A DNA stretch of 64,000 nt. Origin: Symbiodinium sp. CCMP2592 (taxonomy: Eukaryota > Sar > Dinophyceae > Suessiales > Symbiodiniaceae). Every line of letters starts with the position of its first letter. Position 1 is the first letter of the stretch. The position numbers and the translations under genes are program-made. The DNA lies in NCBI GenBank assembly GCA_905221615.1, contig CAJNDT010004902.1, forward strand, positions 496,001 to 560,000. The letters are read 5' to 3'. The notes beneath the pieces were generated by a model. The model made no database searches. It saw nothing but the letters and a program-made list of their open reading frames with translations, and had not been told where the DNA came from. Positions 1 through 64,000 of the stretch are shown piece after piece.

Positions 1-1256
1 CTCATGAATCTTGGAGAATATCGCTTTCAGGGTGCTCTTTTTGCATAGGTGCTGTTTATAGGGAAATATGAATGAAAGGACCCTTGAATTGCTTGATTCA
101 GAGTCTGGTGGGAAAGTTGCGGGGTTTTAGTCTGGTATGTTACGGTCTAGGGTTTGTTCAGACGGAAATCAAAATAACAGAATCCATAACCCGGGTTCTC
201 CCCGGACCCGATCGAACCCCTTATCCCCCGCCCCTGGACATGGCCCCGCGCGGCCTTCTCCCCGGTTCTCCCCGAGCCCGAGTCGAACCCTTTATCCCCC
301 ACTCGCTCTTGGACGTGGCCCATGGACATTGAACTTCAACATGGATTTGGATGACAACTGCTCTTGCCCAGGGGCCCAGAGTGGGTTAGGGCTTTGGGCT
401 TTTCGAGGGTTGAGGGTTGTGGGCTTCTTGTTTCGTTGTGCGGTTTTGGGTTGCAGGCTTCAGATCGTGAAGGGTTTTGCGCGCTCGAGTCTCGCGTGCT
501 TCCCCTGTAGTTCCCGTGTACTTTCCCTGTAGTTTCTCTCTGGTTTCCCTGAGGCCGCAACCTTTTGGACCTCGCGTGGTTTTGATGCCACACAAGGCCG
601 GGGACGGGCGCGGCACTTCGGGTTTGAAGTGATTGAAGGAACCTGAAAGAAGCCTTTGCCTCGCCCCAGATTTCCCTGAGCTTGGGGTTGGTTCCGGGTC
701 GGGGGGTTCGGGGTCTGCCACGGTTTGCCTTCCATGGTGCTGCATGCCCTGGCCTTAGGCTTTGGGTTTAGGGAAACAGTTTAGCGTTTCGGGTTTGGGG
801 GTTAGGTTTAAGCCCAGTTGCCTTTCATAAGCACTTGCCTCTCATTCCCTTTAATTCCCTTGTAATTCCCCTGTAGTTTCCCTCTAGGTTTAGGCTTTGG
901 TCAGGAGTCAGGAGGTTTTTTTTTTGGGGGGGGGGCGGGGGGGCGGTTTCGAGGCTGATTTCAGGATGCAGCCTCCTGATCCAAAATCTCCCGAAACCCA
1001 GTTGGCTCCGGCCACGGCAACTCTGCGCAGCAACGGCTTTCAAAAAAACCCGAGACTTTGCAATGACTTTGCAAGAAAATGTGATGCTAAGCTCGAGGGT
1101 GACTTCTATGAGTGGTGAGGTGGTTGGCATGCCTGTTGCAATGGGTTCCGGGCCTGCCTCCGCTACCACAGGTACGCGATCTGCAAAGTGCGCAGATGGG
1201 CCGATTTACGGCTGCAATGGTTTTGACTCCATCGATTCGCACGGCGCTGTCCTGAC
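1..1256. other. Non-coding flank / possible LINE-A 5' region
   Basis: No convincing coding sequence is seen. The stretch is rich in short phrases such as TTCCCTGTAGTT and GGGTTTAGG, with a G-homopolymer run near 925-945. It may be the 5' untranslated part of the LINE element that follows, or unrelated intergenic DNA. The boundary cannot be placed because no target-site duplication was found. Confidence 0.4.
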
Positions 1257-2999
1257 ATGTGCACAGCGCCCTCCGCACCGGGAGGACGATCAGGACGCTG
1301 CTGGAGAACGAGGAGATGGACGCGCTGCGGGTTTAGTGACTCTGTTTTTGGCGGTTTTAGTTTTGGTTATGGGAGCATGGCCGCCGCTACGGCAGCTGAC
1401 TTTCCTTTGCTACGGGGAGGAAGCAAGCTCCTGCTGGGACTCCAGCAAATTTTGCAAGAGGCGGATAGCAACGACGACGAGGACGAGGACAGCACTGATG
1501 ATTGGTTGCGTGCTGCATTGGTTCGGCTGGTAGAGCGCCAGCCCAAGAACCTTTTGCAGGAACTCAAGAGCTTGGTGAAAAAGGCCGGTCGGAAAGTGCA
1601 TACTGCGATTGACGAGGGCTACGATAGCTACGAGGGTGGTTGGCATGATCATGAACATTGGCATGCACAAGCCGAGAGTGACGAGAACTACGGTGCGTAT
1701 GGATGGTCCCAACAACAGTCGCCCACCTTCGGTGCTGAGTGGTGGACCGGCTGGCAGCAGGATGCATCCGGTTGGTGGTTTGACGCAGGCAGTCAGAGGG
1801 CTGCATCCGCGTGGGCGCGCGACGAGTGGGATGATTGGAATCCGGACGTCGGTGGATGGGGGTCTGCCTCGGCTTTGACCTCTTCGTGGAAACCACCGGC
1901 ATCTACCACTAATGAGCGGAAGGTCACGGTTGCCGCGGCCAAACCCAAGAAAGCGGCGGAATCCGAATGGCAGGTGGTGCGCTCTAAGCGCCAGCAGCGG
2001 CAGCAGGGAGCGCTCGATGAGACGCGCGGTTGGCATGTGCAGCAGGGCGCATGGACGCCTCCCACAGGCCATGCGATTGGCCATGTCACCAATGCGCAAG
2101 ACTTGGGACATCAGCTTGATGTTTCCTCCGGCGTTGCTTGGGTCATGGTCACCGACGACGTCAACGAGGCTAGCATTGCTTTGGGCATGGTGGAGGGAGC
2201 CATCAAGGATGAGGATAAGCAGTCGCTCCGAGTTGTTTTCAAAGGTGATGCGAAACAGCTTGAGAAGGCCAGTATCGAGTATGAGTTCATGACGGTGCCT
2301 GGCACGGTGGACGGGGCGCTACGGCCGCGTAGATGGCCTGTGGCCTCGATCGGTTCCTTGCCGACCCTCGCGAGGCTAATCACGAGAGCTTCTGAGGCCA
2401 TTGTGGTTCGCAAACCGCCACCCAGCATCCAGGAGAGGCGTGCTTCTACTTTTGTGGTTCGATGTGAATGTGACCGCAAGCTCGCGCCTGAGGCTTGGAT
2501 CGCTGCCTTAGCCTGCCCCGCCTCGGTGGTGCGTCAATGGGCCCGCGCTGTGGGCATCAAGCAAGCCGATATCCTGGACACTTTCAGTCCCAAGCGGGTG
2601 GGCCAGGACCGGGTTGTGGTCATGCTACGCGTGCTCAAGGCCGAGGCGGTGCAGAGTTTGGTTCGTGCGAGCGGGCGTGTTGGAGGAGAAGGTGCTCAGG
2701 CCTCGGTGTGGTTCGCCGATGTTCTTGGTACCAAGGAACAGCTCAAGCTACCTGACAAAGTGCATTGGATTTCTTGGGACTCTCAGGAGTCTTGGGAAGC
2801 CTACGGCAGTCGTGTGCACAAACTCGCAAGCCCAGAAGGCGTGGCGCTGGGCACCCACCAACTCGGGGTGCGAATGTGGGCCAGTGACAAGCGCTTTCAG
2901 CCTCAGGCGTGCACTTGGCGGCTGCGCGGCATGCGCAACAACTGGGATGCCGCTGAGACGCAGGATTTGTTGCTGCAGCTTGGCCGCGCTACGCACTGA
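1257..2999 (+). pseudogene. LINE-A ORF1 protein, N-terminal part
   Basis: A 580-codon frame. The first ATG is at 1257, but the ATG at 1377 (MAAATAADFPLL) is the more natural start because the residues before it are Arg/Cys-rich and look non-coding. The protein has an acidic patch (DEDEDSTDD) near residue 80 and a tryptophan/serine/aspartate-rich low-complexity stretch at roughly residues 140-205. A basic region (KPKKAAESEWQVVRSKRQQRQQ) follows and could bind nucleic acid. No catalytic motif was recognised. The frame stops at 2999, while the +1 frame continues without a break into the OTU region, so a one-base indel near 2985-3000 probably separates parts of one original protein. The name ORF1 is inferred from position upstream of the endonuclease-RT. 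Confidence 0.55.
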
Positions 3000-4107
3000 A
3001 CGGGTGGTCAACTTTGTGGCCAAGCCTGCTAAGCCTCCTAAGTCGAGGTCTGGTCCCGCAGCTTCTGGTATCGTTCCAAAGTCTGCCACGCTCAACGTGG
3101 CTGCGAAGGCAACTGTCACCAGTGCTTCGCCTTCGGATGAGCAAACTGCTGTGAATGACACTGTTCCACCCTCTGTTGCCAAGAAGCGTGGAAGGGACGA
3201 AGCCGCAGCTACGGACACCATGGAAGTTGAGACTTCTGTTGAGTGGCGACCCAGCACAGGGAGGGTGGTTGAGAATGTTGGCGAGGGTAACTGCCTCTGG
3301 CATTGCCTGGCTGCCTTCTCCTCGACTCCCGTCGTGAAGCGATCCCATCGTCAAGTTCGGCAGTTCACTGTGCATTGCATGCGTGAACGCTCGGATGAGT
3401 TGCGCCCCATTTGGGAGGCCATGGGCAAGTTCAATGACACTGGCAAGCCCTCCCAGTTTGACTGGGAAGACTACCTCAAGGACCAGGGCACACATGGGCA
3501 GTGGTCTGGTGCTTTTGAAGTGGCGGCATGGGCGGTGGCCATGAACCATCGGGTGTGGATCACGACGGACACCGGGAAACTCCATCTGATCAATCCCGAC
3601 GCTCAGAACGAGAAGGCCTGGGTGGCTTTGCGCTATCTCACCGAAGGCCACTATGAGTTATGGGCCGATGTGCGTGAGGAGGAGCTCTGGACACGTGCCT
3701 GTGAGCTCTCCGTTGAGGGACGCCTGCAACTGGAGGAACTGCTCCGAGGGGGCGGGCGCCCCAAGTGTACGCTGTCTGACTTTGCCTCTAGCCGCAGTGA
3801 CCGGGCCTCAACTGGATGCAACGCAGGTGTCCCCGACACCGCCAAGTCTGCAGTCCAGCGAGCCAAAGTCTGCACGAAGGTACGGCGTACGCTGTCGGAC
3901 TTTGCTTCGGTGGGCAGTGCTGCGTCTGCCACCGCCGTGACCACTGCTAAGCCTTCTGGTTCCAGTCCTGCCCCTTCGGGTTCCCTAGGCACCCCCGCCC
4001 GACCGCCGGGCCCGGGGCGGGCCCAGGACGAGAACGACGATGACAAGTGGAGGTGTGATGTTTGCAAGCGCATCTTCCGGGCAACGCAGACGCTTGGCTT
4101 AGCCTGA
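2985..4107 (+). pseudogene. LINE-A OTU-type cysteine protease domain and first zinc finger
   Basis: The frame that takes over near 2985 encodes a basic linker, then an OTU-like domain. The catalytic Cys lies in VGEGNCLWHCLAAF at about 3276-3318, matching the D/E-G-N/D-C-L box of OTU proteases. The matching His lies in EGHYELW near 3644-3664. Known OTU enzymes cut ubiquitin or ubiquitin-like conjugates, and OTU domains occur in some retroelements. After the domain come two copies of a TLSDFAS motif (about 3770 and 3892), a Pro-rich linker and WRCDVCK, the first half of a C2H2-type finger. The frame ends at 4107, and the finger's His half continues in another frame (LSLRHARNNHIRRAH). Activity is not shown, and the copy is frameshifted on both sides. 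Confidence 0.6.
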
Positions 4108-4856
4108 GGCATGCCAGGAACAACCACATTCGGAGGGCTCATGCGGGGGTGCCCAAGGATGCTTTCAGCCAACTCTGGACTGATCACAGCCTTACAATCA
4201 CAGTGGGACCCTGCCCCCAGCAGCTCCGCATCTGGACGTGCAGCAAATGTCACAATGGCATACGGGACGAGCGCCGCTCGGAGCACCAGGTGCAGGCCGC
4301 TGCGCGGAGACATCTGCGGGAGTGTGTGGGATTTCCGATGACCTTGCGCGAAAATCTCAAGCGATGCTCTGAGCAGCTGCTCACGCGACAGCTGGCCGGG
4401 GGAACGGCGAACTCCCGCCTCGCCCAAAGACGGCTCATGGTGGACAGTTATGCCCGAGGCAGGCATCAGACTGTGGAACTGGACAAGGTGCGTCTTGGTG
4501 TGACCTTTCGCAAAAAGGCCCTGTGGGCGGTGTGTTCCGAGTGTACGAAGTGCTTCCGTGCCGCCTCCGGCCTGAAGGGCACTTGCAAGCCTGCTCTACG
4601 GACTCGTCTGTTGGCAAGGAAGGCCTTGCTCTGGCAACGACTGCGTCTGGCCAAGGGCGGCCAAACTCTTCCCATGGTAGTGCGCGCCATGAAGTTGACC
4701 GCGGTGGAGATCCACTCCCTGGAGGCGAAAGCCACGCAAAGGGCGCCGCGTCGCATGGCCAAGGCCCCTCCTTGCAGGTGCGACGCTGGCTCCGTGATCT
4801 TACGGAGGAGGGGGTGGAGCCACATCCAGGGCCTCCCTTACGCGGTGCTTTCTTGA
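4062..4856 (+). pseudogene. LINE-A zinc-finger region
   Basis: This frame supplies the histidines for the finger begun in the previous frame. It then has WTCSKCHNGI with a downstream RRHLREC (about 4236-4325), and later VCSECTKCFRAASGLKG (about 4530-4580), so at least three Cys/His clusters. LINE proteins use such fingers to bind template RNA or target DNA. The same clusters recur in LINE-B (WTCVFC...RRHLRE; WTCRSCTRLW), which supports a conserved domain rather than chance Cys pairs. The frame ends in unrelated residues after about 4770, where the reading moves to the endonuclease frame. Confidence 0.5.
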
Positions 4857-6259
4857 ACTGCGGTGGCCTTCAGGGTGCTTACCGGGCACTGCAGCACCTG
4901 CAGGCTGCTCGCCTCTCCCTTTTGGTGCTCTGTGAAACACAGGCTTGTGCTTGGAACCACAAACAGCTTACTGCGCGCTTTCAGCAGCTTGGTTACCGGG
5001 TTTGGGGCTTTTCAGGGCGCGAGGGCCGGGACACTAGGAACCGTCCGTTTGTTCGTGGCGGCCTTCTTGTGGCGGTTTGCGGCACACTCACCGCGTCGTG
5101 CATGCATACACACAGCTCCCCCCGAGGCGATTTGGTTGCCATGGACTTTTCGACTCTCCAGGCGGCTTTTTTCTGGCAGCGCGGTGCTTCCGACAACGAG
5201 GGTGGGCTTCTTGACACACTGCTTGGGCTTCACCAGTTGGCTACCAGCCGAGAGGTGCCGTGGCTTGCGTTGGGTGACTGGAACTTGCAGCCTCAGGAGA
5301 ACACTCTCCGGGATGCTGCTTCTCTACAGCTTTGTGCCCCGCGGGATGAAGCCGGAGAGTTGCGCCCCTCTCGGTTCTCATCATCAAGATGCATCGATTA
5401 CGGTCTCCTCACAGATGGTTTCTACCTGCACACCAGGCATGACGAAGCGCCCCTCTCGGACCACCGAGTGTTACACTTTGAAGGATGCATGCCCGTTGCC
5501 CGGCACAATGCCAGTTTCTTGAGGCCTACGGCTTCCCTGCAACGGCCGTCGGATGTCGCGGTGGACGTTGAGTGGCAAGACTTCTGTGCTGCGGCTGAGG
5601 GTGCGCTTTCTGCTGCTGCTAAGGGTTGTGGCCACACGGTGCGCTCTGTGGGCTGCCGGCCCAAAGGCTCTCTGCCGGAGACGCTCTCTGCTGGCGAGGT
5701 CGTCCGCTCCCCTGACAAGGAAGTCCCGTACAAAGTGCGCCAGTACACCAAGCTTCTGGGCAGGATCCATGAGGCTCGGCGTCAGCAAGATCGTGGCTCT
5801 CCGGCTCTCTGGCGAAACTTGCGGAGAACCTGGCCGGATGAGTTGGGAGTGCTTCCTGTTGACCTGGCGACGGCCGCCAACCACGTGCAAGCGAAGCTCC
5901 AGCACGCAAGAGACGCACACACCCGCAGTCGCCTTACTCAGTGGCGACGACGGATGGCACAAGGAGGCAGGGCGGCCACGCAGTGGCTGAAGAGCCAGGT
6001 TGCGCGTGCACCCACGGCATTGCGCAGACAGGAGGTGAACGGGCATGTTCACAGGACTCGTTCGGTGGCAGAGTCATTCGAAGCTATGCGGGCTTTCTGG
6101 AGGCGCATCTGGCATCGCAAAGGCATTCCTGAAGAGCTGCGGCGGCTTCGAGAAGGGAGTTTGTCACGGCCTGCTGGTGAGGCCATGCAGGGCGACTGGC
6201 GGCTGGAGGCTAGGGAGTTCCTGAAGCAGCTTCGCGCCAAGCAGTTCGGCTGGCCCTGA
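4770..6259 (+). pseudogene. LINE-A APE-type endonuclease and linker to RT
   Basis: The open frame runs 4523-6259, but coding-like sequence begins around 4770. It opens with EGVEPHPGP (4805-4834), a 2A-like motif with His in place of the key Asn. The apurinic-endonuclease-like domain follows: LNCGG (Asn), LVLCETQ (Glu), LGDWNLQP (Asp-Trp-Asn) and the closing LSDHRVLHF (Ser-Asp-His) near 5455-5480. These are the metal-binding and catalytic positions of the exonuclease-endonuclease-phosphatase fold that nicks target DNA. The next 260 residues are a basic, helical linker to the RT. The frame is lost just before GPDGW, the usual opening of LINE RTs, which is read one frame over at about 6247-6273. 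Confidence 0.7.
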
Positions 6260-6822
6260 CGGCTGGACCCCCTCGGAGCTTGAGGCCTTCGACGAGGAGG
6301 TTTGGGAGTGCTTCCTCAGACTGTGGCATGACTGGTGTGAGCGCGATCGGTGTCCGCAAGCTTTCCGCCACTGCAGACAGGTCATGTTGCCCAAGGAGGA
6401 GTTTGACTCACAGGGCGAGGTGGACGTTGAGAACATGCGTCCCATATGTGTGCAACCGGTCGTTTGTCGGGTCATCTCTAGTGTCTAGTGTCACGGCCTG
6501 CCGCTCCCAGGATTGGCTGCTCGCCAAGGTGGATGCTGACACACACGGCTCGCTCAAGGGCAGGAGCGTTGAGGCCGCCGTGCTGGCGTTAGATGCGGCT
6601 TTTGCCACCGACGGCATCTTAGTGAGCCTGGATATGAAGAAGTGCTTCGATTACATGTCCCCGGAGCTTTGCTTAGGCATTTTGCTACACGAGGGCATGC
6701 ATCCGGCATGGGCGCGACACCTGACGCACATCTGGAGGCACCAGCGCCGTTGGCTTCAGGTGCAACGCTGGGTGGCCGATTTCCATGGGGCACTTCCGGT
6801 GGCTGGGCATGGAGATCGCTGA
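6240..6822 (+). pseudogene. LINE-A reverse transcriptase, N-terminal half
   Basis: From about 6247 the sequence reads SSSAGPDGW, and further on ENMRPICVQPVVCR, then in a shifted frame SLKGRSVEAAVLALDAAF and LVSLDMKKCFDYMSPELC (6625-6670). These match the early RT motifs, including the first catalytic Asp (LDMKKCFD). WRHQRRWLQ is shared with LINE-B (WSHQRRWLR). The reading stops at 6822, the QGDxLSP-like motif is not recovered, and the DD active-site motif is absent, so no functional polymerase can be made. At least two frame changes occur in this short stretch. Confidence 0.65.
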
Positions 6823-6830
6823 GGTGCTTC

Positions 6831-9214
<2,384 letters not shown>

Positions 9215-10576
9215 AGCACCTCTGCTTGCAAGTATAGCGGCTTCCTGCACAAAGTCCGTACCTATGCCTACCGCATCTAGCCTGTTAGGAACCTTCATCC
9301 CTATTTTTTGCCAACGGAAGTGGGAGCATACTGTAGTTACGTGGATATTGGGGCTGAGCAGGTGAAGCTGTGCCGGGAAATTTTGTTTCAAAGCCGGGCA
9401 ACGGATCTTTCAGCGAGCGATTGTTTTGGGAAGATATCTTCTGGACTTTGTCGTTGTAGTGCTAGGATAGAAACAGCTCGCAGAGGAGACCGCCTGGCAG
9501 GTTCGAGTCAGTTAGGGCTGGGTTGCGCTGCGCCGCATTGTACAGCTTTCAGCCTTAATTGTATGAGCTGCGCTCAGTTCTGCTCACGCAGCACTCGGGC
9601 AGAGACTTTGCTGGCCCATCATGCGGCCAAAAGTTGCCGTGCAACCACGTAAATTCTACTGCAGTGCTAATCTTGATCCCCACCTGACCCTCCTGAGGGT
9701 CCAACTCTGCTTCCACAAAGACCTCCTCTGAGACCCAGCGGACCTGAAAGCCAAACCGAAAGCCTTCTGCCAGGGAGCCCGGAACCCAAACCCCAAATCG
9801 CTTAAGCACTCAGTTTCGGCATGGGGCTGATTGGAGGGGCTTAGTCTGTAATGTGGAAGTTTGTGCCGACGGCTCAGCTCGCCTGGGGCGCCATTGCTTT
9901 CGATTGTGAGCCGATCCCAAGGTGTTCAAGACAGTCCTGAGAGGTGCGTCATCGACGGTATCCCAAGCAGCATCGTCTCCATAAAAAATGCACCAAAGCG
10001 GAAACCCCAACACCTAAAACCCAAAACTTGTGCACGTAAACCCGAATGCCGAAAGTTCACAGCATTTGAGGCGCTGGGCTCACTCTCCAAGGTGCTCTCC
10101 TTGCCTCTTGGCGGTGCACCGTGCAACAACACACACAAGGAGTTTCTGCAGGGGTTCGGTAAGGAGAGTGGCGGGCCTCTGTGTGCGTGTGTGGGTGATC
10201 GGGTGCTTGCTGGGATTCTCTTTAGATGTTTTACTTCTGGTGTTTATTTTGCGCTCGATGTTCGCAGATTGTTCGGTCCTACGGCCCCCTGAAGCTCGAA
10301 TTGGTTTGACGAAGCTTCTGAAATCCTGTTCCTCTGCCTGTTGCTGTGCCTCTAATAGTTCCACTGAAGAGACTCAGTGGCTTCGCAACCCTCCAAGATC
10401 GTTTCAGGAAACATCCCACTTCCAAACGCCCCAGGCGCTCCGCAACAGCGAAGACTCTCGAATGGGCCACCGCCTAGACTGCCCAGCCTCTAAACCTCCA
10501 ACCCGGTTCCCTCAACCTTAAAACCTTACACCCGAACTGCGACAAACGAAACTTCGGAGTCCTTTAAGATAACGTC

Positions 10577-10637
10577 GGGGCCTAAAAAGTTACAGTATAA
10601 TTGGGCCTCAAAACCCTATTCTAATTGTTAAGGCCCC
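10577..10637. repeat. Family-A fold-back repeat, short copy
   Basis: Starts GGGGCCTAAA and ends TTAAGGCCCC, an imperfect inverted pair. The inner part GGGCCTCAAAACCCTATTCTAA is shared with the other family-A copies. Confidence 0.6.
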
Positions 10638-10866
10638 TGTATTGTAGTACCCTTATAGATCCCTTGTAGTAACCTTATAGACCCCCTTCAAAGAAGCCCT
10701 ATTCTAATGATTAGGGGCAGGCCCCTATATTAAGCTCCCTCCTCCATCCTCCACTGCCAAAGCGAAGGCTCGGCTGCACGCTGGGCGTGCTCTTCAGCCT
10801 TTGCCTCCCGGCGCTGCTCTACGCCTCACTGTCGGGAGACCCAGAGAGGAGAGGAAAGTAGGAGCA

Positions 10867-10960
10867 GGGGCCTAAATAATTACCAAGACTATTGTGGGGT
10901 TCCCTATTATGATTACAGCATAATGGGCCCCAAAACCCTATTCTACTTATTAAGGCCCCT
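10867..10960. repeat. Family-A fold-back repeat, full copy
   Basis: A 94-base unit from GGGGCCTAAATAATTAC to ATTAAGGCCCCT. Its ends are inverted repeats of each other, and the interior carries TTGGGGTTCC and GGGCCCCAAAACCC. Closely similar copies occur at 16,412 and 25,261, with a half copy at 35,483. It looks like a MITE or SINE-sized non-coding element. Confidence 0.7.
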
Positions 10961-11779
10961 ACATCAACAGCAGCAAAGCAGCAGCAGCAACAACAACAAC
11001 AACAAGGACGAAGCCAGCGAGAACGAGCAATAGGGAGAAGAGTAGCGATGGCAAGAGCAAGAACAACAATAGTAAATGGAAATGGTTGCTGCACTAGTCA
11101 TGTTCGTGGCAATGCTGAGAAGAGTCAACATAATCATTTGCAAGTGCCACCCTCAGGATGGCCACTACCTGAGTTTCAGCATATGGGGGCACTGATATCC
11201 TTGGCGTCGGTCCGTGCAACTTGTGATTGAGGATGCAGGCATCCTCCTGAAATGCCTTCGCCAAGGCTACGCGATGTGGCAGCACTGAAGCAGCACAGCA
11301 AGAAGAGGTGCAGTCTCTGGCTAGCATCGTTGTGTAGTGATGTTGTCTTGATGGCGTGCTTATTCGGTCGACCCCGCGCGGTAACTGGTTTGAGCTCTCG
11401 CCTGTGTTCGTGCTCGATGGAAGTCAGAGCCGCTCAAGCCGCCTGCGAGGTTCTGGAAGTTCTTTGCAACGCTGAGGCCCCAAAACCCCGAAGCCGGCAG
11501 ACCCATTCCGCCACAAAAGCAAGCCCCAAACGCCCCATCCTAAGCATTCTGTGGTAAAAGTCGAGTCCCGAATCATGGCGCCTGATTAAGCTGTTTGTGC
11601 GCAAAGACTTGCGCACCGAAAAGCTCCCCCAAACCCAAGTTGACCCACACACCCTGGACCGAAACCCCGAGATGGAGAAATCCAAAACGGCCTACGGAGA
11701 ATATATCATATCTCATATACTACAGAATTATGTATTATATATTATACATCATTTTATATATGGTATGTCATATTATAGT

Positions 11780-11780
<1 letters not shown>

Positions 11781-11811
<31 letters not shown>

Positions 11812-11836
11812 TCTATATATATATATATATATATAC
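11781..11836. repeat. (TA)n microsatellite
   Basis: An almost pure TA run interrupted by CACATC. It sits in a 130-base AT-rich island that contrasts with the surrounding mixed sequence. Confidence 0.9.
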
Positions 11837-11966
11837 ATACCATCTGTACATTTTTTGTGCATATTCTGATCTTCGAAACCCGGCAGGGACCTCGAGGCGC
11901 CCTTGCTGCCTCGCCCCGAGCCACAGCTGGGAGCGCCCCGGTGCAAGGACTCTCCGAAGCCACTTT

Positions 11967-12160
11967 TTGGGGCCCTGAATAACTACCTATACTATTTGGG
12001 TTCCCTAAAAAGGGGCTACTACAAGGGTTACTATAAGGGATCTATATAAGGGTAGTATAAAGTAGGGGCCCTTAATAACTAGAACAGGGTTTCATGGGGT
12101 TCCTTTAAAGGGTTCTAGATAAGGGCTACCATAGGGATACTGCCTTAATAATTACCTATT
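11967..12160. repeat. Family-A related repeat, complex copy
   Basis: Begins GGGGCCCTGAATAACTACC and includes GGGGCCCTTAATAACTA near 12,065 and CCTTAATAATTACC near 12,150. Between them are several copies of the phrase AAGGG-TA-TAAGGG. It looks like nested or tandem remnants of the family-A repeat. Confidence 0.45.
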
Positions 12161-12213
12161 CGTTTAGGGTTCAAGAACAGAACTCTCATACTGATGCAGT
12201 CGTTGACATTGCT

Positions 12214-12405
12214 ATGGCCTTCGTCAGTCTTCTCGTGTTCGAACTCGTCATCACTCTCATCTGTGCTCGCATTCTTGTTATGCACCGTTCGCGTGCACGT
12301 TGGGCATACGACTTTCCGCAGCGCAGAGAGCTGTTTGCTTATGGTTGTGGTTCTTTTGAGATCGCTGACAAGGACAACAAGCCAGAACCACAGAACGATG
12401 GCTGA
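12214..12405 (+). CDS. Small possible membrane protein (63 aa), uncertain
   Basis: An ATG-started 63-codon frame. Its first 22 residues (MAFVSLLVFELVITLICARI...) form one hydrophobic helix, followed by a polar, acidic tail. The ATG of an overlapping frame (MADSFSGADFAQEA..., from 12,399) overlaps its stop region. No family was recognised. It stands alone in repeat-rich DNA, so it may be an exon fragment or chance. Confidence 0.2.
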   Translation: MAFVSLLVFELVITLICARILVMHRSRARWAYDFPQRRELFAYGCGSFEIADKDNKPEPQNDG

Positions 12406-13424
12406 CAGCTTCTCAGGTGCTGACTTTGCCCAAGAAGCCAGCCGACTGGGCGTGCCAGTGGCTCCTCGCCCAGTTGATGCCGCTGGAGAGCTCCCAACCC
12501 CACACCCAACCGCAAGGGATTTTCCACCTGGCCCTCGGTGGGAAGTGCAATCTACCTAACAAGCCCTAGGGCAATGAACTGGACGTCATATGCCTAAACC
12601 TCGAAAAAACTGATAGCCAACAGCCTGCTCCAAAAGCGGTCTCAAACTCAATCTCCAACCCAGAGCAGGCTTCTTCAGGCCACCATGGACAACCTGGCAA
12701 TCCTTTCAAAAGGCCCCATCGATTGCAGCCCGAGAACTAAAGAAGTCACACCCTTTGCGCATAGTCTTTTTCATGGGCAGCTTGCATCGGGTCCTCGAGA
12801 GTGAATCGTGGCTTGTTCACAATGCGGGGCCCGTGTAGAGGCACCTGCGTAGACTCTTTCGTGACACCCAGCCTCCCGCCTCAAACCTTCAAACCTAAAC
12901 CCTTGAAATCCTAAAGCCCCTAGACTGCTCTCTTATTGGCGGTCTTCCTGCTCCGTAGCTGAGGCTTCTTTGCGCAGCCGTGTTTGTTGGCGGACTGGTC
13001 TTTGGAGGTGCGCTCAAAAGAAACAAGGACTTCCTAAGCTTTGCTTAGGCACTCACAGCCACACTTATATGGGTCCTTCTTAGATACCAGTAAGCCTCCA
13101 AAGTGGGAGGGTTCCGCTAAAGCTCCTGTTTTTTGAGGCAGGTGTCATACGATGTTTTCCACCGTTGTCAGGGCATTCTAGCACCTCATGCAAGCTAGCA
13201 TAATGAGGAAAGTGCATCATTCGTGGCCCCATCTACTATAGTCTCCTCCAGAATTATCTTTCATTTTTGTTCATATAAAACCAGGGAGAATATTAACACT
13301 ATGTGTTTATTATGGTTCTGAAGGGGGCTATAGGCTAGTGTTCACGTCTTTCCGAAACCGAAAATGTGTCCAAAAGCCCAAGGGAGCCGAAGCCTGAACT
13401 TCCCGGTGCCAGTCATAGCATGGA

Positions 13425-13525
13425 AGACTCCGACGAACTAGGGGGTACCTTATTTTGGGGATCTTTATAGTAAGGATCCTATTATTAGGATACCCTTTTA
13501 GGGTCCCCAATGTTCGGAAGATTCC
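13425..13525. repeat. Family-B fold-back repeat
   Basis: Outer arms read GACTCCGACGAACTAGGGGGTACC and its approximate inverse ending TTCGGAAGATTCC. A central GGATCxTTATAGTAAGGATCC forms an inner palindrome. It shares its consensus with copies at 13,685, 25,111, 31,190 and 37,339. Confidence 0.6.
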
Positions 13526-13684
13526 GACAAACTAGGGGGTAACTTATTTGGGGTCCTTTAAAGGGGTCCTATAAGGGATTTAAGGGATACTATAACGGAT
13601 CTATAGGGGGGTTTTATAATATGGGAACTTCCGAAAACTAGGGTACTATAAGGGTTCCTTTAAAGGGCTCTATAAGGGGTTTAG

Positions 13685-13788
13685 AGTTTCCGAAACTTAG
13701 GGGGTACCTTATTGTGGGGATCCTTAGAATAAGGATCCTACTATTCAGGGTACTATATTAGGGTCCCCTCTTGTCGGAAACTCCGACA
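13685..13788. repeat. Family-B fold-back repeat
   Basis: Arms GAGTTTCCGAAACTTAGGGG and CCCCTCTTGTCGGAAACTCC are inverted. The centre is GGATCCTTAGAATAAGGATCC. It lies about 160 bases from the previous copy. Confidence 0.7.
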
Positions 13789-14389
13789 TGGGTCGTTCTC
13801 TAAGTTGGGGTCCCTTTTGGGGTACCCTAAAATTTTAGGTGCCGTATGATATTCAGGATCCAAAAAGGGACCCCAATTTTCACAACCACCCACAGGAAAT
13901 ATGAAGGTCTGAACTAAATGGTAATAGTGTACCCTCGTATTTCAGTTGAAGGTTCGAGCTAAGTAGTCATAGTGTACCCCTATTGTCCAAGCCTTATTAT
14001 AATATCTTATGGACCTATCAAAACCTATCAAGGCCCTGTAAAATAAACCGTATAAATATGGAAGCCTCCATCCCTAAGCCCTAAATCGTATACAGCTTGT
14101 GAATATGGAAGCCTCCATGTAAAGTCCTCGAAAGCCCTTCCCTCAAACTCTTTCTTTTCGGAAACTTGTAAACACCTTATAAAATCTTATGAAACACCTT
14201 ATAAAATCTTATGGAAGCCTCCCATATAAAAATCCCCGAAAGCCTTTCCCTCAAACCCCTAAACCCTTAAAACCCTAAACCTAGGTTCCTTCAAACTCCT
14301 TTTTTTTCGGGCTTTCGGGCAGGCTTGGGCCTCGCCTCCTGGCTCCACACCTGAGAGAAAGGGAGGAAAAGTATCTGCTACCTGGGTTG

Positions 14390-14480
14390 TTTGGGGATTT
14401 GGGGTTTTAGGGATTTGGCGTTTAGGGATTTAGGGCTTCGGGGCTTTGGTGTTTTGGATTTTAGGGGCTTGCTGTTTAGG
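14390..14480. repeat. Degenerate telomere-like tract
   Basis: Successive phrases such as GGGATTTGGGG, TTTTAGGGATTT and TTTAGGGCTTCGGGG resemble decayed TTTAGGG units, the usual plant/alga/dinoflagellate telomere motif. The opposite orientation (CCCTAAACC) occurs near 14,255-14,285. Confidence 0.4.
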
Positions 14481-16411
14481 GGATCAGTGTTTTTGGTGCG
14501 TGGTTAAAGAAGAATTTGTGGATGTTACAGCTTGATGCTTCGGGACGGGGGTGGAGCTTAGGTTTAAAACGCTTCTGTAACCCTGTTAGCCGGAATAGTG
14601 ACCCGTGCTAAAAGTAACCCTACCGCAAGCCGAGGGCTTGCGACCAAACCATGGTTCAGAAAGTGAACCAACACTTGCAAGGGGCATAAGGGGATAGAGG
14701 CGTTCATGTTCCAGGACTTGACGGGGTCTCTTTCAACTTGCAGGGTTGAGCTGTTGGCTTCGGAAGGGTGTGCCAACCATCCTGGAGGTTTGTAAGTTGT
14801 TTTTTGCTTCTGAAGTGCCTGGAGACTAAGTCCCAAGGAAGGTGATCTTGCAGGTTCAGGGGTAGTTACAGTATAAGTAGGGTTATAAGTTCCCTAATAT
14901 GGGCTATAAGTATAGTTACCCTACTTATGACTACCCATGAACCTCCAAGAAGGTCCTGCGGCTTTCTCGGTTCGGGACCGCAGCTGGCCCAAAGCTGTGA
15001 GCCACAGATGACTTGATTGGGAGAGGAATCAAGGTGCTGCTCTCCGTAGTGACTAGCAGCACATGCCTCAAGCTTCACCTCTGAGGTAAGAACAGCCATG
15101 AATGGTTTGGATAAGAAGATAGACTTGAGGAGAGACTCTCGAGGACTACGGAGGAGCAGAGCAGAAGAGCAGATACAAAAAAAGCTGACAAAGTGTCAAT
15201 TACTACTCTCCGAAGACGAACTCCGAGAGATGGGCGAGCAAGCTTGCTGCACCCCGACTGCAAAGAAGCTCGACTCCCAACCCCTCGGCCCTTGTCAGCA
15301 CGGTCACCATCGTCTCCTAAGGTCATCGGAAGCATCGTCCATACCGTTATCAAGACCCTAGTCACTAGATGGTCCAGACTCGCATCACTCTCATTGTGGC
15401 GATAGTATGTGCCCGTTTCCATGACCATAAGGGAAGCCATGCTGGCTCGTTGCCAGAATCAATACTACTTCCACGACTGATGCCAACTACCGCTCCGAGC
15501 AACATCGACGACGTTGCAAAATACCCTGACAGCGACTCCATCATTGGTCTGAACATGCCTCCGATGCCAGTACTCACCGTACGGGCCCGTACCAGCATCG
15601 CATGGTTCTCAAACTGGTCTTGCCAGTACAGTTTTATCATCATTGCCAGTGTTCTGCTGTGGTGTTATGCAAGAACGTGTCGTTGCCATTCGTCCCATTT
15701 TCTCGTCATTATTATTGTTCTTCGGTTGCTTACGGTATCAGGAGCATGGCGACCACATCGGAGCGCATCAAGAACCTAGATCCCCGGCATTGCAGTTTTG
15801 AGTGCTCTAATCACATTTTATGATGTAAGGTTCAGGGTCTGCTGATGAGAACTTCTAGAAACACTGTCGGAATCTATTGGCTATGAAGCAGGTGGTTGAA
15901 TCAGACCTCCATCTTTCGGATGCGTTGCTGATGTAAGGCTAGTCCCAATGAGGGAACTTACTGATAGCAGTGCATTTCAACAACGACCCGAACGGATGCC
16001 AGTACAGACGGCCAACCCCTAAACCTAACTCCTACCCTGAACCTTGTGAAGAAGCTGATCGCTCCGAAGCGGCCGAGAGCTCTCTCCAGCAACATGACGT
16101 CCCTTTCGTCACTACCGAATACGCCTTTTGCAAGGATGGTGCGAAGATCTGCCTGACTTCTTGCTCCTAAGATCACTGTTGCGGTCTGCCATGTTAGCCA
16201 CATCCTGCAAGCTCTAGACATGCACTTTATCTCTTGAGCTCTAATCCAAAGAATCAGTGAGTGCTGGCTTCTGCCGATGGTCAGAAGAAAGAAGAAGGGC
16301 AATCTTTGCTATGGGCATTGTCATGACGGTGAAGATGCTTGCTGCTACGCCGATGGCTTCTCGTGCTGCTTCAACCACCGGCACTACCACCTCCGCCATC
16401 ACCATGGTGTA

Positions 16412-16512
16412 CTATAGTCCGCTACAGAATTACCCATACTATTTTAGGGGTTCCTTGTTATGATTTGAGTTTTAATGGGCACCGAAAGTCTATTCTAATT
16501 TGTAAGGCCCCT
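16412..16512. repeat. Family-A fold-back repeat next to the LTR element
   Basis: Runs from CTATAGTCCGCTACAGAATTACC to TTTGTAAGGCCCCT and includes the family phrases ACTATTTTAGGGGTTCC and TCTATTCTAA. The first LTR retrotransposon was inserted a few bases beyond its right end. Confidence 0.6.
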
Positions 16513-16515
16513 GTA

Positions 16516-16520
16516 TTAGT
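16516..16520. other. Target-site duplication TTAGT (left)
   Basis: TTAGT directly precedes the LTR here and directly follows the other LTR at 24,209-24,213. A perfect 5-base duplication is the expected size for a copia-type integrase. Confidence 0.9.
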
Positions 16521-16687
16521 CAGAGATTCCGTTAGAATCAGTTTTAGCCGTGCTTATTGAAGCAATCAAGACAAAGGAAACCCCAACTCACAAGGGCACC
16601 TTTTTATCTTGAGCCAAATATTGTAGTTAGCATGCACATCTGTACAAGTGCATGCCATCCTACCGTGTGTCCCTGGTGATTTCTGCT
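16521..16687 (-). repeat. 3' LTR of element 1
   Basis: 167 bases, identical by eye to 24,042-24,208. On the coding strand it begins AGCAGAAATC and ends AATCTCTG, so it lacks the usual TG...CA ends. It carries the 11-base spliced-leader-like match on the minus strand at 16,608-16,618. Confidence 0.93.
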
Positions 16688-16695
16688 CCCCCCTT
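16688..16695 (-). promoter_or_regulatory. Polypurine tract of element 1
   Basis: On the coding strand AAGGGGGG lies immediately upstream of the 3' LTR. The same eight bases precede the 3' LTR of element 2. Polypurine tracts prime plus-strand DNA synthesis, and this one fixes the LTR start at AG. Confidence 0.85.
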
Positions 16696-17050
16696 AGGCG
16701 AGTCACCATCGGTTAAGAGCCTACTTTACAGATCACCAGTTTGCAAAGTGTAGCTGTATTGCTACGGCTACAAGGTGGCGATGGATTTGCATGCTCCCGT
16801 GTATTTCGGGGCGCCTTGGGAGTCTGTACAAAAGCATCGCTGTTCGACAGCCCTACAGTCACAATGAAAGTTTACAAGGGACCTAAGACCTACATAAATT
16901 CACCCAGGAATCGGGCTCTTCTGATTCCAGCAACGCGAACATCGGAGCACATCATCCCAATGGTCAAAGTGCTCACGAAGCTCCAGCGGTGCTTCTGTGC
17001 TTGGGTGCTGACATGCAACCACTTAGGGAAAAATCACCTATCCTGGCGCG

Positions 17051-20000
17051 TCACCGCTGCACAGGTTGGGCGGCTGGGTTGATGCCAAGCATTCGCAGAG
17101 CTGGCAACCATTTAGGCCCTGGAAGGCTTTTGGTGAACACATCTGCTGCTTGAGCATCGGTCCTGACATGCTCCAACACTGTGTCGGCCTCACGGAAAGC
17201 ATCATAAAGACCGTTTAGGTCGATTTTATGAGTTTTGCTCACGTGTCGTAGGCGCGGGGAGTAGCCATTACGGATGACCTGTATGGTCGCAGTATTGTCC
17301 TGCTTGCAACGCAATAAGACACTGCGCCCCAGAATTCGCGAGAGGAACTCTTGGTTTGGGAGACCCTCGTCAAACAGACCTGTAGCTAAGCTAATTGCTT
17401 CGGCTTCTGTCGTGCTTCTGCTTACAGCAGTCTGACGTTTCGAAAGCCAACTGATCGGAAACCAACTCCGTGGCCCTTGCACTGCCAACAGCCCCCCTGA
17501 TGTGCTATACCCGTGCTCTATTGAACCTCCATGATCCGCATCGGTGTAGAGGACCAGTTCAAGCTTATCGGTAGGATCCCCTATGTAGCTTCTCATCCGG
17601 TAGCTTTTACTAGAGGATATGTAGCACATTAGCCTGTACAATTTGCGGTCGTCGTTGGACGACCAGCGCGTTATGCGTCGGCTCAGTTCCGTAATTGGAC
17701 GGAGGAGGTCAGGGCGTGACAAGCGGGCAAGCCAAAGGCACTTCATGAGTACCTTGGCGGCGTGTTCTGATAGAGCTCCTTTTACTTGCCAACCCTGTTC
17801 AGGGAGCGCGGAGTTTGCAATGCGAGACTCAAGATCGGAGATATGATGACTTGTCTTGTCACTCATACTTCTCTTGAGGTTGATGGCTTCGGCAAGTCTT
17901 TTGCAGGACGTGGCGATCGTCCACGACCTTTTGCCGGTAGATCCAAAGGCATTCGCGTTGGTGGTGCAAAGGTGCAATCCGGCTTCGTGAATGAAACCTT
18001 GGAGCTCGTCAAGCTGCCAACCTGCACATGTTTCCGGCCATTCGAAGTGAACCCGACCATGATTCCGCAGAACGATCCTTGCAGCAAGAATGAAAACTCT
18101 CACCAACCTTCTGGACTCATCTTGCTTGCACGTGAGTCTGGTGCGGGACTTTGGACCAAGGCGCCAACTGTTCAGCCGATTCCAATGGCTCCAAGGTAAG
18201 CAAGGAAGTGAACCCCACAGGTCTACACCTTCACTCTCCGCGAGTTGCTGCAACAACTGGTTGACATTATTCGTGTCAAGCATGCTTGCATGCTCATGTG
18301 CAAGGCGGACGTACGAGAGTCCGAGAGACTCGCCAACAACACTCAAGTTGGAACTGGGCGTACGGCAGAATTCGTAGAACCTTCCATAACCTGACAACTT
18401 GTCTTGACTGATAGAACACCCCCCTGATTCCGAACTTGTATCCCGGCGCGTTACCGCTGCACGGGCTGCATTCAGCGGGGCAGCAGTTCCTGCGGCCGCC
18501 GTTGTAGCCTCCGGTTTCACGGATGCAGCAGGGACAGGGTCTTTGAGGAAGAACACGGTTTTACCAGTCCACATTGCAGTCATGGGTTTGGTCCCGTCTT
18601 CTGAATGCCAATCCTCGCTTATCACTTCTTGCTTCTCACCAGTTTCGTAGGTGAGGAACGTTTCTCTGTGAGGTAGGAGGTTTTCAGGCGGAACTGGGAT
18701 ACCTTTAACCTTTTTAGGCGTAAACAAGTGCTTCCTTTGCTGCACATGATACCTAGTCAGTGTCTCGCCCTCTAACACCCACGAGTCATGGTTGCGGTCC
18801 ACTCCATCTGGAAATTCATGCAGTTTCTCGGCCAACAAAGTAGCGAATCTATCCCGACATTCCTTAGAATGCTCAACTGGCAATCCTTCGCAAGCGTTGC
18901 ATTCAGGAGTGGGCCCGTGCTTAAGAACACGTGCTTCGGTGATTCGGAAATTACCTGTCAAGGCTTTACTCTCAGCTGGGTGTTCTGGGATGGTGAGGCT
19001 CATGACTCTCCCCTCGATGGTTTCATCTACGGGGTAGTCCTCAGGATCCAGGGTCATCTCTTGGAGGTTTAACCTGAGTTCACCCTTGTCTTTGAGTTCC
19101 GCTAGTGGATAGCGGACCTCATCCTGGTAGACAGTCATGGCCGTTTGAGGGGTTACCTCAACCTTTCCCAGCAACAGGTCTTTGACCTGCTCCAGCGAAA
19201 GAACTTTGTAGGCTTTCTTAAAACCACATCCCGGCTCAACCCTCCAACCAACAAAGATCCCGGCTACAGTCTTTAACTCAACCTTCTTAGTGACTTTGGC
19301 TTGGGGCCTAAAGTACACCAAGGAACCGAAAGGGAACTTGTTTCCAGAGAACGGTGCGCCATGCAATGCCTCCCAAGGTTCTCCAAGGGATAACGCGGTT
19401 GCTGCGTACTGGACGGCAAGTGGCCATAAGCTCTTAACTTGACCAGCCTGGCACAAAGCACATCGGGAAACGTCCTCTAAGGTCCGAATCCTTCTATTGA
19501 TGATTGAAGTGTGTCGGTATGGAATTGTCGTAGGGTGGACGAGCTTTAGCTCATCCGCTGCAGCCTCAAGCTCAAGCGAATTATCACTGTGAAGCTCAAC
19601 GGCATTGCGACGACCAATGAAGTGGCGCAAGGCTTTAGCGCTGTCGCCACTCGACTTTGAACGTGAAGGGTACGCCAGCATGAACCCCGTGTGGTCATCA
19701 ACAGCTACGAGAAAAACTCTCTCCCCATGCAAACCAAACAGGTTCCTGTCCATACGGCCTTTGGCGACGATTACATGGTCAACATGCAGGCGGTCACCAA
19801 ATGACTCACTTGCTTCACCGTCCGTCAAAGAATGTTCAATCGGAAGTGCACGTGCTGGCAACGCATCTTGCTTGGAGCGCATGCATGTTTTGCAAAACTT
19901 GTTCTTAGGAATGTGCGTTAGCTGGTGCTCAACACTCCTTGCAATCTCCTTTAGCCTTTCATCTTTTGTACGCGCATCGTCCTCTTCCACCTCTACTGCT

Positions 20001-22993
20001 TCCTCTCCTGGCGCGTCAACCGCTGCACAGGGAGGTTCAGGATCCGAAGCCGCTGAGGCCGGTTCGGGTGAATCTGCGGACGCAGGCATGTGGGAGATGC
20101 GAATGATTTCCTTAAAGATAGGGACATTCTGGTGGAGCTCATCAGCATAGCGGCGGTTGGCAGTTGGGCAATGCACGCGCAACGAATCAGTGTCCTCTAC
20201 GAAGAAAGGCTTGGCTTGACCTGACCCATCAGGCAACCACAGGAACGCCTTTCCCTTAGAGTTGACTTGGTCTCCAATGCACATTGCCCAAGGACTCCCC
20301 TCTAACAAGTACACTTCATCATTTGTGACCAAATCACCCTGAACTTTCACTGAATCTGTTGACGGCCTGTCCCCACCACCTGTTGAGAACAGCACTGGAT
20401 TTCCAGTGGCAGCGATATTATCGCTCAGACTCGGCTCATTTTGCACATCAGTTAGCGAACCAATGTACCTTCCAGCGCCTGTATCCCCCAACCAGCTAAC
20501 CGTGGCTGTCCCATTACCGTGGGAAACGAACTGCGGATGGCATGGAACGGAGGGTGCAGAAAGGGTAGCCGTCATCAAGGCCAACATTCGAGTGCCAAGC
20601 GACCTCCCAAACAAAGCGGATTTGGCAACTTTCCTGCAACTGCTTAGCCCATTCCCAACCTTACTTGCACCGCCCGGCTCAGGCGCACAATTCACTGCAC
20701 GGTCACCCTGGGCATGGCCAACGGTAGATGCAACGATTGCACACGCGGCTGAAGCTTTTGAAGGCGTGCTGGACTTGGCCTTCGCTTTGGCACCAGTTTT
20801 GGGATTAGGGTGAGGGTTGTTGGCGTCATGGAGGTACGGGCAGTTGTTCCTAAAGCATGTGCCAGTAGGAAAGAAAAGACATGGCGTTTTCGCCTTCTCT
20901 TCCTTAGACATAGGTGCCTTGGCCTTTGGCTCCGATGACTTGCCCTCTCCTTTACCCTTCGGATTTGCCTTAGGCGCTGGTGCAATGGGCGTTGCAGGGG
21001 TTGCCTTTGGATTCGGTTTGTCGGGCTTCTCCGGCTTGCTCGGCTTGTTGGGCTTAGCAGGCTTTTCAGGCTTATCCTCAACCTTTGCTGCGGCACCTGA
21101 AGCCTTTGCAGACAAACTAGCAGTAATAGACGCGTGATTGCTGTCGTGATGGGCCTCATCAATGACTTCAGCGAGCTTGTGGTACAACCACTTGAATGAG
21201 CGCCTTGACGAACCAACTGATGCTGATCGGAACTTGTCAATCTGAATTTGGAGCTTTGGGACGTTCTTGACTTGCTCATACAGGAATGAGCGCATTGCAC
21301 TCTCTGAAGGCATCTCGTCCTCTTCTAAAGCACCCAAAACATAATCAACCCGATTCTTAAACTCCTCGAGCTGAGCAGTTGAAGATCCCGCAAGTTTGAT
21401 TCCCAGAAGGTGCTGTTGCGTCAGGGTTGTTCCACGATCCTTCTGAAGCTTGAAGCGCTTGACGATCGTATGCAATAGCACTCGGCCTTTCGGCTGAAAT
21501 CCCCGTTTTAGCGCCTTCTCCTGAATCGACTGAAACTCCAACGCAAACTGAGAACCCTTTGCCTGCTCAATCAACTTGGCTGCAAGAACCCTGTCAAGCA
21601 CTGGGAACGATGAAGACTTGTTGAGGTCTGCAGCCGAGCATTCCTCTGCCTCCTTTAGCCATGCATGTAGCCCAGCTTCTGAACCCTTGCAGAATTGGGC
21701 AGCGCTAGCCATTAGCTGATTACGGAAGCTTCGAAGATCCGCTGCTGATTTGGGAAAGTGAGTGATCTTGATTTTGTCGTAATGCTTCGTTCTCATGGTT
21801 TGCTTCTCTGCCTCATAAGGATCCGCATGGCTCGCAACGGGTTTTCTAGGTTGGCTAAAGTCCTCAACAAGCTCCTCTGAGTCTGAACTGCTGCTCGAAT
21901 TGCGACCTTTGATGGATGCTGCACTCGAGCTTGAGCTCTTGTTGCCCTTATGTGCAGGAGAGGAAAGTGACTGGACTTTCTCCTGAAGGATGCTAACGGC
22001 ACCTATCAATTGCTGCAGGGTCTCCTCTGGGACCTGGGCGGAGCTGCTGGAAGACTGCTTCGGTGGGGGTCCCGGCGGAATCTCGGGTTTTCCCTGAGAA
22101 ACGGCCAATTCGGCCGAAGGGTTCTGGAGCCCTTCTTGCGCAACCACTTCACGCGGAACCCTTCCCTGAAAATCCAGCGAGCTCTCAAGGTACAAGGACT
22201 CATCAAAAGTCTTGGCCAACCTTGAAAACACATCACCCCGTGGCACAGTAGGCATCTGGGCTGTGCGCGCCGGCGCGTTAACCGCTGCACGGCCGCTGGG
22301 CGAAAGCTCGGGGGAGCCTTGCGCTTGCCAGGCTTTAATGTGCTGAAGCTCTTGGCTCAGGGATTGGATCGTTTCAGACATTTGGGCAAACTTGGCATCC
22401 GCTCGATGTTGATAGCTTTGAGCTTCCTGCTGCAGGGAGTTTACTAACCTTTCGGCAGTGGCCCTGCGCAAAGTCTCCTGCTCAAGTCGTATACCCAATT
22501 CCCTAAGTTGACCCTCATATTGCAACCTTTGGTGCTCAAGTTGGGCAATGGCTTCGGAAGTTATGGAGTTTCTGTCATGCTCGTGCCTTGCCTGGACCTC
22601 CCCTAACACATTTAAGTGTCTGCGTTCGGCTTCCGATGCAACCTCATGCACAACACCTATCACCTGTTCTGGCGTGGCGCCCACATGCAAGGATCTGGCA
22701 TCCACATTGGTCTGGGAGTAATGCGGTGACTGCGCTCCCAAGGCTGGGGTTGCTGTGTCAAGGGAGGGACCTAAGTTCCTAGGCCTATTTGCCCTTAACA
22801 AAGGAACCCTTTCAACCGAGGATCGGGTATTGGAAGTTACTGTCTCAGTACTGGGGCTTATGGCAGGGGCACTTCCAGTCCTGAGGCTGGGCACTACTGC
22901 CATACCTGGTGTTTGATTTGGACTCCTACTCCTCACCCTCCCCCTAGCAGAACCACTGGAACTACTAGTTAGCAAAGGTGGAGTGGATTCCAT
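17051..22993 (-). CDS. Gag-protease-integrase-RNase H polyprotein lacking RT
   Basis: One uninterrupted frame, open from 23,017 (GTG). The first ATG is at 22,993. Residue numbers here count from the GTG. In order: Ser-rich N-terminus; coiled coil at about 110-225; Gag core around 400-640; Lys/Pro linker; CCCH finger CLFFPTGTCFRNNCPYLH near 712; aspartic protease box DTGAG near 845; integrase HHCC finger (HQLTH...CKTC) near 1032; integrase core Asp residues in HVDHVI (about 1079) and HSDNS (about 1144). The third acidic position reads IINRR where element 2 has VLERE, so the catalytic Glu is missing. A methyltransferase-like segment (GSLPCLPWSHWN near 1603; HFEWPE) follows. RNase H comes next with YTDADHG, TTEAEA and KQDNT. 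The roughly 320-residue RT present in element 2 is absent, with the frame intact across the gap. Trans-mobilised non-autonomous coding is the best reading. Confidence 0.88.
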   Translation of the reverse strand: MESTPPLLTSSSSGSARGRVRSRSPNQTPGMAVVPSLRTGSAPAISPSTETVTSNTRSSVERVPLLRANRPRNLGPSLDTATPALGAQSPHYSQTNVDARSLHVGATPEQVIGVVHEVASEAERRHLNVLGEVQARHEHDRNSITSEAIAQLEHQRLQYEGQLRELGIRLEQETLRRATAERLVNSLQQEAQSYQHRADAKFAQMSETIQSLSQELQHIKAWQAQGSPELSPSGRAAVNAPARTAQMPTVPRGDVFSRLAKTFDESLYLESSLDFQGRVPREVVAQEGLQNPSAELAVSQGKPEIPPGPPPKQSSSSSAQVPEETLQQLIGAVSILQEKVQSLSSPAHKGNKSSSSSAASIKGRNSSSSSDSEELVEDFSQPRKPVASHADPYEAEKQTMRTKHYDKIKITHFPKSAADLRSFRNQLMASAAQFCKGSEAGLHAWLKEAEECSAADLNKSSSFPVLDRVLAAKLIEQAKGSQFALEFQSIQEKALKRGFQPKGRVLLHTIVKRFKLQKDRGTTLTQQHLLGIKLAGSSTAQLEEFKNRVDYVLGALEEDEMPSESAMRSFLYEQVKNVPKLQIQIDKFRSASVGSSRRSFKWLYHKLAEVIDEAHHDSNHASITASLSAKASGAAAKVEDKPEKPAKPNKPSKPEKPDKPNPKATPATPIAPAPKANPKGKGEGKSSEPKAKAPMSKEEKAKTPCLFFPTGTCFRNNCPYLHDANNPHPNPKTGAKAKAKSSTPSKASAACAIVASTVGHAQGDRAVNCAPEPGGASKVGNGLSSCRKVAKSALFGRSLGTRMLALMTATLSAPSVPCHPQFVSHGNGTATVSWLGDTGAGRYIGSLTDVQNEPSLSDNIAATGNPVLFSTGGGDRPSTDSVKVQGDLVTNDEVYLLEGSPWAMCIGDQVNSKGKAFLWLPDGSGQAKPFFVEDTDSLRVHCPTANRRYADELHQNVPIFKEIIRISHMPASADSPEPASAASDPEPPCAAVDAPGEEAVEVEEDDARTKDERLKEIARSVEHQLTHIPKNKFCKTCMRSKQDALPARALPIEHSLTDGEASESFGDRLHVDHVIVAKGRMDRNLFGLHGERVFLVAVDDHTGFMLAYPSRSKSSGDSAKALRHFIGRRNAVELHSDNSLELEAAADELKLVHPTTIPYRHTSIINRRIRTLEDVSRCALCQAGQVKSLWPLAVQYAATALSLGEPWEALHGAPFSGNKFPFGSLVYFRPQAKVTKKVELKTVAGIFVGWRVEPGCGFKKAYKVLSLEQVKDLLLGKVEVTPQTAMTVYQDEVRYPLAELKDKGELRLNLQEMTLDPEDYPVDETIEGRVMSLTIPEHPAESKALTGNFRITEARVLKHGPTPECNACEGLPVEHSKECRDRFATLLAEKLHEFPDGVDRNHDSWVLEGETLTRYHVQQRKHLFTPKKVKGIPVPPENLLPHRETFLTYETGEKQEVISEDWHSEDGTKPMTAMWTGKTVFFLKDPVPAASVKPEATTAAAGTAAPLNAARAAVTRRDTSSESGGCSISQDKLSGYGRFYEFCRTPSSNLSVVGESLGLSYVRLAHEHASMLDTNNVNQLLQQLAESEGVDLWGSLPCLPWSHWNRLNSWRLGPKSRTRLTCKQDESRRLVRVFILAARIVLRNHGRVHFEWPETCAGWQLDELQGFIHEAGLHLCTTNANAFGSTGKRSWTIATSCKRLAEAINLKRSMSDKTSHHISDLESRIANSALPEQGWQVKGALSEHAAKVLMKCLWLARLSRPDLLRPITELSRRITRWSSNDDRKLYRLMCYISSSKSYRMRSYIGDPTDKLELVLYTDADHGGSIEHGYSTSGGLLAVQGPRSWFPISWLSKRQTAVSRSTTEAEAISLATGLFDEGLPNQEFLSRILGRSVLLRCKQDNTATIQVIRNGYSPRLRHVSKTHKIDLNGLYDAFREADTVLEHVRTDAQAADVFTKSLPGPKWLPALRMLGINPAAQPVQR

Positions 22994-23013
22994 TTTGACG
23001 ATAGCGCCACCAG

Positions 23014-23892
23014 TCACTCGAACAACCGATCAATCGGAACCTCGTGCAGCGGGCTGTCCCTCGTGATATGGTAGATCCAGGGCTTGCCGTTCCGATAGCA
23101 CTCGTCCTTAACTTGATCGTTGTCGTCCAGCAGTGTCGGAATGTTGAAGTGGTTGCAAATGTCAGCCTTACCACCACGACCCGTCTTTTCAGTGCAAACG
23201 ATTACGATGCTGAAAAGATTGGCCACTCCAGATGCCAGCAACTCCTGAATATACGTCGATGCGCCTCTTCGCCCAACGTAGGTGAGGAGCAATGAATAGC
23301 AGCCAGCGCGACAAGTATTGGCCAACCACTTCAAATTGCAAATAGGAATGACGCAGCCCTCTGTGCTATCCAAAGATGATCCAAGCTGCCTCCTTCGCAA
23401 CTCTCGGCTGGTATAGGCAATCGTTTTATAATAATCAATCGCGAAAGTCTTCTCTGGAAAAGTAAACTCCGGATCAATATGCTGCTCGCTGCAGATTACC
23501 ACGTCGCCCCGATTCGCACTTGGGAAGATAGTCTCCAATGGGTGCACAAAGTGCTCGACTTGCGGCAACTCGTGAAGACTACTCAACTCGGCAAAACGGA
23601 TAGGGCCCCTGGGTTCCTCCCTGGCAGGTTCAGCTGTTACTACCAGAGGGTCCTCCGGTGTTGGAACAGGTTCAGATGTCGCTACTCCAAACTGCAAATC
23701 CAAAGCCGCCGCGATGTCCTCGTCTACCTCCTCGTACGCACTCCGACTCTCCTCTTCGCCCTGCGCGTGAAAAGTAGGAAAGAAGACCGCCAAGCCCTGC
23801 GATACCGCCGCGAACAAAATACGGCCTTCCCGTCTGTCCTTGCGGCGCTTTGATTTGCCGGCGCGAGGTCTGTAGGTATCAGACCTTTTCAT
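23014..23892 (-). CDS. Element 1 ORF1, HAD-like protein
   Basis: The frame is open from 24,006, but the first ATG on the coding strand is at 23,892, giving 292 residues ending LHEVPIDRLFE. Its TGA overlaps a GTG of the next frame (GTGA), so the two ORFs are tightly packed. A basic start (KRSDTYRPRAGKSKRRKDRR) could be a nuclear signal. The C-terminal half has the motif order of the HAD fold: KTFAIDYYKT (motif I, with Tyr instead of the second Asp), YSLLLTYVG (motif II), TEKTGRGGKAD (motif III Lys) and NIPTLLDDND (motif IV). The related ORF upstream of Gag in element 2 keeps the same order. HAD membership is inference from motifs, and the missing second Asp suggests altered or no phosphatase activity. 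Confidence 0.6.
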   Translation of the reverse strand: MKRSDTYRPRAGKSKRRKDRREGRILFAAVSQGLAVFFPTFHAQGEEESRSAYEEVDEDIAAALDLQFGVATSEPVPTPEDPLVVTAEPAREEPRGPIRFAELSSLHELPQVEHFVHPLETIFPSANRGDVVICSEQHIDPEFTFPEKTFAIDYYKTIAYTSRELRRRQLGSSLDSTEGCVIPICNLKWLANTCRAGCYSLLLTYVGRRGASTYIQELLASGVANLFSIVIVCTEKTGRGGKADICNHFNIPTLLDDNDQVKDECYRNGKPWIYHITRDSPLHEVPIDRLFE

Positions 23893-24025
23893 ACACCAGC
23901 GGCCAACAAACACCAATGAAGATCCTAGAGCTCGGCGAAAAGTAGAGCACCAGAATATGGCTTCACGGGCGATGTGAAACTTCGAATATGTAAAGCCCCG
24001 AACCAAAGGAACAGGACGCGAGAGC

Positions 24026-24041
24026 TATACGGCTGATAACC
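24026..24041 (-). promoter_or_regulatory. Putative primer-binding site of element 1
   Basis: On the coding strand GGTTATCAGCC follows the 5' LTR directly. Element 2 has GGTTAACAGCC in the same position. A tRNA 3' end or tRNA fragment probably pairs here to prime minus-strand DNA; the tRNA was not identified. Confidence 0.55.
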
Positions 24042-24208
24042 CAGAGATTCCGTTAGAATCAGTTTTAGCCGTGCTTATTGAAGCAATCAAGACAAAGGAA
24101 ACCCCAACTCACAAGGGCACCTTTTTATCTTGAGCCAAATATTGTAGTTAGCATGCACATCTGTACAAGTGCATGCCATCCTACCGTGTGTCCCTGGTGA
24201 TTTCTGCT
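24042..24208 (-). repeat. 5' LTR of element 1
   Basis: Identical to the 3' LTR. It carries the minus-strand spliced-leader-like match at 24,129-24,139, followed on the coding strand by ATAAAAAGG. It is expected to hold the promoter. Confidence 0.93.
24129..24139 (-). promoter_or_regulatory. Spliced-leader-like 11-mer in LTR (element 1)
   Basis: TTTGGCTCAAG on the coding strand equals the last 11 bases of the dinoflagellate spliced leader. The twin site in the other LTR is 16,608-16,618. The same 11-mer, also followed by an A-rich TAAAA, is in element 2's LTRs, although the two LTR types are otherwise dissimilar. Confidence 0.7.
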
Positions 24209-24213
24209 TTAGT
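24209..24213. other. Target-site duplication TTAGT (right)
   Basis: Matches 16,516-16,520 exactly. Confidence 0.9.
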
Positions 24214-24338
24214 AGGAGCCCACCGATTCCCAGATCCAAGGACTGCTCGTCCTCTGTCTGGGTGACGAAGGACCAGCGCGAAGCAGGCCGCAAGCAGTGC
24301 CTAGCAGCCTCGGGGATAGTCTTTCAAAGGGCTCGAAG

Positions 24339-24422
24339 GGTGGGAGGAAGGTAGGTGGGGTAGTCCCCAAAATTAGAGTCCTTGTATAAAGGATCCTTAA
24401 TCCTACCTACCTTCGTCCCACC
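24339..24422. repeat. Fold-back repeat with 18-base arms
   Basis: Arms GGTGGGAGGAAGGTAGGT (24,339-24,356) and ACCTACCTTCGTCCCACC (24,405-24,422) are near-perfect inverses. The centre resembles family B (CCCCAAAATTAGAGTCC, GGATCC). Confidence 0.7.
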
Positions 24423-24535
24423 TTTTGACGCCTCCAAATCTTGAATCAGCCCCTCAGCAAAAGCCCGAGGCTACACCGAAAGCTTGAGGATGTTTGCTGT
24501 TCTGTCCACGGGGCTCATCCTACTTCCCTTCACTC

Positions 24536-24850
24536 GAGTCATGATTCTCCATGCCCAAATCCGACACAACAGAGGCCTCAAGTACCTGGTGGAGAAGCAC
24601 GCAAGGCTGGGTTGGAGATGATCACACGGTCAGAGTCTTCCTTGTGGTTCATGGCGCAGGTCGTAGCAAAGGTTTGGAGATTGGCGAGTCTTGTTCTGCT
24701 GCTCCGGCAGCTCATGACGACTGGCTGAGTTTCACTTCGTTATCACTATACTTGAACGAAAATCTCAAGAAATCATCCGACGGATCAAAGCTAAGGCTTA
24801 TGCACTGTTGGTGCAACGACGACGATGACGACGATACCAACGGCTAGTGT
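24536..24850 (+). other. Exon-like stretch, unassigned
   Basis: Two frames here have coding-like composition. One is MILHAQIRHNRGLKYLVEKH from an ATG at about 24,540. The other is the 98-codon frame from 24,551 with HTVRVFLVVHGAGRSKGLEIG. Both strands and frames compete, and no family was recognised. It could be one or two exons of a host gene. Confidence 0.25.
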
Positions 24851-25110
24851 TATGGCTATTCCGCCAAACATGCTCTATTTTTGAGGTAAGCAGCAGCTCT
24901 ACCGACTGCACGTACAGGACCCTTTTTCGCATCCGCCAACTCTGTCCCGCTGAATGCAACAGGGGCAGCAGCACCCGGGGTGGTAGTGGCGGTCGTCCTC
25001 CTCATAGCAATGGCCATCGATGTGGCATCAGTCTTCGCGGTAGTTATAGGTGTCGTCGCGTTCGTTGTTGTGGTTTGTTATTATGGTGGACCTCATCATA
25101 AGAGACATGT

Positions 25111-25211
25111 GGGAACTTCCGAGAATAGGGGACCCTAATATAGTATCCTACATAGTAAGTCCCTATGTTAAGGACCCCAAATTAAGGTGCCCCTAATTTT
25201 CGGAAACTCCC
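25111..25211. repeat. Family-B fold-back repeat with likely ATGT duplication
   Basis: Runs from GGGAACTTCCGAGAATAGGGG to CCCCTAATTTTCGGAAACTCCC. ATGT lies directly on both sides, which could be a 4-base target duplication. Confidence 0.72.
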
Positions 25212-25260
25212 ATGTGTCTTCGAGAGGGCAAAGACTCGAAGCTGCTTGCAACCTAAAATA

Positions 25261-25342
25261 GGGGCCTAAATAATTACATGTACTATTTTGGGGTTCCTTA
25301 TTATAATGGGCCCCAAACCCTCTTCTAGTTATTAAGGCCCCT
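25261..25342. repeat. Family-A fold-back repeat, clean copy
   Basis: GGGGCCTAAATAATTAC at the left and GTTATTAAGGCCCC at the right, with TATTTTGGGGTTCC and GGGCCCCAAACCC inside. It is flanked by AATA and TATA. Confidence 0.75.
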
Positions 25343-25919
25343 ATATTAGCCTGTATTACATAGCTTTGCTCTGACTTGTCGTTGGTAGGTAGGCGTGTAT
25401 CTTACTCGTAAAGCCCGCCATTCCCTTTCTACCCTTGCCGATGGTATTTTAGGCTCTGCCCTTCTTCGCTCTTGACCAACAAGACTGCCAGTGTCACTAG
25501 CACGCCTGGCAAGCAAGGCAGGGTGCCGCCATCACCGCCCGCACCCTCTCCGGGCTGGTTGTCAATGCAGAGGCCGCTGCATGGACGAAGCATTCCTCTC
25601 AAACAATTCTGGTTACAACCCCTGCACCTTTACTTGGCGATGATACACTTAAGGCTACTAAGCGGCATTCACTAACTTGTTTTCAGACTTTCTTTCGGAG
25701 GCGCCCCGGGCAGCTTCAAGAGCTCGGAGTTGGAATTCGTCGTAGCACCTTATGTATGCACATCAGGCATGACCTCAATCATCCTGGAAGTTATGGCAAG
25801 CATTGCACCGGCAACAACGGCGACGAGGATGATGATAAAGACAGGGATGGTGTCACTAAACAGCAACAGTCCAGAACCTAGTAGTCGAGTAGGTAACCTT
25901 TAACTTTTTTCGAGTAGTA

Positions 25920-25981
25920 TAGCCCCGGTATAATCCTACATAACCAAAAAGGTTAACCTTTAGTTCCCCATGATACCCGAC
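25920..25981. repeat. Family-C repeat
   Basis: Shares TAACCAAAAAGG, AACCTTTAGTTCCCCATGATACCC and an upstream TAGCCCC with 41,885-41,946. Two copies were seen in the window. Confidence 0.6.
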
Positions 25982-26929
25982 AAGTAGGAGAATACTGACT
26001 ATCAGCGGGAATTCTCCAAAGCCCCGACAGGAGGAGGCAGCTCGCCACTTGGAAGCAGATGGCGAAGAGTCCGGAACAGCTTCGAGCTGTAAGCTGGCTT
26101 GCTTCGGGCTGCATGACACTTAAAGTGATGACGACTGCAGGGAGACCAACGCCAAACGACGGAGCTCAAGAACGTTACTGACATCAGAGGTAGCGACAGT
26201 GACTACCATGAGACGCAGCCGCGCGAGAGCGAATCGACGGAGAAGGGAGTTTGGTGCTGTGGACGGCCTTGAAGTAAGATCCCGAACCAGAAGACTTTCA
26301 GTTCTTTCTGCTTGACATTAGGGGAGACTCGCAAGAGAGTGGCAGCCGGACGGTGCTTGTCTGATTACTGGCACCAGCACCCCGTGTCTTGAGCCCGAAG
26401 CTTAAACTTGATTCCTAAACTTAGCCGCCTTAGCCCACAGCCACCGCTCCCCGCTGTGGTGCCACTGCAGGCCCAAAATCACGAACGACTGCGTTGCCTG
26501 GTAGGAGGAAGGCATTCTACGCAAGAGGTTTCGTGTCTCGCCCAGGCCAGGAAGCCGCGAAAAGCCAGTCGGGGCGCCCAGTCACCTCCAAGAATCTAGC
26601 AGCCAAAGCTTGATCAGCTTGTCTCTTCAAATTCCTCGGGCTGTTTCTGCGAGTGCGAACCGAGCCCGAGAGTGACTTTGGGATGTGCACCGCAGCCCGC
26701 TTACCTCCGAAACCCGCGGACTGTCCTCGACTAATCCCCTAGAAACCCTTGGCATGAAGGGACCCTTTAAGGTAGTGCGGAGCCTCAGAGTGCTCCTTGT
26801 TTGCTGCCAGAAACTCGGAAACCCTGACCGGATGAACAGTCTTTGTGCGGACTCGTCACAAGAGACCATGAATAGCCGTGCAGGCACGTAATTAGTAACA
26901 AATGGCAAGGTGACCGGACTTACCCCAGA

Positions 26930-27869
26930 AGCTACACCTGGCCAGGAAGCGGCAGAGGGAAGGTGAGCTCAATGAGCTCGTCGAGGCACCCTGTCGACTG
27001 TGGGTTGGTGCTCCAGGGGCCAGGAATTGAGTTCACGGTACCTGCGAATGAAGCCAAGTGGGTTTTGGAGGCTACGGCGCACATGCGTGGCCGTGCCACC
27101 AAGCATGTCGTTGTGAAGAACTGGGATGCAACAGCCTTCCCAAAGCCTTGCTCAGAACTCGGCCCGAGACGGCATTGCGAAGCCTCGCTAGAGATCCTGT
27201 ACCCATTGCCCTGTATGGCTGCAGGAGATGGCGAAAGCCGACGTGGAGGCAATCGGGTCTTGCTCCGAGGGTTAGGAGTTGGGATCGAAGTTTTGCGCGC
27301 CGGCTCTGAAGCAGAAGCAGCATGCTGATGAAAAAGCCACTGCTTCCCGAGACACCACTTGTTGACCCAGCCCTGCGATGAACCCTGGCCTTTTAAAATC
27401 CTCAATCCGTTCAGACTCTCGCTTGATGCTTTTTGCCTTCCATGAAGAGCACATCAGTTTCTAAGTGCTTGGCCTCTTGCAGCTCTGCATAGCAGGTGAA
27501 GGCCCCGACGACGTCCCTCTTCTCCGGCATCCGGCAGGCAGCACCTTGAGTGATGTCGTCTTCCTCTTAAGAAATCCGCTACTGCGACTCCTCCTCCCGC
27601 CTCCCGCGGCCCCACTGGTTCTACGACAGCTGATAGTGCTGGCAGTGAGGAAGAGGTAGAGGAGGAGGAGGAGGAGGAGGAGCGTTTCTGCTTTAATTCT
27701 TGAAAACCGCAGTCCTCATGCAGTGGATGTAGATGAGTATGAACGAATCCGCCGCGGTCTTCTTGTCGAGTCTTGTCCGCGAAATGTCCCTGATTCGAGA
27801 AGCAACCGTCGTCTGCACTGGTTAGGCTTAACCCTAAACAACTTCGGCACTGCATTCCCAAGGCCATAA
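26930..27869 (+). CDS. Spliced host gene candidate, several exons, function unknown
   Basis: A series of coding-like islands lies on the plus strand, each next to AG acceptors. The clearest are: 27,017-~27,135 (GPGIEFTVPANEAKWVLEAT... after CTCCAG); ~27,165-27,225 (ETALRSLARDPVPIALYG); ~27,230 onward (EMAKADVEAIGSC after GCTGCAG); ~27,285-27,345 (ending HADEKATASRDTTC); ~27,480-27,550 (LCIAGEGPDDVPLLRHPAG); ~27,570-27,709 (acidic, ending a run of Glu and RFCFNS); and 27,715-27,869 (VDVDEYERIRRGLLVESC... to TAA). A GTGAGC donor is at 26,964. They may belong to one or two genes. I recognise no family, and exact joins are not settled. Confidence 0.35.
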
Positions 27870-27999
27870 CGTGTCGAAGCTAAACCAGACATGCCTCTGC
27901 AGCCCTCAATCACAACATCCCAGCAGCCTACAACCATCCCTGCACTTGACAACCCAAAGCCCTAAAACCCCGGAACCCTCAAGTCATTCAGCAGAAGCT

Positions 28000-28196
28000 G
28001 TCTCTGAAGGGCGCAGCCGACGCCAAAAAGAAGAAGCCGAGCGTCCTCGTTGCATCCTCAGGGCAAACTGGTCGTAAGGCAAGTGGTAACGATCCTGAAT
28101 CTAACGGCCAGATACCCCTTGGTTTCAAGAGAGCCCCGTGCAGCACAGGATTTGAGATTGTTCAGGGCTTGGGCATTCAGGATCTGGGGGTGTTTT
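28000..28196 (+). CDS. Exon-like frame, function unknown
   Basis: An open frame reading VIQQKLSLKGAADAKKKKPS, then continuing to a TAA near 28,196. The Lys-rich start looks like real coding sequence. No start codon or splice partner is certain. It may be the first or middle exon of the gene continuing at 28,375. Confidence 0.3.
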
Positions 28197-28374
28197 AAGG
28201 TTCTGGGGAACAAATCCGGGCCTGAATGATTAGCAACTGTTTCTCGGAGGCTCCAATCAAGGATGGTCCCTTCAAACATTAATCGGCTGCCCAAACCCCT
28301 TGAGTGATGCACTTACAGGAGGTTTAAGCGGCGCTCTGATTTGAGCTCTTTGCATTTGTCGGAGATCTTTGCAG

Positions 28375-28800
28375 TGCACAATTCGAGTGCCCCGAGGTTG
28401 TCAAGAAGCAGAAAGTGGAGGAGGCGGCTGGAGACGTAGCTGGCGAGGAGGAGGCAGCTGCGGAGGAGGCTCCCACTGCCGCCCCCGAGGCCTCGACTCG
28501 GCTTTTTCGTGCTAGGAACCCGAAGCCCGAACCCCCGCTGTCTCTTGAGTTTTCGGGTTTATGCCGATGCTGCGGAGGGTGTTGTTTGCTTTGCGGAACT
28601 GCAGCGAGCATGCTCGGCAGAACTGCCAATGCACACAAGCGTCACTGCTGCTGCTGCTAGGACTTCGAATACGGCTCCACGGCCACTACTGCCACAACGC
28701 CTCTGCTACTACCATCTCTCCTACTACCATCCACTTAGGCCCAGAATCTTGTCCCCGCAACCCAGGTCCGAGACCCTGCCTGGCCTCAAGGCCCAGAGCC
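28375..28800 (+). CDS. Exon cluster with Glu/Ala-rich region
   Basis: Following TTTGCAG, the frame from 28,375 reads AQFECPEVVKKQKVEEAAG and then an E/A-rich stretch to about 28,500. A second island at about 28,558-28,680 reads VYADAAEGVVCFAELQRACS. The acidic low-complexity stretch is typical of a disordered tail. No family was recognised, and intron joins are not resolved. Confidence 0.33.
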
Positions 28801-29784
28801 AGAGCCCAGCACCCTGAAGCCGGCCCTTTGTTCTCTAGGCTTAGGTGCCTAAGCAGTATACCCTTTTGCCCCCTTTTTTGTGGTATGGTTCCCTTATTGA
28901 CACTGAATAACAGGAAAAAAGTGTACCCTTACTGAGGGGTCACTCAGGAAGCGAGTTCTTCCAAAAACCTTTTTCTTACCTTTGGTTAGTATATATACCC
29001 GTATAGTAACCCTTAGAGAGCCCTTTATGGCCAAAGGTAAGCTTTACTTTAAGTCCAGAAGCCAGCAACCTCTGACTCCAGGCCACAGGCCTCGGTCTCG
29101 GCGCCTACGACAGCGGCAGTGAGGAGGCAAGGATGGAAGGTTCTTAAACCCAGAGACTCCAATATGCCTTAATTCAGGAATATACCTTGAGTCATATAAG
29201 GGATCCTACTATACAAAAAGGTAAATTCCGAAATTAAGGGATATTGGAGTCTCCGGGAACCGATAGAGCTTTCGGTTATTGGGGTGTTCTACTGTCTCTG
29301 TGGAGTCAGATGTTTTGAAAGAGTGTATCGTGTTTTGTCCGTGTCTATGGCACGCTAGAGTGGCCTCTGGGCTTGAAGAGTGGAAAATCCTTCGTTTGGT
29401 ATCCCCATGTAGCTGTGGTGTGGTTATAAACTTATAGCCAAGTTTAGCCTTGACAGAACGCGAAGCAACAGCAACATTGAGGTGACGAACAAGACTGAGA
29501 TGGTAGCATAAGGTGAGGGGCATGGCACGGCATGAGTGGTTTGTTCCTTCTCTCAAATGTTGTAGTTCCTTTCGAGCGGTGACAAGTCGGACGAGTCCAC
29601 GAAAGATCGTGCGGGGGCATAGCTGTGGGTAACTCGTGTAGCATACGGCGCTGGCTGTGGGCAGGAGATGTCTTGAGTGTGTTTGATCCCCTAGCATTTC
29701 TGAGTTTTGCCATTCTAAGAGACCCGCTCGCAGATGCTCTGTGCACAAGACCAAGCTTGCAGCTAGCGTTTTGAACTGGCCATC
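28801..29784. other. Intergenic region upstream of the J-domain gene
   Basis: Contains fold-back sequences (CTTACCTTTGG near 28,975 with its inverse near 29,030; the clear hairpin at 29,153-29,253). A 226-codon minus-strand open frame (29,209-29,889) overlaps the start of the J-domain gene and is not accepted. Confidence 0.45.
29153..29253. repeat. Fold-back repeat with 13-base perfect arms
   Basis: GAGACTCCAATAT (29,153-29,165) and ATATTGGAGTCTC (29,241-29,253) are exact inverses. The pairing continues imperfectly inward with CCTTAATT and AATTAAGG. Confidence 0.8.
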
Positions 29785-30648
29785 ATGGACAAAGCTGTGG
29801 ATACCTCTTATCGCATCCTCGACCTCCCGTTCGGGGCAGGCGAGCCTGAGATCCAGAAGGCTTTCAAGTCCAAGGCATTGCAACACCATCCGGACAAGGG
29901 TGGTTCAGCCTCAGCGTTTCAGCGGATTCAAGATGCCAGGAATGTTCTCCTCTGCGACCTCAATGGCCCATCAATCCCATCAAACGCATGCTGTAGCAAG
30001 GAGGAGCGGCAAGAAGTTAGCAAGGCCAGAGCTGCAACACGTGCAGCTCAGCGGGAAGGATTTGAGACGGCTCCGGCTGCAGGCAACAAGCCTGGAACAC
30101 ACAAGTTCAGGAGCAAGGAAAAGCTTCGATCAGAACGCGTCGCGCAGCAAGCGTTCTTGGTGCAAAAAGCTGAGAAGGCAAAGCAGGCAAACAAGCAATG
30201 CAAGGGCAGTAAGCTTAGGTCGAGCCAAGACCACAAACAAGCCAGCGCCCCGCCCTCGAAAAGCGATAACAGCCCGACTCTTCATGTCAATGAACCTGTT
30301 GACCAGAGCCTCGTCCCTTCAAGAGTCATTTCTGTTGCATGGGCGCCACAGGGGGATCTTATTAATTTCATGGGTCTTTTTCGATATGGCAATTATCCTC
30401 AAAGGCACCCCTCAAATCACGTCATAAGCCTTCTACACCTGGATGTTTCCAAGGGTACCCCCTTTTGTTGGGGCTCCGCGTGGGTGGGGTGCTGGGGGCA
30501 GAGCCCGAGCATGTTGCCCAGATGGACAGATCCCCTGAATGAGCCGTTAGCCCAGGGCTTCCCTGAGAATACCACTTGGGCGTCCAACACCTGGCTTGGA
30601 TGGTTCCTTTGCTGTGCCTTTGCAGGCCGTCATGAAGGGTGGCAATGA
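29785..30648 (+). CDS. J-domain (DnaJ/Hsp40-type) co-chaperone-like protein
   Basis: A 287-codon frame from ATG at 29,785. The J domain is at residues 6-60: YRILDLPFGAGEPEIQKAF, the diagnostic HPD in QHHPDKGG, and AFQRIQDARNVLL. J domains stimulate the ATPase of Hsp70 partners through HPD. After it comes a basic, Lys/Gln/Ala-rich region (about residues 75-165), then a C-terminus with many Trp and Gly. That tail may run into intron sequence. There is no signal peptide, Cys-rich zinc-binding region or clear membrane segment, so this is a type III J protein, probably cytosolic or nuclear. The start is supported by the domain beginning six residues in. It is the best single-exon host gene in the window. 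Confidence 0.82.
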   Translation: MDKAVDTSYRILDLPFGAGEPEIQKAFKSKALQHHPDKGGSASAFQRIQDARNVLLCDLNGPSIPSNACCSKEERQEVSKARAATRAAQREGFETAPAAGNKPGTHKFRSKEKLRSERVAQQAFLVQKAEKAKQANKQCKGSKLRSSQDHKQASAPPSKSDNSPTLHVNEPVDQSLVPSRVISVAWAPQGDLINFMGLFRYGNYPQRHPSNHVISLLHLDVSKGTPFCWGSAWVGCWGQSPSMLPRWTDPLNEPLAQGFPENTTWASNTWLGWFLCCAFAGRHEGWQ

Positions 30649-32021
30649 TATGCAGTGATGAATTACCCGTGGGCCCATGCTCAAAGAACGAGTTGCTCGA
30701 TTGGCTTCTTGTTTCACACCCTAACTGCTGGGAAACTGCGGCCTGCGGCTGCTACTTGCGAAAAAATGTATACGCGCTCGCTGTAAGTTTTGATCGTGCC
30801 TTGCACCAACATGTCTTTGGGGCGAATGGCTGTGCTGGAGCACGTTCGCCAGTCTTGCTTGGAATTTCGAAATTTTAGGAAGGGTCGGAGCTCCCTTGCC
30901 CTTTTCCCGATCGCTCCATTCCCTCCGAAGGTTTGTTTGCCTCTTTTTTCAAGCGGCTTGCTCCTTTGCCCAAAAGGTTTAGCTGTTATTTTAGCCGTGC
31001 ATGGTACCGTCTGCAAGGGATCCACAGCCCTATTCGCAGTGGAATTAGACGGGTATGATACGGTATGAGTATGAGTAGCAGTTCGCCTAACATTGTGAGT
31101 CCCAATAATCCTGCTGATTTACTCTAGGAAAAATCGTCGTCATTCTGACTTTCGTTACGAAACTTTAAAGGACTCCGGAAGCCTCTTGCGGGTGTCCGAA
31201 AATAGGGGACCCCAACATAGTGCCTTAAATATAAGCACCCCAAAATAAGGTACCCCTAATTTTCGGAAACTCCCAGTTGCCAGGATGAGTCTGAGGAGAC
31301 CTGAGTGCCATCCTCGGGGCGCCGTGTGGTTCCTTTGGTGCTTTGGGGCTGGGGGGTTTGGGGGATTCAGTGTAACTGACAGAGGCTTCTCTTTTTGCGA
31401 GGGGCTTGCTAAAGCGGTCACTACCAGGGTTCTCCTGATTGTGGGTCGATTCATCGCTGTCTTTGCATGGGTGTTTGTGTGTGGCACGGTTCGGATCATG
31501 TTCAAAACGCTGTCTAGTTCAGCTCTCCGGCCAGCCCTATATGCCAGGGGCCAAAGCACCTTAATCCTGCCCAAACAGATGGTCACCACCAAGGAGGCTG
31601 GATGAGCTTTGCACCCACTCTGAGGCTGCAAAAAGCTCCGAAGGGCCCGAGCGGTTTGGCAATCACGGCCACTGTACATAGTGATCAGCCCCTCAGGCAT
31701 GGCGAAAGTGTGTGTGAAAGATGGATGCAGGGATGAAGCGACGTCCCCCTCCGAACCCCCTGAACCCACTTGGGAGTCTGCAGAACCCGGCTTCGCTGTG
31801 TGCATGACCTGGCACCCTGTTCACTCCGTTAACATCGGGAAAACTGGCAAGTGGGGCGTGTGCTTCGGGCAATAGCGAAACAAGGATGGGATGCCCTCAG
31901 GCTGGCAGGCTGTAGCACTTTAGCATGCAGTGAATGTCGGCGGGGAAGCAGCGGATTGCGACGCAGGCCTGTTACCCTCAAGCTTGTTCATACAATTTGT
32001 GTAGCTCCTCTCTTTACGATC
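30649..32021. other. Intergenic region with weak open frames
   Basis: A plus frame at 30,790-31,068 and a 216-codon minus frame at 31,155-31,805 are open, but neither has recognised motifs or splice context. The minus frame runs through the family-B repeat at 31,190-31,274. Nothing else was recognised. Confidence 0.4.
31190..31274. repeat. Family-B fold-back repeat
   Basis: GGGTGTCCGAAAATAGGGGACC at the left and GGTACCCCTAATTTTCGGAAACTCCC at the right are inverted and match the family consensus. Confidence 0.7.
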
Positions 32022-32222
32022 ATGGCGGCTGCAGATGTGCAACAGCAACCGCGAGACGAAGAGATGCAGACTTATACTCTGGCGCCGTGCCTGCACTCGG
32101 TGGATACCGGATCGTTCGAAGCAGAATTGAAGAAGTTTCCAGAACCAGGCAAGGCGAAATGCATTGTCATCCACTATACCCAACCAGATGCGCCTAATAA
32201 TGTCTCGCTTGCTGGAACATGA
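32022..32222 (+). CDS. First-exon candidate, function unknown
   Basis: From ATG at 32,022 the frame reads MAAADVQQQPRDEEMQTYTL and on to AKCIVIHYTQPDAPNN, then stops at 32,222. The composition and a GT following AATAAT near 32,202 suggest a first exon with a donor there. No domain was recognised. It could pair with the island at 32,463-32,645. Confidence 0.35.
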   Translation: MAAADVQQQPRDEEMQTYTLAPCLHSVDTGSFEAELKKFPEPGKAKCIVIHYTQPDAPNNVSLAGT

Positions 32223-32462
32223 GTGCACATGTCTTTTACAATCTGTCAGATTGTCATCAGCGCTCTTCTTCTGCCTTCGAGCGGTCCCTATGTTCATGCC
32301 TTGTTTCACCTACGGCGCATGTCACTGGATCGCTTTGATTTCCAGACATAAGCTTTACTTCAACCCGGTAACCTGACAGGAAAAGCTAGAACAGCCTCTA
32401 TAAGATAGTGACTTCCGAAGACCGGGTCCCTTGCATAGGTTGTCTTTACTGCAAGTCGCGCT

Positions 32463-32645
32463 ATGAATGATCTCTACCGCGGGCTCCCCTCTTCTGGTCT
32501 GATCTGCCTTTGGGGTTTGCCTAATGAGGAACAGGAGACTGCGCCCACACTCGATCGCACAGAGTCGCAGGCCGGTCCATGTTCTGGCCACGCTTCAAGC
32601 CTTAATCTGGGCTCTTGTAAAAGAATTTCATCTAAGTTGCCATAG
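32463..32645 (+). CDS. Exon-like frame, function unknown
   Basis: ATG-started 60-codon frame MNDLYRGLPSSGLICLWGLP..., with an acidic middle. It may be an exon of the gene beginning at 32,022. An imperfect hairpin starts just after it (AAGTTGCCATAGTA near 32,635 and TTATTATGGTAGCTTA near 32,680). Confidence 0.25.
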   Translation: MNDLYRGLPSSGLICLWGLPNEEQETAPTLDRTESQAGPCSGHASSLNLGSCKRISSKLP

Positions 32646-34680
32646 TAGGGATCTATTGTAAACAACGTGGTTTCCTTATTATGGTAGCTTAAATTAAATC
32701 CCTTAACAAGAACCCAGTATTGCAACCTACAGTTGGATGGGTCATGGGTTGTTTGTAGAGCATAGGAGCCTCAACAATGAGCATTGTTAGTCTGGTAGGT
32801 CTTGTGGTTCATAGAACCATCTTTTCATGAAGTAGTGGCAGTCACGCAGACTGTGGGGATTTTGCTGCAGGCCGAAGGGGGTTTTGATTCAGCCTTTAAA
32901 AGCAATGGACGGCGAGCTTTCCAACCACCGGAAGCCTCAACCAGAAGCAGGTTCTCGTTGCAAAGCACCATTCTGGGGTAGTGGAATCTGGGCGTGTTGC
33001 TCTTTTGAAGTCAACTCCGGAGAATTGGCAGTAGAGTAAGAAGAAACGCAGTTGCATTTACGAAATTTCTTTTAGCACGAAGAAATCAGTAGCAGTAAGA
33101 ATACTGGCAACAAAAGAAGAAGTGGCATGGACTTGCAACAAGGTTCCCGAAGACGGGTGCAAATCAAACTCCCCCCCCTGCGGAGAAAATAGACAAAGCC
33201 GCTCGTTGAACACACTGGCCGTTCACGACCATCTTCATGCCGTGGCATGACTATCCTAGCACGGAGCTTTCGCCTCAAGCGATGACGAACAAGATGCTGC
33301 ACAGCAGATTTGTGGTTTCAGACCGTCTGCTGTGTATCCTTTAACCACACTTAAGACCCAAGGCTATCGGATCCTTAACCATTCAAACCCTTAAAGTTCA
33401 GTTCCCTAAGTCAAAGCTAACCTAGGGAATCTTCGAAATCCTTTGAGCAGGGCATCTGGTGTGCTTCCCAAGCCGGGATTTGGGAGTGAGGTATTGTTTG
33501 GGATTTGGGGATCCTAAAGGCACCCTTCTAATAATTTTGAACTTCATAGCCCGTGATTTAAAAGACTGAACCCGAAAGCTTCAACTCCAAAAATTGTTGA
33601 GGGTTTGGCGTTCAGACATCGACGCTCGGCCTCCTAACTATCCCGAAGCTCCTGAACGGACCGCCCGCGACGGCCAGGTCGAGAAGCAGCTGAAGGCTCG
33701 AGACTTCACCGAAGCCCCGAAACCCTACAGTAGTAGCCCAAAGGTTGGGTTGGAAACTCAATAGTCTCAATCCTTTAGAGTAATATGTATATAGGAATCC
33801 CAGCAACAACTGTCCTTCATCCGGTTTCCAACTATTGAGATTACTGTACACTTGTCCGAAGCTTTCATAGCCCCTGCTGAACCCCTAAATCTGCAAAGAA
33901 CATTCTCATGCCGATGCCGTCTCTTGTGCTCTAATGTTCGTGCTGAGTGTAATTTTCAGCTTGGGGGCCAGGTCTAGGATTTTTCGCGGCGTCTCGCGAA
34001 TGAAGCAGCACCCACGAACCCTCGAACCTTTTCGGCATCAGTTCTCACCCGCTACCTTGGTTTGGTTCGCGTTTCTTGCTCTGCGTGTGACTATCGCGAA
34101 GGATATTCCGAGTCAGAGTGGTAGTTCTCTTCACGTAGCATAGCGCTGTCATTGCCACGGCGGTTGTCGCGACTGGAAGTCGGCAACGACACTACACTTT
34201 AACTGAGCACAAGAAAACAACACAGAAGCAGCATCGTCACAAAAGGCAGCAGTGCCAATAAGCAAAGGAGTATTTGCGCAATTGTTCACTTGCTTTTGTA
34301 ACAATTCTCAGTATCTCTATGATTCTGATATGATTGGGACTGGGCCAGCGGAACTTAGTAACTCGGGCGAGTGGAGCGTTACGTCTAGGTTTGGGGGTTC
34401 ACCCCCAAGCGCCCCATATAAAACTGCTACAATGGAGGCTTCTTGCCAATGCGGGTCCTTTCCGGATCCTCTTCGACATCAGTTGGCTAGTTAATTGACT
34501 TGCGAGCTGACTACCTGCTTACCTAGCTTACCTACCTAACTATATATTTGCATAACTACCTGTTTACCTACCTGCCTACGTACCTATCTTACCCTAACTA
34601 GGTAACTGACTAACCAACCAATCAACCAAGTAAGCCCGACTGGTACCACTGGTAGTGCTGCTATGACTGCTGCTGCTACT
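32646..34680. other. Intergenic region
   Basis: No supported genes. An imperfect fold-back lies at about 33,738-33,842 (TTGGAAACTCAATAGTCTCAA and its approximate inverse). A 69-codon frame at 33,934-34,143 begins with a hydrophobic stretch, but there is nothing to support it. Short TACC/TACCT phrases recur at 34,500-34,600. Confidence 0.4.
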
Positions 34681-34685
34681 CCGCC

Positions 34686-34688
34686 TAG

Positions 34689-34733
<45 letters not shown>

Positions 34734-34815
34734 CACTGCCCCGACCACTACTACTACTACCACCACCACCACCACCACTACCATTACCAATACCATGACG
34801 ACTACTACTACTGCT
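34686..34815. repeat. (CTA)n / (CCA)n trinucleotide tract
   Basis: About 50 bases of near-pure CTA repeats are followed by mixed CTA and CCA units. The long Thr and Val homopolymer frames read from it are artefacts of the repeat. Confidence 0.9.
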
Positions 34816-34923
34816 ACTGTTATTAGTGCTTGCATTGTTCACATTGCTTTTTGACCATTATTCTTTTCAGTGTTGTCATTATCATGATGAACCCACGACT
34901 TTCGGGCGACATGAATCGCGGAG

Positions 34924-35903
34924 GTGCATCATGTGCAGCAGCGGCTCGCCGGTCAGCAGCAGCCTGTCCGTGAGCTGCTGGCCGGGAAACGGGGGGGTCT
35001 CTTGTCAGCGTTCCAGGAAGTGTTTGGGCATTGGGGCTTTGGTGCATGCACGCCCTTACGAATCTCATAGGGTGGGTGGTTGTCGCAGAACCGGTTTGCT
35101 TGATTGAAGTGCTGGCCTAATGCAGCATCGGACGTCTTTTTGTTCTGGCGCAGGCTGCGGCTGGCTCCCCGGCCCCGAGCGGCGAAGCGCCTGCGGAGAT
35201 GCTGGAGGAATACCGCTAACGAGCTAAAGCTTTGCCCCCAAGCACTTGTCATGGAGCATAAGTTGTGGAGGAATCCACGCACGAGTGGTGGGAACCATGC
35301 AGGCAAGGGAACACCAAGCACCTGTCCAACTATGCTGGTGTTATCGCATTGAAAGCTTCGGGATGTGGCCTGCAGACCTGATGCTGCGCTTGGGTGTCGG
35401 TCCAAGCTTTCGGACTTCGGTTCTTCCGATGCAGGAGATCATCCGACAGCAGAGCCTCGGTGAGCCAGCTGTGTGTATTATAGGGGCCTAAATCATCACC
35501 TATACTATTTTGGGGGTTCCCTTGTTTTGACTATAATGTGAGGTTTTGAAGGTATGGGAGTCTCACCCTTCCAGGTTGGTTGCAGAAGGATGTTTTCAGT
35601 CTCGTGACAACATGCTGCTGCAAGGGCTGAAAGGAAGGTCGAAATCTGTATCTTGCACTCTTACAATCAAAAGATGTTGCAGATGCCCGTCAAAGTGCAG
35701 CGGAGCTTTAGAGCCGTCCCGCTTTCTGCTCTGCACAGCAGGACACCAATACCAGTGAAAACGATCGTACTGGCAGCACAGCCGAGGTTTACAAACGCTT
35801 TGACAAGGGCCCCAAGGCCCGACCACCGAAAGCCCCAAGAGAGAGCGCTCGGGCTCTGCTTAAGGAAGACCGCCCGCAACATCGGCCGCTCGCCAGCAGT
35901 TGA
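34924..35903 (+). CDS. Spliced host gene candidate with GC-donor introns
   Basis: Coding-like islands on the plus strand join in phase. Exon 34,924-35,043 (VHHVQQRLAGQQQPVRELLA..., ending HWGFG) has the GC donor GGT|GCATGC. Exon 35,154-35,214 (AAAGSPAPSGEAPAEMLEEY) has the GC donor ACC|GCTAAC. An exon from 35,308 continues (R)NTKHLSNYAGVIALKAS. Later islands are GAGATCATCCGACAGCAG before GTGAGC at about 35,460, 35,600-35,647 (SRDNMLLQGLKGRSKS, GT donor) and 35,739-35,903 (QDTNTSENDRTGSTAEVYKR... to TGA). The last two join in phase 0. A family-A half-repeat sits in one intron. The start exon was not found. No family was recognised; the protein would be polar and basic at its end. Confidence 0.4.
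35483..35550. repeat. Family-A repeat, left half
   Basis: GGGGCCTAAATCATCACCTATACTATTTTGGGGGTTCC matches the left half of the family. The right terminal half is missing. It lies in a putative intron. Confidence 0.55.
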
Positions 35904-36134
35904 TGCGGCTTCCGAGTCTCGGGGCTCGGGATGCGCGCTGCTTTTGAGTATTCAGGGTCCGGTCTGAGGCTCGCTCGAAAACTCTTCAGGGCACCGAGAG
36001 ATCCCCGGGCCGTAGTCACAGAAAGGTTGCAAAGCCTTCTGGACTCATGCTCTGAGACAGGGATTGCTCCTGTGTGCAGGATGATTTGAGCTTTTGCGCT
36101 GACTGTCTGATTCCGTCTTGTGCAATCTCGCATC

Positions 36135-36440
36135 ATGCCAGGAGAGGACCTCTTGGAGGACATGCTGAAGCTCGACTCCCTTGCAGGCTTGTATTGATTT
36201 TTCTTGCTGCCGCCATACAGCATACGAGACGCTGTCGCAGAACTACTCTGAAGAAAGATTCCGATGCCTATGGCAAAACACAGATGCTACTGCAGCCACA
36301 GCAACCCCCCGCCATTCTCACTCGGCTTAGACTTCAAAGGTCACAGACAAGAGGTGTGCAGAGAGGGCCGCAGAGGCATGGCTCCCCGAGCAAACCGGAA
36401 ACTCAGCACTTCAAGAAAGGCTAAATCCGTCAGCATTCTG
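36135..36440 (+). CDS. 5' exons of a candidate host gene
   Basis: ATG at 36,135 opens MPGEDLLEDMLKLDSLA and meets a GC donor at 36,187 (GCAG|GCTTG). From 36,221 after CATACAG the reading (A)YETLSQNYSEERFRCLWQNT continues in phase. A further island after GTGCAGAG at about 36,357 reads RAAEAWLPEQTGNSALQERL. The first intron would be only 34 bases, which is unusually short and weakens the join. Islands downstream to 36,700 are open in competing frames. No function was recognised. Confidence 0.3.
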
Positions 36441-36751
36441 AGGCTTGTCGCCGTTTTTGGAAAAGGCCTTTCACACAATAGGCAGCAGCTATGGTGTTGA
36501 AAGATTGGCTGTACGACCGGGGCAAGGAAGCATGACATTGTTATCAGGACCAAACCACTAACGTGTGAAGCCCTGCAAACTACGGCCATCCAGCACCGCG
36601 CGAAGGTCTCTACCAGGCAGACAGAGAGGCGGCCGTGGTCCTCCGATAATGGGCTTGCACTTGAGAATATACTGGCTGCATGACGAGCCATGTGCGAGGT
36701 AGCGAACAAAAATACAGCTTCGTTTGTGTTCAGAAGGGTGATCCACCACAG

Positions 36752-37338
36752 TGAGGGATCGCGGTTTTGTCAGCAACGCTTTGCTTGTTGCTGCAAGCCG
36801 GCAGGTGCGAAAGCTTGCGCTGTCGCAGCTCGACGATCTGGTGGACCAGGCACAGCTGGTGCGTTTCCGGTTCAGGGATTTGGAGTGTGCAGGCTCAGGA
36901 CGTTCTTAGGTCCAGAGCCTTGCAAGGCCAAGCTGCCTCGCGTCATTGCTTCAATCGGAGATGAGCTCGCAACCGAACCCTGTGCCCCTCCTTGTGAAGC
37001 TTTGTTTCGGCCGGACACGCGTGAAGCAACCGAAGCTCTTGTGGAGTCCAAGTGTAAGCCATGAAAAACTGCCGGTTTCAGGATGCTCCCATGAGGACTG
37101 AGTTGTCGCAAATCCGGATTGCCGTTCATGCACCTGCTGTCATACAGGACCTGAAACAGCCGTGTCATTTGGGACTCGTTTCGAGGGCGTTTGTGAAAGA
37201 ACGGTCAGACATGGACTTCTCGGAGCTCCGTCGCCTTTTTGAGGTGGACACTGCCAAGGCACAGCTGCTGAAGAAGCGGAAGGAGCTCGAGGCGATGGTC
37301 GCAGACGAGGCAAGCAGGCAGCATGCAGGATGGTACAT
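36752..37338 (+). CDS. Three-exon host gene segment with coiled-coil end
   Basis: Exon 36,752-36,884 (VRDRGFVSNALLVAASRQVR... to RFRFRDL) ends GA|GTGTGC. Exon 36,927-37,053, after GCAAG, completes that Glu codon and reads PSCLASLLQSEMSSQPN..., ending AGT|GTAAGC. Exon 37,082 onward, after TTTCAG, continues in phase 0 with DAPMRTELSQIRIAVHAPAV and then MDFSELRRLFEVDTAKAQLLKKRKELEAM in pieces, a likely coiled coil. The frame then runs into the family-B repeat at 37,339. The two joins keep frame with standard GT-AG signals, which is good support. It could belong to the same gene as 36,135. No family was recognised. Confidence 0.42.
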
Positions 37339-37436
37339 GGGAGTTTCCGAAAAAATTAGGGGTACCTTATCTTGGGTTCCTTATAAGAAGGATCCTACTA
37401 TTTAGGGTACCTATGTTAGGGTTCCCCATAACTCCC
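37339..37436. repeat. Family-B fold-back repeat, best copy
   Basis: GGGAGTTTCCGAAAAAATTAGGGG, then TACCTTAT, an inner palindrome around CCTTATAAGAAGG, and a right arm ending GGGTTCCCCATAACTCCC. It interrupts a putative exon or intron boundary. Confidence 0.75.
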
Positions 37437-37936
37437 ACGTGAAAAAGCCCGGCATCTTTTGTTTTGGAATACTCCTGTCAAAATCATGACCAATGATCAT
37501 CATAGTTGCCGTCATAGTTGCCGTCAGGTGTCATCACCACAGTCACCACTATGACCAGCAGCATCACCATCCACGTCATCACGCTCGTCATCTCTGAATG
37601 GTCTGCGCAGAAAGAAGACGGACAATGGTCACCATCATCCGCGGGTAGCAGTCGCCGCTCTCAGCCGTCGTAACAGCAGGCAGAAGCAGCAGCAGCATCT
37701 TCGTCGCTATCTTGGCGGCGATGTAGCGGGCGGACTCAGTAGAACATCGAAGTCCTCACGGCTACGCAGGGCCTTAACTGCCTTAACTGAGCAAATCTGC
37801 GTGAGCGGCAAAACAGATCGCCCCCACAGGCTCAACTACGAAGCCTAGAGCAAGACAAATTCAATCAAGTCGAATCAGAGCCAGACCGTGCCTCAGACAT
37901 CGAAGCCACCGGGCCGCCCCAAACCCTCCCTCCAAG
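37437..37936. other. Non-coding, CAT/ATC-rich
   Basis: Short degenerate CATCA/GTCATCA phrases dominate up to about 37,640. No supported gene. Confidence 0.45.
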
Positions 37937-38575
37937 GCGGAGGTTGCAGCCGATGCGACTCCGGCCCAGCTCGAGAAGGAGGCCCCCGCTTTTGTAGCAG
38001 TTTGCCAGGAGTTGGTAAGGTTCCGTTGTTCCTTTGGGGAGTCTGCGAACATGACAGGGGCTGCATGGTGTGATGAATTCCACACTATCTGGTCGGTGAC
38101 GTAGGCTTAGCGCTTTACAGGTGCATCTCCTACGTCTTTCACTTTGGAACTCAAGCTCCCGCACTCTTTGGGCCAAGGTTACCCCACCGCAGTCGCCCGC
38201 CGCTGAAAGCATGGAACCGGAAGCAAGCAGGCCTGGATCCAGTACGGAGAGTGCTCCAGAACATAGACACATAGCAACACACACACACTCTCTCTCTCTC
38301 TCTGTCTCGCTCTCGTATTACTCCGAACGGTCAGAGGCATCAGAGAACGCAAAGCTTGGCATGTAGTTTTGCGTCATAATTATCGCCGGGAGCAGCGCAA
38401 CAGAAGATGGCTCTCAAGCGTTCCTGTTTGCAGCATGCCGCATTTCGCAGAAGCGGAGGTCGCAGAACGAATCCCCGTGCCTGGAAGACATCAGGCCTTG
38501 CAGCCTCTGGATTGCGAGTTTTCTTCCGGCAGTGCCAAGAAAGATCCAAAAAGGCACAGAGGAATAGTAATATAG
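37937..38575 (+). CDS. Spliced host gene candidate, function unknown
   Basis: After CTCCAAG, 37,937 opens AEVAADATPAQLEKEAPAFV and VCQEL, with a GTAAGG donor at 38,015 in phase 0. The same frame is also open on to 38,105. An island at about 38,157-38,275 reads RTLWAKVTPPQSPAAESM. A terminal island from 38,434, after TTTGCAG, reads MPHFAEAEVAERIPVPGRHQ and ends at TAG (38,573-38,575). A (CT)n run lies at 38,285-38,305. The joins between islands are not settled. Confidence 0.35.
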
Positions 38576-38674
38576 TCATAAAGCAATAATATGGTCATAT
38601 AGCACTGTAGCACTGCAGAAGTTTCTGGGGGGACCAGGGCCTCCTAATTTCGGATGCTCCACGGCAGGTGCCGG

Positions 38675-38768
38675 CTGCGGCTGCGTTCCCAAGAGCGGCC
38701 CCAGGGCTACGTGGCATCTTGCCTTGATCTCCCGATAGAAGTCAAAGCTTCAGAGCTTACAGGGAACT
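38675..38768 (+). other. Exon-like stretch before a hairpin
   Basis: The frame reads ERPQGYVASCLDLPIEVKAS and runs up to the fold-back repeat at 38,769. It could be an exon of a neighbouring gene. Confidence 0.2.
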
Positions 38769-38853
38769 CCAGAAAGTTGGAATATGGATTACTGGTAGGA
38801 TCCCTACAAATTTACCTCAAAGGGGTTACGATAATGATATTCCAACTTTCTGG
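38769..38853. repeat. Fold-back repeat with 17-base perfect arms
   Basis: CCAGAAAGTTGGAATAT (38,769-38,785) and its exact inverse (38,837-38,853), with a 51-base loop. This would form a strong hairpin in RNA. Confidence 0.85.
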
Positions 38854-39120
38854 CTTCTACTGTAGGGTGTAGGTTTAGGGTTGAATGGGCTTTGGGGTCC
38901 TAGGGTTCAGCAGCTGGAGTACTCGTCTTAGTCGCAGTTAGTAGCATAAGAGGCATAGGAGTAGGAGTAGCGGCTGCGGCCTGGTGAGGTTTTGGAGTAG
39001 CCGAGAGCTTCAAGCACGGGCTTGTCTGGATCGTGAGTCGCATTTCGCCAGCTTTTGGCCCCTCGCACCCGGCTGCAAAAGAAGTCTTCGTTTCGTTTTT
39101 CGCATGTCCCTATGTTCCAA

Positions 39121-40210
39121 GGTCTCGGCAAATGCACGTGGAGTCAGTGCGGAGGCCCGAAAGGTCCAAGCTGCATTGACTTAGCACTATATTACTTGCT
39201 CATGGCGGAAGTATAAAGCCGAGTAAAAAGCGCACTGTCCTCCTGGGATAGGGCTCGAGCTCGAAAGATCACCTGAAAAGTCGGGGCCGCTGCAGGACGT
39301 AGATCTACAGCTGGATGGCGATTTGCTTCGGATTACGGGCCTTGCCCGCCCGACGCTGCAGGTTGGTTTTGAGGGCCGCGCTTGAATTGTTTGTCCCACT
39401 CGGGCACGGTCCATGGTGTTGTTGAACAGGCTTCAACCAAGCATTGCAAGAAAAGCCTATAAAGCTTCTCACCAAGTCAAGCATGTGTGCAGGATGCGGC
39501 ATTCCTCAGGAGCAGGCTGCGCCGAGAGCCAAGTGTCGAGGAGACCTTAGGGAACTACACTGTGGCAAGATGCAGGCGAATTCGCAGCTTTCTCGTTGCC
39601 TGCGCGCCTGCTTGTTCATGCCCCAAAACCCCTGTTTCCAACGATCTAAAAGACTGACACATCCTCGCACCTATCCTTCGCCCATATTTGTTTGAGCTTT
39701 ACGGCGGAGGACTACGCCGCTTTCGGTTTCGGCGACTCGGCATCGTGTTCTTGTGTGGCGGTATTCTGAACCCAGAGAAAAGGCACGAAGGATTCTCCGA
39801 GAGGGAATGCTCGCAACCAAGGACGATTCCAGGAAGCCATTCGAGTCCCGGCCGACGTCGATGTAAGCAAGATTCAGGCATCCACGCATGTTTAGCGCTT
39901 TAAGGCGTGGGGGTGCTAGTCTGAGATTTTCATGCATGCTTGTGCTGATAGGCCTCGTGCCACGATGGCCAGCTCCAGCTGATTTTGCCGCGCAGGCCCC
40001 ACATGTCCTGGAAGTAAAGCAAGCCACATGCAGGATGAACCACCACCTCCCGGCGAACACAGCCCAAAAGTTTTGGCACAGGCCGCGGCAGTTCCCACAG
40101 AGCTACCACTCTTTGCGGTCGAGGCCAGAATTGCTCCTCCAACGTTTCGTCTGCCACAACAATCCAAGAATCCACCCGACATCCCTGTTGTGAGCCCTTT
40201 TTCAGCCTAA
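39121..40210 (+). CDS. Spliced host gene candidate with clear terminal exon
   Basis: Islands in order: ~39,122-39,183 (VSANARGVSAEARKVQAALT, TAG); ~39,250-39,387 (GLELERSPEKSGPLQDVDLQ... to TGA); ~39,491-39,650 after GTGTGCAG (DAAFLRSRLRREPSVEETLG...); ~39,697-39,740 (FTAEDYAAFGFGDSASC); ~39,780-39,862 (RRILREGMLATKDDSRKPFE, then GTAAGC); an exon ending 40,013 (PADFAAQAPHVLE|GTAAAG); and 40,034-40,210 (DEPPPPGEHSPKVLAQAAAV... to TAA). The last two join in phase 0 and are the best supported. More than one gene may be present. No family was recognised. Confidence 0.38.
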
Positions 40211-40403
40211 GCTTGAAGCCGGAGCCGCAGGTGTTTTTCTGAGACACTCCGCATGCCTGCGCACACCTCAAGTCTGTCTTGAGGCCACCAATGTTCCCAG
40301 TTTGGTGAGCAAGACGGAGAGGTGTGTGAGGTGCTCAGCATAGTGGCTCCGAAGCAGCCGAGTTCCAACATTGTGTCTTTGTGCGCCCAGTGTGACTGAG
40401 GAC

Positions 40404-41221
40404 ATGAAATCCCAAATTCGTTGTACAGTGCAGGTGTTAGTGAAAGCGCACCTGCAACCTATGCCAGAGCCGTCCGTCGATCGGTTTGCAGGTCAATGCC
40501 TGTGGTGAGACAGCTTGAGCGTGTGCATCCTAGCAGTCCTGGCACTCCACCTGCAACCCGAGAAGAAGGATGAGCGGATCCGATTCTTGAACTTGGCCGC
40601 CCCGGACAATTGGGGCGCGCCGCGCAGTGGTCGAGAGAGCAGATGGAGGAGCTTACTTTTGGTCCCAAGCAAAGCAGCTGTACCTCACACATAGGATCTA
40701 AGTGCAAGCAGAGCCTCCTCGTTCGGTAGATGGGGCCGGAAGTACTGGCTGTACAGATACTCCGAGACTGCTCCGTGCTCAATGTGAGATGCGGCTCCGC
40801 AGGCCTTGTGGTCTCGCAGGTTCCCAGCACGAAGTCTCACCGCAACATACCCAGGGTGCTTCCTGTACAGCAGACCCTGTTAAAATCCTTCTTCCGTGAC
40901 TTGCAGCTGGAGGTCTAGTCTGTGGTTCTGGGACAATTAGGCCGGTTAGGCATGTTGGAGATGGGCGACTTTGCCTGTGATACCCCATCTCTCCGAAAGT
41001 CGCTTGTCTTCGGGCGGACAGACGCAAGCATTGGCCTTGCAGGTGTTTCGCCATCGCAGCCTGCTTTGGCTGCAGATCAGCCTAGAGTAACTGCAAGCCG
41101 CAAGCATTCAAGCCAGTGCTTTGCACCTACGATAACAGGGCTGAAGCTCTCCCTGGGGTTCCGACTACATCCCCATGCTGAGCATAAAGTTGCTAACCTG
41201 CTCGGGGTTGGTGTCTCATGA
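40404..41221 (+). CDS. Exon cluster, function unknown
   Basis: Coding-like islands: 40,404-40,508 from ATG (MKSQIRCTVQVLVKAHLQPM..., TGA); 40,534-40,694 (VLALHLQPEKKDERIRFLNL...); 40,730-40,918, an ATG directly after an AG acceptor (MGPEVLAVQILRDCSVLNVR... to TAG); and 40,922-41,221 (VLGQLGRLGMLEMGDFACDT...). Joins are not resolved, and no known domain was recognised. The dense run of open, low-complexity-free frames argues for a real gene. Confidence 0.33.
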
Positions 41222-41586
41222 CAATCGCAAGACGTACCTGCATCGTCGTCGCGATTTAGCAGTGGAGCTCCTGTGCAGCCTGGAAGAACAGGGCATAACG
41301 GTCACATGTCGCGCCATATAGAGCGGAATCTAGCAAAGTGAGGCTTATATCCTAAATTACTCAGTGCAAATCTGAGTGTAAATCTTCCATGAAAAAAGTT
41401 CTCCCACGCCATCAAAATTCGGCAAAGTACTCGTACAAAGAAGAGCGTGTGCAAGCATGCGAGCATGTAATGACTCTGCCACAGAGCATGGCGTCGTGGC
41501 AGATGCCAGTCCAACGGACGGTCTACCGCGCCTGGAGTGGCGAAGCTGCAAGACGAGCCAACAAGACAAGCAACATAGTCAGATAG

Positions 41587-41685
41587 GGTTGATGATATAA
41601 ATCCTGCATGACCCATAATAAGGAATATGCCATAATTCCCATGTTCTGGGGTCATTAAGATAATGCATGATTTATATCATCAACC
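41587..41685. repeat. Fold-back repeat with 17-base perfect arms
   Basis: GGTTGATGATATAAATC (41,587-41,603) and its exact inverse (41,669-41,685). Inner sequences TGCATGACCC and GGGTCATTAAGATAATGCAT extend the pairing imperfectly. Confidence 0.85.
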
Positions 41686-41884
41686 GCTACACAACATAGC
41701 GGTACCAGAGAAAGACAAGCATAGGGGGAACGGAGCATATTCTTAGATCGTAACTGGTCATCTCCTGTGCGACTGATCCATGCCGATACGGAGCTGCAGC
41801 CGCAGCCACAGCCTGACAGCACATCCTAGGCCCAAGGAAGGAAGCACCTTCTATCAGATTCTATCAGGTCCCGAAACCTAAGTG

Positions 41885-41946
41885 TAGCCCCTATACAATC
41901 CCAATATAACCAAAAAGGAGAACCTTTAGTTCCCCATGATACCCAA
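41885..41946. repeat. Family-C repeat
   Basis: Second copy of the repeat at 25,920. It shares ATATAACCAAAAAGG and AACCTTTAGTTCCCCATGATACCC. Confidence 0.6.
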
Positions 41947-43132
41947 CATGGGGAACTAACGGGTACGAGGTCGGGGCCTCGCCTCGCACCAGCTTTTTTC
42001 CTGCCTTTGGAAGCCTCCCGCCTTTGTGAAGCTCCAGCTTAGCCCTTTTTTCGAGACTGTCACGAAAGGAGGCCTGAAGGGCACGTTCAAAAAACTACTA
42101 CCGAATTAGTGTTTGTTAAAACATGTTTTATTGGGATACCTTAAATGCAAAATTTCAATCTACTGGGCATAGGGTGCAGCAGACCCCAGAGAGACTTCAA
42201 GTGAGGCGCTTCTACACGGCCCGGTCGAGCCTCTCCTTGCTCTCGGATGAGGCCCGGGTCTGGCCGAATTTAGACACACCTTTGTTTATTTGGTGGTCAC
42301 TTGCGAGAAAAGCAGAATCCTGCGATTTAGCCTCCATTCTGAGGTTCCCGTTTTTTATTTCTGAAGCTCCCGTATCGATATTTTTTACAATGACTGCCCT
42401 TCTTGTTTATTATTCATAGGATGACCTCATTGCTCTAACCATTGTGTCCGTGCGACGCCTATCTCTGTTGCTACCCCTACAACATAGCTGCTTTTTGTAC
42501 TAGTGCCGCTGACACGACTTCGGTGTATCACGGTCATGCTCATCATGTTCAGCTAATACTTCCGCCACTACTGCCCCCAATCCCTGCAGCATTGCTACTG
42601 CCATCACTGTTGTTTCAACTCATAGGCTTACTCTGTGCATCCCTTCCCAAAAAGCAGAAGCAGGAGCAGTCGTCGTCGTCGTAGCATGAGCCGGAGCAGC
42701 AGCAGCGGCATTTGTTCGCGAATTTTGCTCATTGCGGACATTCTGTGCATGATGGCCAGTGTGATCATGAGCATCCGATTTTCTAAACGCCTGTCGGTGT
42801 ACGACCAGGCATAGCGACAGCTCCAACGCGGGTCCTGCCACTGAACCCTACAGATTGGGCTCGGTTTAGGGTTTGCGGTGGCTCCGAGCACCAGCACGTG
42901 TCGCAACATGCGAAAAGAAAGCATGCCCACTCAAAGCCTCCATCCCTTCAGGCGAAGGGAGCCGCGGCAGAAAACCGAAAGAGGTCGGGCTTTGTTTATC
43001 TGTATCTGCTTCAGGACATCAAAGTGGATATCAGGTTAGGGTTCCGGATTAAGGGCGAAGCTGCAGCCCACATCATTTGCAGATTTCGTCAGTTCTTCCG
43101 TGGGCGAATCAGCCATGATCTTCACTATACGG

Positions 43133-44261
43133 ATGACAAGCGCCAAGACAGACTTCCTCGAGCAGTGTAACTATGCCGTTGGCCCTGTCCTGTCTCACGC
43201 TACTGTTGCACTGCAAAAGTTTAGCTTGCCTGACTAGAGGCCAGGAGAAGAAAGAGACATTCGCCTGCGGAAGTTCATTTTCAGGGGGCACTCTGCAGCT
43301 TTCTCGCTGCCCCATGTACTTGAGCCTTGCCCTTGCCTGGTTGAGATCGAGGAATGCCTCGTGCTTGCGAACCTTCCATCTTCCGAAAGCTCTCAACGTA
43401 TGGCCCACTGTGCAGACTCGCCCTAGGAAGCATGAAAAGGAACCCGAAACCCCAACAAGCCAGAACCGAAGCCCTAAACCCTTAACAAAAACCTCCGCAA
43501 GCCCTGAGAACCCTGAGACCTCCCGGCCCAAACCCCTCGAAAGGCGCCGGAGCCTTGCTTTCATCCTCTTCCACCAGCTCAGCGCGGTAGCCCTGAGCCT
43601 CGTGGCCTTAGATGCTTCGAAGGGTTTGACGGCGGTTCTGATGTATGTTTCCCTATATGCTTAAGAGTTTCTTCATACGATGTTCGACAGAGTTTGGATT
43701 TGTGTGTGTGTGTGTGTCTGTGTGTGTTGGAGTAGTTGCTCATATGCTTGTCGTGGGCCTTTCAGTGTCTTGCAGGGGTCATCCTGGTGCATCATAATTT
43801 GGATTTGCTTGGGGCTTTTGGAGTGTTTCGGATTTAAGGTTTCAGAATTTCAGGGTTCAGTCTTCCGGAGTTTAGGGCTTAGGGCCCAGGGTCGGTTGGG
43901 AGAAAGTTTGGGGGTGTTAGGTGACAGTGCTGGGAGACTGACGAGAGATCTTCTTGACTCACGCCAAGGCGCACGAAGTTCTCAAAACCGTAGCCCTACT
44001 GCACTCCCTGGAAGTTCGGGATCAGCGTGCCAGAGCTGATCGAATCGCCGCACAACATCGCAGCTGCTAAGGGGGGGGTTGCCTTTTGTTGCAGAGGCGT
44101 TGCTCCAGAGATCCGTGCAGCCAGTCCTTCCAGGCATCCTCACGCTGCACGCGCGGTCGCAGCTGCTTCTGAAGGCCTTCGGCGGCGACGATGCGCGTGT
44201 GGCGCGGCATGTCGGCCCGGCACTTGGTTGGGTCGTCGTCAACCCTATCTGTGCAGAATAG
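43133..44261 (+). CDS. Four-exon host gene model, 156 aa, function unknown
   Basis: Exons 43,133-43,218, 43,285-43,411, 43,969-44,059 and 44,095-44,261 give one frame from ATG to TAG. Exon 1 reads MTSAKTDFLEQCNYAVGPVL and ends CAAAA|GTTTAG. Exon 2, after TTTTCAG, completes Lys and reads GHSAAFSLPHVLEPCPCLVE. Its donor is TGT|GCAGAC (GC type). Exon 3, after GCCAAG, reads AHEVLKTVALLHSLEVRDQR, with donor ATC|GCAGCT (GC type). Exon 4, after GTTGCAG, reads ALLQRSVQPVLPGILTLHAR and ends NPICAE. Intron 3 would be 35 bases; a GT donor at about 44,036 would give a longer one and keeps phase. The protein looks helical and soluble. No family was recognised. Confidence 0.45.
43700..43728. repeat. (TG)n microsatellite
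   Basis: A TG run with one TCTG interruption, inside the long second intron of the gene model at 43,133. Confidence 0.85.
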
Positions 44262-44383
44262 ACGACGGAAGGAATGCCACAGCAGATAAAGGGAAAGAGC
44301 GAGCTCCGGCGATGGAGTTGTGCAACTCTGTCAAGGTTTCGGTGGACTCTTGTGCACTGCTTCAGCAATGGCACGGCAAGTAC

Positions 44384-44668
44384 TTAAAAGTCGTCGGGCT
44401 TGCCGTAAGAGATGCTGCGATGCTCTGTGGAGTCCAATGACTCCCAGGTGTTGGGAGCGCCATGGTCTCCTTTCTGGATCTGGCGCCTTTGTCTAGCATC
44501 GCAGCACGGCTCCCCGTCGAATGCGTAGTTTCCGCTAGCAAGATTGCGTGCCGGGATGAGATGGGCGTTTGAAGGAATTGGAAGCCCCAGCCCTATTTCA
44601 GCAGAGTTCGCATCACCCCAGCCCCACTCCACAGTCAAAATCTTTGGTCGGGCGGGCTCGGAAGCCAT
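44384..44668 (-). CDS. Minus-strand small protein or exon, 94 aa
   Basis: The frame is open from 44,917, but the most coding-like part starts at the ATG at 44,668: MASEPARPKILTVEWGWGDA, then SAEIGLGLPIPSNAHLIPAR and so on to a stop at 44,384. Composition is balanced and free of low complexity. It would be convergent with the plus-strand gene ending at 44,261. No family was recognised. A plus-strand frame also covers part of it, so the strand is not certain. Confidence 0.3.
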   Translation of the reverse strand: MASEPARPKILTVEWGWGDANSAEIGLGLPIPSNAHLIPARNLASGNYAFDGEPCCDARQRRQIQKGDHGAPNTWESLDSTEHRSISYGKPDDF

Positions 44669-44779
44669 AATCATATTAGGAGGGTAGGATGCAATGTGGA
44701 GAGAGGATTGAGACAAGGGCAACTTCAGCGGATTGTGAGCCTCCAGCAAGTTAGCGACTCTTATCCCTGAGCCCTCGAC

Positions 44780-45375
44780 TTGCCAATGGCACAGATGGCA
44801 GCTCTCTCTTCTGCCACACGATGCTCGTCCCAGGTGCTGTCGCCTTTGGCGGGTCGCGCCTCCGACTGCTTCGGGCGAAGGATCGGGAAGCGCATGTTGC
44901 CGCAAAAGATGTGGCAACAGTCAGCACAACGTCCAGAAATTCTGAGCAAAAAAGGGCGATATGATACAAGCTTCATCGCAGTCCTTCGGGCAGAGATGGC
45001 ATTCCTACTGATTCAGGAGGCTAACGATCATGATGGTGTTGCCTGCATGACCACTGAGCGGTGAAGCGAGCTCTGGCAGGCCAATGATGCTTTTGCTCCC
45101 GGCGGACGCTTGCACGCAGGGATGAGCTGTTCACTGGTCACCTTGGCTCCGTGCCACGCTTCTAGAGCTTCTGGATGATGAGAGCTTGTGTATCCAGCTG
45201 GCAGCCCACAAGCAGCGGGAATCCTCAGGTGTCCTTGCCGCTGAAGCTTCTGTCCTTGAGCTTTCCCACGGCCTTGGTCCTTCTGGTGGAGCGCGCACCT
45301 CGCTTGCATCATTCCTGCAGCTTCCAAATTCGTCGCGGGAAGCCTTTGGAAGCGCTCCGGGAGGTCTTCTATATG
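44780..45375 (+). CDS. Exon cluster, function unknown
   Basis: Islands: 44,789-45,064 (MAALSSATRCSSQVLSPLAG... to DGVACMTTER); ~45,066-45,160 (SELWQANDAFAPGGRLHAGM...); and ~45,164-45,375 (LELLDDESLCIQLAAHKQRE then SSGVLAAEASVLELSHGLGP), which runs into an AT-rich repeat. The last is strongly coding-like. No known domain was recognised, and the joins are not determined. Confidence 0.32.
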
Positions 45376-45760
45376 CATATATATATATATATACATATAG
45401 ATTTATATTTATATTAATTTATTTATATTATATTACATATATATATATGTATATACTGAAGCTGAAGACAAGTCAAACAAGGGCACACAGCCGAAAGAGG
45501 CAAGGGAAAGTGTTTGCTGGCCTTCCTGGTAAGAGAGAACTCAAAGGAAGGGTATGACTAAGGGACCCAGGTTGCGAGCCAATTCGAAGTTCGTGCCTTA
45601 AGTGTAAGAACTCCAACAACGCCGAGCGGATCTTCTGAAAGTTGGAGCTTCCACAATACACTATAACGCACACTAGTATACTATTCATGTACTACGAATA
45701 TACTGTTCATATACTCTTCATACACTCTATATATACTCTATATATATATATCATTAATAT
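45373..45760. repeat. AT-rich tracts with (TA)n
   Basis: (TA)n and TTATAT-rich runs at 45,373-45,460 and 45,700-45,765. The region between includes AACTCCAAC and GTTGGAGCTT at 45,608-45,655, a small inverted pair. Confidence 0.75.
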
Positions 45761-46613
45761 ACTGTAGCGAGGTCATCACCGACTCGCTCCGCACGCTTTG
45801 TGGGACGACGATGACGATGACCTGCTTGGCCGACCTCTACGACGGACCCCCCCCCGGGCCGCCCCAGGGAGTCGCTGAGGGGAAAACTCTGGGAGCTCTC
45901 ATTTTTGTAGTGTATTATACTTATAAGATTCTTGCGTGGACACATTGGCATAGCCTAAATGAATTAGTTTATCAAAAAATCATCGTTCTGGCCATCCTCA
46001 AATCATGGCCAACATCATCATCATTTTCACCCTGGTTGAAGACATCATCCGAAAATCATCCTCATCCGTAGTCATCATCGACGAACCATCCCCATCAGTA
46101 AGTCGAAGCATCATATCATCAGGAGTAGTCAACTCTGCACTCTCCACTTGCAGGACATTGTTGTTGTGGCTATTGATGGTGACACCAGTGACATGTAGAT
46201 TAAAATGGATGGAATTTGCTCGAAGCTTCTTTTTCCTCCTGCTGGAAGATGCTCCCTGTTCACTCCAGTCCCCACACTTCCTCTATACTCTAGATTCTGC
46301 AGACTCTATATTCTAGACTCTAGACTGTGCTATGGAATGCATTGCGACGCGTATCGTGTGCGCAGACAACAGAAACAGATATGGAACCAGGTCATCAGAG
46401 ATCGCAGGCGTGTTGAATCGACGGTTTTTGTGGCACGCAGGTCGCAGATGATCTGGCGAGGATGTTCTGGAGAGGATGATTCGAGGAAACCAGGATTGGA
46501 GGGGATGGATTTGAGGATGATTTTGGGATGGCAGTTTGGAAAAGGCAAGATTGGAGGATGATTCGGTGACGCTGAGCCACGGCCTCAAACCGTCGTTGCC
46601 CAGGCAGGGGGGG

Positions 46614-46827
46614 CGCCCGGCAAGGGAGGGCAGGGGCAGGCAGGGGCAGGGAGTGGGGAAATCGGGAAATGTGTGAATGCCCCAGGGAATCATCAAAAAA
46701 TCATCAAAAAATCTTCAGGGCGCCCGGGAGGGGAGGGCAGGGGCAGGCAGGGGCAGGGAGTGGGGAAATCGGGAAATGTGTGAATGCCCCAGGGAATCTT
46801 CAAAAAATCATCAAAAAATCATCAGAA
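46614..46827. repeat. 107-base tandem duplication
   Basis: The block starting CGCCCGG at 46,614 recurs at 46,721 almost unchanged. Each copy contains GGGCAGGGGCAGG, GGGGAAATCGGGAAATGTG and TGAATGCCCCAGGGAATC. Confidence 0.85.
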
Positions 46828-46945
46828 AATCTTCAAAAAATCATCAGAAAATCATCAAAAAATCATCAGAAAATCTTCAAACCATCCTCAAATCATCCCC
46901 AAATCATCCTCAAATCATCATCCGTCTATCGTTTCATCATTTAAT
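46796..46945. repeat. ATCATCAAAA minisatellite
   Basis: About a dozen imperfect AATCATCAAAA/AATCTTCAGAA units follow the duplicated block and grade into CATCCTCAAATCATCC. Confidence 0.85.
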
Positions 46946-47642
46946 TATCCTGAAACCATCATTCTTGGCATCCTCCGTCCTGCGCGGATTATCCAAAATT
47001 CATCCTCGGGCCCCTCCGCCCCGTTGCCACGGTTCAAACACATCACGGTTTTTCGATGGGTATCGCCTAAGGGCCTATAGGGTCTAGGATGAACAGTGCG
47101 CCAATTGATTGACTATGTTCTTGTAGCATAACCCTGTAGTGGAGAAGAGGTGAGGCGATGGAGCGGGTCGGTATGCTAGCAGCGGTCATCTGAGCCAGAT
47201 GGTTGTGTGATGCTCTTTCGGTAGTGAATCCTCATTAGCTGCCGGCTGTGTTGCCGAGTGCTTGCGATAGGACGTGGACCTCTTGAATGCTCATACAAAC
47301 TTGCAGTGTATACGTGCACTGACAAACACGGCCCCTCAAAGACAAGTTTGCTTAGGCTTGTGTTCGCAGGTGATGCAGGAGGCTTTGAGGAAGCATGCGT
47401 GGAAGTACTCTTTGCGTTTATTCGTGTGTGACTTACGCGCCTGGGAGCCCGATGATAATAAGATGATGATTGGTGGGGCAGAGGATGATTTGAGGATGAT
47501 TCCGAGGATGATTTGATGATGACGAAGATGAAGATAAAATGATGTTTTAATTATTTAACTAAATCCAGTGTGTGGCTGGCTAAGATTCTTATAATATTAT
47601 ACTATACCAGATTCTTTTAAAAAGTGTAATGATAGTATAGCC

Positions 47643-47647
47643 TATTA
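47643..47647. other. Target-site duplication TATTA (left)
   Basis: TATTA precedes the 5' LTR and follows the 3' LTR at 57,986-57,990. Confidence 0.9.
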
Positions 47648-47826
47648 AGTTAATCATACTCGAGCCCCAGGCCCTTGCATGATGTAGCTAAGAACGTACT
47701 ACAAGAGGTAGATGAAGAGCAGCTTGAAAGACGCACACGAACGTGATTTGGCTCAAGTAAAAGAAGTGCTTTGAGTGCTTGCTTTTGCTTGTCTTGTAAC
47801 ACGACGGGTTTACTTCGTGTTCAACT
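47648..47826 (+). repeat. 5' LTR of element 2
   Basis: 179 bases, AGTTAATC at the start and TTCAACT at the end. AGTT/AACT form a 4-base inverted pair. Identical by eye to 57,807-57,985. It contains TTTGGCTCAAG at 47,747-47,757. Confidence 0.94.
47747..47757 (+). promoter_or_regulatory. Spliced-leader-like 11-mer in LTR (element 2)
   Basis: TTTGGCTCAAG equals the last 11 bases of the dinoflagellate spliced leader and is followed by TAAAAG. The twin site is at 57,906-57,916. Confidence 0.7.
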
Positions 47827-47840
47827 GGTTAACAGCCTCA
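47827..47840 (+). promoter_or_regulatory. Putative primer-binding site of element 2
   Basis: GGTTAACAGCC directly follows the 5' LTR. Element 1 has GGTTATCAGCC at the same place. Confidence 0.55.
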
Positions 47841-48716
47841 GCATTTCATATCATTCACTGTGGTCGTCTAGGGAGAGTCTAGGACCCCTGCGAGCCATAG
47901 TGCCCCGCGTGCAGGCCAAGTGTCTGTGCATTCCATATCTGCAAGCAACTAGCGAGGTTGCGTGAAATCGGTTTGCCGTAGGTCTAGTGAGAGACCTGCC
48001 CATCCTCCATACCACTTTCCATATCCTGCACTGTCATTCTCCTGGGGTTAGAGCCAGAACCCTACAGTTGAGATCCCAACCAGCGCCTGCATCGCAGCCT
48101 GGTTTTACACATTATCTGTGAGGTCCAAATCTGCTGCGTGCCTCGCCTGCTTGCTCAGGCATCCGCGTGGTAACCTTCTTCGGGTTCTCTAAAGCCCCGC
48201 CTTAGCACCTCTCCCGTAGTCCCGTTCACGGACAAAGGAGGCCAGGCCTTGTGGTGCGACAGGCGATCCAGTAGAGCTCAGAACAGAACCGCAACGAGTC
48301 AGGAGTGAGATTGCATCCCAGCAACCCTCCTGTAAGAGTTCAGCTGAGATTGGAGGTTGATTGAGATTTCTGGTTTGGGTTAGCGTGGGTGTTTCCCGTG
48401 CTCGGCCTTCGAACCGCTTCCTCAGTCCCTCATCCCAGCTGGAGACTGCCTCGGCAGCACAGCACAACGATCCAAAAGAAACAACAAATCGCATCGGCTC
48501 TCAGTGTGCCAGCCAGGGGGTTCTGTGTCGTTCTTCCTGGGTTGACATTGAATATCGGGTGATCGAGAGGGTTACCCAGCTGAGCCTTCAGGGATTGACA
48601 TTGGGACATTGGATAATCTAGAGGATTGTCTAAGCAGAGCCTTCAGAGGAATAGCGAACTTCAATCTACCTGTGTTCGTTATCTGAAGGCATCCCGATTG
48701 TTTTCTTCTCTGCTGT
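47841..48716 (+). other. Leader of element 2
   Basis: Untranslated region between primer site and ORF1. It contains an imperfect tandem repeat of about 55 bases at 48,541-48,655: GACATTG, then GAGAGGGTTACC or GAGGATTGTCT, then AGCCTTCAG in both copies. No gene was seen. Confidence 0.6.
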
Positions 48717-50096
48717 ATGAGTGGCCGCGGGGCTACTACGCCAGAGGAGAGATTCGCTCTCAACGCTGCGCTCCTGTTGGCAGCTGAGAAACGCGGAGGA
48801 TCCGGCTCATCTGGGAGGGCCCGGAGGAGTTTGCACTTGAAGATTGTGGGTGGCTTTGCTTCTGAGCTGCGTGGACTCGCGGCACTTGATCAGGCAGACC
48901 GCCAGAACTTGGAGACGGCCAACGCCTATATTAATTGGCTAGAGCAGGGTAATACCCCTGATCGGTTTGATCCTTTGCCCACTTTCCTTCCGTCTTCTGG
49001 TCCGACACTGTTTCCGCGGTCTTTTGCGCCGGCACCTACTGCCCCCGAGACCCCTCCTCCTGCTGATCTTGTCCCTGAGACCCCTCCGCCTTCTGGTCTT
49101 GAGTCTCCTGGTGTATCTTCTGCTGCTCCTAGTGGGCCTTTGGTTACGCCTCGCGAGCCGCCGTTTCCACCTCCAGCACGCCGTGCCTTGGGTGGTGATT
49201 CGGATTCGGTAAGGGGTGTAACTTCCGGTAGAGGGACTCTTCCGGGCGGTAGGTTACGACCTCCCACGCCCCCTAAACCCAGAGGCATTTCACCAACTTC
49301 GGCGCCTGGACTAGCTCCGTTTGTCCCTATCGGGACTCGAGTGACGGTTACATCTGCTAACCCTCTTCTTCGACAGCCTAAGCGGGCCCGATTTGAGGAG
49401 GCTGCCGCGGAGGTTCTTGATCCCGTCGAGGAGGCGGTAGCGGAGGTTCTTGATCCCGTCGAGGAGGCGGTAGCGGAGGTTCTTGATCCCGTCGAGGAGG
49501 CGGTAGAGGAGGTCCCACGGCCATTGGTCAGGCGTAGTGTTCGTTTCAGCGAGTCTTTATCAATCAGACAAATCGCGAACTGGATACAGCTTGAACGGGC
49601 CACACGTGTGGTATCGCTTGACTGTCACTTGGTGTTAGATCGCGACTACGCCGCGAGTGCCACAGCTGTGCAACGCATCTTAAGCACGTATTCCGACATC
49701 AGCTTGGTGGTCTGCTCTTTCGCTGTAACATCTTCCACCAAGGCCAAAGTGAGGGACAGCGTGCGTCGCGTTGTCGAGGGGCTGGACCCATCTTCTTTCG
49801 TTGGCGCTCCGGAGCGGGTGATTTCTTTATTGATTACATCTGCGAAGGTTGGCAACAACGGTAAGGGCGATCGGCTGTCCGCTTTGGCACGGAGTGGTGG
49901 GTTGCGATTCATCACGTGGACGACCAGGATCCCATCTGTCGCGATATTTCGCGTTACCCGGGCTGTACCGGTTATTGTTGGGAGCCGTCGGACAGGCGCA
50001 GCCTCGACCACGTGCTGTGGTACGACCTTCACATCTAAAACGGGACCGGGGCAGACTGCAAATTCCGTGGGTTCTAGTGTTGAGGGTCAACTTTGA
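48717..50096 (+). CDS. Element 2 ORF1, HAD-like protein (frameshifted near its end)
   Basis: A 459-codon frame from ATG at 48,717. The N-terminus (about residues 1-80) is basic and helical. Next comes a long Pro/Ser-rich linker, then three copies of the 11-residue unit EVLDPVEEAVA (49,410-49,510). The C-terminal domain has VVSLDCHLVLDR (motif I), DISLVVCSF (motif II) and ITSAKVGNNGKGD (motif III Lys), in the HAD order seen in element 1's ORF1. Motif IV (HHVDDQD) is found in another frame at about 49,908-49,930, so one base has been gained or lost near 49,910 and the last 60 residues of this frame are out of phase. HAD assignment is inference. Confidence 0.6.
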   Translation: MSGRGATTPEERFALNAALLLAAEKRGGSGSSGRARRSLHLKIVGGFASELRGLAALDQADRQNLETANAYINWLEQGNTPDRFDPLPTFLPSSGPTLFPRSFAPAPTAPETPPPADLVPETPPPSGLESPGVSSAAPSGPLVTPREPPFPPPARRALGGDSDSVRGVTSGRGTLPGGRLRPPTPPKPRGISPTSAPGLAPFVPIGTRVTVTSANPLLRQPKRARFEEAAAEVLDPVEEAVAEVLDPVEEAVAEVLDPVEEAVEEVPRPLVRRSVRFSESLSIRQIANWIQLERATRVVSLDCHLVLDRDYAASATAVQRILSTYSDISLVVCSFAVTSSTKAKVRDSVRRVVEGLDPSSFVGAPERVISLLITSAKVGNNGKGDRLSALARSGGLRFITWTTRIPSVAIFRVTRAVPVIVGSRRTGAASTTCCGTTFTSKTGPGQTANSVGSSVEGQL

Positions 50097-50154
50097 AGGT
50101 TGGGGTGAAGTATTTTTACAACCCTTAGACCTCGGTTGAACCGCTGTTCCCATA

Positions 50155-53100
50155 ATGCCTCTAGCATCACAACTGGGATTCGAGGAATCCTCACTGGAAA
50201 TTTCATCGTCGAGCACACCCCCTAGGGCCCAAGCACTTAGCGTGCGCCCAGAGGCAGCTAGACAGTCGGATTCATCAAGTTCGGGACCGATTCGGAGGAA
50301 CCGGGCTAGATCATTGTCGTATGGACCCGCATCGAGGTCTTCATCCCTGCAACCGGCACCAACCTTTGCAGCGAATGTTGGCCCTGCCCGTAGTCAGAAC
50401 CCAACCGGCCCGAACACGAGCCATCAGGAGTTGCACTTGCATCAACATGCCCATCGGCAGCAGGTCCTTCAGGTTGGGGTTGACCCGGTAACCCATGCGA
50501 ACATGCAATCCGAAGCAACATCAGCCATCATGAACGCCAGAGCTGAGACAGCAGCCGTGTTTGGCGAAGCCGAAGCAGTGATTCAGTCTCTAAGATCAGA
50601 GAACCAACAGCTAGGTGCCCAGACCGCTGCGATTCAGGGTGAGTCGTATGCCGCCATACAGGCGCTAAGGTCCGAAAACCAGCAGTTGGGTTCACGCGCT
50701 TCGGTAATTCAGGGTGAAGCTGAAACGGTGATTGGAAACCTCCGAACTGAGAATCAACAGTTGGGGGAGATGAACCGTGAGCTCAACCAGAGGCTCGAAA
50801 AGCAAGCTAAGATGATCCTTGAGCAGCAAGAGTTATCTAAGGCTATGCATCAGCAGCTAATCGCGCTTCAGTCGCATGTGCAAGCTGCCGAACCAAAGAA
50901 CCCAAGCATCCCTTCATCGGCTATCCCCGCGAGCTCTACCCAAAATGGCGCGGATCAGGCTGCGTCTGCATTCAACGCATTGCAGGCACTCGCGGGTGAA
51001 GTTGGGGGAACAATGCGAAGGATTGAACAAGCAATTGAGGTAGCCCTTAGTCCCAAAGCCAAAGCAAAGAAGCAGAAAGCTAAAGCCGAGGCTACGGTTA
51101 GGGCCATTGCACCATCAGTTGCGCTGCCGATCCCAGCTAAGGCTTCCGGTTCTAGCGGTTTCGTTGCTCCTAGTCCGGTTGAGTTTGGGGTACCACCGTA
51201 TCAATGCAGTCGTAAGAACATCTTCACGGGTAGATTGCATTCCGCAACACCCGCACATCCTCCTCCTCCTCCACCACACTCTGCACCGCAGAAGCTCAAG
51301 CCTCAAGTCTTCGACATAGCAGATGAAGATGACTTTGATGAGCATGGTGAAGATGAGGATGATGAGGGCGGAGAAGATTTCGAGGATGATCCAATCGTCC
51401 CGGTTGCGGCTCACGAGCCCGAGGATGACAGAGATTACGAGTCTAGCATTTACAAGTACAAAGACCTGAAAGACATCAAGCTTCCCCAAATTCCGGGTTC
51501 CAGCGTTGAGTTCAGGGCTTACCGCAATTCGGTGTTAACACAGATCGCGTCAATAGATTGCAGCGGCAAAGCCGTCCTGTTGAAGTGGCTTCAAAAGAGC
51601 TTAGATCCATCAGGTAGCATTGCATTGACACGGTCGCTTCAGCGGGATTGTGAGGGTTTGCCTAGACTTGATGGGTGGATTTCCGCGTGCATCAGTGATG
51701 CGAAACACCTAAAAGGTGAATGGGGATTGCAAGCGCAGTCGTACTTGGAAAGGTGTCATGCGTCTGGAACGATGCCATCGGGTCGTGCCCTCCTGTCCAT
51801 TCTTAGCAGAAGATACCGGATAGATAAAGTGCGCGGGCCATTGGTGACACTACAATCCTTGTTCGATTTAGAACCTGACTCATTCTCCTACCAATCGCTT
51901 GTAGCCTTCAAACAACGCGTCGAGTACGTGTTGAATGGCTTACCGGAGCGGCAATGGCCAGACGCCGAAACAATGTTTTCATGGATCTACTCACGGCTAA
52001 AGGGGTGCAGGATGCTGTCACGCACCATTGATCGGGTCAAAGATGCCAAGCCGGGTTCCAAGCGTAGGACATTTGAGTACATTTGGAATGGGTTAGAAGA
52101 GGTTCTTGCAGAAGTGCGCGAGGATCGAAATGAGCAAGCGCTAAAGGATTCGCTCAAAGAGGATTCCAAACAAAAGCAGAAACCAGATGCCAACGCGAAA
52201 GCGGCTGCGGCTAAGGCTACGCCCGCCGCTCCTGCTGCAAAGGCAAATGCAAAGTCTAAGGCCAAAGGCCAAGGCAATGATAAGCCCCCGAAGGCCCCGA
52301 GCAAAGCAACTCCAGGAGTCCCCGACGCCAATCTTGGTGCCGGTGAGGGTGCTGATAAGGGCAAAGGCAAAGGTAAAGGGAAGGGCGGGGGTAAGGATAG
52401 CAAGGCTAAACCTCAGAAACCTCCAGCTGCAAAGGATTCGTCAGCAGGACAATCCGGCCAAAGGCCAGCGTGCTTCTTCTATCCGAAAGGAACATGCACT
52501 AGGGGAAAGGATTGCCCTTTCGAGCATGTAGATGCACCAAAGAAAGCTGCTCCATCAAAGGCCGCCCCAAAGGTGCCTGCCGGAGTCGCCATGTTAGCAG
52601 CCGCGTCGACGGGCGCGAGCGCATGCAACATCCCTTCATCATTTGTCCGCGGTTTCAAAGCCACATGTCGCTTGATCACCGCTCCCTTTCGTGTGTTTGC
52701 CCGCTTTGCGGCAGCACTTTCATTTGCATTGCCCGCAACCGTGCATCATTCGCATGATCGCATTGCCGCGACAGTCAGTAGACCTAACTGTTCAGGGGGG
52801 TCGTACTTCCTTGATTGGGTTGCTGATTCTGGGGCAGGGAGAAGCCTGCTAAGCCAATCCGCGCTTGCAGATCAGGGCATTTTGACTGATATGTTCAGCG
52901 ATCACATCCGGTCAACCAAGCCGTTGCAGTTTGAAACCGGGAATGGTGTGACGAGCAGTGGCACCTTCCTTACTACAACGAGCGATGCCTTTGGATCAGT
53001 AGAATCCTATGTTCTACAAAGCTGCCCGGTAGTGCGGTCTTTAGGCCAACTAGTAGAGTTGCAGCGAAAACCTTTTGTTTGGCTTCCCGGTAGCATGCCG

Positions 53101-53886
53101 TTCTTCGGTACAAGCGAAGATTGCGTTCAGATCACTTGGGATTCGGATCGTGTCATCTATGCCCATAAGGTCGATGATTATGTTCCGGTATTTCGTGAGC
53201 AGATAAGGTTTGGTGGTGACGGTTTGCATCGAGCCTTAGCCGCTGGTGAGTCTGCCCCGGCAGCCCCAGCAGAGGTTCCTGCACCCGCTGTCCCAGCAGA
53301 GGACCCTCCTCTACCACCTCCCGTAGCACCCCCTCCAGCTGATCCAGGGGAAGGTTCCGGTGCCGACGATGAGGGTGATGAGGATGCACCAACCAAGGCT
53401 CAGCGGCTAATCACTGAAGCCCAGAGTCTAGAACATCGCTTAACGCATATGCCAAAGAACCCATACTGTGATGTTTGCAGTCGGAGCCGAATGCTAAAGA
53501 AGCGAACGGCAAGGACGCGCTATGCAAGGTGTGATGATGAGTTAGATCCGGTTGACGAGTTCGGCCAACGGATAGCGGCTGACTTCATCATAGTGCACAA
53601 AGACTCTAGAAGCACTGAAACCGTCGTTCTGACTGTGAGAGATGAAGCCACAGGGTACATAAGAACATTCCCGTTAGTGTCTAGGCACGAAGACGGGGTG
53701 GTACGATCCTTATTATCCTTCCTCGGTAGGCGCGCTTCTGGACCTTGTGTATTGTTTAAAAGCGACAATGCACGGGAGCTCCTCGCAGCATGTGCGACGT
53801 TGGGGTTTACTTCAGAGCCAAGCCTTGAGCGGAGATGGCCTCACAATTCAGTCCTTGAACGGGAAATCCGGACAATTGAGGAGTGA
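50155..53886 (+). CDS. Element 2 Gag, protease and integrase (to internal TGA)
   Basis: A 1,243-codon frame from ATG at 50,155. A Ser-rich start is followed by a coiled coil with three near-repeats ending in LRSENQQLG/LRTENQQLG (residues about 140-205). Then an acidic patch, the Gag core (about 430-650), a Lys/Ala linker and a CCCH finger CFFYPKGTCTRGKDCPFEH near 773. Aspartic protease box ADSGAG is near 890. The integrase HHCC finger (HRLTHMPKNPYCDVC) is near 1093, and core residues are Asp in AADFI (about 1142), Asp in KSDN (about 1203) and Glu in VLERE (about 1235). The TGA at 53,884 falls inside the integrase; the same frame stays open to 54,738. This integrase keeps the catalytic triad that element 1 lost. 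Confidence 0.88.
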   Translation: MPLASQLGFEESSLEISSSSTPPRAQALSVRPEAARQSDSSSSGPIRRNRARSLSYGPASRSSSLQPAPTFAANVGPARSQNPTGPNTSHQELHLHQHAHRQQVLQVGVDPVTHANMQSEATSAIMNARAETAAVFGEAEAVIQSLRSENQQLGAQTAAIQGESYAAIQALRSENQQLGSRASVIQGEAETVIGNLRTENQQLGEMNRELNQRLEKQAKMILEQQELSKAMHQQLIALQSHVQAAEPKNPSIPSSAIPASSTQNGADQAASAFNALQALAGEVGGTMRRIEQAIEVALSPKAKAKKQKAKAEATVRAIAPSVALPIPAKASGSSGFVAPSPVEFGVPPYQCSRKNIFTGRLHSATPAHPPPPPPHSAPQKLKPQVFDIADEDDFDEHGEDEDDEGGEDFEDDPIVPVAAHEPEDDRDYESSIYKYKDLKDIKLPQIPGSSVEFRAYRNSVLTQIASIDCSGKAVLLKWLQKSLDPSGSIALTRSLQRDCEGLPRLDGWISACISDAKHLKGEWGLQAQSYLERCHASGTMPSGRALLSILSRRYRIDKVRGPLVTLQSLFDLEPDSFSYQSLVAFKQRVEYVLNGLPERQWPDAETMFSWIYSRLKGCRMLSRTIDRVKDAKPGSKRRTFEYIWNGLEEVLAEVREDRNEQALKDSLKEDSKQKQKPDANAKAAAAKATPAAPAAKANAKSKAKGQGNDKPPKAPSKATPGVPDANLGAGEGADKGKGKGKGKGGGKDSKAKPQKPPAAKDSSAGQSGQRPACFFYPKGTCTRGKDCPFEHVDAPKKAAPSKAAPKVPAGVAMLAAASTGASACNIPSSFVRGFKATCRLITAPFRVFARFAAALSFALPATVHHSHDRIAATVSRPNCSGGSYFLDWVADSGAGRSLLSQSALADQGILTDMFSDHIRSTKPLQFETGNGVTSSGTFLTTTSDAFGSVESYVLQSCPVVRSLGQLVELQRKPFVWLPGSMPFFGTSEDCVQITWDSDRVIYAHKVDDYVPVFREQIRFGGDGLHRALAAGESAPAAPAEVPAPAVPAEDPPLPPPVAPPPADPGEGSGADDEGDEDAPTKAQRLITEAQSLEHRLTHMPKNPYCDVCSRSRMLKKRTARTRYARCDDELDPVDEFGQRIAADFIIVHKDSRSTETVVLTVRDEATGYIRTFPLVSRHEDGVVRSLLSFLGRRASGPCVLFKSDNARELLAACATLGFTSEPSLERRWPHNSVLEREIRTIEE

Positions 53887-54738
53887 TCGAGGGCTCTTCA
53901 CATTGCGGCAGGTTTTCAGTTGCATTCGGGTCTTTGGGTCCATACTGTCCGCTATGCGGCACACACCATTAATCTCTTCCACCCTGCGGTTGGGATTGAG
54001 GGTAGCCGGTATGTAAACGCGGTTGGATCCGAGTTTGGTGGCATGAAATTACAACTTGGTCAGCTGGTCTACTACAGACTTGACCCGGCATATCGTGAGA
54101 AGTTTCAGGCATCAGCAGCGCCAGGGGTGTTTGCAGGTTGGCGGTTCGATAGTGGTCCATCATCTTTCAGAGAAGTCTATCACGTGTTGGACTATGGTAA
54201 GCTAAAGAACCGTGAACCGGGGTACGAAAAGGCGATCTCCGTCCCTAGAGAGGAGATACATGTTCCCCGCGGTAATCCCATCCTTCCGATGTTCACCGCT
54301 GCAGAAGCTGCTTTGTCTAGTTTCACGAAAGCCGAGTATGAAGCCATCGAATTCCTTGATGTGCCGTTCAGCACGGTGGCACCATCAACACCTGTGGCAA
54401 AGCGCCACGAGTACATCACTTTAGATAGGCTCATGCGACTAGGCGCAACACCTGGTTGTAAGGCCTGCAAGTTCGATGGAACAGTACACACACCAGTATG
54501 TAAGGCAAGATTCGATGGTTTGATTAAAGCCGAGAAGATTGCTGCGAGCAAGTCAGTCAGAGACGCGGCACCGCCCGATGTCGAGCGCCCTGATCCTTCG
54601 GCGGAGTCTCACCCGCAGCCCCCGAGGGTGATGAGGATGCCCCAGAGCGCGCGAGCTCCTCTGCTGGCCCACGAGCTCCAGCTGGTGTTGTGGTTCAGTC
54701 TTCTGAAAACAAGGTTTCAACAGGTGAGTTTGGTTTGA
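53887..54738 (+). pseudogene. Element 2 integrase C-terminus after the TGA
   Basis: Same frame as the preceding ORF. It reads SRALHIAAGFQLHSGLWVHT then LGQLVYYRLDPAYREKF and GVFAGWRFDSG. The latter matches element 1's SLVYFRPQAKVTKK and GIFVGWRVEPG, the usual small C-terminal domain of copia integrases. A CKACKF...CKARF cluster lies at about 54,458-54,510. The frame leaves the true reading near 54,590-54,610, where the next frame takes over with SPAAPEGDEDAPERASSS. The single TGA could be a nonsense mutation or an edited/read-through codon; neither can be told from DNA. Confidence 0.75.
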
Positions 54739-57728
54739 GTGCAAGGTTTCTCGCAAACGAGAGAGCGCGCAACAACACCAGAAGGGTTAAGGAACTTCCA
54801 GGGGAAAATGTTCTGATCGAGTATGGTTGTGAAGACGAGTCTGAGATAAGTAACGCGTGTGAGCGTTGTAAGGTTCATTGTGTTAGTCTTTCCCAGTCAA
54901 CGCTGGATTTGACTTCGCAGGATGACATGCAACAAGTCGTTTCCCAAGCAATCCCAGGTGTAGATGCTTGGTTCACCATACCTTGCACGCATATGTCTTC
55001 GCATCAAGCCGTACATCGTGAATCCCAAAGCCCTAAGTACGCGCGCAAGATTGCACAAAGGCAAGCCACATCTAAGCGAATGTTGGTTTTGGCCCTTAAT
55101 GTTGCCGATCATGTCATTGAGCAGGGGGGTCGAGTTTCGTTCCAGTGGAGTTCGGATTCAGGGGTGTTTAGGCAGCCTGAGTGGATCGACTTCGCATCGA
55201 AACACGAGCTTTCCAATGTAGCCTGTGTTAGTGGCAACAAGGCCATCACCATCGCTTCAAACTCTAGGCGAGTACTGGAGCACTTCGCAAAGGTGTCAAC
55301 AAAGGAGTCGTCAGAGATTAATGCAACCAGCATCGAGGCATATGAGTTTGCAGATCTCGTGATACAATCCTTGTTTCCCCAGCGGTACTTCAAAAGTGTC
55401 CCCAATCTTGGTAAAGCGAGCGCGCTTATTACCAAGAATCTCTCCCGCCGAGAATGGCAAGCTGAGCCGAAGGCGCTCGAGGCCATCGCTCAAGAAGCAG
55501 AGGGATTGCGCCGAAATGGCACATGGGATGACACAACAGCCATGCCACTGCATGAGCTGAGAAGTCAGGCCAGGTCTCAGGGACGCAAGCTTCGCGTCGC
55601 AGAACTGATGACCTTGTGCGGGGTAAAGCATGCCGAACTTGCACCTGAATTTCAAAAGTTCAAAGGGAGAATTGTTTATAGAGGGGATAGGGTTTTGGAT
55701 GAGTTTAACAATCTGGTTTTCTTCGAAGAGACCAGTACGACTCCAACGGGGTTAATAGCCTTGAACGCCTCCCTCTTCTGGGGTTGCTTACCGGAGCACT
55801 CTGTGTCATGCTCTGACGCAATCCAAGCATACCTCCAATCTGAGCTTAAAGAAGAGACATACGTAATCCTGCCAAGGGAGTTGTGGCTCCCTGGTTGGGA
55901 GGAGCGTTTTGGAGCGCAAGCGCGAATAGTCGTTCGACTTCGCAAGAGCTTGTACGGCCATCCACAGGCCGGACGGCTCTGGCAAGAGTATTTGTCTAGG
56001 ATTTTGATCTCATTAGGCGGAAAGGAGTCCCAGGAGTTTCCAAGCAACTGGTTCTTTGAGTACAAGGATGGGGTTCTCATCTTAAACATTTACGTCGATG
56101 ACTTGAGTTTGTGCGGATTAACAAAATTGCACACGCCATTTTGGCAAGCGTTGAGGGCGAAGGTCAAACTTGATCCCGAGTGTTTCATAGGTTCTGAGGG
56201 TGTTCGGATCTTAGGTAGACTGCATTGTCGGTACGATGAACCATCGTCGACCACAATGGCTTTTAGGATGCCTGAGTATGCTGAGCAGATTGTCCAAACC
56301 TATTGCGAGATCACCGGGACAACGCCCGACAAGCTTCGTCGAGTGAACACGCCCTGCATCGCTGAATCGTCAATGACCGACGAGGATATCTCAGCGCAAG
56401 GCGAGCTCCACGATTCAGCATCACGCATCTTGATGCGCTGTTTGTGGTTAGCTCGTCTCTGTAGAGCTGACATCGCATTTGCTGTAACTCGCTTAGCTTC
56501 CAGGATCACTCGTTGGACCGCCTGGGAGGACAGACAAGTGCTCAGACTTGTGTCGTACATTCATCACACTAGAGATGTTTGCATGAATGCCAGTTGCTCT
56601 TGGGATGCTGCTCCCGAGCTACGGGTGTATACAGACGCTGACTTCGCAGCCTGTCCCTACACTTCACGTAGCACGTCCGGGATTGTAGTCCACATAGGCA
56701 CAGGTCAGCATGCATTCCCTGTGATGTGGCAAAGTCGCAAGCAAACGTCTGTTGCGAGGTCGACGCCAGAGGCCGAAATGATCTCAATGGCATCAGCCAT
56801 GTTTTCAGAGGTCATAAATTTGCAGACGTTCTTACAGTCAGCCTTCAAAAGCACAGTGCCGATCATCTTCTTCCAAGACAATGAAACTGTCTTGGCCATC
56901 CTGAAGTCAGGATACAGTCCTAAGCTTCGCCACTTAGGGCGCGTGCACCGCGTGAACGTGGCAAGTATGGCAGAGATCTTTGAGCAAGAAGAGTTTTCGG
57001 CTACTTACGTGAACAGCAAGGAGCAATTAGCTAATGGTTTGACTAAGATCATCCCTCCTGCTGAGTGGTCTGATATGCTCACACAGTTGTGCCTTCACGA
57101 AGGTGTCCCTCACAGTGCGACCGTCTCAAAGGTCGTAGCTGAGGAAGCAGAGCGTTTTGCAAGCTCACTGCCTAGAAAGATCACACAAGAAGACCTTGTG
57201 CAGCTTTTGTCGTACTTGCCAGGGGAGAGCGCCGTGCGCCCCTCTGCAAGTGAGGCAATGTGCTTCACCACCGGTGCGTTCGCGCACGGAGGTGGGATCG
57301 CAGGTTTAAGGCAAAATGTAACCCTCTTCCCAGTAGTCACTGCGGTTTTGTGCAGGTTCATCCGTAGGGTGTTGCCTAAGCATAAGTTTACGGCAGTGAT
57401 GTTGGCCAAGAATCAAATTACTTTGACTCATAAGGATTCTTACAACGAGCCATGCAGCAAGAACGCTGTAATCCCACTTGAAGTGTTCGAGGGGGGCCAC
57501 GTGTGGGTGCAGTCACAAGACGGTGGCTACCCATGCCCAGACCTCAGTCGAGGTGAGAAGGGCGAGATCCTTAAATGGCCAGCGATCTTCGATCCAAGAC
57601 GGTTACATGCGACGACCCCTTGCACGAAGGGTGACAGAATCGTCATAATTGCCTTCACACCTAGAAACGTGAGCAGGCTGCCCGTCGACAGCCAGCTGAA
57701 GCTGCGAGAGCTTGGATTCCACTTCTAA
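54600..57728 (+). CDS. Element 2 methyltransferase-like segment, RT, RNase H and oxygenase-like domain
   Basis: An open frame to TAA at 57,726. Residues are counted from 54,690. A segment at about 90-195 has DAWFTIPCTHMSSHQ and GRVSFQWSSDS, echoing cytosine-methyltransferase motifs. The RT follows with LIALNASLFWGC, SCSDAIQAYLQSELKEETYV, LRKSLYGHPQAGRLW and the active site YVDD at 468-471. RNase H has YTDADF (about 647), TPEAEM and QDNET, then LANGLTK. After RNase H come about 155 extra residues: THKD with metal-binding His914 and Asp916, IPLEVFEGGHVWV, FDPRRLHAT with His973, and KGDR with Arg983. This is the HxD...H...R layout of 2OG-Fe(II) oxygenases. No such tail exists in element 1. Oxygenase function is inference. 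Confidence 0.85.
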   Translation, partial: GGVSPAAPEGDEDAPERASSSAGPRAPAGVVVQSSENKVSTGEFGLSARFLANERARNNTRRVKELPGENVLIEYGCEDESEISNACERCKVHCVSLSQSTLDLTSQDDMQQVVSQAIPGVDAWFTIPCTHMSSHQAVHRESQSPKYARKIAQRQATSKRMLVLALNVADHVIEQGGRVSFQWSSDSGVFRQPEWIDFASKHELSNVACVSGNKAITIASNSRRVLEHFAKVSTKESSEINATSIEAYEFADLVIQSLFPQRYFKSVPNLGKASALITKNLSRREWQAEPKALEAIAQEAEGLRRNGTWDDTTAMPLHELRSQARSQGRKLRVAELMTLCGVKHAELAPEFQKFKGRIVYRGDRVLDEFNNLVFFEETSTTPTGLIALNASLFWGCLPEHSVSCSDAIQAYLQSELKEETYVILPRELWLPGWEERFGAQARIVVRLRKSLYGHPQAGRLWQEYLSRILISLGGKESQEFPSNWFFEYKDGVLILNIYVDDLSLCGLTKLHTPFWQALRAKVKLDPECFIGSEGVRILGRLHCRYDEPSSTTMAFRMPEYAEQIVQTYCEITGTTPDKLRRVNTPCIAESSMTDEDISAQGELHDSASRILMRCLWLARLCRADIAFAVTRLASRITRWTAWEDRQVLRLVSYIHHTRDVCMNASCSWDAAPELRVYTDADFAACPYTSRSTSGIVVHIGTGQHAFPVMWQSRKQTSVARSTPEAEMISMASAMFSEVINLQTFLQSAFKSTVPIIFFQDNETVLAILKSGYSPKLRHLGRVHRVNVASMAEIFEQEEFSATYVNSKEQLANGLTKIIPPAEWSDMLTQLCLHEGVPHSATVSKVVAEEAERFASSLPRKITQEDLVQLLSYLPGESAVRPSASEAMCFTTGAFAHGGGIAGLRQNVTLFPVVTAVLCRFIRRVLPKHKFTAVMLAKNQITLTHKDSYNEPCSKNAVIPLEVFEGGHVWVQSQDGGYPCPDLSRGEKGEILKWPAIFDPRRLHATTPCTKGDRIVIIAFTPRNVSRLPVDSQLKLRELGFHF

Positions 57729-57798
57729 TCGGAGTGGCTATTCCACCAAGTAGGTAGTCTGCGTAACTAAGTTCAGTGTAGCGTTTCACGCTGTCTTC

Positions 57799-57806
57799 AA
57801 GGGGGG
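57799..57806 (+). promoter_or_regulatory. Polypurine tract of element 2
   Basis: AAGGGGGG lies immediately before the 3' LTR, identical to the tract of element 1. Confidence 0.88.
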
Positions 57807-57985
57807 AGTTAATCATACTCGAGCCCCAGGCCCTTGCATGATGTAGCTAAGAACGTACTACAAGAGGTAGATGAAGAGCAGCTTGAAAGACGCACACGAA
57901 CGTGATTTGGCTCAAGTAAAAGAAGTGCTTTGAGTGCTTGCTTTTGCTTGTCTTGTAACACGACGGGTTTACTTCGTGTTCAACT
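57807..57985 (+). repeat. 3' LTR of element 2
   Basis: Identical by eye to 47,648-47,826. The spliced-leader-like 11-mer is at 57,906-57,916. Confidence 0.94.
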
Positions 57986-57990
57986 TATTA
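57986..57990. other. Target-site duplication TATTA (right)
   Basis: Matches 47,643-47,647. The insertion site is AT-rich. Confidence 0.9.
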
Positions 57991-59340
57991 CATTATATTA
58001 CATCATGTTATATTATGTAGTAGAATGTTATAGCATATTAATGAGCACTAATGTATATTATGATATGCTATGGTCTACTAATGTATATCATAGTGTATTA
58101 TGGCCCTTGTGCCCTTGTGCCTTCTAAGACTTGCGAGGAGCTCCACTGGACGACTGGTTGCTTTGTGAATTTCTGTTGTGTTGGCAAGGGCAACTCGAGG
58201 TCAGGAGGAGAGGCTCAGTGCATTTCTGGCAAAGCTGCTCTTTCGCACTAGGCCACTAGGCAAAGACCCAGCTCCTTCAACTATGGGACCTCGGCGAAAC
58301 TTCGAAGACCCGAGCCCAAAGTGCCATTCCTCATTCCGAAACCTTGATCTGCGACCCTAGAACCGACTCTTGAGGACCTGGCTACACTGCCGCCCTGGGC
58401 TCCCTCAATGCTGCGACAGGCAGGAAGGACCCAAGCACGCGGAGAATAAGTAAGAGCAGCTACATGCAGTTACAGCCAGGCCTATCATGGATATTGTTTC
58501 TGAAGTTTGGAGAATGCTGTCGATCGATACTTCCATGACATGCGACCCAGCTCGAAACCAGCCACAAACACACAGAATTTGCCATGAATTGTTAACTGTT
58601 GTTGTCCGTTCGTTGGGAGTGCATCGTGAAACGTGCCATGCGATGCATGTGCTCGACGGACCGGTACGATCCACTGCTTCTTCTTGGCCATAAAAACTCC
58701 GCATCACATGAGCGCTCGGGAAGGGGCGGCCCTTGTCCTGGCACCCCAACTGGCCGCTCGGTGATAATTGGCAGTCGGATTTTCTCTTCGAAGCTTTGGG
58801 TGCAGGCGCCGGCTAAGTGCAGAGCGCTCCGGCAGGGACGGTCTTACCCAAACCTGGAGTGCTAAGACTGGAGATTTCTGGCAGAATCTCTCACACCCTA
58901 AAGCTCAGCCCGAAGGCGCAGCAAGATACGAATGACCGGGGGCATCTCCACCTGCCGGACTGTCTTTTCAACCACATCAAGGGACTGCACATGCGTTTGA
59001 GGGGGTAAAGGTTTGAGGTGCCGCAGTTGTTGTGCTCCCTCTGTGATGATGATGTTGTTGCTGCTGCTGATGATGATGGCCTGTGGTTTTGGTAGGGTTG
59101 TTGTATGATGACGATCGCAGGTTCCAAATTCAACAGCGCGTGCGGGGTCACGGCAATGGGAAAACTTCAATAGGAAAACTTGCAACAATTGCTTCATAGG
59201 TGAAGGAGGCTCAGTAGTCTTATGGGCTTTGACGGTTGAACACTCCGTGGACCCGAAACTAACGACGGAACGCATAATGCTTGCGGCCCAAGCGTGAGTA
59301 GGACTTCTTGTCCCCCTGAGTACCCGAAGTAGATCAATTC
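57991..59340. other. Intergenic region with weak exon-like frames
   Basis: AT-rich to about 58,110. From ATG at 58,178 a frame reads MLARATRGQEERLSAFLAKL..., which is moderately coding-like. Frames at 58,405-58,750 compete on both strands. A GATGATG/TTGCTGCTG tract lies near 59,045-59,075. Nothing can be named. Confidence 0.4.
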
Positions 59341-59356
59341 GACACTTGCAGCAGCG

Positions 59357-59431
59357 ATGCAAATCTTCGTGAAGACCTTGACGGGCAAGACCATTACCCT
59401 CGATGTTGAGGCCAGCGACACAATCGACAAC
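59357..59431 (+). CDS. Ubiquitin first exon (codons 1-25)
   Basis: ATG at 59,357 opens [20 protein letters not shown] and continues through SDTIDN. It ends at codon 25 and is followed by GCTGCTTGG, which reads as a GC-type splice donor. The polyubiquitin exon at 7,461 begins at codon 26 after an AG acceptor, so the phase-0 junction agrees. A TTGCAG acceptor just upstream (about 59,350) could be for cis or spliced-leader trans-splicing. The matching downstream exon is not found in the next 4.5 kb, where LINE-B lies, so this may be the first exon of a second ubiquitin gene with a very long intron, or a stranded copy. Confidence 0.75.
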
Positions 59432-59979
59432 GCTGCTTGGCATGTTTCGATCAGAGAATGTCGAACCCCCCCCCCCCCGCTCCCCAGCATGGTTGCCACT
59501 CCCTTAGCTGTGCAAGCATGAATGGGTGCCCGAAACCTATCCTGAAATTCTGGTTTAGGGTGTGCGCATGCTCACAAAACCTTTCTTTTTAAAAACCCGG
59601 AACCTGAATGGAGGTGTCTGCAGCTTCTAGAACGCGTCAGGTTTAGGCGGCTATGGGTTGCCAGGCAGCCAGCCAGCCAGGCAGACACACACACACACAC
59701 ACACACTTGCACACAAACACAAACGCAAACGCAAAACAAAAACAACCACACTCACAAAAAGAGATCTACATAAGAATGTACGTGAATGATGCAGGACCTC
59801 AGCCCCCGCCCCAACCCCATCGTAGTCCACTGAGGGTTCTGGGTCTCGGTCTTCTGAGGGCTCTAGGGGTGTGACCGTGCCTACTGCGCGTGGCCGTAGC
59901 TGTGTGCAGGCTGCTCCCGGCCCCAGGCTCGACAGCTTAAGCACCTTGCTGCCACTGAGTTGCCGCGCTCAAGACAGCA
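59432..59979. other. Ubiquitin intron sequence and spacer
   Basis: Starts GCTGCTTGGCATGTTTC. This and the phrase GGGTGCCCGAAACC...TCCTGAAATTCTGG near 59,525-59,555 recur after the second ubiquitin fragment at 63,856-63,975. A C-homopolymer run (about 59,467) and a (CA)n run (59,685-59,706) are present. No gene. Confidence 0.55.
59685..59706. repeat. (CA)n microsatellite
   Basis: An 11-unit CA run followed by AAACACAAACG variants. Confidence 0.88.
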
Positions 59980-60815
59980 CTGACTTGGATGATCGCTCTT
60001 GGCGTTGTGATGTCTGCAAGCTGTGGAAGCCCCCTTTAAGGATCTTCTTCCCAAGTCGCGGTGGTATCACATCAGCTCTCGGCATCCTGATGAGCCTCGC
60101 TCGAGTTTTGAGCACCTACGGCCTAAAGGACTTCAGGTGTCCCCTGCCCAGGGAAATCGTCCTGGCCAATGGACGTGTGTTTTTTGCCTCCACGGCCTCC
60201 CTCCTTTGCCAGGCCGAACGTGGAGAGGACCCGCGCGGCGACACCTACGTGAATGACGACCTGGAGCCACTCTCCGTGACTCTATTGTTGCTCTGTGCAA
60301 GCACAACGACGATGCCACTGCTGGCCCTGCATCTCGGTGTGCTGCTGCCGTTGTTGTCCGTGACTCCTTTGCCAAGGATGACATGGTCAAACAGGCTGCT
60401 AGCTTGGGTCATCGTGTTGCTCGTGTTGTGCCGGCCACAGGCACGAAGCGTGCTTCAGATGGCACACGTAAGAAGCTCGCCTGCCGCTTCCAGTGGACCT
60501 GTCGGTCCTGCACCAGACTCTGGAATGCCTCCAACCTTCGGCACGCGATCACCAAGCAAATTCGGTGTCCCGATGATCGCCGCACTTTTCTGCGCACGAA
60601 GCCTCGTGCCCGTCTGTGCATGGGGTGCCCTGAGTCACGTTGACCGCAAGGCGTTTGGCACGCTTTGGCCCGCAGAGCGCTCTGGTCTCAACCGGCGAAT
60701 CTCCCAACTTCGCGGTCAAAGTGCCAAGGTGTTCCGGAAAGCTCGGCGAAGGCAGGGTTCTTGGCAAAAGGATCTTGTGGAAGATCGTGGTGTTGAGCCC
60801 AACCCTGGCCCATCA
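59980..60815 (+). pseudogene. LINE-B zinc-finger region and 2A-like motif
   Basis: Pieces in different frames: SWRCDVCKLW (59,996), WTCVFCLHGLPPLP with RRHLRE (60,170-60,256, other frame) and QWTCRSCTRLWNASNLRHAI (60,490-60,550). Each matches a LINE-A finger. At 60,783-60,812 the frame reads DRGVEPNPGP, which contains the core ExNPGP of 2A-type ribosome-skipping peptides. It sits exactly between the finger region and the endonuclease, a sensible place to split the protein. Confidence 0.55.
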
Positions 60816-61560
60816 TCATCACCTGCATCGTCTACCCTGCGCCTTGCTACGTGTAATGTTGGAGGTGCCTCCTCTGCCTTTTGCTGCTCTGGCTTCTCTG
60901 TGCGACGCCCACCTGGACGTGCTGGGGCTCCAGGAGACGAGGGTGTCCCCGAGGCAATCCGTTGCATGGCAGAAGGAGGCTCATCGTTCAGGGATGTTCA
61001 GGGTTTGGGGCTTGGGTTCATCCTGGTTACCAGGTTCGTGATTCGGTTGGCCGGCTCTACTACCAGCACGGTCTGGCAGTTGCTATCAAGAACACCCTTC
61101 CTGCTGCCGAGCTCTTTCGCCACGACGCAGCTGAAGGACAGTGCCTCGCCATGCTGGGCGACAGCCTTGCTTCCTCTGGCAGAAGCTTGACCTGGTTGAT
61201 GAGGGTGGCCTCACTCCTGCCCTCACTGGCCTCCTAGAGACCTACCCTAAGCTGGTTTTCGCCGGGGACTGGAACGAGCTTCGCCAGTCCAACGCCTTCG
61301 CAACAACTCCCTCGTGCCGTTTGCGGTCAGGTGCCTTCGCTTCCACTAGATTCACTAGATGGAATGGGCAGTGGGCCATTGACTACTTGGTTGGCCCACG
61401 CATGCTTCAAGCTCAAACTTGGTTTGCCGACGCCTCTTTCGGTGATCATGATCACAAGGCTCTGCTCTTTCAGACCGCGTGGCCCATGCCTGTTGCTGCG
61501 GACTTGACTTACTTACATGGTCCCTACGAGAGCTTACAGCTGCCCTACTGGTGTCTCTGA
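60816..61560 (+). pseudogene. LINE-B APE-type endonuclease fragments
   Basis: LATCNVGG (Asn motif, about 60,842), DVLGLQETRVS (Glu motif, about 60,920, another frame), VFAGDWNELRQ (Asp-Trp-Asn, about 61,258) and SFGDHDHKALLF (in place of SDH, about 61,437). The order and spacing follow the LINE-A domain. Three frames are needed to read them. Confidence 0.6.
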
Positions 61561-62049
61561 GGTGGTCTGGCTTGACCCTATCGCGGCGGTTTGAGCCTGC
61601 ACTTGCCTCCTGTTTCTGCGGCTACGGACAACCTGGTCCAACGCCAGTGGCATGCCTTTAATCGACAAGTTGAGCGGGCTTTCTTGCAGGCTCACCGGAT
61701 CTTCAGGGTACCCCGTTTTATGGGCTGTTTCGTGCTAAGGGTTCTCCTCCGGCGGTCACCACGCAGGGTAACCTTGGCAAGGCTCCTCGCAGTACCGGTT
61801 TTCGGTGGCGACGCTGCGCAAGCTACTGGGTCGCAGCCGCCACCGCAACAGGTGTCAGGGGGCTGCGGCCATGGCCCTGGATCGCAACGTGTGGTCCAGT
61901 TGGAAGGCCCAGGAGGCCCGTGTTTCTGAGGTGATGCCTATAATCGTGACGAGGCCAATCACCGCCTGCACCGTTGGCGTGATCGCATGGAGCAGGGTGG
62001 CACACGTGCACACTCTTGGCTGAAGGCTTCCACGGTTGCAACTCCCGAG

Positions 62050-63010
62050 TCGCTTCGCCAATGATTTCTCCAGAATCATCCGTGCCTCGGGGTCCTCTGC
62101 TGCTGGGCCCTCGGGTTGGACGGTGCATGAGCTTAAGGCCTTTCGACCGACTGCCTGGGCGGATTTCGAGTACCTAGTCAACTGTTGGTTTGAGTCCGGT
62201 TTCCTCCTAAGGTTGCAGAGAATTGCGATGGTCACCATCCTTAAGGCCGGTACCGAGCCGATGGTGCCATGGCCGTGGATGGCATGCGCCCCTATGCGTT
62301 GTACTCTGGAGGCTGGTTTTCAGCACTTTCTGCAAGCGCCCCAGCACGCATGAGTGGGTCGCTGCCTGGGCTCCGTCCAGCTTCCACGGAGCCCTTAAGG
62401 ACAAGGACGCCTTCTTGGGCTTTGCTATCTTGGATGATGCTGTCAATTGCAACCAGCATGCTCTGGCTGCCATGGACCTCACTAAAGCTTTTGACTATAT
62501 GCTTCCGGAAGCCATAATCACGATCTTAAAGCATCTTGGCCTCCAGGCACGTGTTGCGCATGCTTTGAATGTCCTGTGGAGTCACCAACGACGCTGGCTT
62601 CGATGGCAGGCCTGGACGGCAGAGGCCCTTGTGTCGTCACAGCTTCTGTGCCACACGGAGACAGCTTTTCTCCTGTCGCCATGCTTGCTTTACTCGTGGC
62701 TCCGACTGCTGCGGTGAGTGCGGAGTGCCCGTTGGTTCAGCAGACCCTGTTTGTCGATGACCGGAAGCTCACTTCTCCTGACACGGGTGCCCTGGCTGAA
62801 GCGGTAAGTTTGTGGGAACTTTGGAGCTTAGCCTTAAGCTTGTCCGAAAACCGCTCCAAGTTATCCTTACTCCCGCGCTGTAAGTGGCACGCGGATGCGC
62901 TCCAGGCAACTGCCTGGTCCAGCTTTGTTGTGAACAGTGTTCGTGTGCTTGGCGTTGACTTTTGCCGTTTGCCGCTGTCGTGCCTCGAGAGACCGACCCA
63001 CCAACGGTGA
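62050..63010 (+). pseudogene. LINE-B reverse transcriptase fragments
   Basis: AAGPSGWTVHELK (about 62,100; the GPDGW site with Ser), LAAMDLTKAFDYMLPEAI (first catalytic Asp, about 62,465), LWSHQRRWLRWQ (about 62,575), VPHGDSFSPVAML (about 62,663, other frame) and TLFVDDRKLTS (about 62,745), where FVDD stands for the usual F/YADD active site. It is non-functional as read because of repeated frame changes. Confidence 0.62.
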
Positions 63011-63816
63011 CAGGTGGGTTCATGCAGGCGTGTGCTTTGGCCAAAGCGATTGCTGCGCTCCCGACCTCGAGCTCGTCTAGACGCTGCCTCTCTAGGGTTT
63101 CGGAAGTTTCGGTTGTCCCTGAGGCCTCTTGGTTGTTTAAGCGCCCTGCCCACCGTACCGTTTTGCAGACTTGCAGGGCATCAGCTGCCGGGCTCTTCGC
63201 CCTTGCAGTCTCTACTGGACGGTCCGGGGCACCTGTGTGGCGCGAATCCGCACTGCCATGTCTTCGTATGATTGGGTCGAGCAGGGCCCTTTCAGCTGGC
63301 ACCATCCTGAGGTTGGCGCTTTGGCCTGGTCCCCCCTCCACAGCGTTGGTCAGCGCCAGCGCGCGCAGCACCTCCTCAGGGAAGCTTGGAGGCGTAAGTT
63401 TTTCGTGAGTTCCTTTGCGGTGATCGTCGTGATGTGAGGGCCCTCCGCGGTACACGAGAAGGTGTTCCAAATGGGCAGCTGTCATCATCGAGCTGTCCTC
63501 AGTGGTGCCGCGGTCAATCTTGCTGCAAGTTACGTCATGCGCACAGGCGTCCGATGGCAAGATCCTTGCCCTCTTCGCGGCGGACGCGCTCATCTTGTTT
63601 GGCTGCGCGCGGCGTTTGACGCAGACAGACAGGGAGTTCCGCAGCCCTCCTCTCCTCTGGAGGCGCGACTGGGATCGCCTACGATCGCTCGGGGCCGTTG
63701 GTCTGGTCCTGTGGCGGACTTGATGGCGGGCGTGCGCGCCGCCACTCTGGCCGCCGACTGAATGCTTGCAAGTGGGGCGCAGCTTTCTGCGGAGGCTGAC
63801 GTCCGTCAAAGCTGGA

Positions 63817-63855
63817 GTTACCCACGATGTTGAGGCCAGCGACACGATCGACAAC
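63817..63855 (+). pseudogene. Ubiquitin first-exon fragment (about codons 13-25)
   Basis: Reads [12 protein letters not shown] and then the same intron start GCTGCTTGGCATGTTT as at 59,432. Codons 1-12 are missing. Homology with the first copy continues into the intron to at least 63,975, so this is a duplicated genomic segment rather than a processed copy. Confidence 0.72.
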
Positions 63856-64000
63856 GCTGCTTGGCATGTTTCCACCGGTTCGTTTGATTTTGATGTCACA
63901 GAATGTGGAATGTCGAGCCTGCCCTAGAGGAGAACGGGTGCCCTGAACAAATCCTGACATTCTGGTTGAGGGTGCTTGAATCTCATATGGCGGTTTGAGA

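Follow-up and report, generated by a model that had tools for sequence, protein, structure and literature searches.

A Copia polyprotein element of Symbiodinium with a TET/JBP-like 2OG-Fe(II) oxygenase domain at its end

Introduction

Fungal DNA transposons (Kyakuja, Zisupton, IS3EU, hAT and others) and some Helitrons carry TET/JBP dioxygenases, which have been suggested to act against methylation-linked hypermutation and silencing; the 2025 study that describes them found none in retrotransposons (PMC12730594). The fungal carriers are likewise mobile elements that encode a TET/JBP-like oxygenase, but they are DNA transposons or some Helitrons, whereas the domain described here lies within retrotransposon polyproteins. 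A 2OG oxygenase has also been acquired by an LTR retrotransposon in orchids, where Ty3/Gypsy elements carry an AlkB (2-ODD) domain that acts as an m6A RNA demethylase in vitro and was gained recently in Phalaenopsis (PMC9289625). The orchid domain is AlkB-like and resides in an additional ORF, in contrast to the Copia domain here, which forms a polyprotein tail.

In dinoflagellates, cytosine-methyltransferase domains have been described in the retrotransposons SymbioLINE-Dnmt and SymbioDIRS-Dnmt3; the passages on Symbiodinium Copia elements state that these have no DNMT domain, and the main text of that paper contains no word that starts with 'TET' or 'dioxygenase' (PMC5890265). DNMT3 is mentioned in a later paper for Copia as well as DIRS elements, in both streptophytes and dinoflagellates (PMC12344493). 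Like the present elements, SymbioLINE-Dnmt and SymbioDIRS-Dnmt3 are dinoflagellate retroelements with DNMT domains. The published elements probably overlap the DNMT-bearing ones reported below, and a partner domain may now be added to them. The host enzyme for dinoflagellate 5hmU is reportedly described by Li et al. (2024, PNAS), by whose title the mark silences transposable elements, and is said to be a TET/JBP homologue. It comes from the same host group as the tail and probably belongs to the same enzyme superfamily. Dinoflagellate thymine is reportedly replaced by 5hmU at 12–70% (PMC6723414, PMC11071213), with a sign of repeat enrichment in one species (PMC11071213).

Base-modifying genes in retroelements are already known. 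What appears to be new is a TET/JBP-like domain inside retrotransposon polyproteins of several classes, as a search of the open-licence PMC literature turned up no retrotransposon reported to carry one. Tests become possible of whether elements help to write or erase modified bases, or fight host silencing by base oxidation.

Results and discussion

Structure of the tailed Copia element

The window, the whole stretch of 64,000 nucleotides analysed from contig CAJNDT010004902.1 of Symbiodinium sp. CCMP2592 (genome examined, 1.1 Gb), contains a Copia polyprotein element that spans 47,643–57,990 and carries a 2OG-Fe(II) oxygenase domain at its end (Table 1). The LTRs, the target site duplication, the RVT_2 match and the protease-integrase-RT-RNase H order, the last read from motifs, assign the element to Copia (Ty1). 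ORF1 comes first, ahead of gag (which contains a CCCH finger) and protease; integrase, a methyltransferase-like domain, RT and RNase H follow, and the tail is last. ORF1 also contains an internal direct repeat with 33-bp spacing.

Table 1. Coordinates of the features of the tailed Copia element in the window.
Feature	Position	Strand	Evidence or remark
Target site duplication, left (TATTA)	47643..47647	.	identical 5 bases at 57986-57990
5' LTR, 179 bp, AGTT...AACT ends; TTTGGCTCAAG at 47747	47648..47826	+	179/179 identical to 3' LTR
ORF1, 459 aa	48717..50096	+	ahead of gag; no Pfam match at E <= 0.01
Gag, protease and integrase start	50155..53886	+	protease and integrase from motifs only
CCCH zinc finger in gag	52471-52527	+	Pfam CCCH matches under their own cut-offs
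Protease motif DSGAG	52825-52839	+	motif
Integrase HHCC-like motif	53434-53478; further integrase 53572-53772	+	motif
Remaining integrase region, different frame in window copy	53920..54738	+	ORF list; unbroken in L010
Putative cytosine-5 methyltransferase-like domain, integrase/RT interval; motif-IV-like PCT in 54978-55007	54780..55409	+	
Reverse transcriptase; YVDD 56088-56105	55590..56400	+	RVT_2 E 1.6e-10
RNase H motifs DAD...STPEAE...DN	56628..56897	+	motifs; aligns to RNase H ends of tailless Copia
TET/JBP-like 2OG-Fe(II) oxygenase domain, C-terminal tail	57126..57725	+	structure model, fold searches, alignment
HxDxxN: H914 57429-57431, D916 57435-57437, N919 57444-57446	57429..57446	+	alignment; motif also in TET2
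H973, predicted third iron ligand, within LHATTP	57606..57608	+	alignment
R983, predicted 2OG-binding arginine	57636..57638	+	alignment
3' LTR	57807..57985	+	179/179 identical to 5' LTR
Target site duplication, right (TATTA)	57986..57990	.	matches left TATTA

The window copy is young by the identity of its LTRs, yet broken: a stop ends the integrase frame at 53886, and a frame change precedes 54690. The methyltransferase-like domain, the tail and all that lies between them form an open stretch. Elsewhere in the genome there are copies whose tail closes an open frame of some 2,500 aa, enough to run from gag to the tail. A hand count gives 18 places, out of 150 listed, with a stop-free Copia frame of at least 2,400 aa and a complete or nearly complete tail, fused in frame.

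Artefact and contamination are ruled out, since the domain occurs on many contigs and the full 21-nt dinoflagellate spliced leader is found 429 times in the genome (0 for the reversed control), which identifies the host as a dinoflagellate.

Fold and active site of the tail

An earlier note on this DNA, made from the sequence alone, had read the end of the polyprotein as a double-stranded beta-helix oxygenase-like domain with an HxD...H...R signature. The ORF it used is real (54690–57728, 1012 aa) and its residue numbering is exact (HKD 914–916, EGGHVW 934–939, LHATTP 972–977, KGDR 980–983); its start of 57230 for the tail is off by one, as the reading frame there starts at 57231. The predicted structure of the tail adopts the 2OG-Fe(II) oxygenase fold with its double-stranded beta-helix (pLDDT 92.7, pTM 0.89), and the window has the predicted iron triad H914, D916 and H973 together with the 2OG arginine R983, which bears out that reading.

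We aligned 30 tails from this one genome, comprising the window and 29 others at 24–42% identity to it, one at 93%. H914, D916 and R983 are the same in every tail, and at least 90% of the tails keep N919 and H973. Conservation of 90% or more, invariance included, is seen at 21 positions, among which are all four residues singled out in the earlier note, and the chance that four random positions of 210 would do so is 8e-5 (6e-6 with N919, which joined the test only after the alignment had been inspected). In a larger set of 62 domain rows, many of them near-copies (33 left below 90% identity) and counted without L001–L008, which partially overlap other loci, and without 3 partial hits of 65, all four residues are retained in 57 rows and H, D, N, H and R jointly in 56, while asparagine at +5 from the first iron histidine is present in 61. 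An iron or 2OG residue is altered in L051, L032, L042, L017 and L071, the last solely by an R to K change, and N is the single changed residue in L058.

The tail is under purifying selection. The dN/dS values are 0.04–0.19 in the 9 of 13 pairs with finite dS; the other four were set aside for synonymous saturation, and L039/L060 among them is also misframed. Between the window and L012, the oxygenase (0.098) and the RT (0.080) are under similar constraint.

Relation to TET/JBP and other oxygenases

Judged by its sequence and its fold model, the tail is TET/JBP-like, with TET/JBP as its nearest family; we do not call it a member because no match attains the Pfam curated cut-off. Tet_JBP (PF12851) scores 12.3 bits on the window tail against a cut-off of 34.9, and the best of 148 places listed over the genome reaches 29.6, with none above 34.9. 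One relative matches Tet_JBP with an E of 3.1e-6, and among the 30 aligned members no Pfam family other than Tet_JBP (10 of 30) is listed for two or more. The genome scan also returned no host TET/JBP gene above the cut-off at its 148 places, but it is uninformative on the host enzyme because short host exons could hide one.

The best Foldseek match of the tail is CcTet, and AlkB folds rank close in the VIA fold search. CcTet (7w5p), NgTET1 (4lt5/5cg9) and TET2 (4nm6) have the same fold as the tail, which is shorter and shares 9–16% identity with them in structural alignment. HxDxxN and LHATTP are common to the tail and TET2 (HRDLHN in TET2). In TET2, the asparagine five residues beyond the first iron histidine contacts the base. 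CcTet has Gly331 at this position (PMC12730594).

Profile searches of PDB sequences with 12 and 30 members returned just the histidine kinase 3v9f (E 0.034 and 0.063), which looks like chance. PHROGs gave weak, scattered matches, the best at 0.0037 to 'DNA endonuclease V' in 2 of 30 members. No match was found among phage sequences in a tblastn search with one relative, and a scan of viral contigs for the tail pattern gave 3 pattern matches and no relatives.

The methyltransferase-like domain

Between integrase and RT, the window polyprotein has a predicted cytosine-5 methyltransferase fold, which the earlier note missed, as it did the spread over several classes and the absence from neighbouring Copia clades described below; the fold and active site that it proposed hold, and its observation is correct and bigger in extent than first described. 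The Pfam family DNA_methylase was not found on this domain. Of seven tailed sequences, the window and L012 have the motif-IV PC and five lack it; by eye, two tailless relatives out of four (L085 and L087) have it as well. The domain is constrained (dN/dS 0.119), and we are unsure whether it would be enzymatically active.

Related domains in other retroelements

First-look searches returned about 5,000 candidates (4,949 in one search); scoring covered 150 per search, all of which matched. On sequence grounds, the oxygenase family extends beyond the tailed Copia clade to a second Copia lineage, to DIRS-like elements and to a position beside another RT; DIRS-like and Penelope-like are provisional names based on motifs. 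The oxygenase adjoins a cytosine-methyltransferase-like domain in three domain orders.

L071 is another Copia, in which a frame of 3,174 aa places the oxygenase between integrase and RT (RVT_2 8.4e-16, Tet_JBP 4.3e-4). L069, whose ORF we take to be DIRS-like, and L070 combine the oxygenase with a DNMT-like domain (VEVFSGT, APPCGTASRA, ENPANSHFW), and an upstream ORF in L069 resembles a tyrosine recombinase by eye, with no Pfam match. A DNMT-like domain, the oxygenase and then RT follow one another in L025 and its continuation L073; a methyltransferase-like domain, the oxygenase and then RT are also obtained by combining L030 with L074, a second copy of its family. The order in L039 and its continuation L072 is RT, oxygenase and DNMT-like domain. 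A DNMT profile built from L069, L070 and L025 matches L072 at 4.4e-10 and L030 at 1.8e-4. Pfam called no methyltransferase on the DNMT-like domains of L069, L070, L025, L072 and L030, and the L025 piece matched no PDB sequence at E <= 1.

In L091, the oxygenase ORF lies beside an 878-aa RT ORF (368–3001, minus strand, RT just upstream; RVT_1 1.8e-6) that looks Penelope-like. In L047 (1854–4025), a ubiquitin carboxyl-terminal hydrolase ORF (UCH 3.2e-12) is followed directly by an oxygenase ORF.

Gain of the tail within Copia

In all ten Copia relatives with an RT 37–45% identical to that of the window, RNase H is the last domain, and the 2.7 kb fetched shows no sign of the tail. Where the RT is at least 48% identical, a listed tail lies within 3.2 kb at no fewer than 69 of 82 places; the remaining 13 may also have one because 150 of 4,949 candidates were scored. 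Below 48% identity, a listed tail is found at 0 of 55 places. These counts compare 137 of 142 RT rows (5 second pieces of the same copies omitted) with all 150 tail rows, and are unchanged with 104 tail rows. In the RNase H tree, seven tail-bearing sequences form one clade apart from ten tailless ones (support 97/100), and L071 is on a very long branch; in the oxygenase-domain tree, eight Copia tail rows form one clade (97/91). The simplest reading of these trees and counts is a single gain of the tail in one Copia clade, followed by long vertical descent.

Proposed function

We regard it as fairly probable that the tail is a catalytically competent TET/JBP-like oxygenase, the last Gag-Pol domain of a Copia element, which would oxidise a 5-methylpyrimidine in DNA. 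The tail would be synthesised as the end of Gag-Pol, would most likely be packaged or travel with integrase and RT, and would attack the 5-methyl group of 5mC or of thymine (5-methyluracil), either in the element's own DNA or at its insertion site. A host silencing mark might thereby be changed or removed, or the new cDNA given a host-like base make-up, either of which could benefit the element. A 5-methylpyrimidine is favoured because C5-methyltransferase folds adjoin the domain and because of the TET2-type asparagine; base modification by the element seems plausible.

Among candidate targets, 5mC is our tentative first choice and thymine a possible second; another DNA or RNA base would be rather unlikely, and a protein, or no substrate at all, unlikely. 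Thymine oxidation is the alternative suited to a type of genome that has much 5hmU, and the tail might hypothetically be linked to that base. If the 5hmU mark silences elements, as the title of Li et al. reportedly has it, an enzyme of a retroelement might equally act on 5mC or undo a mark; a 5hmU writer would be costly to its carrier, unless it oxidised further or mimicked host DNA. A broader proposal, which we consider possible but doubtful, is that several dinoflagellate retrotransposon classes carry paired tools for C5 of pyrimidines, a methyltransferase (active in certain elements, perhaps only a binding module elsewhere) and a TET/JBP-like oxidiser, and that this large enzyme pool helps to write or erase 5hmU and 5hmC, modified bases known from dinoflagellate DNA; the host 5hmU enzyme may share their origin.

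By analogy with the AlkB domain of orchid Gypsy elements, the tail could instead be an oxygenase or demethylase of RNA bases (e.g. m6A) that acts on the element's own RNA. This is unlikely: no AlkB Pfam family is listed for any of the 30 members at E <= 10 (HMMER filters may drop weak matches) as against ten for Tet_JBP, and both the near-universal asparagine at +5, as in TET2, and the DNMT-like neighbours in three domain orders argue against it. A protein hydroxylase, of the prolyl hydroxylase or PiuC-like type, that modifies a host or element protein is improbable, given the TET-type HxDxxN and LHATTP motifs and the fact that no prolyl-hydroxylase Pfam family is listed for the 30 members at E <= 10. 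There is a similarly small chance that the tail is a structural relic, with catalysis lost and the fold kept for packaging, dimerisation or nucleic-acid binding. The methyltransferase-like neighbour, still constrained with its motif-IV cysteine in few tailed sequences, would fit such a relic, as would the loss of ligands in some tails, but the retention of the iron and 2OG residues in most rows speaks against it because a domain that only binds would not need all of them. It is very improbable that the tail represents host sequence captured without any function under selection, even though dinoflagellate genomes are rich in retrocopies (PMC12014239), in view of its low dN/dS, the single tailed Copia clade over deep divergence and the frequency of listed tails at related RT places.

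Other features of the window

A second Copia-like element, without the oxygenase tail, lies on the minus strand at 16521–24208, with LTRs (16521–16687 and 24042–24208) that are identical over 167 bp and a frame of 1,992 aa. Its RT seems to be missing because the methyltransferase-like domain runs straight into RNase H.

An ORF at 59871–61190 contains a 2A-like VEPNPGP followed by an endonuclease-like start (LATCNVGG), with no Pfam match at E <= 0.01, and an ORF at 29785–30648 encodes a DnaJ domain (1.5e-9).

The LTRs of both Copia elements contain the 11-mer TTTGGCTCAAG, at 47747 and 57906 in the tailed element and at 16608 and 24129 in the second; it is the 3' end of the dinoflagellate spliced leader (sequence: PMC12014239). 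It is present in 33 fetched Copia loci (some overlapping), tailed and tailless, including 9 of 10 tailless loci, against an expectation of 0.16 over the scanned sequence if all four bases were equally frequent, although the copies are related. The LTR copies of TTTGGCTCAAG may be a relict or a mimic of trans-splicing.
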